Made by a program: the position numbers and the translations under genes
NCBI GenBank assembly: GCA_029907705.1
Contig: JARYLJ010000020.1
Span: 1 to 36,252, forward strand
Source of the DNA: Methanomicrobiales archaeon
GTDB taxonomy: Archaea > Halobacteriota > Methanomicrobia > Methanomicrobiales > JACTUA01
Length of the DNA: 36,252 nt
Reading direction: 5' to 3'
In this document: in pieces, positions 1-36,252 of the stretch
Layout of the letters: each line of letters opens with the position of its first letter
How positions within the stretch are numbered: position 1 is the stretch's first letter
The notes under the pieces: generated by a model
Database searches by the model: none
Told to the model about the DNA's origin: nothing
Seen by the model: the letters and a program-made list of their open reading frames with translations, nothing else

Positions 1-172
1 CCCATCAAGGGCGTACGGTATCATGGATCTGAATCTGAAATCAACAAAGGTCTTGATGATTCATGATGTGGCCTTCAAAGGGGACAATAACCTTGTTTGA
101 ATATAAGTAAACTTGATCTTAAAAAAAAGGGAATTCGGATCCGTTTTCATCATATAACCTAAATAAACTGGT

Positions 173-590
173 ATGAGCTCAAATTTACAACAAACAGAAC
201 TAATCAGAACAATTTTACAGAAATCAGAAATTGGAATCGAGAATCCATCCGAAAAAGCGATGGAACTCTAAGGAAAAATTTTCCGAAAGGCAATAAGTGG
301 GAGATTCATGAACAAAGGCCTCACGGACAAAATAAACCCGATTTTGAATGTGCAAGACGATATCGCGGAAAAATACAGAGGGTTGTGTGTGAGGTCAAAG
401 ATGAACAATCGATTAATCAAGCAGCAATCGATCAAATAAATCGATATTCTACCGCTGTCGCAGGCCCCAATACTTCAGTTAAAAAAATATTGGTTTATCC
501 TTCCGGTATTTCCATAAGTGAATATTTCGACAGCAATTAAAAGAAAATAATATCGATGTAAAACGGTTACGAGAATTTTATTGGAAATAA
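173..590 (+). pseudogene. Decayed PD-(D/E)XK nuclease-like gene
   Basis: No single frame is open, but three adjacent frames join into one protein of about 138 residues. Frame one starts at ATG 173 and reads 32 codons to a TAA at 269-271. The reading then continues in the same frame (GKIFRKAIS) and shifts near 296-305 to the frame reading WEIHEQ, PDFEC and CEVKDE. A second shift near 535-540 gives the tail KENNIDVKRLREFYWK ending at TAA 588-590. The spaced PD and E-V-K residues followed by a DQINRY helix are the pattern of the PD-(D/E)XK nuclease fold, seen in restriction and other DNA-cleaving enzymes. One stop plus two frameshifts suggest a dead gene, though sequencing error in homopolymers is possible. 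The family within the fold is not recognised. Frame joining was done by eye. Confidence 0.6.
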
Positions 591-621
591 CCGACAATTC
601 AAACATTTTTCGATGTGGAAA

Positions 622-629
622 GTTTTATC
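622..629 (+). promoter_or_regulatory. TATA-like box for the 654 ORF
   Basis: The sequence GTTTTATC lies about 28 nt upstream of ATG 654. In archaea transcription starts roughly 25-27 nt after the TATA centre, so the message would begin almost at this ATG and be leaderless. Confidence 0.35.
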
Positions 630-653
630 ATGGCAAATGTTTATTATTTTCCC

Positions 654-770
654 ATGGCAACAAAGCGAATTCACAACACGAAGACACATAAATATATGAA
701 AATTGCAGAAAGGGATTCAGCTAACAGACCGAAGGGACAAATTACAGGCATCTACAAGCGAAAAAAATGA
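654..770 (+). CDS. Small basic protein of 38 residues
   Basis: An open frame of 38 codons runs from ATG 654 to TGA 768. The product is strongly basic, beginning MATKRIHNTK and ending GIYKRKK, with a central AERDSANRPKGQI stretch. No transmembrane segment or cysteine motif is present. An in-frame ATG at 630 would add eight residues, but the TATA-like box at 622-629 would place the transcript start near 652, which favours 654 and a leaderless message. It ends seven bases before the convergent nuclease gene. I do not recognise the family with certainty; the composition suits a nucleic-acid-binding peptide, which is inference only. It could also be a chance ORF in AT-rich DNA. Confidence 0.4.
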   Translation: MATKRIHNTKTHKYMKIAERDSANRPKGQITGIYKRKK

Positions 771-776
771 TGAAGG

Positions 777-1103
777 TTAGAAGAAAAACGGATCCTCTCT
801 AACAACTTTATAATTTCCTTTCTTTTTCTTTTTGGTCTTTTTTTGCAGTGGAGATAATGGAGCAGTTTTTGACGATTTTACTTCAACATATTCTGTCTTC
901 GTGACCTTTCCGGTGAATAAATTACGTTCTTTTCTCACATAGTCATGGCCACGCCCAGTTCTCTCTACCTCATATCCAGCTAACCTGTCTTTCATCATCG
1001 CTTGTTCTTCCGCTGCTCTCCCTCTCGCTTGATTATTTCGGATTGTCCTCCGTCTCCTTTGTTTCTTAGTTGGTGGTTTTATATCGAAATCGAAAATTCC
1101 CAT
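777..1103 (-). CDS. Small PD-(D/E)XK-like nuclease domain protein
   Basis: The 108-residue product has a basic N-terminus (KKQRRRR at 13-19), a conserved helix (ARGRAAEEQ), and then D54 in a GHDY motif and E74-x-K76 in EYVEVKSS. A G-x-D...E-x-K arrangement followed by a Ser/Lys-rich helix is characteristic of Holliday-junction-resolvase-like and related nuclease folds. The sequence after it (TAPLSPLQKKTKKKKKGNY) is very lysine-rich, as expected of DNA binding. The exact family and substrate are not known to me. The start is supported by a TATA-like box centred about 26 nt upstream, giving a leaderless transcript. The gene sits in the AT-rich left end beside a decayed gene of the same broad fold, which suggests an accessory or defence-type neighbourhood. 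Confidence 0.75.
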   Translation of the reverse strand: MGIFDFDIKPPTKKQRRRRTIRNNQARGRAAEEQAMMKDRLAGYEVERTGRGHDYVRKERNLFTGKVTKTEYVEVKSSKTAPLSPLQKKTKKKKKGNYKVVREDPFFF

Positions 1104-1124
1104 AAAATAAATTGCACATTTATC

Positions 1125-1133
1125 ATTTATAAA
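1125..1133 (-). promoter_or_regulatory. TATA box for the small nuclease gene
   Basis: On the minus strand this reads TTTATAAAT. Its centre is about 26 nt upstream of the ATG at 1103, so transcription probably starts at the start codon itself. No Shine-Dalgarno sequence is visible before the ATG, which agrees with a leaderless message. Confidence 0.5.
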
Positions 1134-2003
1134 AATTTTTAATAAAATTCCTTAAAGTATAAATTTATTACCGAGGAGCAATTTTAGAATAAATAATGAT
1201 CTAGGGGCACCAATTGCCGCGCGGTGAGATAATAGGGTCCAATTCACCTATCCAACAACTGTGTATTGAGTTTTACCGGATTTGATCCTAAAGTACCGCA
1301 GCTCCATAGCAGCATCATATTACACACGGTGAGAATCCGTATTCGACCTTCCTTGTCCACTGGCAGGAGAATCAATTTTTATTCACGCAATTTCCTCGCT
1401 TGGTATCCTTTATATTATCATACAGTCCCTTCCTCCGAAGTGCCTTCGATTTCTGCCTGAAGAGAAGAGAGAACGCTAGACTGCAGGTGAGTATGACCCA
1501 TCCTTTTTTATAATGGATGTATTATCCTAGATCTCTTCGAGGTCCGAATGGGTGACCATTGATAGAAAGAGGTCAAAAAAGCGTCAAATGGGGCATCTGA
1601 AATGGGTCAGATATCTGCATATACAAATAAATGAACGATGAAATAAATGACCAGGAGTGTACTAAAAGTGATAATTTGCACCCTGAATTAGTCATCGTCC
1701 CAGCAATCCCAGAAAGGTCCGGAGGGATCGATGATCCTGATTCCTTTCATCTCACCGTTCAATTATTTTCCGTCCTATATATACCTCGGGATACTGTCGA
1801 ATGAATCCGCCCAACGTACCCGAGAAAGATACAAAACGGACTTCCCATCATTCATTCATGCCAGAGAGAGATGGGGATGCATTCTCTTCCTGGCATTTTC
1901 CATACGACCAGAACGTAATTTATCGCGACGGACGGGAGGAATAGGTACCCTGAAAAATTCATATCCAATCGGCAGGGGAAAAAACAGCTGTATTATTCGA
2001 TAG
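1134..2003. other. Long AT-rich spacer without a convincing gene
   Basis: Nothing here shows codon use like the neighbouring genes. Two short overlapping frames (1631-1804 and 1801-1944) share an ATGA but lack a ribosome site and recognisable motifs. A T-tract at about 1503-1508, flanked by CATCC and GGATG, could be a terminator. The rest is unassigned. Confidence 0.4.
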
Positions 2004-2043
2004 TTGATTAAGATAAAAGAATGCAATAGATGGTAGAGAGTAT

Positions 2044-2841
2044 ATGACCGTGCGGTCTGAAAATGCGATCGATACACAGAAGAAACTGGCAGTGCTCATC
2101 GACGCCGATAACGCACAACCGGACATCATCGAGGGATTGCTGGAGGAGATTGCGAAGTACGGCGTCGCGAGCGTGAAAAGGATCTATGGGAACTGGACGT
2201 CCCCGAACCTTCTGCCCTGGAAGGAGACACTCCTCAATTACTCCATACAGCCGATACAGCAGTTCGATTACACGAAGGGGAAGAACGCCACCGACTCCGC
2301 GATGATCATCGATGCGATGGACCTCCTCTACACAGGAAACTTCGATGGGTTCTGCATCGTCTCGAGCGACAGTGATTTCACACGCCTCGCGACGAGGCTG
2401 AGGGAGTCCGGTGTGATCGTCTATGGATTCGGCGAGGAGAAGACGCCGAAACCGTTCGTCAGGGCGTGCGACAAATTCATTTACACGGAGATCCTCCGAA
2501 AATCCAAATTGTTCAATGAGGAACCGGATGAGATCCAGAAAGAGCGTAAGATCATCAAACCCATCAAGGATCTGAAGAAGGATACGGGCCTCGCAAATCT
2601 GTTGATTTCAGCGGTCGAAGATTGCTCGGATGAGGATGGGTGGGCAAATCTGGCGGATGTGGGCAACAATATCAGCAACAAATCCCCGGACTTCGACTCC
2701 AGGATGTACGGGTTCAAAAAACTGAAGGATCTGGTGACGGCAACCGAGCTATTTCAGATAGACGAGAGGCAGATCAGAAATTCACCCGCAAAGGTCATCT
2801 ATTTGAGGGTCAAGGAGCGCCAGAAGAGGAGGAGGACATGA
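2044..2841 (+). CDS. NYN-domain (LabA/DUF88) ribonuclease-like protein with C-terminal OST-HTH
   Basis: The 265-residue protein begins with a PIN-like NYN domain: VLIDADNAQ (about residues 17-25), KGKNATDSAMIIDAMD, and SSDSDFTRLATRLRE, which supply the acidic residues that bind metal in this nuclease fold. Residues from about 180 (TGLANLLISAVED) to the end resemble the OST-HTH/LOTUS winged-helix domain that often follows NYN in LabA-like proteins and binds RNA. Such proteins are thought to cleave or process RNA; the target here is unknown. ATG 2044 was chosen because it begins just before the conserved core and follows a purine-rich stretch. It is the first GC-rich gene after the AT-rich left end. 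A short ORF overlaps its stop codon. Confidence 0.9.
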   Translation: MTVRSENAIDTQKKLAVLIDADNAQPDIIEGLLEEIAKYGVASVKRIYGNWTSPNLLPWKETLLNYSIQPIQQFDYTKGKNATDSAMIIDAMDLLYTGNFDGFCIVSSDSDFTRLATRLRESGVIVYGFGEEKTPKPFVRACDKFIYTEILRKSKLFNEEPDEIQKERKIIKPIKDLKKDTGLANLLISAVEDCSDEDGWANLADVGNNISNKSPDFDSRMYGFKKLKDLVTATELFQIDERQIRNSPAKVIYLRVKERQKRRRT

Positions 2842-2942
2842 GCGGCAGGATACAGGAGCGCCCTCCTGCGGGGATAGTGGTGAACCGATCATACCGGAAA
2901 GTATTTTCATTCGAACCCGAGATGGCGATGGTATTCGCGTGA
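2838..2942 (+). CDS. Possible coupled 34-residue peptide
   Basis: ATG 2838 overlaps the stop of the NYN gene in an ATGA and follows a purine-rich AGGAGGAGGAC stretch that would serve as ribosome site. The frame gives 34 residues starting MSGRIQERPP and ending EMAMVFA. No motif or homologue is recognised. The overlap geometry equals that of real operon genes elsewhere in the window, but the short length means chance cannot be excluded. Confidence 0.25.
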   Translation: MSGRIQERPPAGIVVNRSYRKVFSFEPEMAMVFA

Positions 2943-3166
2943 AGAGGGGTCGAATGTCCTCTCTGGGAGGCGAAGAGTGAATGGGGTTGTCATCATCATA
3001 TGCCGCTGGTACTCCTGTGAGCGATTCCGGCTTATGCGGCCCTCTCGGGGTATTGGGATGTGAATGGCGATTGCCGGTTGAGTCTCTCCATCCGGCTCAT
3101 CCTTGGCATCCGGCTTCTCCCTAGAAAGGATCCGTAGTATCGTGTATCCGCCCGCCTCTCAGGACC

Positions 3167-4411
3167 CTATTTGTCCGGTTCCGGTCGGGAAGGATCCTTC
3201 GCATGCACCCCGATCAATAGCAGCATGCCGGTGGTTGCGAAGATGGCTGCGAATAAAAATCCGGCAGTATATCCGACGAATGCCCAGATCAGTCCCATGA
3301 GGATGCTGGAGACGAGGTCTCCGATTCCATTGACGGTGGCGAGCACCCCGAACCCGAGACCGCGTGACCTGTCCTCGACCAGCTCCGCTGCGACCGCACT
3401 CTCCAGGGTGTCCTCGGCGGCGATGAATGCACCGCATAAAGCAAAGAGAATGCCGTAGAGGATGAGATCGGGGGGCGACACGATGAAACCGAGGAATGCG
3501 ACGACCGCCATCGAATACCCCCCGATCAGCATCGTCCATCTGCCGAACCGGTCCCCCAGAGCGCCGAAGGGGTACGAGGCGATGGCATAGACGATGTTTC
3601 TGACCACATACAGCGCTGCACCCGCCGCGGTGGCGGATACGAACCCGAGCGAAGGGGTCAGGCTGACGATGGCGAACGCGATGAGGAGTGTGTGAGAGAA
3701 ATCCGCGATGCCGAAGACCAGTACTGCGGAAAGGAACTGCATGAACCTCGCGGGGAGTGCCCTCACGGAGGAGATGAGTGTCCTCTTCTCACCTGAGGGT
3801 GCCGGGCTCTTCTCGCTCACCAGAAGCCAGAAGGAGAGGAGTGCAAAAAAGCCCGGGATGATGGCGAGCCAGAAGACCTCACGCACTCCCACCGACCCCA
3901 CGAGGGCAAGGGCGATCAGGGGGCCCGCGATCGCCCCCAGTGTATCACCGGCACGGTGGAACCCAAAGGCCTTTCCAAGGTGCCTCTCCTCCACCGATTT
4001 CGCGAGAATGGCGTCACGCGGCGGTCCACGTATACCGCGCCCGATCCATCCGACAACCCGCCCGAAGAGCACCATCGGCCATGATGCGGCGATGGCAAGA
4101 AATAGGGGGAATACTGCGGTGGAGAGGTAGCCGAAGAGAGCAAATCCCTTCCGCTTTCCCATTCTGTCCGCATAATGCCCGGAGAACAGTTTCATGAAAC
4201 TCGAGGCGCCATCGCTGATGCCTTCGATCATTCCCAGTGCGTACACGGGTGCGCCGATCAGGAGCATGAACGAGGGAAGAAGGACGGTGACCGCCTCGTG
4301 ACTGAGATCGGAGAAGAAACTGGCGATTCCGGCGCCGAACACGGTACGGTTCAGCCAGGGGTTCCCCTGTGGCGAAAACTGCTGACTTTTATCCTCCTTT
4401 CCTTTCGTCAT
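3167..4411 (-). CDS. Major facilitator superfamily transporter
   Basis: The product of about 414 residues is hydrophobic throughout, with roughly twelve predicted membrane spans. The loop after the second span has GHYADRMGKRKG, the MFS signature (DRxGRR-like), and GRGIRGPPRDAIL follows the fourth span. Large-scale similarity is to bacterial and archaeal drug/sugar-type exporters of the MFS_1 group; the substrate cannot be told. An upstream ATG at 4435 would add MLVFGDGC, but the second ATG (4411) is preceded by a GGGGATGG ribosome site at good spacing and is preferred. A TATA-like TTAAAAATAAT on the minus strand near 4483-4493 could drive it. It stands alone between spacers. Confidence 0.88.
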   Translation of the reverse strand: MTKGKEDKSQQFSPQGNPWLNRTVFGAGIASFFSDLSHEAVTVLLPSFMLLIGAPVYALGMIEGISDGASSFMKLFSGHYADRMGKRKGFALFGYLSTAVFPLFLAIAASWPMVLFGRVVGWIGRGIRGPPRDAILAKSVEERHLGKAFGFHRAGDTLGAIAGPLIALALVGSVGVREVFWLAIIPGFFALLSFWLLVSEKSPAPSGEKRTLISSVRALPARFMQFLSAVLVFGIADFSHTLLIAFAIVSLTPSLGFVSATAAGAALYVVRNIVYAIASYPFGALGDRFGRWTMLIGGYSMAVVAFLGFIVSPPDLILYGILFALCGAFIAAEDTLESAVAAELVEDRSRGLGFGVLATVNGIGDLVSSILMGLIWAFVGYTAGFLFAAIFATTGMLLLIGVHAKDPSRPEPDK

Positions 4412-4435
4412 GCAACCATCCCCAAAAACCAGCAA

Positions 4436-4955
4436 TATCCCGGAAGCATATTCAGAGCCGGTATGCCCTTCTCTGAATACGAATGATTATTTTTAACAAT
4501 CGGCATGGATATCCTTTCAACCTTTTTTTCTGATCGAGGAGATCCATTGCAGAGATTCGTATTCATCCGCTCGAGATCGGGGGTTCTTTCCCTGCATGAA
4601 TTGGATGGGTGAAACGACCGGTTGAACGTTGACAGATTTCGGAAGACATTTACCTGGCACCGTTACTCCCTGACACCGAACGTCTCTCGTGTACGCATGA
4701 TGTTCCGTCCCGATTCACGTGCATGTTTCTGTATGCAATCAAGTAATAGAGCAACTCATACGTTAAAAAGGGGACTCCGTTTGAATAGCTCTTCACTCTT
4801 CCCACGTAACCCGAGATGGCGGGAGGGATGAATTCAGGGGAGGTGAATGAGATTACAATAAATTTTGATGTGTATTTTTTATCAGGATCCTTCCTCGAAA
4901 TCTTATTGAATCTACGGAAAATATTTCTTTTACTGTACCCATCTATTTTTATAAT
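4436..4955. other. Spacer of about 0.5 kb without a convincing gene
   Basis: This AT-rich region separates two divergent genes and probably holds both promoters. A 69-codon frame at 4622-4831 lacks a ribosome site and plausible composition and was not accepted. Two ATTATTTTTAA-like elements occur here and just beyond the next gene. Confidence 0.4.
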
Positions 4956-4961
4956 GGAGGT
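4956..4961 (+). promoter_or_regulatory. Shine-Dalgarno GGAGGT that points to an unusual start
   Basis: A perfect GGAGGT lies six bases before an ATT codon (4968) that is in frame with the downstream small membrane protein. The TTG at 4983 would be 21 bases away, too far for normal initiation. Confidence 0.5.
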
Positions 4962-4967
4962 TTCGAT

Positions 4968-5243
4968 ATTTGGTTTGAACTGTTGATTCTGATTTTGGGT
5001 ATTGCATATGGCTTTTTCGCCGCCGGCAAGCAGGATCTATGGGGTATGCTGAAGACCGGAGCGATCGTGGGCATCGTTCTGGGCATCATATTCGGTGTCA
5101 TCGCAACATTCGTCGGTGGTGGACTCGGCATCGGTGTCATGGGAGCAGTGGGGGTGTTCATAGAGATCGTCATCCTGGTGATCATCTTCATCATCGGAGT
5201 GTTCATCGGGGACCTGATCGAGGGGGCTGTGAAGAAGAAGTAA
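4968..5243 (+). CDS. Small Gly/Ile-rich membrane protein, possible ATT start
   Basis: The frame encodes 86 residues from TTG 4983, or 91 if it starts at ATT 4968. The product is nearly all membrane: a first span (ILILGIAYGFFAAG), a second glycine-rich pair of segments between about residues 25 and 60 (AIVGIVLGIIFGVIATFVGG) and a third (VFIEIVILVIIFIIGVFIG), ending in a basic KKK tail. No ATG exists in the right place. The strong GGAGGT at 4956-4961 has ideal spacing only to ATT 4968, giving an N-terminus (M)WFELLILILG. Similar short glycine-zipper membrane proteins are common in methanogens without known function. Length and hydrophobicity pattern make a real gene likely; the start is uncertain. 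Confidence 0.7.
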   Translation: MWFELLILILGIAYGFFAAGKQDLWGMLKTGAIVGIVLGIIFGVIATFVGGGLGIGVMGAVGVFIEIVILVIIFIIGVFIGDLIEGAVKKK

Positions 5244-5280
5244 GGGTCATGCATCATCCCGATGGACTCATCGATCTGTA

Positions 5281-5295
5281 TATTTTTAATTTTTC
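5281..5295 (+). terminator. T-rich terminator after the small membrane protein
   Basis: Two T-tracts (T5, AA, T5) lie about 40 nt after the stop codon. Archaeal intrinsic termination uses such U-runs without needing a hairpin. Confidence 0.45.
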
Positions 5296-5402
5296 ATCCT
5301 GCATTGTGACCGGGCAAACGAGAACTGATTGAAACGCCGGTCGGGTACCTTTGAATCTTCGATCACCTGTATACCATTATTTTTAATCGTCTATGCAGGA
5401 CG

Positions 5403-5448
5403 GATCACGACGTGATCGAGTGCTGAGATCCTGGCGACCTAATCTCAG
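5403..5448 (+). other. Tandem inverted repeats, possible structured RNA
   Basis: GATCACG-A-CGTGATC (5403-5417) is a perfect palindrome. It is followed at once by a second perfect pair, CTGAGAT (5423-5429) and ATCTCAG (5442-5448), around a 12-nt loop. An AT-rich ATTATTTTTAA element at about 5375-5385 is at promoter distance. This may be a small RNA start, or the first palindrome alone could be a regulator-binding site. Confidence 0.3.
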
Positions 5449-6110
5449 GGGGACCTGTCTTTGACCCGACGAATACGATTCCGTTTATCATCCATGCCCT
5501 TGCCGCCCGGATTAATTTAGTTCGTTCCATCGTCCAGGTTCAAAACAATCGTACTGGATGATCTGGTCCGGATGGGTTTCATGGGGTGATCGTCAACAAC
5601 AGACATTCCTGAATATCCGATTCCGAAATTCCAAAGTAGATTGCAGATTCGGGTATGTGATTCAGGTCCCCGGGGTTGGATTCGAGTTTCACGAAATACC
5701 GGGGGAGATCCCCTTCGAGAAACGGAGTTCGTACCATCGAGAGATCCGTCGAGAGCGGATCATATCTTCAGAAGATTCCGGCATACCATGGGATTCGGCA
5801 CATGAGGGTATGTGTGAATCACCTTCGGATCGGTGGAAAGATCGGGAGATTCTTCAAAGAAGTGGAGTGCAGACTTCCGAACTATGGTTCATTCGGGTCG
5901 AGCCCCATAAAAGTCCGAAGAATGCCCTGTTCTGTTAAATGAGGCTGTAGCATATGATCAACAGGCGACGTGATGAACCCGCTCATGCATGGTGGTACCG
6001 CTCGCCTCCTGAAGGGTTCCTCGGATAATGCACAGAGGTGGATGTATGCGGAAGTTGGATGTATGTAAAACGAATTCGGGATATCACACCCGGAGAAGGG
6101 GTGGATTAAG
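5449..6110. other. Spacer without a convincing gene
   Basis: Frames at 5558-5938 and 5676-5942 overlap each other, have no ribosome site, and show no recognisable motif or archaeal-like composition. I see no tRNA-like cloverleaf. The right part feeds into the promoter of the DUF1059 gene. Confidence 0.4.
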
Positions 6111-6111
6111 T

Positions 6112-6119
6112 GTATATAA
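6112..6119 (+). promoter_or_regulatory. TATA box for the DUF1059 gene
   Basis: GTATATAAT here lies about 35 nt before ATG 6151, with an AAG purine stretch just upstream that may act as BRE. It shows that the longer frame beginning at 6028 cannot be the true start. Confidence 0.6.
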
Positions 6120-6150
6120 TACGGTACACGATTTTCCCCCGGTGAACCGC

Positions 6151-6318
6151 ATGGTATCGTTCAAGTGCAAGGAGTTCGGAATGGACTGCAAGTGGGAGGC
6201 AAATGCGCCAAATGTCTGGGAGCTGAAGAAGAAGATCGCGGAGCATGCGAGGACTGCGCATAACCTCAAATCGCTCGATGCAGCAACCTGGGAGAAGATG
6301 GAAAAAGTCATGAAATGA
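6151..6318 (+). CDS. DUF1059 family small protein
   Basis: The 55-residue protein begins MVSFKCKEFGMDCKWEA and continues with a helical part (ELKKKIAEHARTAHNLKSL). The spaced cysteines (C6, C13) and the E-H-A-x-x-x-H segment match the DUF1059 family, small proteins related in pattern to zinc fingers with two Cys and two His; function unknown. The frame is open from 6028, but ATG 6151 follows GGTGA at six bases and lies correctly downstream of the TATA box at 6112-6119, so the short form is chosen. A T-rich terminator follows. It is followed by a second tiny Cys-containing gene with its own promoter. Confidence 0.85.
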   Translation: MVSFKCKEFGMDCKWEANAPNVWELKKKIAEHARTAHNLKSLDAATWEKMEKVMK

Positions 6319-6337
6319 GGAGACCGGATCTTCACCC

Positions 6338-6360
6338 ATTTTTTCAAACCATTTTTTAAA
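6338..6360 (+). terminator. Double T-tract terminator
   Basis: Two T6 runs (6339-6344 and 6352-6357) begin about 20 nt after the DUF1059 stop, a typical archaeal intrinsic terminator. Confidence 0.6.
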
Positions 6361-6411
6361 TATTGAATGGATATACAAAAGAAATCGCGTGAGAACTGGA
6401 ACGCCTGTTGT

Positions 6412-6420
6412 AAATATATT
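6412..6420 (+). promoter_or_regulatory. TATA box for the 47-residue CxxC protein
   Basis: AAATATATT lies about 38 nt before ATG 6454, between the terminator of the preceding gene and a GGTGGTGA ribosome site. Confidence 0.5.
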
Positions 6421-6453
6421 TCGTGGATATATTGGAACGGTGGTGAATAAAAG

Positions 6454-6597
6454 ATGGTATCGAGAAGGAGACGTATCTGTGAGTATTGCGGTTTTCTCAC
6501 CGACATAGAGTACACGGACGAGGAATGGGATGCGGTCGGACACGAATGCGAGGAGTGCATCGAGGCGGAACTGGTCGACGGCACGATCGGCGGATGA
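6454..6597 (+). CDS. Small zinc-ribbon-like protein, 47 residues
   Basis: The frame from ATG 6454 to TGA 6595 gives 47 residues. A basic start (MVSRRRR) is followed by CEYC and, 23 residues further, CEEC, separated by an acidic stretch. Two C-x2-C knuckles of this spacing are a typical zinc ribbon. GGTGGTGA lies about six bases before the ATG, and a separate TATA box lies upstream, so the gene is well supported despite its length. The role is unknown; such small zinc proteins in archaea are often regulators or parts of nucleoprotein complexes, which is inference. It follows the DUF1059 gene, another tiny probable zinc protein, but as a separate transcript. Confidence 0.7.
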   Translation: MVSRRRRICEYCGFLTDIEYTDEEWDAVGHECEECIEAELVDGTIGG

Positions 6598-6992
6598 GCA
6601 CCGATTCAGATTTTACGAAAACGCCCATTCCCCTGAACATACTGATGACAGAAGCTCCATCAATCCCCCGATGTCTCCACGCCACACCTGAACATTGAGC
6701 CTGAGGAATGGTAATCCGAACTTTTTTTGGAGAACAACAACTATAGAGATCGCATGCGATCGCCCTGAAGTCATGGCGAACCCGAAATTGATCACCCATC
6801 GTTCCGGGTGCCCATGCCTGTTGTTTTTCGGATCGAATCCTCTATCGAATAAAGGGGCCTGGATACTGCACACGATAGATCGCCTGAAGAATCGATTCAA
6901 AACGAATATGCAATAAGCTGACCGAACCGGATATGCCATCTCCCATCGACAGGATCGCCCCCATCTATCCCCGCCAAAAGAGTGGATGAACG
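6598..6992. other. Spacer without a recognised gene
   Basis: Nearly 400 bases with only short random frames. No TATA box at a convincing distance from the DUF389 start was found, so its promoter is not placed. Confidence 0.4.
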
Positions 6993-8036
6993 ATGAAGAA
7001 GATCATCATCACCGTGCCAAAGGAGGAGGCCGAGAAGATCGAACATGTCTTCTCCGACACCCTCTATTTTATCGAGCCGATGGACCCCCTGGCGAAGATC
7101 ACGATCTTTGCCCCCGACCTGATGCTCGAGGAGATGATTTCCCGGGCCCATGAGACGATGGACGAGGGGGCGAAGAAGACCCGGCCCCTCTGGATCGGGA
7201 TCATCGACGATATAAAAAGATCGATGGGCGAGGACGATAAAAAGCGCGTGATCGAGGTGATATCACCCGATTTCGTCATTTCGCCCTTCCTGGAGAAGCA
7301 GAGGGAGAAGTTCACGGAGAAGGAGTTGCCGCAGCAGAAGCCTCTGATCGAGAAGATCGTCTCCACCGCAGAGGCGCATACCAAATTCGACCTGGACAGG
7401 GTGGTGCTCGCCGCCATCGCAGGCCTTGTGGCGCTCATCGGTCTCTTCATCAACAACGTGGGGATCATCATCGGGGCGATGCTCCTCTCCCCCCTGCTGG
7501 GGCCGATATATGCGCTGGTGATCTACACGGCCATCGGTGACATCAAAACGGTATGGAAATGCCTTCAGATCGTCGGTCTCCTGCTGCTGATGATAATCGG
7601 CATATCGCTGATCGCCACCTTCGTCCTCTCGTTGTTCCTGCCCCTCCCGATCACCCCCGAGATCGAGAGCCGGCTGGGTGCAAACGCGGTCTATATCCTG
7701 ATGGCGGTGATGCTCGGGTTCGCCACCATCATCGCACTCCTGAAGGGGATCCCGGATGGCATTGCGGGTGTCGCGATCGCAGCCGCCCTGCTGCCTCCCG
7801 CAGTGGTGACAGGTATCGTGATCGTCCTGCTCCCCGTCAGGGCGATCTCAGCGCTGACGCTCACGCTCCAGAACGTGGTGGGACTCGTCGGCGGGATGAT
7901 CCTCGCGACGATCACACTGAAGATCGGCCCCCGCGACCTCTTCGAATACTACAAGGCAAAACAGCTCGTCAGGAGGGTGGTGTGGATCCTGGGTGTCCTC
8001 ATTCTCCTGCTCTTCCTCACCTCCCTCCTCCTTTGA
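6993..8036 (+). CDS. DUF389 (TIGR00341 type) membrane protein
   Basis: The 347-residue protein has a soluble N-terminal part of about 125 residues (starting MKKIIITVPKEEAEKI) and a membrane part with about six spans. The segment AIAGLVALIGLFINNVGIII followed by GAMLLSPLLGPI is the signature of the DUF389 family; a second conserved stretch is KGIPDGIAGVAIAAALLPP. Family members are widespread in archaea and bacteria and their function is undetermined; a transport role is a guess. Start ATG 6993 follows GTGGATGA. The gene is convergent with the KamA-family gene, separated by about 90 bases containing no T-rich terminator. Confidence 0.93.
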   Translation: MKKIIITVPKEEAEKIEHVFSDTLYFIEPMDPLAKITIFAPDLMLEEMISRAHETMDEGAKKTRPLWIGIIDDIKRSMGEDDKKRVIEVISPDFVISPFLEKQREKFTEKELPQQKPLIEKIVSTAEAHTKFDLDRVVLAAIAGLVALIGLFINNVGIIIGAMLLSPLLGPIYALVIYTAIGDIKTVWKCLQIVGLLLLMIIGISLIATFVLSLFLPLPITPEIESRLGANAVYILMAVMLGFATIIALLKGIPDGIAGVAIAAALLPPAVVTGIVIVLLPVRAISALTLTLQNVVGLVGGMILATITLKIGPRDLFEYYKAKQLVRRVVWILGVLILLLFLTSLLL

Positions 8037-8124
8037 ATCGGTTCAACCGGGGATGGCGCCGGTGCCGCTCACCCAGGATATGCAGCGGTGAACATCGAGC
8101 GGGCAGATCCTATATCTCCACCCC

Positions 8125-9282
8125 TCAGATCGCCGCCTCCTCCCCCGATGCCATCGGCCTGTATTCGAAAGAATCCCCGGCTCCGTCCGTTCCGCTCTCC
8201 AGGTAGTCGTCAAACCAGATCGCATCCGGATTGGACGAAAATGCCATGAGCCGCCCGAGATTCCTGGACCGGGCGGCCTGATGGTATCTCATGAAAACCC
8301 GTTCATCCATGCTCCCGACCACCTCGATCTTGCCTGTCGCATGGGACATGACAAAGCGTGCCCTCTTCGCCAGACCCGAGCACATCCGGAACGCCTCCTG
8401 CACTATCTGAAGGGATCTCTCCACCGGTACCGTGAACGACCGGTTTCCGATGGCAGGCCTGCACTGGAAGAGGTAGTAGGGAGCGACACCGATAAACGAG
8501 AGGGATCGCAACAGTTCGGCGAGGGTCTCGGGGGCGTCGTTGATGCCCGCGAGGATCGGGGTCTGGTTCATCAGCATCGCCCCGGCCCTCTGCAGTTCGT
8601 CCAGGGCCCTGATCGCGGCACCCGTCAGTTCCCTCGGATGGTTGAACTGGGTCATCAGATATATCTTCTTCTCCCTGCTGCTATACTTCCTGAAGAGCTC
8701 GATCAGCTCCGGATCGTTCAGAATGCGATACGGATTGTAGGCGGGGATCTTGCTGCCGATGCGTATGATCTGGACATGTTCGATCTCTCTGAGCATGCAC
8801 ACTGCTCTTTCGAGCTCCCCGGTGGGCAGCATGAGCGGATCTCCGCCCGAAAGAAGCACATCGGTGATCTCGGGGTGTGCCCTGATATATGCGATGCAGG
8901 CCCCGATATCGGGTGCCACCTCCTTCCCCCTCTGGAGGAAGAGCCGCTTCCGGAAGCAGAACCGGCATATCCCCCCGCAGGTATCTGAAAAAAGTACGAG
9001 GGCGGTCTGCGGGTACTTGTGCTGGAGTCCCGGAAGCCTCGTGTAGCTCCTCTCCGAGGAGGGATCCAGCCTTCCGGTATTCTCGAGCTCTTGAGGATCA
9101 GGAAGGACGATCCGGCGGATGGGATCGCCCCTGTCCTCCCAGTCGATGAGCGAGAGGTAGTAGTCATTGGACCTGAAGGGGAAGATCCTCTCCACCCTCT
9201 CCAGCTTTTCCCTCTCGGCATCGGACAGCAGTGATTCCCAGCCTTCGATCTGGTTCAGCCTGTTGATAAATCTCGGTTTCAC
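8125..9282 (-). CDS. Lysine 2,3-aminomutase (KamA) family radical SAM protein
   Basis: The 385-residue protein contains the radical SAM motif C102-x3-C106-x2-C109 (CGGICRFC) followed by FRKRLF, as in lysine 2,3-aminomutase, and the SAM-binding GGDP (LLSGGDPLML). The conserved IGSKIPAYNPYRI and QFNHPREL segments also fit the KamA family, which moves an amino group using PLP and SAM. It is a little shorter than typical bacterial KamA. In many methanogens AblA, a KamA relative, makes beta-lysine for the osmolyte N-epsilon-acetyl-beta-lysine with the acetyltransferase AblB; no AblB gene is adjacent, so the substrate is open. The start is GTG 9282, set by a near-perfect GGAGGTGA ribosome site at 9289-9296 six bases upstream. 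Confidence 0.88.
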   Translation of the reverse strand: MKPRFINRLNQIEGWESLLSDAEREKLERVERIFPFRSNDYYLSLIDWEDRGDPIRRIVLPDPQELENTGRLDPSSERSYTRLPGLQHKYPQTALVLFSDTCGGICRFCFRKRLFLQRGKEVAPDIGACIAYIRAHPEITDVLLSGGDPLMLPTGELERAVCMLREIEHVQIIRIGSKIPAYNPYRILNDPELIELFRKYSSREKKIYLMTQFNHPRELTGAAIRALDELQRAGAMLMNQTPILAGINDAPETLAELLRSLSFIGVAPYYLFQCRPAIGNRSFTVPVERSLQIVQEAFRMCSGLAKRARFVMSHATGKIEVVGSMDERVFMRYHQAARSRNLGRLMAFSSNPDAIWFDDYLESGTDGAGDSFEYRPMASGEEAAI

Positions 9283-10039
9283 TCCTGTTCACCTCCTTTT
9301 CGCTGCCCCTGCAGCAGAAACTGGAAATTCGATGTTCGGTGGAGAGTAACCCGGCACAATTCAGAGAATCGATGCCAGACGTGTCAGGTAATACGGATCT
9401 ATTTATTACCCTGATATTATTTAAAATTATCCCCTTGCCAAACCGATTTCTGAATTCTCTCCGTTTATCAGGCTCTCTGCAAATAAAATAATGTTTTATT
9501 TGATTATTATTAAAAAAATTCTTTAAACATCTCAATTTTATCTGTCACGAGGATGATGCGGATATTGTGCGATCATCCAGAAAAGGTTCGATCACTTCGC
9601 CCGATCCTGCTCCTGTTCGACGAATCGGTTCGCAGGCGTGAACCCTCGACCTGAAGGCGAGGACGGATGCGATCGCACCGGCGATGTACACGGACTCTGT
9701 GCAAGCCAATCCGCGATGCATGCCCCGGGGCGGCGGGTGATGCCGCTCGCATCCAGGCTCTCAAGGTTCCTCTCCAGCTCGAACTCAGCCTCGGAACGGG
9801 GCCCCATACCGTGCGATCGTGTGATTGTCAGAAAATCGATGATCCCGGTCGTAGACGGGGGGGAGCAACCGCGGAAGCGGACGAACGATCTCCTCCTTCC
9901 ACTGCTCTCTCGAGTGAGATGATAAAAAACATGGCCTTTTCCGTATATACGTATGAAAATCATTTCGATCGATGATTCAAGTGTTATTTTTCCAGTTTAA
10001 ATCTGAAAGATAAACTTTTTTGGATATATTCAGTAAATA
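9283..10039. other. Long spacer with possible gene remains
   Basis: The AT-rich part (9400-9535) probably holds the promoter of the KamA-family gene and includes a perfect inverted repeat, AAATAAAA and TTTTATTT at 9481-9488 and 9494-9501. The GC-rich part at about 9570-9920 has gene-like composition on the minus strand, but the plausible segments (EAEFELERNLESLDASGI, ESVYIAGAIASVLAF) lie in different frames. It may be a decayed gene; its family is not recognised. Confidence 0.35.
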
Positions 10040-10134
10040 GGTTATATAATTTGATTAGACTGGAAATCACAATACACAAAATATATATACAAAAAATACA
10101 TAATCGTAACTGCCGGCAGGGAATTTGCAATTCC
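10040..10134 (+). promoter_or_regulatory. Orphan TATA boxes with adjacent palindromes
   Basis: TTATATAAT at 10042-10050 and ATATATATAC at 10081-10090 are good TATA boxes. Twenty-odd bases after the second lies CTGCCGGCAG (10110-10119), followed directly by GGAATT-TGC-AATTCC (10120-10134). No protein-coding gene follows. This may be the start of a non-coding RNA or a regulator site. Confidence 0.3.
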
Positions 10135-10629
10135 TACTCACTACTGCACTCTGATCTGTGTCTCATGGGAATCTATTCTATATGGGGAGCCTGCCGGCGT
10201 ATGCCTTCGACGATGAAGAGCGATCGGAGATGTCATCTCATGTGGCCATTCGTTCTTTCAGTCCCCTCCGATGGTGTATGCGGACCTGAAAATGCACGTC
10301 TCATCACGAGCAGAAGAGACCTCTTTCGCCACCAGCCATACCCCACGAGGGGGTGTTTCGGTTCATCTCCAGTCGCATCGGCAGGCGTGGAACGGTCGAA
10401 AGAGGACGGTTCGATGGATGTCGTGATAATATCCGAATAGCCACCATCCGGGAGCTCCTCAGGCATGGTGGATTCTGCCGTGGTGCATGGAGAACGATAG
10501 AGAGGGAAAAGCAATCGATCGGGTTTATCAGCACTCCTTTTGGGGTGAGAAGGCTTACGATCCCTCGACTGCATTCCAGTAAAAAACAGTACCTCCGATG
10601 CCGGTTCCTTCGGTGATATAATACCCTGC
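10135..10629. other. Spacer downstream of the orphan promoter
   Basis: Only overlapping frames of poor composition are present on both strands (for example 10051-10440 and 10233-10643). CTGCCGGC recurs at about 10191. No terminator is visible. I assign no gene. Confidence 0.4.
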
Positions 10630-11322
10630 TCAGCGGGGCACAAGATCCAGGAGAATCCTGATCATCCTCCTTGCGTTTTCGAGCATACTGTGGTCGTTGT
10701 TAAAGAAGAGATGGATCCCTTCGGGATTCGCCTTCACAAGCAGTCAGGCGGTCTCCTCCAGCTCCTGATCGGAGTAATCGTGGCGGTACCAGCGTTCCCT
10801 CCCGTGCATCCGGCAGTACACCCTCCTGCCCGCAAAGATGCGGTTCCTGAAATCGGGCGAATCCACGGAGACCGGAACGGCGAACCGCCTGATCATTGCG
10901 ATGGCATCGTCGTCTGCGAGCATCTGCCGATCGCGGATCTCCAGTGCTCCCCGCTCTCCCAGGGAGATCTCCCCGAAGAACGCCTCCATCCGTTCCAGAT
11001 CACTGAACTGCGGAGGCGCCTGGAAGAGGTAGAAATCGATCAGCTCGTCGAGCGGCGAGAACCTCTCCCTGAACCTCCCCCATATGACGAGGGCATGGTC
11101 GTCGAACCTGTGGTGATGGGTTATCGACCTGTGCACCTTCACGCTCCACCGGAGATTTTCCCCGTGATGCCGCCAGCTCCTGACGAAGTTCCCGAATGGA
11201 AACCTGTAGAAGGAGGCATTCAGTTCCACTGCATTCAGGCCCGAATCGGAGGCGTACCATGCGAGGTTCCCTGCCGGGTTCCAGCCGTACGACCATCCAC
11301 TGGTTCCCACATAGATCTCCAT
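10630..11322 (-). pseudogene. DUF72 (YecE-like) protein interrupted by an in-frame TGA
   Basis: The N-terminal part has the family hallmarks: MEIYVGTSGWSYGW, NAVELNASFYRFP, RWSVKVHRSITH, LFQAPPQF, and VSVDSPDF. DUF72 proteins have a TIM-barrel-like fold and unknown function. Reading stops at TGA 10744-10746 after 192 codons, yet the same frame goes on with LLVKANPEGIHLFFNNDHS and MLENARRMIRIL to a second TGA at 10630. FFNNDH and the MxENA helix are the normal C-terminus of the family, so one codon (probably an arginine CGA) has become TGA. Full length would be about 230 residues, as usual for the family. It could be a recent pseudogene, a sequencing error, or readthrough. ATG 11322 is preferred over an upstream GTG at 11337. 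Confidence 0.75.
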
Positions 11323-11447
11323 CCCCGAAAACCCCACGGACGTTCTGAATCTTTATTCTGAGGCCAGATAACCCCTGAAGAGGGCAGGTGGCGCGAGGGT
11401 GCCAGAAGTTAGACTGCTCTGCCCTGGCTTCGTTTAACAACCCGCCC

Positions 11448-12626
11448 TCATCCCTCTCTCTTCCGCTGTTCCGAGAGGAGTGAGAGGAGATTTTTGAGCC
11501 CGCGAAGTCCGACGGTCTTCTGGCTCCCGTGCATGATATCGATATGGGGAATCTTCAGCAAAGCGGCGAGAGGCTTCTCCAGCATGCCTCCGATGAGAAG
11601 ATCGATCTTCTCCTCTCCAAGGGCATCGACGATCTCCTGCTGCCCGGGCTCCAGCAGCACCTTCCCTGCGAGGGACCTCATCTCGTCCATCGCCTCTTCG
11701 GTGGGGGCGGAATCGAGCACGACGAGTACCGGCGAACCCCGCAGTTCCTTCAGAAAACGGCACATGGCGAGCGTTCTCGTCGGTCCACCCACGACGGCGA
11801 TGCGCGTGCCTGAAAGGTCGACATCCGCCTCCGGCTCCTCGTCAGGCAGGTCAGGGGCCTCGATCCCCAGCGTATCGGCGACACGACGCAGGAACTGCCG
11901 GGTCGCCCGGTAACCGATGGGGAACTCCATTGCGATGAAGGGGGTTCCGAACCTGCGCCGGAGCGTCTCTGCCGCTTCCCTGCCGGCGGTCTCGCAGACC
12001 ACGACATTCAGCGCCGCTTCACCGAGGCGCTCCATCTCCCCCCGTGTCGAGCCGGCTGTCAGGACCGCATTCACCCGCAGACCGAGGAGGGCCATGAGTT
12101 CCTTCAGCTCCCGCAGGTCTGGCCCTGCGCGGAGCAGCCCGAGCAGGTTCACCGCACGGGGATCGATCCTCTCTGGCTCCCTCGCGATCTCCTCCGCGAT
12201 CCTGGAGAGCACGGCACTGTAGCCGGTCCTGAAATCCCCCTCGAATCCGCCGGCCTCGAAGGAGATGACCCTGGCGGTGGTCCTCGCCTCTTTCGCCGCC
12301 TGCTCCACGTCCTCGCCGATGATGCTGGAGGCGCAGCAGGAGAGGACCGCGATCAGTTCCGGTTTTATCGTGCGGTCGATCTCCTCGATCGCGCGGACGA
12401 GCTCCCGCTCGGAGCCGAAGATCACGCCGCGCTCGTCGAGGGCGGTCGTGTAGATCGCGGAAGGACGGTCCCCCCGCATCCCCAGGATGTAGTTGATGTG
12501 ATAGACGCAGCCCCTGGGGCCATGGACGAGTATTGCGCATTTCCTCATGGTCCCCAGCGCCTTTACCACCCCGAAGAGACGGCAGGTCTTCCTGGGGATC
12601 TCGAACGCTCTCTGCTTCTCTGGCAT
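11448..12626 (-). CDS. cfbD: CfbD, NifD-like subunit of Ni-sirohydrochlorin a,c-diamide reductive cyclase
   Basis: The 392-residue protein is a NifD/NifE-type Oxidored_nitro member: C15 in KTCRLFG, C40 in HGPRGCVYHINYILG, and C97/C98 in LSCCASSIIGEDV are placed like cluster-binding cysteines of nitrogenase subunits. In methanogens the short NifD homologue CfbD works with the NifH-like CfbC to reduce and cyclise Ni-sirohydrochlorin a,c-diamide in coenzyme F430 synthesis, the cofactor of methyl-coenzyme M reductase. The length fits CfbD and not true nitrogenase NifD. No CfbC or other cfb gene is nearby. The start follows CAGGTGACCG. It is preceded at 67 bases by a protease gene and followed by the broken DUF72 gene on the same strand. 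Another NifD-like role cannot be fully excluded. Confidence 0.85.
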   Translation of the reverse strand: MPEKQRAFEIPRKTCRLFGVVKALGTMRKCAILVHGPRGCVYHINYILGMRGDRPSAIYTTALDERGVIFGSERELVRAIEEIDRTIKPELIAVLSCCASSIIGEDVEQAAKEARTTARVISFEAGGFEGDFRTGYSAVLSRIAEEIAREPERIDPRAVNLLGLLRAGPDLRELKELMALLGLRVNAVLTAGSTRGEMERLGEAALNVVVCETAGREAAETLRRRFGTPFIAMEFPIGYRATRQFLRRVADTLGIEAPDLPDEEPEADVDLSGTRIAVVGGPTRTLAMCRFLKELRGSPVLVVLDSAPTEEAMDEMRSLAGKVLLEPGQQEIVDALGEEKIDLLIGGMLEKPLAALLKIPHIDIMHGSQKTVGLRGLKNLLSLLSEQRKREG

Positions 12627-12693
12627 CGGTCACCTGCGAAGATGAACACGCGGAATGGATCGCTCCGCCACTCCAGTGCAGGGGAGTATAGCA

Positions 12694-13533
12694 CTACTTC
12701 CCCGGGCCCCTCTCCTCCTTCCTGTGGTAGGGCACAGGTACGTACTCGACCGAGGGCCGGCGCTGCATCGCCTGCGGGAAGAGGTCCATCAGCTCGTAGA
12801 TCTCCGGAGGGATGCCTGTCTTCACCGGCAGACCCATCGCCTTCGCCTCTTCGAAGGTGATGGGGTAATCGTGGGTCCATCTTCCCTCAGTGAGCATCGT
12901 CGCGATGCGTTTGGCGCTCTCCTCGTCCGTCGTATCCTCCAGCATGCATCTGACGAACTCCCTCACCTGTTGCTGCGCCTTCATGGCGACATCCGCCAGA
13001 ATGAGGGTCCGGTCCTCGATATCCTTCGGCTCCTTCTGCTCCTTCACCTTCAGGATCGAGGCCGCAGGGTACTCGCCGAGCTGCGGGTCCACAGGACCCA
13101 GCACCGCGTTCTCGTCCATCACCACCTCGTCTGCCGTCAGACAGAGGAGCGTGCCGCCCGACATCGCGTAGTGCGGCACGAAGATGGTCACCTTCGCCCT
13201 GTGCCTCTTCAGCGCCATCGCGATCTGTTCGGCGGATAGGACCAGGCCCCCTGGCGTGTGAATGATGAAGTCGATCGGCATGTCCTCAGGAGTCAGCCTG
13301 ATCGCCCGGAGTATCTCCTCCGAGTCGTTGATGTCGATGTAGCGGAAGATCGGGATGCCGAGCAGGCTCATCGTCTCCTGCCGGTGGATCAGGGTGATTA
13401 CCCTGGACCTGCGGCTCTCTTCCAGCCTCTGGATCACACCGAGCCTCCTCATCTGGACGATCTTCTGCTGCAGTGCCGGCATGAAGGAGAGTACCAGGAA
13501 GATGATGATGAGGATCGACCAGATATCGATCAT
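12694..13533 (-). CDS. Membrane-anchored Clp-fold serine proteinase (SDH family)
   Basis: The 279-residue product has one N-terminal span (about residues 4-20, IWSILIIIFLVLSFMPAL) and then a ClpP/crotonase-fold domain. IDFIIHTPGGLVLSAEQIA and the nucleophile motif YAMSGGTLLC with Ser125 match the SDH_sah (serine dehydrogenase proteinase, PF01972-like) family, relatives of SppA signal-peptide peptidase. EDENAVLGPVDPQ-like spacing (here MDENAVLGPVDPQLGEYP) is also conserved. The protein probably faces the cytoplasm or membrane surface and cleaves membrane proteins or peptides; substrates are unknown. ATG 13533 has GGAG nine bases upstream. It reads in the same direction as cfbD, 67 bases away, so co-transcription is likely. 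Confidence 0.88.
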   Translation of the reverse strand: MIDIWSILIIIFLVLSFMPALQQKIVQMRRLGVIQRLEESRRSRVITLIHRQETMSLLGIPIFRYIDINDSEEILRAIRLTPEDMPIDFIIHTPGGLVLSAEQIAMALKRHRAKVTIFVPHYAMSGGTLLCLTADEVVMDENAVLGPVDPQLGEYPAASILKVKEQKEPKDIEDRTLILADVAMKAQQQVREFVRCMLEDTTDEESAKRIATMLTEGRWTHDYPITFEEAKAMGLPVKTGIPPEIYELMDLFPQAMQRRPSVEYVPVPYHRKEERGPGK

Positions 13534-13629
13534 ATCGCGTGACTCCGCCCGTATTCTTTACCTCCCGGACGAAAAAGTTATCCGGACAGGTTCCTTCTCA
13601 TGATCGTGTATCGAAGGTGAATGCCGATT

Positions 13630-14571
13630 ATGGAGAGAGATGCAGGGGATGAAAAGCACATGAGAACACCGCCGGTGGACAGATGGCAGGGGATCGGTCA
13701 CGGGATTCTCTTCGCACTCTGTGCCGCCATCCTCTTCGGCCTCAGCACACCGCTCGCGAAGATACTGCTCGCCTCCATGACGCCGCTCGCACTCGCCTCG
13801 CTCCTCTATCTGGGGAGCGGGCTCGGTACCGCGATGCTCATACCCTTCCGTTATCTGCTGAAGGAGAGGATCGCTCCGCAGAAACCACTCGAAAGAGGCG
13901 ATCTATGGCTCTTCTTTGCGTCCGTCATCGCAGGAGGTGTGATCGCCCCCGGGGCACTCATGTTCGGGCTTGAGAGGACACCCGCCTCCACCGCCTCCCT
14001 GCTGATGAACTTCGAGGCGGCGGCGACCGGTGCGATTGCGTTCGCCCTTTTTCACGAGCGTCCGGGAAAGAGACTCGGGGTTGCGATCCTGATCCTCACC
14101 CTCGCCGCCTCGCTCCTCTCGATCAGGCACGAGGGAGAGTGGGCGATATCCGCAGGTGCCCTTCTCGTCGTCATCTCCTGCATCCTCTGGGGTCTGGACA
14201 ACAACATCACGGGCATCCTCTCCGTGAAGGATCCGATCGAGATCGCCGCCATCAAGGGCGTCATCGCCGGCGCCTGCCTCCTGCTGCTCTCGCTCTCACA
14301 GGGGCTGCCGGCAGCGGCGCCTGGAACGATCGCGGCGGCGCTCCTCCTGGGAGCGGTCTCATACGGGATCTCCATCGTCCTCTACATCCTCGCGATGCGT
14401 GCACTGGGGGCGGTCCGGGCATGCTCATTCTTCAGCCTCGCACCCTTCGCAGGTGCCGGATTGTCGATCCTCCTGCTCCAGGAGCGGATCGATATCTGGT
14501 TCGTTCTCGCCCTCCTCCTCATGGCGGTCGGTGTCCGGCTCCTGGTGCAGGAGCATCGCCTGCGTTCATGA
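13630..14571 (+). CDS. EamA/DMT-family transporter
   Basis: About 313 residues with ten predicted membrane spans in two halves, the EamA (drug/metabolite transporter) plan. The first half has ILFGLSTPLAKILLASMTPL and GLERTPASTASLLMNFEAAAT, typical of the EamA repeat, and the second has a similar AMRALGAVRACSFFSLAPF. Members export amino acids, nucleotide-linked compounds or drugs; the substrate here is unknown. ATG 13621 abuts the AAGGTGA ribosome site with no spacer, so ATG 13630, nine bases after it, is preferred; ATG 13660 after GGGATGA is a further possibility. The gene is divergent from the SDH-family protease gene. Confidence 0.9.
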   Translation: MERDAGDEKHMRTPPVDRWQGIGHGILFALCAAILFGLSTPLAKILLASMTPLALASLLYLGSGLGTAMLIPFRYLLKERIAPQKPLERGDLWLFFASVIAGGVIAPGALMFGLERTPASTASLLMNFEAAATGAIAFALFHERPGKRLGVAILILTLAASLLSIRHEGEWAISAGALLVVISCILWGLDNNITGILSVKDPIEIAAIKGVIAGACLLLLSLSQGLPAAAPGTIAAALLLGAVSYGISIVLYILAMRALGAVRACSFFSLAPFAGAGLSILLLQERIDIWFVLALLLMAVGVRLLVQEHRLRS

Positions 14572-14683
14572 TCCCCCCGCCTGAACAGCGACGAGCCATC
14601 GGCACTTTCTTCGCCTGTCCGGCATCCAGGTGTCACTCGAATCACCGGTTCGCAGCGGCGGCGAGGATCCCGGCAGTGATGGG

Positions 14684-14692
14684 TATATTTAT
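14684..14692 (+). promoter_or_regulatory. TATA box for the small membrane protein at 14728
   Basis: TATATTTAT lies about 40 nt before ATG 14728, giving a short leader of around 15 nt. Confidence 0.5.
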
Positions 14693-14727
14693 CTCGTTGG
14701 ACACGATCTACGCTGCTGATCGGAGTC

Positions 14728-14916
14728 ATGAGGATCGAACCCTGTGCGATCTTTCCGGTGGAGAGCGGTGCGCCTATCATAGGGCTCGGCATCCTGATGG
14801 CCGCCTTTGCCATCGTCACATACCTGATCGCAGGATACGAACCCATGCCGCTGCCCGTCGCGGCGGTCTTCCTGGGCTTCGGGATCTTCCTCGTCTGGCT
14901 GGGATTGAAGAGATGA
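14728..14916 (+). CDS. Two-span small membrane protein, 62 residues
   Basis: The product begins MRIEPCAIFPVESGAPIIGLG and has two hydrophobic segments (about residues 15-34 and 40-58) separated by a short loop with GYEPMP, ending GLKR. The ATG has GGAG close upstream and its own TATA box. No enzymatic motif is seen and the family is unknown to me. Composition and hydrophobic pattern are those of a real gene. A much longer frame on the opposite strand (14382-15032) has unlikely composition and is a shadow. Confidence 0.6.
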   Translation: MRIEPCAIFPVESGAPIIGLGILMAAFAIVTYLIAGYEPMPLPVAAVFLGFGIFLVWLGLKR

Positions 14917-15028
14917 GCGATGAAATATGGGGTGATTCCGAGCCGATGACAGGCCACGTACCGTCGAGATGGTGCCAGGGCGTCCGATGACATCTCTTTG
15001 CCGCACCGCTTCCTGTTCTGACCGGGCA

Positions 15029-15045
15029 TCAAAAAAGGTTATTTT
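15029..15045 (-). terminator. T6 terminator for the phosphodiesterase gene
   Basis: On the minus strand the stretch reads CCTTTTTTGATG, about 150 nt beyond the stop codon at 15189. It is the first T-run after the gene. Confidence 0.35.
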
Positions 15046-15188
15046 CTCCCTACAAACCCCGCATCATGGAGAGATTTTGCGTATTTCAGGTTGTTCATGG
15101 ATGGCGCATCTGCGGCTCCACCACCGCCCCCCGGTGGGCGATCTTTCTTCCCTCTCCATGGAGGCGGCTCCAGACGATCCCATCCCCT

Positions 15189-15686
15189 TCAGAGTTCGAT
15201 GATCTCCGCCTCCATCTCATTGGTCTCCATGACCGCAATGGAGGACAGGCCTGTGATGTAACCGCAGACCTCCCCCGGATTGACGACCAGCGTCTTTCCC
15301 TCCCGTTTTATCCCGGCATGGTGCGTGTGCCCCCTCACCACCGCATCGAAGCATCCGAGGGCGGCGAAACGGTCGGCGAGCTCCGGATCCGCCCCATGGA
15401 TGAGGAAGATCCGCCTCTCCTCTGCTTCCACCACTGCGAATTCACGGCAGAGCTCGAAGTTCCCCCGTTCGGCCGCTCTCTTCGCGAGGAGGGCGCGATC
15501 TCCGTCGTTATTCCCGAAGACCCCGATGACGGGCGCCTTCAGCGCAAAGAGCCTGGGAAGGACGAAGGGTGAGACGAAATCCCCTGCATGAAGGACGAGA
15601 TCCACATTCCCGTCGTTCAGCACCTTCACCGCCTCGTCGATCATGTCGAGTCGATCATGGGTGTCGGAGATGATCCCGATGAACAT
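15189..15686 (-). CDS. MJ0936-like metallophosphoesterase (YfcE family)
   Basis: The 165-residue form starting MFIGIISDTHD carries all metal-binding motifs of a calcineurin-like phosphoesterase: SDTHD near the start, LHAGD, FGNND, LIHG and GHTHHAG. The length equals that of the archaeal MJ0936/YfcE phosphodiesterases, which hydrolyse artificial phosphodiesters and possibly cyclic nucleotides in vitro; the natural substrate is unknown. The frame extends to 15719, but homologues begin a few residues before SDTHD, so ATG 15686 is chosen. A GATGGTAC stretch precedes it. The enzyme is soluble and divergent from the PspC gene. Confidence 0.9.
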   Translation of the reverse strand: MFIGIISDTHDRLDMIDEAVKVLNDGNVDLVLHAGDFVSPFVLPRLFALKAPVIGVFGNNDGDRALLAKRAAERGNFELCREFAVVEAEERRIFLIHGADPELADRFAALGCFDAVVRGHTHHAGIKREGKTLVVNPGEVCGYITGLSSIAVMETNEMEAEIIEL

Positions 15687-15793
15687 GTACCATCGATCTG
15701 AATATGGCCGGAACTGCATTAACGTAACGCTGCGGATGTAAACAATGAATATTCCGTGCGTGAAAGTTCATGTGAGAGAAGGATCGGAGTGCC

Positions 15794-16057
15794 ATGGTCG
15801 TGAAGAAGCTTCTCCGCCCCTCGAAAGGCCGTACGTTCGCGGGCGTGTGCGCGGGGATCGGTGAATACGCAGGAACCGATCCGACCGTGATCAGGCTGAT
15901 CTACATCATCGGCTCACTCTTCCTGCTGATCTGGAAACCCCTCTCGTTTCTGTTCAGCCCGCCGGCGTACCTCGTCGCCTGGTTCGTGATACCCGGCGAG
16001 GAGGAGAAGGGTGGAGCGGGAGAGACCATGGCCGAAGAGCGTCAGCCAGGCCAGTGA
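15794..16057 (+). CDS. PspC-domain membrane protein
   Basis: The 87-residue protein begins VKKLLRPSKGRTFAGVCAGI and follows with GEYAGTDPTVIRLIYIIGS, the PspC signature (GVxxGIxxYxGxDPTxVR), then hydrophobic segments up to WFVIP and a charged tail. In bacteria PspC regulates the phage-shock response at the membrane; archaeal homologues are common and uncharacterised. GGAGTG lies just before the ATG. The tail of about 20 residues after VIP is acidic and probably disordered. The gene is monocistronic and divergent from the phosphodiesterase gene. Confidence 0.88.
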   Translation: MVVKKLLRPSKGRTFAGVCAGIGEYAGTDPTVIRLIYIIGSLFLLIWKPLSFLFSPPAYLVAWFVIPGEEEKGGAGETMAEERQPGQ

Positions 16058-16234
16058 ACGGGCGGCTTTTCAATGCCACGTCCCTCACCGGAAGGAGTAA
16101 AGGAGACATACGCACTGGAGATCGGTTGTCACTGCCTGCGCCTGCAGCGGGGAAGGGGTGTTTTCCGTATATCACCCGTATATCGCTCAAGGGGAGGTGC
16201 ACCTCCACACATATGCGGACGCAAGAGAGCCCGT

Positions 16235-18250
16235 TCACGCTGCGTCCAGGAGGTGCTCCTCCAGTTCGGTCAGGGCGATCCCCTCGAGGGTCCCGGGGTC
16301 GAGGTCAGTAATCCTGTAATATGCACCGTTGCTCTCCTGCGCGATCTTACGGCAAAAACCGACGCCCAGAGAGAGGACATCACTGCGCGCCGCCTCCGTG
16401 TCGATCACCACCGTATGCACATCCCTGTCTGCCAGCAGCCGCGATAGTGCCAGGAGCTCCTCCCCGATCCGCCCGCCCATACCCACGTTCGCATGCCCGT
16501 CGGAGAGGAGGATCAGCAGGGGGATCAGGTGCGGGTGCTTCTCGCGCTCCCGCTCGAACCGCCTCAGCGCCAGATCGAGCCCCGACGAGAGAGGCGTCCT
16601 CCCGCCGGTGGGGACCTCTGCGAGCCGCTTCGCGGCCAGGTCTGTGCTCTGGGTGAAGGGGAGTATCTCGTCCGCCTGCTCCCCCCGGAACGCGATCAGG
16701 CCTATGCGGTCCCTGTGCCTGTATGCGTCCTCCAGCAGCGAGAGGACCGCTCCTTTCGCCGACTGCATCCTCCCCTCCGCACCCATGGAGCCGCTCGCGT
16801 CCACCAGGAAGAGGATGGCCGCGGAGGTTCTTCCGAAGCGTTCCCTGAACCTCAGGTCCTCGAGCCGTATCCTCACCCTCGGTATTCCGTCTCCCTGATC
16901 CTGATGGATCGCGGCGGCCCTGATACTCGCATCCAGTGCGAGCTCCCTGCGTTCCGATCTCTCCGTCGGCGACCTGTACCTCCCCCTCGCGAGGGGGGTC
17001 TCCACCTCCACCCTTCTCCCGCTGTCATAACGCTCCTTCCCCTTCGGAAGCATACGGGACCTCATCACCATGCCGGAGTCTATTCCCTTCCCGGGCCGTA
17101 TCACCTGCTCCTTCGCCTTTCCGCTCCGTGAACCCTTTCCGCCTCCCTTACCCGCATACTCATGGCGCCCCTCGTGCGGATGGCGCGGACCCCTGTCCTC
17201 CTCTCCGTCCCCTCCGCCCTCCAGGCGATCCATCAGATCGTCCAGCCGCCTCCTGTCGAGATCGGGGTCCTCGAAGGGGCGGCGGCGCAAACGATGCGGG
17301 AGCGCGAGATGCATCGCCTCGCGCACGTCTTCTCCGGTCACTGACGTCCTCCCATCCAGCGCCGCGATCGCCTTCGCCGCCCTCGCAACGGTGATCTCCG
17401 CCCGATGGGTCTTCACACCCAGCTCGTTGCAGGCACTGGCGATGTACCGGAGGAGACCATCGTCCATCGTTATGCCCTTCAGCCGGGCAATCGCACCCGC
17501 GATTTGCTCTTGCAGTTCGCGCTGCGCTCCCACGCAGGACGCCCTGAAACCGACAGGGTCCTGCTCGAAGCGCTCCACCACGCGGACGATCTCCATTCTC
17601 TGCTCCACACCGCTCAGGCCCGAAATGGTCACCTGGAGCCCGAAGCGGTCCAGGAGCTGCGGCCGCAGTTCCCCCTCCTCCGGGTTCATCGTACCGATGA
17701 GGATGAAGCGGGAGGGATGGGAGAAGGAGATCCCCTCCCTTTCCACCGTGTTCACACCCATGGCGGCGACGTCCAGGAGGACATCCACGATGTGATCGTC
17801 CAGCAGGTTCACCTCGTCGATGTAGAGTATGCCCCTGTGGCAGGCGGCGAGTATCCCCGGCTCGAAGGCCTTCACCCCCTTCTGGATCGCCCGTTCGATG
17901 TCGAGCGTGCCCAGCAGCCGGTCCTCGGTCACGCCCAGCGGCAGGGTGACCACCTGCACCTGGCGACGCTCCACCCCGGGGGCATTGCCCTTCCCGCCGC
18001 ATTCGCCGCAACGTATGCAGAACTCCCTGTCACGAACGGGATCCGCGTGGAACGGGCAGTTCTTCACCACCTCGATCTCCGGGAGCACCTCCGCGAGCGC
18101 CCTCACGGCGGTCGACTTTGCCGTGCCCTTCTCCCCTCTGATGAGCAATCCCCCGATCCTCGGATTGATCGCGTTCAGCAGCAGTGCCCTCTTCAGCTCC
18201 ATCTGTCCGACGATCGCTGAAAATGGAATGATCTCCGCTCCCTCCATCAT
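16235..18250 (-). CDS. Fused ChlI-ChlD-type metallochelatase AAA+/VWA subunit
   Basis: The 671-residue protein joins the two small subunits of an ATP-dependent chelatase. Residues 1 to about 330 are a ChlI/BchI AAA+ ATPase: Walker A GEKGTAKST (39-47), Walker B ILYIDEVN (141-148) and a sensor region GTMNPEEGELRPQLLDRFG. A Cys group C65, C78, C81, C84 lies between Walker A and B and could bind zinc. A Gly/Arg/Lys-rich linker (about 345-430) leads to a VWA domain with the MIDAS motif DASGSMG at D484. Such proteins power metal insertion by a large CobN/BchH-type subunit. The ATG overlaps the stop of the cobN-like gene by four bases, so both are made together. Metal and porphyrinoid are not shown by the sequence. 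Confidence 0.92.
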   Translation of the reverse strand: MMEGAEIIPFSAIVGQMELKRALLLNAINPRIGGLLIRGEKGTAKSTAVRALAEVLPEIEVVKNCPFHADPVRDREFCIRCGECGGKGNAPGVERRQVQVVTLPLGVTEDRLLGTLDIERAIQKGVKAFEPGILAACHRGILYIDEVNLLDDHIVDVLLDVAAMGVNTVEREGISFSHPSRFILIGTMNPEEGELRPQLLDRFGLQVTISGLSGVEQRMEIVRVVERFEQDPVGFRASCVGAQRELQEQIAGAIARLKGITMDDGLLRYIASACNELGVKTHRAEITVARAAKAIAALDGRTSVTGEDVREAMHLALPHRLRRRPFEDPDLDRRRLDDLMDRLEGGGDGEEDRGPRHPHEGRHEYAGKGGGKGSRSGKAKEQVIRPGKGIDSGMVMRSRMLPKGKERYDSGRRVEVETPLARGRYRSPTERSERRELALDASIRAAAIHQDQGDGIPRVRIRLEDLRFRERFGRTSAAILFLVDASGSMGAEGRMQSAKGAVLSLLEDAYRHRDRIGLIAFRGEQADEILPFTQSTDLAAKRLAEVPTGGRTPLSSGLDLALRRFEREREKHPHLIPLLILLSDGHANVGMGGRIGEELLALSRLLADRDVHTVVIDTEAARSDVLSLGVGFCRKIAQESNGAYYRITDLDPGTLEGIALTELEEHLLDAA

Positions 18251-21200
18251 CGCTCTCTCCTCCCCTCAGTCCCCGCCAGATCGTTCCGCTCGCTCCGGGT
18301 AATGATATCGATCGCACCGCCCTGCACCGGCGCATCGCCGGCACGCTCATCCTCCATCCATCCCTCGACCTCCAGATACGCCTCCTTCAGACCCTCGAGC
18401 ACCTCCTCACTCGCGTTCCAGAGCCCCCTCGCATGTGCCTCGAGCAGCCGCCTCCCTGCCTCCTCGAGCGCCCACGGGTTGTGCTCCCTGAAGAAGCGGC
18501 GCATCTCACCGTCGAGGAGGAATGTCCTCGCGATCTCGTCGAAGAGGTGGTCCCCCACCTCCTCCGTGGTCGCCTCCCAGCCGTAGACGCGCCCGATCCT
18601 CCTCGACAGTTCGGCCGCCCCCGTATAACCGTGCTCCTTCAGCGCATCGATATACCCGGGATGCAGGAGCTTCGCCCGCACCACCCGTGCGATCTCCTCG
18701 CCCAAGGTGCGGACCTCCACCCCGTCGCGCTCCCTCGTATCCCCGTAGTACGCCTCCACGTGCTCCCCCGAGAGCGACCTCGCGGCGGCGGTCATGCCGC
18801 CGTGGGAGCCGAAGTAGCAGCAGCACCCGAGCAGGTCATACTCGTCGGTCACCGTCTTGTTGAAGGTGAGGGAGACCGTCTTCAGCTGCGAACGGAACTC
18901 CTCCTTCGCGTCCGCCCCGTGCCTGTCTCTCCCGTAGGCGTATGCATTCCACTCCACGAATATATCGGCGAGATCCTTCGCATCCCTCCATGCGGATGCA
19001 TAGACCGCAAGGTTCACCCCCATCCCGTAGGTGCCGGGCCGGCTGGAGAAGATCCTCAGGAGTCTGCCGGACCCCTGCTCTCCTGCGTGTTTCCTCACAT
19101 AATTCATCTCCACCGGCTCCTCCCTGGCGGCGACGAGCTGGAGTGCATCGTCCAGGAGCTCGATGCATGCGGGGAAACAGTCCCTCAGAATCGCGCTCGT
19201 CCTGACCGTCAGATCGATCCGCGGGCGCTTCAGCACCGGGAGCGGTATCGCCTGCAGCGCACTCACCCTCCCGCCGCTCCAGACCGGTTCTATTCCGAGA
19301 AGCCAGAGCATCTGCGCCAGCTGCTCGCCGTCCGCCCACATGATGTCCGAGGCCATCCAGAGCATCCCGACGTTCTCCGGATACCGGCCCCCGTGCTCCT
19401 CACGGTACTTCTCCAGCAGCGCCTCCGCGAGCCGCCGACCGATCCGCCATGCCGCTTCCGTGGGGATCGAGGACGGGTCCATCGAGTAGAAGTTCCTGCC
19501 GGTGGGGAGGATCTCCTTCCTGCCCCTCGTGATCAGGCCCGAGGGCCCTGGCTCAACATGACCACCATGCAGCGCATGCACCAGGGATCCCGTCTCGTCC
19601 GTCGCATCCAGAAGCGCGGAGATCTCCCGCACCTCGTCCGCGACCGATGCGCACATGCCGCGGTCCACCTCGCCCAGGCGAATGCCTAGCAGACACTCCA
19701 TCGCCTCCGCAGGATCGCGGCCCTCGAGGAGCGCTCCTATCCACTCACACGACAGGGGATCCGGCTCCTGCGAGGTGATTGCCTCTCCCCTCCTCCTGTC
19801 TTTGTCCCCATCCGAAAGATGCGCGATCAGCCCCCTTACCTTTCCCTCGTACCGGAGCACCCCCTCAATGAAGCGGGCCCGACGCTCCCCGGCAGGTACC
19901 CTCCCGAAGATGTGCATGCCCATGGGGATCGAGGTGCCCTCCATGCGGGAGAGGACACGGTGCACCTGGTCGATAATGACCTGCATCGACTCCCCCCTCC
20001 CGAGGCGATCGTCGAGGCGGATCTCCTCCGCGATGCTGCACTCCCTGATCCGGTCCAGAATCAGGTGTTCCAGGGCATGGGCACGGGCATGCCTCTCGCC
20101 TGCCCTCCTGTACTCCGCGATCTGCTCCTCCAGCTCCTTCAGGGCGCCGTAGAGGCCCCCCGACGCCATCACCGTCTGCAGGTGGTCGACGAGCACCGCG
20201 TACGCCCTCCTCTTCGCGATCGTCCCTTCCGGCGGGTTGTCTGAGTTGTAGATGTAGAGCTGGGGCAGCGTGCCGAGCACGGCATCGGGGGCGCATGCGG
20301 CGGAAAGGGCGATTGCCTTTCCAGGGAGGAACTCCAGCGTGCCATGCGTGCCCACGTGCACGATCGCATCCGCACCGAAGACCTCCTGCAGGTAACGGTA
20401 GGTCGCCAGGTAATGGTGCGGGGGAGGCACCTCCGGATCATGGAGGATGCGGCAGACCATCCCGTCGCAGCGTGCACCCGCACAGCCCCGCTTCGGCTGG
20501 GTGCAGACGACCGCGTTCCCGAGGGAGATGCCCGTGATCACGATCCTGCCCTCGTACAGCATCGCCGCGGGTACGCCCTCCCTCGCCTCCCCCGGCGGGT
20601 CGCCCCATGTACCGATCACCCGCTCCCGGTATTCGGAAGGCAGGGCATCAAACCACCGCTGGTACTCCTCCAGCCCGACAAGTGCGAGGTACCCGTTGTT
20701 CCTGACGATATCCTCCACCGAGGTCCACCGGAACTCGCTGATCGCCCTCCTGGACATGATCTCCTGCACCAGCGCCTCCCCGCTTTCGGGCACTTCCACA
20801 TCGTAGCCCTCCTTTTTGAGTTTTTTCAGGATCTCGACCACGCTCTCCAGCGCATCCAGGTGCGCCGCGCTCCCGACGTTCGCCTCCACGGAGGCGCACG
20901 GGGCGTTGTTCAGGATGAACGCAATCCTCTTCTCGCCTGTGGGCTTCTGCCGCAGGCGCACCCATCGCAGCACCCGCTCCACCAGGTGCCCGATCCGCTC
21001 CTCCAGCGGGTCGTGCCAGTCGGGGGAGGCGCGACCCTGCTCCACCGATGCGGTGCCGCACGGTATGAACTCCACCATCCCCTGCAGCTCGGGCACGACG
21101 ACGGACCAGGCGATCTCCATGCTGCCCATGCCATCGCGGCGGGCCAGCCAGTCATCCCGTGTTCTATAGTAGAGCATGACGGGATGGAAGACCGGCACGT

Positions 21201-21957
21201 CCAGCTCCTTCAGGAGCTCCACCGAGGAGGCGGGATCGTCCCCTGCGAGCGAGGACTGGAGATCGATGAGCGCATCCACCTTACCGGTGAAGAAGTCCCT
21301 GACGGTACCGCCCCTCCCCTGCCTGCCCCCTTCCTTCTCGCCTGTACCGGTGGAGAAGACCGCGATGACATCCGCATGCCTCTCCACCTCCCTGATGAGG
21401 GCGTCCACCACCCTGAGATCCCTGTTCACCCAGTAGATCCGGTAGAAGAGGATCCCGATCGCTGCCCGGTGCCTCCTGGGCCTGAAGGCGAAGTACTCCT
21501 CAGGCGCAAGAAAGAGGCGATCCGCATCGGGATGGTAGATCCCCTCCCATGGCATGGCGAGCGGCTCCTGCGCCTCCCATGGCAGACCGAGCACCTCCCT
21601 GCCCAGGTAGCGGAGGAGAAGAAGCATGTTCTCCTTTCCGCCATAGGCGAAGTAGGCGTTCACCATCGCGCTCACGCCCGGCGGGACGTTCGAGAGCGCC
21701 CAGTGGGAGATGTCGAATCCGTAGGAGACGACCGGTTTTCCGCAGGGGAGCGCACGTACCATCTCGTCCCAGTAGGGCTCCTGCGTCGGGTGGAGCAGGA
21801 TCACGTCCGCTCCTCCCGCTCCCTCCAGGAACCGGTTCATCTCCTCCCGCCCGCTAAGCCTGGACGTGCTCGCTGCGTGGAGCTCCACCCCTGCCTCTGC
21901 CGCTGCTTCGACGAGCAGTGGAAGTTCGCTCGCCCATATCGCGGCGGCGACCCTCAT
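18247..21957 (-). CDS. CobN/BchH-like large chelatase subunit
   Basis: The protein of 1236 residues belongs to the CobN/magnesium-chelatase H superfamily that binds the tetrapyrrole and inserts the metal. Diagnostic stretches are HVGTHGTLEFLPGKAIALS with H534 and H538, then YIYNSDNPPEGTIAKRRAYA, and near the end EVLEGLKEAYLEVEGWMED. A four-Cys loop C485-x6-C492-x4-C497-x4-C502 precedes PPPHHYLATYRYL and could bind a metal or Fe-S cluster. The open frame runs to 22596, but that part is antisense-like shadow of the ATPase gene; ATG 21957 overlaps the ATPase stop by four bases and begins MRVAAAIWASEL like its homologues. Methanogens insert cobalt and nickel with small CbiX/CfbA chelatases, so the role of this large one is unclear. 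Confidence 0.92.
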   Translation of the reverse strand: MRVAAAIWASELPLLVEAAAEAGVELHAASTSRLSGREEMNRFLEGAGGADVILLHPTQEPYWDEMVRALPCGKPVVSYGFDISHWALSNVPPGVSAMVNAYFAYGGKENMLLLLRYLGREVLGLPWEAQEPLAMPWEGIYHPDADRLFLAPEEYFAFRPRRHRAAIGILFYRIYWVNRDLRVVDALIREVERHADVIAVFSTGTGEKEGGRQGRGGTVRDFFTGKVDALIDLQSSLAGDDPASSVELLKELDVPVFHPVMLYYRTRDDWLARRDGMGSMEIAWSVVVPELQGMVEFIPCGTASVEQGRASPDWHDPLEERIGHLVERVLRWVRLRQKPTGEKRIAFILNNAPCASVEANVGSAAHLDALESVVEILKKLKKEGYDVEVPESGEALVQEIMSRRAISEFRWTSVEDIVRNNGYLALVGLEEYQRWFDALPSEYRERVIGTWGDPPGEAREGVPAAMLYEGRIVITGISLGNAVVCTQPKRGCAGARCDGMVCRILHDPEVPPPHHYLATYRYLQEVFGADAIVHVGTHGTLEFLPGKAIALSAACAPDAVLGTLPQLYIYNSDNPPEGTIAKRRAYAVLVDHLQTVMASGGLYGALKELEEQIAEYRRAGERHARAHALEHLILDRIRECSIAEEIRLDDRLGRGESMQVIIDQVHRVLSRMEGTSIPMGMHIFGRVPAGERRARFIEGVLRYEGKVRGLIAHLSDGDKDRRRGEAITSQEPDPLSCEWIGALLEGRDPAEAMECLLGIRLGEVDRGMCASVADEVREISALLDATDETGSLVHALHGGHVEPGPSGLITRGRKEILPTGRNFYSMDPSSIPTEAAWRIGRRLAEALLEKYREEHGGRYPENVGMLWMASDIMWADGEQLAQMLWLLGIEPVWSGGRVSALQAIPLPVLKRPRIDLTVRTSAILRDCFPACIELLDDALQLVAAREEPVEMNYVRKHAGEQGSGRLLRIFSSRPGTYGMGVNLAVYASAWRDAKDLADIFVEWNAYAYGRDRHGADAKEEFRSQLKTVSLTFNKTVTDEYDLLGCCCYFGSHGGMTAAARSLSGEHVEAYYGDTRERDGVEVRTLGEEIARVVRAKLLHPGYIDALKEHGYTGAAELSRRIGRVYGWEATTEEVGDHLFDEIARTFLLDGEMRRFFREHNPWALEEAGRRLLEAHARGLWNASEEVLEGLKEAYLEVEGWMEDERAGDAPVQGGAIDIITRSERNDLAGTEGRRER

Positions 21958-22733
21958 GCTGCCGCCTCCCCGCTCGGCCTGATCGGGATGAGGTAGGGCA
22001 CACCATCGATCCGGTGAATCTCCACCTCGATCCCGTATACTGCACGGATCTTCTCGGGCAGGAAGAGCTCCGTTGGTCTGCCTGTGCCGGCGATCCTGCC
22101 CCCCTTCAGCATGACGATGCGATCGCAGTACCGTGCAGCGAGGTTCAGGTCGTGGAGCGCGACGATCACCCCGGTACCCTTCTCCTGCGCCTGCCTCTGC
22201 ACCAGCTCCATCACCTCCATCTGGTGCCTCAGGTCCAGGGAGGAGGTGGGCTCGTCGAGGAGGAGGATGGGGGTCTCCTGCGCGAGGGCGCGGGCGATCA
22301 TCACCTTCTGCCGCTCTCCGCCGCTGATCTGGGTCGTTCTGCGGAAGGCGAGCTCCTCGAGGCCGAGCAGACGGATCGCCTCCACCACCTTCTCCACATC
22401 GCGATCGCCCACGCTCCAGCCGATGTGCGGGCGCCGGCCCATCATCACGAAGTCGAAGACGTTCATCATCATGCCCACCGAGAGGGCCTGGGGCACGTAG
22501 GCGATGCACCGTGCGATCTCCCGCGTGGACATCCCCGTGATATCCCTGCCATCGAGCCGGATGCGCCCCTTCGGATGCAGCACCCGGTTCAGGCATTTGA
22601 TCAGCGTGCTCTTCCCCGAACCGTTCGGCCCCACCAGCCCCAGTATCTCCCCCTCCTCCAGCGCGAGATCGATCCCTTTCAGCACCTCCTCACTCCCGTA
22701 GGAGAAGGAGATCTCCTGCGCCTCCAGTCTCAC
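21954..22733 (-). CDS. ABC transporter ATPase, FecE/BtuD type
   Basis: The 259-residue ATPase has Walker A GPNGSGKST, Q-loop YVPQAL, signature ISGGERQ, Walker B PILLLDEPTSSLD and the H-loop ALHDLNLA, all intact. It belongs to the iron-siderophore/heme/cobalamin importer family (FecCDE, BtuCD). It starts with GTG 22733, whose bases overlap the TGA of the permease gene (GTGA). The frame remains open far upstream to 23573, but there it only shadows the permease. It is the energiser of the importer encoded by the two genes before it. Confidence 0.95.
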   Translation of the reverse strand: MRLEAQEISFSYGSEEVLKGIDLALEEGEILGLVGPNGSGKSTLIKCLNRVLHPKGRIRLDGRDITGMSTREIARCIAYVPQALSVGMMMNVFDFVMMGRRPHIGWSVGDRDVEKVVEAIRLLGLEELAFRRTTQISGGERQKVMIARALAQETPILLLDEPTSSLDLRHQMEVMELVQRQAQEKGTGVIVALHDLNLAARYCDRIVMLKGGRIAGTGRPTELFLPEKIRAVYGIEVEIHRIDGVPYLIPIRPSGEAAA

Positions 22734-23803
22734 CAGAACCCCTCCCTGCTTCTGACGAACAGGTACAGGAAGAACGGTATCCCGATGAAGGCGGTCATGA
22801 TGCCCACCGGCAGGATCACGGGGGCGAGGATCGTCCTCGCCAGACTGTCCGCTCCGAGAAGAAGCACCGACCCGACCATCCCGGCCCCCGGAAGAAGGAA
22901 CCGGTGGTCGCCCCCGATCGCGAGGCGCGTGATATGCGGCGCCACCAGGCCGATGAACCCGATCGTGCCGGTGAACGCGATGATGGAGGCGGTGATGAGG
23001 GAGGCGATGAACATCTGCTCGGTCCTCGTCCGCTCCACGCGGACGCCCAGACTGGCGGCCACCTGGTCGCCCTGGCTGATCGCGTTGAGATCCCAGGCGC
23101 GGTACACGAGATATGGCACGACGACAGCGAGTGCGAGCGCGAGAATGCCCGTCTTCAGCCAGGAGGTCCGCTGGAGGCTCCCGAACATCCAGAAGACCAC
23201 CTCCGCCAGCTGCTCCCTGGAGCCGATGTACTGGAGGAAGGAGGTGAGCGCGGAGAAGAGGTACATGAGCGCGATGCCGGCGAGCACCATGCTCTCGGCC
23301 GATATACCCCTGTAACGCGAGAGGCTGTAGATGCCCGCCGTGGCCAGGAGCGAGAAGACGAATGCATTCAGTATCACCAGGTATTCGCCCTGCGCCATAC
23401 CGAGGCCGAGCACCATGGCGAGCGCCGCACCGAAGGTCGCTGCCGAGGAGATGCCTAGCGTGAAGGGGCTCGCCAGCGGGTTCTTCAGCACCCCCTGCAT
23501 GACCGCACCCGCGATGCCCAGACCGAAACCGGCGAGCATGGAAAATATCACGCGGTGGAGGCGCAGCTCCCACACGACCGTGGTGGCGAGCGGGTCAGGT
23601 GCGGGGACGAAGTCCAGAAACCTGGAGGCGATCGCGATGTACACCTCTGCGATGGTGAGGCCGGCCGAACCCAGCGTGATCGCGAAACCGGCGAGGAGTA
23701 CGGTCAGGACCAACAGCGATGCGATGAATATGATCTTTCTTCCGACGGAGCGCCTGTACTCCCCCCTCAGCTCCGTCATCGCCTGACCACCGATACCCTT
23801 CAT
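22730..23803 (-). CDS. FecCD-family ABC transporter permease
   Basis: The 357-residue protein has about ten membrane spans. A first span lies at residues 27-47, and RLHRVIFSMLAGFGLGIAGAVMQG followed by NPLASPFTLGISSAATFGAAL is the hallmark of FecCD/BtuC permeases, as are GTIGFIGLVAPHITRL and the C-terminal GADSLARTILAP with the EAA-like coupling loop. It imports iron chelates, heme, cobalamin or related compounds through the membrane. It begins 13 bases after the binding-protein stop; ATG 23803 and an in-frame ATG at 23779 (after GGTGGT) are both possible. A homodimer is expected because only one permease is present. Confidence 0.94.
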   Translation of the reverse strand: MKGIGGQAMTELRGEYRRSVGRKIIFIASLLVLTVLLAGFAITLGSAGLTIAEVYIAIASRFLDFVPAPDPLATTVVWELRLHRVIFSMLAGFGLGIAGAVMQGVLKNPLASPFTLGISSAATFGAALAMVLGLGMAQGEYLVILNAFVFSLLATAGIYSLSRYRGISAESMVLAGIALMYLFSALTSFLQYIGSREQLAEVVFWMFGSLQRTSWLKTGILALALAVVVPYLVYRAWDLNAISQGDQVAASLGVRVERTRTEQMFIASLITASIIAFTGTIGFIGLVAPHITRLAIGGDHRFLLPGAGMVGSVLLLGADSLARTILAPVILPVGIMTAFIGIPFFLYLFVRSREGFW

Positions 23804-23816
23804 TCGCCGGTCCCCC

Positions 23817-25025
23817 TCATGGGTATACGAACACCCTGTCCTCGACCAGATCTTCGGGCATTCCCTGGAACTCGTGCACGTAGCGGAGGTGGATCTCCTC
23901 CGGCTCCAGGGAGGGGAAGTCCTCAGGATACAGCCACTTCGCCAGATACGCGGTACCGACGATGAACTGCGGCCCGCCCATGATGTCCGTGTGCATCAGA
24001 TGCACCCGCCCTTCCCTCACCGCCTCCAGCGTGCTCCATCCGGGCCTTTTCAGCAGCGCCTCGTAGGTCTGGGCGTAACGCGTGGTGTTCGCCTCCCGGT
24101 AGCCCCCGAACCTGTAGTCCCCGGTCCCCACGAGCTTCACGATCACCTGCGGGGTTCGCTTCAGGACCGCCTCGGGATCGATCGCCGGGTACTCGGTCGT
24201 CTCCTCCCCGAAGATGTTCGTGCCTCCCGCCATCTCGATCTTCTCGTGATAGCCGGAACCCTGACCGCCCGTCTTGAAGTCCGTCCAGGTCTCCAGATAG
24301 ACCCTCATCCTCGCGTCTTCGGGTATACCCGCCGTGTGTTTCGTTATTTCTCCGATTGTTTCGTCGTAGAAGGCGAGGTAGCGCACCCCCTTCTCGCGGG
24401 CACCGAAGATCTCCATGAGCGCCTCCACCTCGCGTCGGTAGGTCGCGGGCTTGTACCCGTCGAACCTGAATATCATCGCCGAGGGCATCGTGCTCCCCAG
24501 GGTCCTCACGATTGCATCCGTCGAATCGGGGCTGATCGTGGCATACAGGAAGACCGCATCGGGCTTCAGGGAGAGGATCTTCTCGTAGTCGGGCGCCCAG
24601 ATGGAGCCCACGTTCACGTGCCTCGTATATTCGGGGAAGAAGTCGGGCTTCTGGAGGGTGTACTTGTCCACCCCCACCACCACGCGGGAGTTCACGCCGA
24701 TGGAGCGCATCGTCTCCAGGGTCTCGCTGTTCATCACCACCACACGTCCGAGTGGCCGCTCGAGCATGTACGCATTGCCCGCGCTGTCCTTCACCTCCCG
24801 TTGCGTGCCGTTCCAGTACTTCACGACGAAGGCGGCGTCCTGCACCTCGCGCTGGAGAACGGGGTTCTCCTGCAGCCTGCCGTGCACCTGAAGCAGGTAG
24901 TCGAGTGCGATGGGATAGAGCTCATCCTCCGCGATCCTTCCGTCACCGTCGAGATCGAGGGGCAATGCCGCCGAGACCGCGCTGACGAGGAGCAGGAGGA
25001 GGCAGAGGAGCGCAGGCACCCTCAT
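23817..25025 (-). CDS. Periplasmic-type metal-chelate/cobalamin binding protein with EF-hand loop
   Basis: The 402-residue protein has a signal peptide (residues 1-19, ending VSAVSA). Directly after it is DLDGDGRIAEDE (24-35), a calcium-binding dockerin/EF-hand-like loop with ligands D24, D26, D28 and E35. From about residue 80 it is a Peripla_BP_2 (BtuF/FecB) fold: LGRVVVMNSETLETMRSIG, then PDYEKILSLKPDAVFLY and a C-terminal domain with GGTNIF and AIDPEAVLKRTPQVIV. There is no lipobox, so anchoring is by an unknown route, or by the neighbouring membrane protein. The ligand, heme, siderophore, corrinoid or another chelate, cannot be told. The start overlaps the previous stop (ATGA). Confidence 0.93.
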   Translation of the reverse strand: MRVPALLCLLLLLVSAVSAALPLDLDGDGRIAEDELYPIALDYLLQVHGRLQENPVLQREVQDAAFVVKYWNGTQREVKDSAGNAYMLERPLGRVVVMNSETLETMRSIGVNSRVVVGVDKYTLQKPDFFPEYTRHVNVGSIWAPDYEKILSLKPDAVFLYATISPDSTDAIVRTLGSTMPSAMIFRFDGYKPATYRREVEALMEIFGAREKGVRYLAFYDETIGEITKHTAGIPEDARMRVYLETWTDFKTGGQGSGYHEKIEMAGGTNIFGEETTEYPAIDPEAVLKRTPQVIVKLVGTGDYRFGGYREANTTRYAQTYEALLKRPGWSTLEAVREGRVHLMHTDIMGGPQFIVGTAYLAKWLYPEDFPSLEPEEIHLRYVHEFQGMPEDLVEDRVFVYP

Positions 25026-25525
25026 CTCCGCTCACCCCTTCTCCAGAAGACGATGCATAGACCCGCGATGATGGCGGATACCGGTAACAAGGCGGATACG
25101 CCCGCCCGCGTGACCGCCGGTGCCGCGGTCGTCCTCCATGGCGTGGGCCCCGCCTGCCTCTCCGTCACGTACCCCCTCTCCCCTGTGATCAGATCCTCCC
25201 ATACCCCATCCAGCACAGGCATACCGGCTTCGTCGCGGAGGGTGTACCTCACACGGCTCTCGTTCATCGTTGCCATCGCGAGGATACTCCCGTCAGCCCT
25301 CATTCGGGAAGGCGGAAGGCTGCACTCCAGCAGCGCCGCATCCTCCGGGAGCCTCTCGACGATGCCTGCCGCATCCAGATGCTCGATCCAGAGTGTCACC
25401 TCGTACAGCCCCCCGCCCTTCTCGGCGACCTCCCTCGTCACCATGCCGGCGAGCGCGGAGGCGGGTGCTGCACACATGAGCAGGATCAGGGCAACAAATA
25501 CGACGGTCGAGGGGAAGGTCTTCAT
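25022..25525 (-). CDS. Secreted protein with C-terminal membrane anchor, first gene of the operon
   Basis: The 167-residue protein begins with a signal peptide (residues 1-25, MKTFPSTVVFVALILLMC then APASALA), has an extracellular middle (EVAEKGGGLYEVTLWIEHL ... MRADGSILAMA) and ends with one transmembrane helix (about 143-161, ALLPVSAIIAGLCIVF) and a basic RRGERR tail. The family is not recognised. Being first in the operon and overlapping the binding-protein start by four bases, it may be a surface partner of the binding protein or transporter. The strand's TATA box at 25551-25560 is 30 nt upstream with no Shine-Dalgarno, so the message is probably leaderless. Confidence 0.8.
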   Translation of the reverse strand: MKTFPSTVVFVALILLMCAAPASALAGMVTREVAEKGGGLYEVTLWIEHLDAAGIVERLPEDAALLECSLPPSRMRADGSILAMATMNESRVRYTLRDEAGMPVLDGVWEDLITGERGYVTERQAGPTPWRTTAAPAVTRAGVSALLPVSAIIAGLCIVFWRRGERR

Positions 25526-25550
25526 GGTACAAGAGAAGTGGAGACTAATT

Positions 25551-25560
25551 TATTTTATAA
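25551..25560 (-). promoter_or_regulatory. TATA box of the transporter-chelatase operon
   Basis: The minus strand reads TTATAAAATA about 30 nt before ATG 25525, in a strongly AT-rich stretch. Transcription would start within a few bases of the ATG. No further promoter is seen within the six-gene operon. Confidence 0.6.
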
Positions 25561-25620
25561 TTTACTTACTTTTTTTTAATTTTATTAATATTCAACATAA
25601 TTTTTCTTAATAGGTATTGG

Positions 25621-25635
25621 AAATTAATAAAAATC
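25621..25635 (-). terminator. T5 terminator for the GATE-domain gene
   Basis: Minus-strand ATTTTTATTAATTT lies directly after the stop codon at 25639 and before the promoter of the operon below, so it probably separates the two transcripts. Confidence 0.45.
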
Positions 25636-25638
25636 GTA

Positions 25639-26613
25639 TCACAGGAGGAGTACGATCAGACATATGGTGACGAGCTTCGCACCCATGCTCGCCACATACG
25701 AGACGATCGTTATTCTCACCCCGAACCTCCCGAAGAGCGAGAGGTTCAGGGGCAGGGTGTACCTGATGTAGATCAGCGTGATCACCAGCATGCTCCCGAT
25801 GATCAGCGTGAGGAGCGCCTGTTTCAGCGTCAGCACTCCTGCCGCGATGAGCGAGGCGACGATCGCGTACCCCGCGTATGCGCGGAGGAACTGTGCCATG
25901 AGCGCGGTGGAGCTCTCGCCTGGAAGCCCCACGAACGAGAGCACTGGGTCGAAGAGGTAGCGGAGCAGCTCGAGCGCACCGGTGGCGGAGAGGATTGTGA
26001 AGACCAGGATCGCCACCACCGTCGTGGGGACGATCCTCTTCAGGTCGGGCAACGCCCTCTCCAGGCCATCCCTGATTACGTCCGCACCGAGCCTGAGGGG
26101 TTCCCTTTCCATCCCATCCTCCGCGCCTTCAGGGTCCACGCCGCGCCGCAGTACCAGGCGTGTGTAGAGCATCGCACCCACCATCTGGAGGAGGCTGGAG
26201 AAGAGGTTCAGCAGCGTGTGGATCCCCCCCACGACCGGGCCCATCAGGAGCACCGCCGTCGGCAACTGCACCCGGAACAGCAACTCGCCGAGCACGACAG
26301 GAAAGGTACTCATCACGATCAGGGGGATCACCTCCTCCCTCTCCACCTCCTCCTTCCGGTACATCTCGGAGACCATCGCCTTCCCCGCGGTCGGGTTGAC
26401 AAACATGCCCATCAGGCAGAGCATGCTGGAGTGAGACAGCCCCGAGAGCCGGCTCAGCGGCGCCATGAAGATGCCCAGCCTCTTCAGCACACCGGTCTCC
26501 ACCGCGATGCTCGCGATGATAATACCGGCGCTGACGAGCACCACCGCATCGAGAAGGAGGTCCAGGATGTATGCCGGCACCAGTTCCACAGGGATGCCCC
26601 TTACCGGAAGCAT
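25639..26613 (-). CDS. GATE-domain (nucleoside recognition) membrane protein
   Basis: The 324-residue product has about eight to nine membrane spans in two related halves. The first contains GLSHSSMLCLMGMFVNPTAGKAMVS (read in two parts: GLSHSSMLCLMG and MFVNPTAGKAMVS) and the second VGLPGESSTALMAQFLRAYA, both typical of the Gate/nucleoside-recognition family that includes SpmA/SpmB and the gate of FeoB-type proteins. Substrates in archaea are unknown; nucleosides or ions are possible. It lies upstream of the transporter-chelatase operon on the same strand, separated by a terminator-like T-run and a TATA box, so it is a separate unit that may still be functionally linked. Confidence 0.85.
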   Translation of the reverse strand: MLPVRGIPVELVPAYILDLLLDAVVLVSAGIIIASIAVETGVLKRLGIFMAPLSRLSGLSHSSMLCLMGMFVNPTAGKAMVSEMYRKEEVEREEVIPLIVMSTFPVVLGELLFRVQLPTAVLLMGPVVGGIHTLLNLFSSLLQMVGAMLYTRLVLRRGVDPEGAEDGMEREPLRLGADVIRDGLERALPDLKRIVPTTVVAILVFTILSATGALELLRYLFDPVLSFVGLPGESSTALMAQFLRAYAGYAIVASLIAAGVLTLKQALLTLIIGSMLVITLIYIRYTLPLNLSLFGRFGVRITIVSYVASMGAKLVTICLIVLLL

Positions 26614-27258
26614 AAGGGAATACCACTACATGAAGGGCACGGAGGCATCGGCTTCCAGCTGCGCCGGGTTCGCCGCCTCCCCGCTTTATCCCGCACGCAA
26701 CGCTGCAACGCCCGGCATCATGTATTACACGCTCCGCCTGGCAGCCGGGCGATGTGATTCCCATCGGAGAGGTGCGACCATGCATTTCTCGCACTCCTTC
26801 TGGATCGGTCAGCTGGACTTCTCCCGCACCCATGAGACCTTCGATCTGGAGAGTCCCATGGAAAGAGACAAAATGACCGGCACCCTTCGAGCGGCGACGG
26901 TATATTCCTCTTCGTAACCACTCCCATCGTCGAACACAGCACCTGCGTGAGACGTTTGCTTCTAGCGGGCTTTCCATTGCCTCTCTTCAGTACAACGCAA
27001 GCGGTGCAGGATCGCTCATGACAAAGGCGTTTGTTTCCCGGGCATATACGGTTCGAAGCGATCGCTCTACCGAAAACCGATCGAGAAAAGAGATGAGGAG
27101 GAGAAGGACTCCATTTCCTCGAGGATTCACCGGTTTCATCCATCCCCCAGTGGACGATGTCTTTTCAATGTCGAGGACGTGCTTCGTTCATCGAACATGC
27201 AATTGCGTTCCGGTCATCCCAATCCAGTTACAACCACTCTCAATTCCGCTGTGCGCCT
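26614..27258. other. Spacer without a recognised gene
   Basis: About 650 bases with only frames of poor composition on both strands. A tRNA T-loop-like GGTTCGAAGC occurs at about 27049, but no paired acceptor stem or anticodon stem was found. I see no promoter or terminator here with confidence. Confidence 0.4.
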
Positions 27259-27414
27259 TCATTCCTGCCGACGGAGGGTCTCCTGCTTCGAGGGTTTCGT
27301 GCTGCCCGAACCGGATGAGTATATGTATGCCTCCCCGGAGAACAGCCGCCCAAACTCCTGCACCTCCAGCTCATCGACATCCAGGAACGCCCTCCTTGGC
27401 GGGCGGCGTTCCAT
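27259..27414 (-). CDS. Possible 51-residue protein of unknown function
   Basis: The frame is open from 27498, but ATG 27414 is the likeliest start. The product runs MERRPPRRAFLDVDELEVQE, then FGRLFSGEAYIYSSGSGSTK, and a basic tail, with codon choice like real genes here (GAG, CTG, AGG). A good TATA-like stretch (minus-strand TATTTATATATG, 27497-27508) and two Shine-Dalgarno-like GGAGG elements lie upstream; one, AGGAGGTGAT, is near-perfect but would serve a GTG at 27456 giving 65 residues. No family is recognised. It may be a small regulator of the adjacent pilus region, which is a guess. Confidence 0.35.
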   Translation of the reverse strand: MERRPPRRAFLDVDELEVQEFGRLFSGEAYIYSSGSGSTKPSKQETLRRQE

Positions 27415-27535
27415 GTTCAGGCAGCCCCTCCGATCCCTCCTCCGAACTGCAATCACCTCCTCTGGACAGTGGTTGTATCTTTTTCTGATGATCATCATAT
27501 ATAAATATTATTTTTTGTTACTATTTTTATATTAT

Positions 27536-28210
27536 TTAATACTCAAACTCCTCTTCAGCGGGCACCGGCGTGGCGGTGGCCGCCGGTGCTTCGGGATCGC
27601 CCGTGATTATCCTGATATCCACCCGGACACGGGCCCCGTAGACGTTGACATGAAATTTTCCTGCGCGGTAAAGGATGATCTCCTTCGACCTATCGGTGCT
27701 GTACCTCCTCCCGAAACCATCCTCCGCCAGCACCTCCTTCGTCTCTGCATCCCTGACAGTGACGATCAGGAAGGAGTACCAGGGGTTCGGATCTTCCGCC
27801 TGTGTCGAGAGATCGATGATGAAGGGAGGGTTTGCAACCTCCGCGATGAATGCGATGTTCGTGTACTTCAATGCATGGCTCGCTGAGAAAATCTGTGTCC
27901 TGTAACCGGAGTAAGTTGCGTTGCTCGAGGGCATCTTCTCCTTCGTGATCGGGAAATCCATCGGAGGGATCGTTTCGTCTGTGTACACGACGGAACTCCT
28001 CGGTGCAGGCGTCTCGGTGACCGGGGGCGATGAGGTTGCCGGCGGGGGCACGTTCGCGGGAGGCGGGGCCGGCACCGTGCCTGTCGTGCCTGCTTCGGGA
28101 GTTGCCTCCGTGCCCTCCCCTTCACCGGTTTTCCGAATGGAGACACACCCCGCACTCAATGCGGTAAGAATGCAGGCAATTGCAATCAGAAAAACGAATA
28201 TTTTTTTCAT
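27536..28210 (-). CDS. Lipoprotein of unknown function
   Basis: The 224-residue protein has a signal peptide with lipobox LSAGC (C22), so it should be lipid-anchored outside the membrane. A Thr/Pro/Ala-rich linker follows (about 30-75, PAPPPANVPPPATSSPPV), then a globular domain of about 120 residues (FPITKEKMPSSNATY to RVDIRIITG) with alternating strand-like pattern and the segment ADSF-like EDPNPWYSFLIVTVRDAET, and a short Pro/Ala/Glu tail. No known domain is identified. It is divergent from the pilus ATPase gene, with about 100 bases between starts, so the two may share regulation. Confidence 0.82.
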   Translation of the reverse strand: MKKIFVFLIAIACILTALSAGCVSIRKTGEGEGTEATPEAGTTGTVPAPPPANVPPPATSSPPVTETPAPRSSVVYTDETIPPMDFPITKEKMPSSNATYSGYRTQIFSASHALKYTNIAFIAEVANPPFIIDLSTQAEDPNPWYSFLIVTVRDAETKEVLAEDGFGRRYSTDRSKEIILYRAGKFHVNVYGARVRVDIRIITGDPEAPAATATPVPAEEEFEY

Positions 28211-28312
28211 ACTTTTATCAATTGATTTAATACGAAGTAAAGTTTATTATCTATATCATATTATCAATCCCTGCACCTCCCACACGCATCTCCTTCGCGG
28301 AGGAACATACCG

Positions 28313-30499
28313 ATGACGAATGCGTTGCACCACGCGCTCAAGGGCATACGGCGATATCTGAGACTGGAGGGAAGAGATGAGGCCCCTTTGGAGAGAGACG
28401 AACAGGGGGGCGGGGAAGCGGTGGGGGCCAGGAGGGAGGTGCAGGATGCATCCCCTTCCCTGCCCAGTACGGAGAGGAGGACAGGGTTCGATCTCGAAGG
28501 CAGTGAGCCGAACGGGGCCAGGCCCGTCTTAATGGGTGAGAATGAGGAGGCGGAGGCACGCGATATCATCATCAGGGGCCTGATCGCCAGAACCAGCCCG
28601 CTCGAAGGAATGGGCGTGAGGGAGGCGATCCTCGCACGGGAGAGGGATCGAAGGAAGGCACGAACGGGCTTCTTCAGGAAGAGCGACCCCGACCTCGAGA
28701 AGATACCCCGGCTGGTGATGCGGATCGGGCCCGAGGCGGAGCTGGATGCCGATGAACGGGAGCTCCAGGCACTCATCGGTGGGCTGGTGCCGACGGGATA
28801 TGCAACTCCGGACCACCATGAATCGCTCATCCGTGGTCTGATCGCGCGCACGAATCCCGTGGATGACCTGAAAGGGAAGGAGGCGCCGGTGGCAGAGGAA
28901 AGGGAGGCGAGAAAGGGCATATGGGGGTTCATCAGGAGGAGGGACCCCTCGCTCGAGAGGATCCCGACCCTGGTGGTGGGGAGAGGGGGACCTGCTTCTG
29001 CGACCAGTGCCACTGTCGAGGGCGGAAGCGCGGAGGTGATCGGGAGCTACTCGGTGAACCCCCCCTTCGCGAGGGTGAGGATCGTGAAGGACGCGGCCGG
29101 TGGGGTCCGCTACGAAGCGGTGGAACCCCTGCTCGAACCCAGGGAGATCGTGCTGCTGGAGGAGGTATTCAACTACTTCAGGGACACCATCCTCTTCGAG
29201 AGCCCGATGGCGGCAGAGAGGATGACGATCACCATGGAGGAATTGGGGGACGCGGTCCGGATGTTCGAACCTGCGATGAAGGACACCCGGCTGCCGGTAT
29301 TGTATTATTACCTGACCAGGAACTTCTATGGATACGGGCGGATCGACCTGCTCATGCGTGACCCGGCGCTCGAGGATATCAGCTGCAACGGACCGCAGAT
29401 ACCGGTCTTCGTCTTCCACCGAGAGTACGGGAGCATACCCACGAATATCGTCTTCGGGTCGGAGGAGATGAACAGGTTCGTCCTCCGGCTCGCCCAGAAG
29501 GCGGACAAGCAGATATCCCTCTCCACCCCGCTGGTCGATGCACACCTCCCGGACGGCTCGAGGATCCAGCTCACCTTCAGCGACGTCGTCTCGACGAGAG
29601 GGAGCTCGTTCACCATCCGGAGGTTCAAGAAGGACCCGATGACACCGCTCAACCTGGTGCAGTACGGGACATTCGACCCCCTGATGCTCGCCTTCATCTG
29701 GTACGCGCTGGAGCACCGTTCCAGTGCGATCATCGCGGGCGGCACAGCGAGCGGCAAGACCTCCACGATGAACGCGATCTCCTTCTTCATCCCGCCCAAC
29801 GCGAAGATCGTCTCGCTGGAGGATACGAGGGAGATCCAGCTCCCGCACCAGAACTGGCTCCCCGTGCAGACCAGGGAGCTCTCCCTGACGAGCGTGAAGG
29901 GGGAGATCGACCTCTTCATGCTCCTGAAGTCCTCGCTCCGACAGAGGCCCGAGTACATCATCGTCGGGGAGGTGCGCGGGAAGGAGGCGCAGACGCTCTT
30001 CCAGGCGATGAATACCGGCCACACCACCCTCTCCACCCTCCACGCGGGAGACATCGAGGAGGCGATCAACCGCCTGACAAACGAGCCCATCGCCGTCCCG
30101 CCCGTGATGTTCTCTGCACTGGACCTGATGATCATTCAGGGGATCCATCACCGGGAGGGCAGGATCATCCGTCGCTGCGACTCGATCCACGAGATCATGG
30201 TGGAGAGGGACGGCACCATACAGCATCAGCCCCTCTTCCTCTGGGATCCGAAGCTGGACGATTTCGAGCGGCTGAAGATTCACTCGCGCATCCTCTCGCG
30301 GATCGCGCACGACTACGGCACGAGCGAGGACGACACCCTCGTGGAGATCGGGAGGAGGGCGAGGTTCATACACGAGCTCCTCCAGAATCCGCCAGCCACC
30401 GCCGAGGGACTACTCCTTCGCCTCCATGACTTCCTCGCCGCAGGGGGCTGTGCCGCCACGGACACTTCCGTTCCTGACGCGGAGAAGGAAGAGGAATGA
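28313..30499 (+). CDS. Archaeal pilus assembly ATPase (GspE/TadA family) with duplicated N-terminus
   Basis: The 728-residue protein is a type II/IV secretion ATPase: Walker A GGTASGKTS (about 476-484), the Asp box EDTREIQL, Walker B-region YIIVGEVRG, and the His box NTGHTTLSTLHAGD. It drives assembly of a type IV pilus. Residues about 82-145 and 163-225 are two copies of one motif, RGLIARTSPLEG... and RGLIARTNPVDD..., each followed by a GF(F/I)R+(S/R)DP(D/S)LE+IP(R/T)LV segment; this duplication is not part of the ATPase fold. GGAGG at 28299-28303 is nine bases before the ATG and can pair with CTCC at 28290-28293. The gene heads a four-gene operon. Confidence 0.93.
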   Translation: MTNALHHALKGIRRYLRLEGRDEAPLERDEQGGGEAVGARREVQDASPSLPSTERRTGFDLEGSEPNGARPVLMGENEEAEARDIIIRGLIARTSPLEGMGVREAILARERDRRKARTGFFRKSDPDLEKIPRLVMRIGPEAELDADERELQALIGGLVPTGYATPDHHESLIRGLIARTNPVDDLKGKEAPVAEEREARKGIWGFIRRRDPSLERIPTLVVGRGGPASATSATVEGGSAEVIGSYSVNPPFARVRIVKDAAGGVRYEAVEPLLEPREIVLLEEVFNYFRDTILFESPMAAERMTITMEELGDAVRMFEPAMKDTRLPVLYYYLTRNFYGYGRIDLLMRDPALEDISCNGPQIPVFVFHREYGSIPTNIVFGSEEMNRFVLRLAQKADKQISLSTPLVDAHLPDGSRIQLTFSDVVSTRGSSFTIRRFKKDPMTPLNLVQYGTFDPLMLAFIWYALEHRSSAIIAGGTASGKTSTMNAISFFIPPNAKIVSLEDTREIQLPHQNWLPVQTRELSLTSVKGEIDLFMLLKSSLRQRPEYIIVGEVRGKEAQTLFQAMNTGHTTLSTLHAGDIEEAINRLTNEPIAVPPVMFSALDLMIIQGIHHREGRIIRRCDSIHEIMVERDGTIQHQPLFLWDPKLDDFERLKIHSRILSRIAHDYGTSEDDTLVEIGRRARFIHELLQNPPATAEGLLLRLHDFLAAGGCAATDTSVPDAEKEEE

Positions 30500-32352
30500 A
30501 CAGGCTACCAGAGAGGGAGAGGGAGGATTTCTACGGGCGGAGGATCCGGCCGATACTCGCGGAGACGGGCCTGCGGGAGGCGCTGCGGGGAGCACACATC
30601 CCGGAGATGGCCGAGCACTACGTACGGAAGGCGATCCTCGCCGGCGCACTCGGCGCTGCCGCCTTCGTTTCGATCTTCCTCGCGTTCCAGCACTTCGGAT
30701 ACGAGCTGGTGATCGGCGATCTCCCCGCCTGGGCGACCACGGCGACGGGGTTCCTGGTCCTCTGCCTCTTCCCCTTCCTCGGCATATACGCATACCCCTA
30801 CCTGGCCGCCATGGGAAGGCGGACCGAGATCGACCTTGATCTCCCCTACACGATCACCTATATGCAGGCGCTCTCCACGACGATGTCCCTCTACCATGTC
30901 ATCAGGAGGGTGCACGAGGAGTCGGACCTCTTCGGCGAGGTATCAAGGGAGTTCGGGGTGATCGTCCGGAACGTCGAGGTATTCGGGGACGACCTCTATA
31001 CGGCGATACGCGACCTGCAGCGGACCACGCCCTCGCAGAATCTCCGGGATTTCCTGAACGATCTCGTCGTGATGTCCACGAGCGGGGGCGATCTCACCAC
31101 CTTCCTCGCCGCCAGATCGGCGAACTTCCGCGAGATCGCGCGGAACGAGATGGAGATGATGCTCAAGACGCTGGAGGTGATGGCGGAGGTGTACGTCACC
31201 GCGTTCGTCGCCGGACCGATCGCGATCATCGTCATGGTCGTGGCGCAGAACCTCGCAGGACAGAGCACCCTCTCCGGCTGGCTGCCGCTCGTATATCTCG
31301 GCCTCTTCCTCGGGTCGATCGCGATGATCGTCATTCTGCACATCCTGCTGCCATCCGATCACCTGACCATCCGGCGGCGGGAGGTGCGGGAGAGCGAGTA
31401 CTGGAGCGGCTGCCATCGGGAGGAACTGCTGGGATCGCTGGACAGGAGGTTCCTCTCCCGGATCAATTCGATAAGGAGCAGGATCCGGCTGAAGACGGTA
31501 CTGAAGAATCCGGTCCGATACTACATCTCGGACTACATCTATGCCCAGCTCATCGGCACGATCGGCGTCGTCGTGATCTTCCTGCTCTACCTGACGGGGG
31601 CGCTCGCGTCGCTCTCCCCGCTCCACCAGATGGAGGTGCTCGTCGCGCTCCTCGTCATCGTGGCGCTCTTCCCTATTGCGGTCGCATACGAGGGGCGGCG
31701 GATGTACGTGAACAGCGTCGAGAAGCAGCTCCCCGATTTCCTCCGTGAGCTGGCAGAGATGAAGGACATCGGGCTCACCCTGCAGGGGGCGATCGACCGG
31801 ATCTCCCGGGCGAGGCTGGGGGTGCTCAGCTCGGAGCTGCAGGTCGTCTCGGCGGAGGTGAGGCAGGGATCGAGCATCGACATCGCGCTCTCCAGGATGG
31901 AGGAGCGGATCGGCCTGGTATCCGTGAAGAGGGCGATCTCGGTCGTGGTGAGGGCGAGCGAGATCACGGACTACCTCCGCGACATCCTGATGATCGCGAT
32001 CTCCGACTTCGAGCACTACCTGAAGATGAAGCGCGATCGTTTCAACGCCTGCTTCGTGTACGTGATGATCATCTATCTCTCCTTTGGGATCTTCCTCTAT
32101 ACGATCTATGCGCTGAACGTCTCCTTCATCGCCAGCTTTGCGAACCTGAACGTACCCCTGACGAACGCGGGCAACCTCACGGATATGTTCCGGATCGCGA
32201 TCCTGCTCGGCGGATTCTCGGGGATCATGGCAGGGCAGCTCAGCTCCAACAGCGTCCTCGCCGGCTTCAAGCATACGATCGCCTTCCTGATCGGGACGCT
32301 CCTCCTCTTTCTGGTGATCATACCGTATGCATCGGGGGGGATGTTCGCATGA
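30496..32352 (+). CDS. Pilus assembly membrane platform protein (TadC/ArlJ-like)
   Basis: The 618-residue protein has about nine membrane spans: two near 45-95, two near 235-290, two near 350-400, and three in the last 110 residues. The soluble segments between (for example EIDLDLPYTITYMQALSTTM and QLPDFLRELAEMKDIGLTL) are two T2SSF-type domains, the plan of archaeal FlaJ/TadC platform proteins that hold the ATPase at the membrane. Its ATG overlaps the ATPase stop by four bases (ATGA), giving coupled synthesis. It forms the inner-membrane core of the pilus machine with the ATPase and the two pilins that follow. Confidence 0.92.
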   Translation: MNRLPEREREDFYGRRIRPILAETGLREALRGAHIPEMAEHYVRKAILAGALGAAAFVSIFLAFQHFGYELVIGDLPAWATTATGFLVLCLFPFLGIYAYPYLAAMGRRTEIDLDLPYTITYMQALSTTMSLYHVIRRVHEESDLFGEVSREFGVIVRNVEVFGDDLYTAIRDLQRTTPSQNLRDFLNDLVVMSTSGGDLTTFLAARSANFREIARNEMEMMLKTLEVMAEVYVTAFVAGPIAIIVMVVAQNLAGQSTLSGWLPLVYLGLFLGSIAMIVILHILLPSDHLTIRRREVRESEYWSGCHREELLGSLDRRFLSRINSIRSRIRLKTVLKNPVRYYISDYIYAQLIGTIGVVVIFLLYLTGALASLSPLHQMEVLVALLVIVALFPIAVAYEGRRMYVNSVEKQLPDFLRELAEMKDIGLTLQGAIDRISRARLGVLSSELQVVSAEVRQGSSIDIALSRMEERIGLVSVKRAISVVVRASEITDYLRDILMIAISDFEHYLKMKRDRFNACFVYVMIIYLSFGIFLYTIYALNVSFIASFANLNVPLTNAGNLTDMFRIAILLGGFSGIMAGQLSSNSVLAGFKHTIAFLIGTLLLFLVIIPYASGGMFA

Positions 32353-32765
32353 AGCGCGCTGGCGGAGCGGAGGACGCGGTCTCCGAGGTGGTGGGAGAGA
32401 TGATCCTCATCGCGATCGTCCTCATCCTCGTATCCCTCGTCGGGATCTCGATCTACGGCCTCGTTCCCGGCGAACGGGAACCCTCGGTGGACGTGCTCTT
32501 CGAGAACACCGGCGGGAGTGTCGCCCTCCACCACAAGGGCGGGGACGCGATACCGAAGGGGGACCTTCTCCTCTTCATAGAGGGCGACCGCTTCACCCAC
32601 GCGGAGTTCGCCATGTACGACCAGAACGACAACGAACTTTCGGACCCCGATGCGCTCTTCGATCTGGGATGCCGCATCGAGATGAGTGGTCTCGATCTAA
32701 CAGGCGGCGAGCGGGTACAGCTCGCCACGCCGCGTGCGGTGATCTTCAGCGGGGTGACGAAATGA
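32349..32765 (+). CDS. Archaeal type IV pilin-like protein (DUF1628 type)
   Basis: The 138-residue protein has an archaeal class III signal region, AEDAVSEVVGEM, before a hydrophobic core (about 18-42) that would form the pilus-assembling helix after cleavage by an EppA/PibD-type peptidase. The mature part contains LHHKGGDAIPKGDL, the motif characteristic of DUF1628/archaeal pilins. The ATG overlaps the TadC-like stop (ATGA). It is a major or minor pilin of the operon. The frame of the next gene also overlaps its end by four bases. Confidence 0.88.
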   Translation: MKRAGGAEDAVSEVVGEMILIAIVLILVSLVGISIYGLVPGEREPSVDVLFENTGGSVALHHKGGDAIPKGDLLLFIEGDRFTHAEFAMYDQNDNELSDPDALFDLGCRIEMSGLDLTGGERVQLATPRAVIFSGVTK

Positions 32766-33607
32766 CGGGGGAGGAGGCGCTCTCGCCCGTGGTGGCCGTG
32801 ATGCTCATCCTCGCGATCGTGATCACCTTCTTTACGCTCTTCAACGCGACCGTCGTGCCCGCGATGAAGGAGCAGTCAGAGATGGAGCATCTCGAGCGCG
32901 TGAAGGAGGCGTTCGGGCGCTTCGACACGGACGTCCACATCTCGATGGCGATGGAAGGGGACGTCACCCTGAAGGAGCGGATCCCCCTCGGCGGGGGCGA
33001 TGTGCTGGTGAACACGATCAGATCGGGAGGCACGCTCCGCGTGCAGGAGCTGGCGCCGCTCTTCCGTGTGACGATCGATGATACGTATAACCTCTATGCC
33101 GGCATGGTGGAGGTCTCCTACCAGCCCGTATCGAACTTCTGGCAGGACCAGGGCTACAACTGGCAGTACGGGTACCTGAACGTGACGAAACACAATGGCC
33201 GCGTACGCACGCCACTCGAATACCCGCGGATGGAGGACGTCTCCCTCGAAGGCTTCGCGAACTCCACCGTGTCCATCGCGAGGGGGGCGGACGGGAACTG
33301 CACCCTGCGCTATGTGAACCTTACGAAGGGGGATTCCGACTTCGCGAGCGGGAACGGGCACGCACTCCTCCGGCTGGATGCCCTCGCGGTGCTGTACAAC
33401 GCGAGCGGGTGGGTGAACATCACCTACACAGGGGGAGCAGGTGCACCGGAGGCGTTCGGCAATATCACCCCGCGCCTCGAAGGTCAGTTCGCCGGCTGCA
33501 GCAACATCCTCTCCTGCAGCTACAATAACGATACGAAAATGCTGGCGATACAGGTGAGGCCGCCATTCACGGTCGCGGAGCGCCATATCAAGGTCTCTGC
33601 CGGTTGA
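32762..33607 (+). CDS. Large pilin-like surface protein
   Basis: The 281-residue protein begins MTGEEALSPVVAVMLILAI, an archaeal pilin signal and hydrophobic helix (about 9-32), then a large, strand-rich extracellular domain with many N-x-S/T sites (for example NGTR-like NASGWVNITYTG and NCTLRYVNLT), which suits a glycosylated surface domain. It lacks the GGDAI motif of smaller pilins. The ATG overlaps the previous stop (ATGA), so it is co-translated. It is probably a minor or tip pilin, which is inference from size and position. The open frame extends to 32327 in antisense-like shadow; ATG 32762 was chosen by the overlap. Confidence 0.85.
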   Translation: MTGEEALSPVVAVMLILAIVITFFTLFNATVVPAMKEQSEMEHLERVKEAFGRFDTDVHISMAMEGDVTLKERIPLGGGDVLVNTIRSGGTLRVQELAPLFRVTIDDTYNLYAGMVEVSYQPVSNFWQDQGYNWQYGYLNVTKHNGRVRTPLEYPRMEDVSLEGFANSTVSIARGADGNCTLRYVNLTKGDSDFASGNGHALLRLDALAVLYNASGWVNITYTGGAGAPEAFGNITPRLEGQFAGCSNILSCSYNNDTKMLAIQVRPPFTVAERHIKVSAG

Positions 33608-33635
33608 CGCCCTGAGTGCACCGCCCTATACTGCA

Positions 33636-34931
33636 TCATCCTGCCGCTTCACCTCTGGCGTCATATGAAAGATCGTACTGCCGCATAAGCGCCAGGTACC
33701 GGTGGTAATGGTATGGATCGAGCACCGTTCCCATCCCCATCAGGTCTTTCCATTCACGCGCATGCCGGTACTCGGTGCTCACGTCCAGCGAGCGGGTGCC
33801 GTTGCCCACCCTGACGATCCCGTAGTAGGATGTGACCTGGAATGAGCCCTCGTATTCGGCCGGGACGTAGGTGATGATCTCGACGCCTGTGGTCTCCACG
33901 AACGCGTAGCCCGAGTCCATGAAATCGTACCTCTCCGAGCACCTCACCCCCACGGCGGCATGACCCTCATCGAAGGAGCCGTACGCCGGGAAGACGAATA
34001 CCACTGCATCATAACCGAGCCGGTCGAGGAGGTAGGCGAGGAGTATGGACTTGTCGATGCACACCCCTTCGTTGCGGTAGAGCGTCTCGTAGGGGTAGTA
34101 AAAGTTCTGCTGCCTGACCGGCTGACTGCCGTAGTAGAGGGTGATATTTCTCTCAGTTTTTTTATACGGAATGTGCTGCACCAGGCTGATCGCGTTCTTC
34201 GCCTGCCCGTCCGGTGAGGGGGACGATCGCCTGATCTCCTCAAGCAGGGGGTTCATGTAGGCATCCATGTACGGGTCAGCGAGCATCGATCGAATCCTCC
34301 TCTCCATCAACTCAGTAGGCTCTTCTTTCGCGGCCGGATCGCCCGCCGTCAGAAGCCCCCCGAGCTGCACCTCCTCCTCCCGCTCAAGATAATGTGCATA
34401 TCCGCCGTACATCGTGATCTTCAGGTACTTCCTCCACCTGTCGTGGAAGACGAAGGATCTCGCCTCGGGGGCGGTCTCGAAGCTGGCGGCCAGATCCTCC
34501 AGCTGCGCACCCTCCGCATCGGCGAGACCGGTTGCTTCCACCATCTGGAGGGGAATATCCGGCGTCGTGATAGCGCTCCATGCGGGAGCGCCCTCCGAAC
34601 CCCTCCCGCGATCTCCGAACCCTGCGTGAAACGCGCCGATCGCGAGGAGGACCATTCCGGAGATGAAGAAGAGGCAGAAGAGGCCTTTCGCCATCCCCCG
34701 TGCACCCTTCCCCCTCTCCCGCCGTTCCTCCGCTGCCACCTCCGCGTACGAAGGCACGGAGAACGCGGTATTTCTCATGAGCATCTCCTTCCGCTCCGTC
34801 TCCGACCAGAACCCCCTGCCCAGGCAGTGGTGCGCCTCGGGGAGTCGGTGGTCGTCGCAGAAGTACCCGCCGCAGCGCCGGCATTTCCACGGGAGCCTCT
34901 GGATCGTCCTGCCGCACCAGCGGCATTTCAT
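33636..34931 (-). CDS. Membrane-anchored AN1-finger/transglutaminase-like protein
   Basis: The 431-residue protein starts with an AN1-type zinc finger (C3, C6, C17, C20, C25, H28, H34/H35 and C36). A membrane span follows at about 80-101 (GLFCLFFISGMVLLAIGAF). The outer part contains a transglutaminase/protease-like core: C291 in NEGVCIDKSILLAYLLDRLG, H324 in GHAAVGV and D339 in DFMDSGYAF, the Cys-His-Asp triad. Before the core, residues 135-270 have no recognised domain. The cytoplasmic AN1 finger and external catalytic domain make a transmembrane arrangement that I have not seen described. It is convergent with the pilus operon, and next to the third pilin gene. A TATA-like box 29 nt upstream suggests a leaderless message. 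Confidence 0.86.
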   Translation of the reverse strand: MKCRWCGRTIQRLPWKCRRCGGYFCDDHRLPEAHHCLGRGFWSETERKEMLMRNTAFSVPSYAEVAAEERRERGKGARGMAKGLFCLFFISGMVLLAIGAFHAGFGDRGRGSEGAPAWSAITTPDIPLQMVEATGLADAEGAQLEDLAASFETAPEARSFVFHDRWRKYLKITMYGGYAHYLEREEEVQLGGLLTAGDPAAKEEPTELMERRIRSMLADPYMDAYMNPLLEEIRRSSPSPDGQAKNAISLVQHIPYKKTERNITLYYGSQPVRQQNFYYPYETLYRNEGVCIDKSILLAYLLDRLGYDAVVFVFPAYGSFDEGHAAVGVRCSERYDFMDSGYAFVETTGVEIITYVPAEYEGSFQVTSYYGIVRVGNGTRSLDVSTEYRHAREWKDLMGMGTVLDPYHYHRYLALMRQYDLSYDARGEAAG

Positions 34932-35251
34932 GATCGGATGGTAGGAACAGACGACGATAAAAAGTTACTGATCGCTCTTCTGGAGAAGAAAAAGTAACAC
35001 CCGTATGCTCCGGTGTCACCGCATCCCCTCCGGTTCATGGCAGAGTCCGTAAGGCGGATGCCCCTCCGTTCGGAAGATATTCTTTTTCACCGAAGGCATC
35101 GCATCTACGCTCCCGTTTGGCTGCCCGAACGGCGGCACAGGACAAGGGCGATCCCTGATCTCCCGTTTACGGTAACGATAACTCTTATCTTTCTTTCGAT
35201 TCCATCTTTTTTATTTATAATAAATTTTTTGTTTTTTAATAATAAGTAATC
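34932..35251. other. Spacer between divergent TGase-like and pilin genes
   Basis: About 320 bases. The left edge has the TATA-like box of the TGase-like gene and a perfect GTTACT...AGTAAC inverted repeat (34964-34969 and 34993-34998). The right edge is a T-rich stretch leading into the pilin promoter. No gene is seen. Confidence 0.45.
34956..34963 (-). promoter_or_regulatory. TATA-like box for the TGase-like gene
   Basis: Minus-strand TTTTTATC, centred 29 nt before ATG 34931. No Shine-Dalgarno precedes the ATG. The same TTTTTAT form occurs before the divergent pilin gene. Confidence 0.45.
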
Positions 35252-35260
35252 TTTTTATAC
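35252..35260 (+). promoter_or_regulatory. TATA box for the third pilin gene
   Basis: TTTTTATAC centred at about 35256 places the transcript start near 35282, which is after ATG 35279 and before ATG 35291, so it selects the second ATG. Confidence 0.5.
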
Positions 35261-35290
35261 CATTCGGTAGTATAGAGAATGCTGGTACCC

Positions 35291-35785
35291 ATGGAGCGAG
35301 GCGAGAGGGCGGTTTCACCCGTCGTGGGCGTGATGCTGATGCTGACGATCACGATCATCGTCGCCGCCGTCATCTCCGCCTTCGCCGGGGGGCTCGGCGC
35401 CCCGCAGGAGAGAACCCCGCAGCTCACCGTCACCGCGAGTGTATACAACAGCACCACCCTCTGCCTGGATCACATGGGGGGCGACGCGATCCCCCTCGAG
35501 GATATCGTAATCGTCCTTGATCAGGCGGAGAAGAGCCTGAGGTTCAGCAACGCCACCCTCGATCGGGCGCAGGAGAACGACATGCGCATCAAGGCGGGCG
35601 GGTCCCTCTACCGTTCGGGCGACACGCTCGTGTTGAAGGGGATTCTCTCGACGGATGCAACCTGCTTCAACACGACCTCCGCCTCCATCGCGCTCTCGCA
35701 CGGGAAGGAGTTCACATGGACGCTCCTCTCCTCCAGAGGTGACGCGATCCTCGCGAGGGGCAGGCTGGCGTTTGCCGCCGAATGA
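35291..35785 (+). CDS. Archaeal type IV pilin (DUF1628 type)
   Basis: The 164-residue form begins MERGERAVSPVVGVMLMLTI, a textbook archaeal pilin signal, with a hydrophobic helix to about residue 36. The mature part contains LDHMGGDAIPLEDI, nearly the same as LHHKGGDAIPKGDL in the pilin at 32349, so the two are paralogues. Several N-x-T sites suggest glycosylation. ATG 35279 would lie before the expected transcript start from the TATA box at 35252-35260, so ATG 35291 is chosen. It is transcribed alone, after the convergent TGase-like gene, and followed by a T-rich terminator. Confidence 0.88.
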   Translation: MERGERAVSPVVGVMLMLTITIIVAAVISAFAGGLGAPQERTPQLTVTASVYNSTTLCLDHMGGDAIPLEDIVIVLDQAEKSLRFSNATLDRAQENDMRIKAGGSLYRSGDTLVLKGILSTDATCFNTTSASIALSHGKEFTWTLLSSRGDAILARGRLAFAAE

Positions 35786-35832
35786 TACCGCCGATGATCA
35801 TATACCCTCAATAAACACGGGCTTCGAATATC

Positions 35833-35860
35833 ATTTTTTCAAAATTAGTATTACTTTTTA
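35833..35860 (+). terminator. T-rich terminator after the third pilin
   Basis: T6 at 35834-35839 and T5 at 35855-35859 begin about 50 nt after the stop codon. Confidence 0.5.
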
Positions 35861-36212
35861 ATATTATAATCTCACCTTACCTCCATCGGGATCCCCACCG
35901 CCTTCCCCTCCGCTTCGCGGCCGGTATTCCCGCATGCATTCAGCTATCAAAGGTCATATTTATGGTTTTTTATTTATACAACAGTGACCAAACGATGCTT
36001 TCCCGGATATAACGAATAAACCATTAAATTTCGTTCTATTACCCCTCATTCCAGTAAAAACGCTATATTTTCAATCGTTTTTGATTATTATTTATATACT
36101 ATTATATAACATCAAGTAAAATTTTTATTCTTAAATGTATTATGAATTAATTGTTCTATTCATGTTCGTTTTTCAGTGGCGGGAATAGAGGAGAGAATGC
36201 ATGAGAATCAAA
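35861..36212. other. AT-rich upstream region of the fourth pilin gene
   Basis: About 350 bases, very AT-rich after 35945. TATA-like elements at 36091-36099 and 36103-36109 could give a leader of about 90 nt before the strong ribosome site of the next gene. No frame of gene quality is present. Confidence 0.45.
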
Positions 36213-36218
36213 GGAGGT
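36213..36218 (+). promoter_or_regulatory. Shine-Dalgarno GGAGGT for the edge gene
   Basis: Within AAAGGAGGT, five bases before ATG 36224. It confirms that the ATG at the window edge is a real start. Confidence 0.7.
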
Positions 36219-36223
36219 ATCGA

Positions 36224-36252
36224 ATGAAGAGAAACGACGAAGCGGTCTCGCC
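36224..36252 (+). CDS. Start of a fourth archaeal pilin gene, cut by the window edge
   Basis: Only 29 bases are inside the window, reading MKRNDEAVSP, the exact start of an archaeal type IV pilin signal (basic residues, then D/E-AVSPV). The preceding GGAGGT at five bases and the neighbouring pilin genes make the call likely. The hydrophobic helix and mature part lie outside. Confidence 0.7.

Follow-up and report, generated by a model that had tools for sequence, protein, structure and literature searches.

Here we report that a six-gene cassette of a Methanomicrobiales archaeon, which encodes a FecBCD-type chelate importer together with a large ATP-driven chelatase, belongs to a family of loci in which the linkage of importer and chelatase is old and conserved. 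The gene content of the cassette, this linkage, a cysteine signature in the CobN-family subunit, and NikR-type operators and nikR genes at the cassettes of relatives were all observed directly. We propose, tentatively and with a probability of about 0.42, that these cassettes may acquire metal-tetrapyrroles from which CobN/ChlID would remove or transfer the metal, and that across the family this metal is most likely nickel, with expression derepressed through NikR.

Organisation of the cassette

The cassette occupies positions 16235-25525 of the window (the whole 36,252-nt stretch of DNA that was analysed) and consists of six minus-strand genes, all found where an earlier interpretation of the DNA letters (the sequence-only reading) had placed them.

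25639..26613, minus strand: Gate-domain (nucleoside-recognition) permease-like protein, a recurrent CobN partner in relatives (neighbourhood comparison)
25526..25638, minus strand: AT-rich 113-bp intergenic region, probable promoter, without a canonical NikR site (operator scan)
25022..25525, minus strand: small exported or surface protein, 167 aa, first cassette gene; many relatives have a homologue at this position
23817..25025, minus strand: substrate-binding protein (SBP), 402 aa, with an EF-hand-like N-terminus and a Peripla_BP_2 fold (Peripla_BP_2, 83 bits)
22730..23803, minus strand: FecCD-family permease, 357 aa (FecCD, 284 bits)
21954..22733, minus strand: FecE/BtuD-type ABC ATPase, 259 aa, GTG start (ABC_tran match)
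18247..21957, minus strand: CobN-family class I chelatase catalytic subunit, 1236 aa, cysteine-motif clade (CobN-Mg_chel, 1187 bits)
20452..20484, minus strand: C492-x4-C497-x4-C502 motif in the CobN lid loop (loop I; motif and alignment comparison)
18817..18825, minus strand: C1045-C1046-C1047 motif in CobN domain V, where HmuS has its catalytic His and CobN has acidic residues (alignment)
16235..18250, minus strand: fused ChlI-ChlD AAA+/VWA motor subunit, 671 aa (TIGR02442, 728 bits against a cut-off of 779)

Four junctions (surface/SBP, FecCD/FecE, FecE/CobN and CobN/ChlID) are 4-nt overlaps, and the 13-nt gap between SBP and FecCD is the sole non-overlapping junction; coordinates and profile matches thus confirm both the layout and the family assignments of the sequence-only reading. 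FecE starts at GTG 22733 and CobN at ATG 21957, longer ORF calls being mechanical extensions. Because an AT-rich gap of 113 bp precedes the surface gene, it is plausible that the six genes form one transcript. The surface protein had no Pfam or NCBIfam match in the profile search, the EF-hand-like loop of the SBP reads DLDGDGRIAEDEL, and the ChlID protein joins a ChlI AAA+ module to a VWA domain with a DASGSM MIDAS motif. In the host genome (1.79 Mb, 98.85% complete) the cassette CobN is the only CobN homologue.

The three importer components, SBP, FecCD permease and ABC ATPase, are encoded in one operon and constitute a FecBCD/BtuFCD-type ABC importer. The AF2 model of the SBP (pLDDT 94) has YiuA and FepB-like proteins as its nearest folds and also matches CeuE/Ni-His, BtuF and BhuT, a comparison that does not separate siderophore, nickel-histidine, B12 and heme binders; the ABC sequences likewise do not discriminate between ligands. 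All importer genes fell below the cut-off of every specific importer model in the profile search, including those for BtuC (223 bits against 461) and a corrinoid ATPase (254 against 537).

A cysteine signature in the CobN subunit

The window CobN has the characters of the class I chelatase superfamily (CobN/ChlH/HmuS), namely a full-length CobN-Mg_chel domain (PF02514 covered at positions 2-1089 of 1090) and a six-domain fold. Its AF2 model (pLDDT 88, with the lid loop at low confidence) gave Foldseek TM-scores of 0.78-0.83 against CobN, ChlH and HmuS, with CobN 7c6o at 0.82 and HmuS 9d26 at 0.83. The GTHG active-site His and the Glu that follows it are present, and both (H538 and E542) are invariant in alignment A1.

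The clade is marked by C-x4-C-x4-C in the active-site lid loop and by CCC in domain V. The lid loop of the window protein, QPKRGCAGARCDGMVCRILHDP, carries a five-residue insertion relative to CobN, and in CobN and HmuS this loop gates the active site; domain V reads DEYDLLGCCCYFGSHGG, in which C1047 falls on the catalytic His of HmuS and on an acidic residue of CobN. Both patterns are common to nearly all clade members, archaeal and bacterial, with few deviations that are mostly single substitutions. Neither was found in the other archaeal CobN-like groups compared, and alignments show that the lid-loop cysteines are missing in M. tuberculosis CobN, Synechocystis ChlH and HmuS. On a tree of 115 sequences the cysteine-clade label needs two changes, one of which is a single degenerate sequence. 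We infer from these patterns that the active site may hold a cysteine-rich metal or Fe-S site.

Distribution and conserved linkage

The neighbourhoods of 119 CobN loci were compared, with 100 non-redundant loci in the cysteine clade, 47 of which have at least 4.5 kb on both sides and form the well-flanked set. Of these 47 loci, 40 carry importer genes no more than 10 kb from CobN, and in 32 the distance is at most 2 kb, which agrees with the view of the sequence-only reading that chelate import is coupled to a large ATP-driven chelatase; ChlID is near CobN in 34, an ABC-2 exporter gene in 20, and 14 loci have a Gate-domain gene at no more than 10 kb. At least 17 further genomes of Methanomicrobiales show the order surface-SBP-FecCD-FecE-CobN(-ChlID). 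The gene-neighbourhood check that the sequence-only reading had called for thus found ChlID-CobN-FecBCD linkage conserved across archaea, and in bacteria as well: it spans Methanomicrobiales, Methanosarcinales, ANME and some bacteria, in several gene orders. Hosts include the methanogens Methanoculleus, Methanolinea, Methanospirillum, Methanocalculus, Methanothrix, Methanolobus and Methanomethylovorans, as well as ANME-1/2/3, Alkanophaga, and bacteria such as Desulforudis and the isolate Desulfovirgula thermocuniculi.

Within Methanomicrobiales the closest relatives of the window CobN are found in Methanolinea and Methanoregulaceae. The distribution is patchy, since a CobN homologue is present in 63 of 150 genomes of the order and in none of the 10 other genomes of the window organism's family. 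Several genomes of the genus that contains Methanoculleus (g9) keep just a 73-residue C-terminal stretch of CobN; such short remnants (L070:9665-9877 in G095 and L071:9849-10175 in G016, with similar ones in G052, G071, G083, G115 and G131) adjoin a TolB-like gene that is also found after the intact CobN of relatives, and are likely deletion scars of the cassette.

Two bacterial contigs bear on the source of the ligand. A Syntrophaceae contig (L163) reads TonB receptor-SBP-FecCD-FecE-Gate-CobN-ChlID-TonB-like gene, and one of Omnitrophota (L157) reads FecE-Gate-CobN-ChlID-ExbB-(ExbD-like)-TonB; the TonB receptor and the ExbB-TonB genes in these diderm sets fit uptake of the ligand from outside. 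Elsewhere, tandem arrays of SBP genes surround CobN (L162:9190-16832, L136 and L059:15496-19800), some with dockerin-like repeats, which suggests several related ligands.

NikR operators at the cassettes of relatives

Many cassette loci of relatives carry paired GTRTTAC/GTAAYAC half-sites at a spacing of 13-14 bp, the same motif as the published delta-proteobacterial NikR signal (GTGTTAC-N13/14-GTAACAC and its reversed form; PMC545781). Counting pairs with at most one mismatch and taking the expectation from other spacings, we found 31 N13/N14 pairs against 4.7 expected, distributed over 27 of the 100 cysteine-clade loci, which are mutually related, so that a Poisson p for this enrichment is indicative only. 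The cassette upstream regions alone hold 18 pairs at spacing 13-14 against about 1.3 per other spacing. At a spacing of 24, too, the cysteine-clade loci show an enrichment of half-site pairs (14 cases).

As a positive control, the operator was found just upstream of nikM in 13 of 20 NikM-type loci of the order, at a spacing of exactly 14, and in five of seven loci from the window's own family; as negative controls, 30 cobalt CbiM loci and 30 iron FeoB loci from this order were scanned, and none had it. Genes for nikR flank the cassettes in L055, L060 and L102, and lie ~3 kb from CobN in G124 and ~8 kb in G084. NikR is near universal in the Methanomicrobiales genomes examined, and the host genome has a nikR gene (G000:C14:9248, E 4.1e-31). 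No NikR-type site was found upstream of the window's own cassette, and the nikM of the host genome is likewise without one, unlike the nikM genes of relatives; the operator scan of the window returned just weak sites at 27515 and 28206, neither of which precedes the cassette. The operators and nikR genes of relatives support a role under metal shortage, as the sequence-only reading had suggested. In independent published work on Methanothermobacter marburgensis, a CobN homologue (CobN1) and a NikR homologue (NikR1) reached high levels only when nickel was limiting (PMC12350162). One NikR paralogue has been suggested to act in zinc (PMC3087415), and paralogues may sense other metals.

Two further features of these neighbourhoods were recorded. 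Archaeal pilus genes (T2SSE, T2SSF, pilin-like) occupy 28313-33607 and 35279-35785 of the window, and similar pilin and assembly genes recur near the cassettes of other genomes, where several pilin genes are preceded by NikR-type sites. A conserved ORF of 126 aa lies near the cassette in L032 (4379-4759) and at six other loci, with a NikR-type site just upstream in L032.

Proposed mechanism and alternatives

Judged from their families, the surface and binding proteins would capture a metallated tetrapyrrole that FecCD/FecE would import. In the cytoplasm the cysteine-clade CobN, powered by the fused ChlI-ChlD motor, would then remove or transfer the metal. Across the family as a whole, nickel is the most likely metal, and F430 or one of its derivatives is perhaps the ligand; F430 is plausible as the abundant nickel tetrapyrrole where such organisms live. 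NikR would derepress the cassette genes when nickel is short, and in many relatives the adjoining ABC-2 exporter and Gate permease may dispose of the emptied ring or transport the metal. The ligand, the metal and the direction of the reaction we infer, as we do that the window's copy works in the same way. A more specific form of the idea, possible but doubtful, is nickel piracy, in which F430 or another nickel tetrapyrrole would be imported by methanogens, ANME archaea and some bacteria, its nickel stripped by a thiolate-rich ATP-driven class I de-chelatase and the ring exported by ABC-2; the exported empty ring may even be a secreted, recycled tetrapyrrole nickelophore. The bacterial members of the family argue against a role limited to F430 synthesis.

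A solitary nitrogenase-component-1-like protein (window 11448-12626, 392 aa) was considered as CfbD, which would have placed an F430 gene beside the cassette, and was rejected: it scored 75 bits against a cut-off of 268 for TIGR03282, and lies below the cut-off of all nitrogenase models as well.

The sequence-only reading had looked to corrinoid or heme as substrate, and both now appear less likely targets than nickel, given the NikR operators and nikR genes of relatives, the absence of the HmuS motif, and the operator-free CbiM and FeoB loci. It was right that ordinary B12 synthesis does not depend on the chelatase, as CbiC is encoded in the same genome and in most of the order; for the co-occurrence check, CbiC is near universal in the order and so does not separate salvage from synthesis. 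That a BtuFCD-like importer takes up corrinoids for a CobN-ChlID which inserts cobalt into, or exchanges it in, corrins that are incomplete or mismetallated is unlikely: the host makes its own corrin ring (CbiC), CbiM loci are without the NikR motif, and an Rfam scan found no cobalamin riboswitch in eight bacterial cassette loci. One genus (L043-L045 and L047) does show a genomic link to corrins, and a corrin substrate may apply to it. There, CobN orthologues with 52-54% identity sit inside a cobalamin cluster with CbiC, CbiL, CbiF, CbiD and CbiA, yet CobN has its own N13 NikR-type site. Corrinoid salvage would also accord with an extra CbiC copy near CobN in G142, and with FecE having a corrinoid ATPase model as its best match and FecCD lying near BtuC, both far below the cut-offs. 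The operators would suit, too, an ATP-driven nickel chelatase of high affinity that supplements CfbA in F430 synthesis when nickel is scarce, with the importer bringing nickel chelates; a 2011 paper had proposed nickel chelatases of the CobN type in methanogens (PMC3087415), and a CobN homologue is induced under nickel limitation in M. marburgensis (PMC12350162). We consider this quite unlikely, since most relatives in the order are without the cassette yet need F430. Desulfovirgula and Desulforudis moreover carry the same gene set, although F430 synthesis is not known from bacteria.

Scavenging of heme iron, in which a cytoplasmic HmuS analogue would strip iron from imported heme, appears improbable because the HmuS motif is replaced in the window CobN, FeoB loci are without the NikR operator, and in relatives HmuS-like proteins are encoded separately, either beside hmuTUV-like partners or with the DHxxE motif; in its favour are the shared superfamily and fold, the linkage to an importer, and the change of BtuS-like proteins with iron source in M. 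barkeri (PMC10846266). As a marker of heme synthesis, AhbD (TIGR04545) matched just other radical-SAM proteins, below cut-off. It is highly improbable that a siderophore-type importer and a chelatase pair share a transcript while acting on unrelated substrates, for although the SBP most resembles siderophore-type proteins such as YiuA in its fold, importer-chelatase linkage is kept across families, orders, two domains and several gene orders.

Comparison with known systems

To call the system undescribed, as the sequence-only reading did, was too strong, since HmuS has been characterised as a heme de-chelatase whose reaction is tied to membranes and NADH (PMC12583661) and, as far as the cited account goes, BtuS was proposed earlier as a "CobN-like chelatase for metalloporphyrin salvage" (Rodionov 2003, as cited in PMC6460266). 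HmuS, from the hmuYRSTUV operon of Bacteroidota, likewise belongs to the CobN superfamily, is encoded beside uptake genes, is expressed when metal is short and takes metal from an imported tetrapyrrole, much as we propose for the cassette. However, it is membrane-anchored, has DHxxE and head/neck heme ligands (Met-79 and His-254), is without lid cysteines, and works with TonB-type proteins, whereas the partners of the window CobN are FecBCD and ChlI-D. The window protein departs from HmuS in its catalytic motif, its N-terminal anchor and its HmuTUV partners: LLGCCCYFGSHGG stands in place of LSLDHxxEFMGG (His-1209, Glu-1212), and its start, MRVAAAIWASELP, has by eye no long hydrophobic leader. 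BtuS offers a prior proposal of importer-linked CobN-like proteins that salvage metallotetrapyrroles; the papers examined describe no nickel link, cysteine clade or archaeal FecBCD-ChlID cassette.

With CobNST and ChlHID the cassette shares the fold of the catalytic subunit and an AAA+/VWA motor, ChlI and ChlD being fused in the window. Those enzymes are tied to biosynthesis (hydrogenobyrinate a,c-diamide is the substrate of CobNST) and the window chelatase to import; the acidic domain V motif of CobNST (DxDD type) is replaced by GCCC, the lid loop has extra cysteines, and in place of CobS and CobT the adjacent partner is the ChlI-ChlD fusion. BtuFCD, FecBCD and CeuE-FecDE belong to the same three-part importer family, and H. 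pylori CeuE with Ni-His is among the SBP fold matches. The NikR-regulated NikMNQO system has the same operator motif at nikM as the cassettes of relatives, but is an ECF transporter for Ni2+, in contrast to a chelate importer with a tetrapyrrole chelatase. On this comparison of sequences the cassette is best called a variant of importer-linked class I chelatases, distinct from HmuS and CobNST.

Two other groups of CobN-like loci were noted. Membrane-type homologues of 1490-1635 aa (L066:7703-14386, L067:5126-11685 and L069:5134-10942) adjoin DUF2162, MotA/ExbB and mostly DUF2149 genes, and that of L066 has HmuS as its best PDB match; these sets form an hmuSTUV-like core in methanogens, with the same arrangement as that described for hmuSTUV (PMC10434189), whereas the HmuS study holds that archaea lack complete hmu operons (PMC12583661). 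A separate FecBCD- or SBP-linked CobN group (L068:9978-17600, L160:7739-12750 and L161:17362-22421) keeps DHxxE (DLDHYYEFFGG) and is perhaps the iron counterpart of the cassette.

According to recent work, it is unknown what archaeal CobN/ChlH/HmuS homologues do (PMC12583661); the importer linkage, the cysteine signature of the clade and the NikR operators reported above make this question directly testable. If our proposal is true, tetrapyrrole de-chelation would extend from iron to nickel as a new kind of metal scavenging, and methane-cycling communities, in which nickel is often limiting, would share nickel locked in tetrapyrroles as a resource.

Follow-up and report, generated by a model that had tools for sequence, protein, structure and literature searches.

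The window, by which we mean the whole 36,252-nucleotide stretch of Methanomicrobiales DNA analyzed here, carries on its minus strand, at 33636–34931, a gene for a 431-residue protein (P0001) that joins an AN1 zinc finger, a transmembrane (TM) span and a transglutaminase-like (TG) domain, referred to below as AN1-TG. The original prediction had placed the gene at exactly these coordinates, and its finger, single span and TG-like domain in one chain were confirmed, with both domains scoring over their Pfam cut-offs and one clear span present. The finger (34821–34919, minus strand; Pfam residues 5–37) matched zf-AN1 (PF01428) with an E-value of 1.5e-8 and a score of 35.1 bits (cut-off 27.9). The TG domain (33897–34172, minus strand; Pfam residues 254–345, widened to about 148–425 by the family alignment) matched DUF553, "Transglutaminase-like" (PF04473), with an E-value of 1.5e-7 and 31.4 bits against a cut-off of 20.5; several close homologues fell just under that cut-off. 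These were the only Pfam matches of P0001 at E-values up to 1, and no NCBIfam match was found. The AN1 pattern consists of eight Cys/His ligands in order. The corresponding residues C3, C6, C17, C20, C25, H28, H34 and C36, spanning positions 3–36, are invariant in 4/4 aligned full-length AN1-TG proteins, P0001 included, and by sequence the finger is AN1-like and a predicted zinc binder.

The pilus cluster around the gene

The pilin genes predicted beside AN1-TG are real, as are the flanking ATPase and platform genes. On the plus strand, domain matches identified a pilus assembly ATPase of T2SSE/VirB11-TadA type, here called class 1 (28313–30499), a platform protein of T2SSF/FlaJ-TadC type (30496–32352), and a pilin with a match to Pilin_N, the archaellin/pilin N-terminal domain (32349–32765), which we name pilA. 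These are followed by a pilin-like gene, pilB (32747–33607, plus strand), whose Pilin_N match lies below its cut-off, and which converges on AN1-TG with 28 bp between the gene ends. On the other side, an AT-rich divergent intergenic region of 347 bp (34932–35278, GC 0.447) separates AN1-TG from a further Pilin_N pilin, pilC (35279–35785, plus strand); pilB and pilC are likewise our names. With pilB on one side and pilC on the other, AN1-TG is thus a TG gene placed within a type IV pilus locus, here of class 1. Lying on the opposite strand, convergent with pilB and divergent from pilC, it would not be co-transcribed with the pilus genes, and so is inside the pilus cluster yet outside its operon. 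A scan for promoters and terminators around the gene used bacterial consensus sequences and was hence uninformative. Within the order Methanomicrobiales, the cluster of ATPase, platform and pilin genes is conserved. The window's cluster occupies 0.42% of its genome, a share that is not a fair p-value for the position of AN1-TG, since the gene was picked for its pilin neighbourhood.

AN1-TG occurs once in the source genome (1.79 Mb, 70 contigs). A recent foreign origin was considered and rejected: its GC (0.611) and GC3 (0.789) are close to those of the neighbouring genes (0.62–0.64 and 0.83–0.88, respectively) and of the cobaltochelatase gene (GC3 0.779), giving no signal of foreign origin. 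Elsewhere in the window, 16235–25025 on the minus strand encodes a CobN-like cobaltochelatase, an AAA/VWA chelatase-type protein, a FecCD permease and a binding protein, a set that suggests a cluster for taking up and inserting a metal or cobamide.

Predicted topology and active site of AN1-TG

P0001 has one clear hydrophobic segment, residues 83–101 (34629–34685, minus strand), which is preceded by a basic stretch and falls within a helix (residues 62–103) of an AlphaFold2 model. The next segment, residues 296–314, scores 1.62 and is a helix within the TG domain. In a charge-bias scan of seven AN1-TG proteins (an eighth, L087, has four predicted spans and was excluded), Lys and Arg numbered 5–12 in the 25 residues preceding the span and 0–4 in the 25 following it, the N-terminal side being the richer in 7/7 cases. 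Among the TG relatives that lack AN1, many start with a hydrophobic stretch resembling a signal sequence and some with a lipobox-like Cys, as judged by eye rather than by a signal-peptide program. Because positive charge precedes the span and the AN1-less relatives begin signal-like, the best model is N-in/C-out, with AN1 predicted to be cytoplasmic and the TG domain outside. The prediction of a finger inside and a TG domain outside is thereby supported.

For the active site, the original prediction had proposed a Cys-His-Asp papain-like core. In 34 aligned TG relatives, the predicted nucleophile Cys291 (34059–34061), the predicted catalytic His324 (33960–33962) and Glu346 (33894–33896; all on the minus strand) are each kept in 32/34, compared with 14/34 for Asp336. 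The Cys and His of the proposed core therefore stand, while the Asp gives way to Glu346 as the predicted third catalytic residue, and from the alignment the active center probably reads Cys-His-Glu. The two rows (of 34) that lack the Cys also lack the His, a joint loss that fits a working pair. The TG relatives L098 and L106, with Cys and His both lost, are likely pseudoenzymes.

The AlphaFold2 model of P0001 has a mean pLDDT of 74.8, with the TG core mostly at about 85–97. A sequence search found no solved structure for P0001 at E-values up to 1; structure comparison of the model returned, among the matches listed, TG-fold proteases and transglutaminases. The best solved-structure match among those listed was 3kd4 (Z 9.8 over 144 residues), with LapG entries at Z 8.4–9.0, PNGases at 8.3–8.8 and human TGase 3 at 7.4. 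Judged on the model, the outer domain is of the TG/papain-like fold, in agreement with the papain-like core originally proposed. The likeness to the LapG-type family is at the level of the fold only, the sequence domains of P0001 being zf-AN1 and DUF553.

These matches bear on whether the protein could be a true transglutaminase, crosslinking or transamidating surface proteins such as pilin subunits. The fold itself would allow it, and transglutaminases are among the matches of the model, one being an S. pyogenes protein titled TglA. However, the best matches are to proteases and PNGases as much as to transglutaminases, and published relatives linked to type IV pili are termed surface peptidases in the available text of PMC4858521. 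We regard a transglutaminase as quite unlikely.

TG proteins at pilus loci

At 35/97 loci with the class-1 pilus ATPase, a TG-like gene was found no more than 7 kb from it (no more than 200 bp at 26 of these), compared with 0/30 control ATPase loci (Fisher p = 1.5e-5, a value that ignores relatedness). The class-1 set comprised all 97 loci in 231 genomes with an ATPase of at least 504 bits, below which there is a clear gap down to 426. The controls were 30 lower-scoring ATPase loci hand-picked from the listing, and the TG profile for the locus scan was built without the pilus-operon family described below. Contig ends cut some of the loci scanned. Apart from the window, the 34 cases come from 33 genomes and five families, f2 to f6. 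Seven of these 34 proteins keep both Cys and His (L223, L232, L233, L239, L249, L254 and L262), while in the other 27 the Cys is replaced by Ser, Thr or Arg; what the pilus-linked proteins have in common may therefore be something other than catalysis. This split is what recommends an alternative in which the outer domain serves mainly to bind or scaffold pilus subunits, with catalysis optional. Retention of Cys and His in the window protein, as in the seven pilus-linked relatives, speaks against it, and we consider it very unlikely for AN1-TG. In five of the seven (L223, L232, L233, L239 and L249), the Cys- and His-keeping TG domain comes after four PEGA repeats.

Immediately upstream of the ATPase, two Methanofollis-genus (g8) genomes encode a membrane-anchored protein of about 565 residues with a weak TG match. 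Profile comparison of this pilus-operon family with the TG family gave a probability of 98.8 (E = 6e-17), compared with 1.8 and 0.1 in two control comparisons, and 20/20 fetched relatives adjoin the ATPase. Members of this family are L160:9048-10748, L162:8133-9824 and L179–L198, with the catalytic Cys replaced in most; no Pfam family matched L160 or L162, and no match to the family was found in the genome of the window.

In the Methanoculleus group (genus g9), an AN1-less TM-TG gene adjoins a pilin-like gene in 13/13 genomes compared among those that have this TG gene, 12 by Pilin_N and the thirteenth (G018) by protein search. Pilin_N found no such neighbour in six further genomes (G004, G059, G084, G043, G092 and G099), whose TG paralogues belong to other groups. 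The g9 genomes were rejected as independent evidence: gene order is conserved further downstream as well, so the pairing represents a single event. As in the window, a pilin-like gene adjoins the gene of a membrane-anchored TG protein, and the TG family is the same, but the Methanoculleus TG protein lacks AN1, and its pilin-like gene is a different, near-universal one. This pilin-like protein (L068:15556-16119 and relatives) has matches in 202/231 Methanomicrobiales genomes, mostly one per genome.

The original prediction had further suggested that the protein, on an inner signal, may process or crosslink surface proteins, perhaps pilins, and had expected linkage to pilins in other genomes. 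For the AN1-fused form the expected linkage was not found. An initial search by regular expression and single-sequence phmmer near homologues recovered only the window's own pilins; being too insensitive, it was replaced by whole-genome Pilin_N searches. In these, 0/6 other genomes tested had Pilin_N near AN1-TG: there was none on the same contig, and in G038, a single contig, none was nearer than about 580 kb, while the test in G052 was weak, its contig being only 6.8 kb. An insensitive phmmer scan, used alone, found no pilin nearby on an 8.1-kb Archaeoglobaceae contig carrying AN1-TG. In G005, G038 and G195 there was no match to the class-1 ATPase, only to lower-scoring ATPases. With no nearby Pilin_N in six genomes, and three without a class-1 ATPase match, the fused chain does not generally accompany the class-1 pilus. 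Pilin processing thus draws support from the class-level link (35/97 compared with 0/30, and the available text of PMC4858521), while the lack of linkage of the AN1-fused form in six genomes counts against it.

AN1 as a module and the proposed role of AN1-TG

A single-protein scan of named genomes found no relatives of P0001, whereas an alignment query gave matches. AN1 and TG occur in one open reading frame in eight distinct proteins, the window's included (145 loci), and literature searches, at the level of search results, found no paper on the fusion. The carriers are G000, G005, G038, G052 (the last a Methanofollis), G195 (Methanoregula, three AN1 fingers), G192 (two AN1 fingers, four spans), G150 and the Archaeoglobaceae contig. 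In G076 the AN1 and TG parts are neighbouring open reading frames. Among the eight, L087:4965-6671 combines a TG domain with two AN1 fingers and four predicted spans in one chain, and in a Methanofollis genome a small AN1-single-span protein (L063:1587-2114) adjoins the AN1-TG gene. No relative of AN1-TG was found on viral contigs. A contig titled Bacteroidales (L116) yields a match identical to that of a Methanomicrobiales contig (L102) and looks mis-binned.

On a maximum-likelihood tree of 34 TG domains the AN1 label changes six times, five of them forced by well-supported branches; with at least five changes, AN1 has been gained or lost repeatedly. In a survey of 20 hand-chosen proteins, an N-terminal AN1 finger with one or more spans was also joined to CAP (four proteins), a C39-type peptidase (one), rhomboid (three) and a weak M50 match (one), which points to AN1 as a swappable module. 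These archaeal proteins are L031, L034, L057 and L090 for CAP, L089 for C39, and L123, L137 and L139 for rhomboid.

Such a module would suit a general surface-protein protease or quality-control factor with no pilus role, its AN1 finger docking the translocon or cytosolic chaperones and its position in the cluster due to chance. Fusion of AN1 to rhomboid, M50-like, C39 and CAP domains suggests a module of general use, and elsewhere AN1-TG lies beside unrelated genes, some of these genomes giving no match to the class-1 ATPase. Against this, TG proteins are associated with class-1 loci but not with the controls, a link also published (PMC4858521, available text), and AN1-TG is the sole clear TG-family member in its genome. 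We regard a general protease as a real possibility, though a doubtful one.

The reading that we prefer, which we hold to be evenly poised between right and wrong, is that AN1-TG is a membrane-tethered, single-pass surface peptidase whose likeliest substrates here are pilins or pilus-associated proteins, with AN1 docking or sensing inside. The finger would stay in the cytoplasm, and the TG-fold domain, with its putative Cys-His-Glu center, would face outward, most likely acting as a cysteine peptidase at the membrane that cuts surface proteins. In the source genome, the likeliest substrates would be pilins or pilus-associated proteins of the cluster that the gene interrupts. For the AN1 part, the most likely role is not ubiquitin binding but docking, to the assembly machinery or to a partner in the cytoplasm, or else the sensing of an inner condition.

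A more specific proposal, tentative and on balance unlikely, is one-chain control of the pilus from inside: AN1 would sense or dock an inner partner and thereby switch the outer Cys-His-Glu domain, a peptidase trimming or releasing pilins; in this lineage the protein would take the place of the separate TG-like protein of the pilus operon. If true, it would exemplify a unit of AN1 and span that archaea combine with different outer enzymes. The tie between TG-family surface proteins and archaeal pili dates from 2016, and a Cys- and His-keeping TG domain in one chain with a predicted cytoplasmic finger offers a handle on pilin cutting at the surface and its inner control. The recurrent AN1-span fusions, for their part, are an argument that AN1 fingers in prokaryotes work in membrane proteolysis and not in a ubiquitin system.

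Three known systems invite comparison. Burroughs, Iyer and Aravind (2011) reportedly described prokaryotic treble-clef proteins of the AN1, B-box and LIM types as membrane-associated partners of peptidases; AN1-TG is similar in being a peptidase-type membrane chain with AN1 as its predicted inner end, and so are the AN1-rhomboid, AN1-C39 and AN1-CAP chains found here.

Makarova, Koonin and Albers (2016) reported that, in Methanomicrobiales, transglutaminase-family surface peptidases of arCOG03450 are strongly linked with the type IV pili of euryarchaea; the available text suggests pilin processing or degradation and calls the role unknown (PMC4858521). AN1-TG is likewise of the TG type, predicted to lie at the surface and encoded alongside euryarchaeal type IV pilus genes in a member of this order, but it bears an AN1 finger, and the available text of that paper makes no mention of AN1 and does not contain the word "zinc". 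Since it was already published there, we do not present the class-level link of TG proteins to pili as new; it is already known, and what is added here is the extent of the link, the split between Cys-keeping and Cys-less proteins, and the AN1-joined form in a pilus cluster.

In LapD/LapG of Pseudomonas, adhesin is controlled inside-out by an inner sensor and an outer protease that are two proteins, with c-di-GMP as the signal (PMC3032545, available text). For AN1-TG, no second-messenger part was found. The two systems would be alike in having an outer cysteine protease governed from inside, and the AN1-TG model matches LapG in fold; they differ in that the window protein is one chain with an AN1 finger, whereas the Pseudomonas system uses two proteins and c-di-GMP. 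We do not class AN1-TG as a member of that system, which by analogy it may nevertheless resemble in outline.
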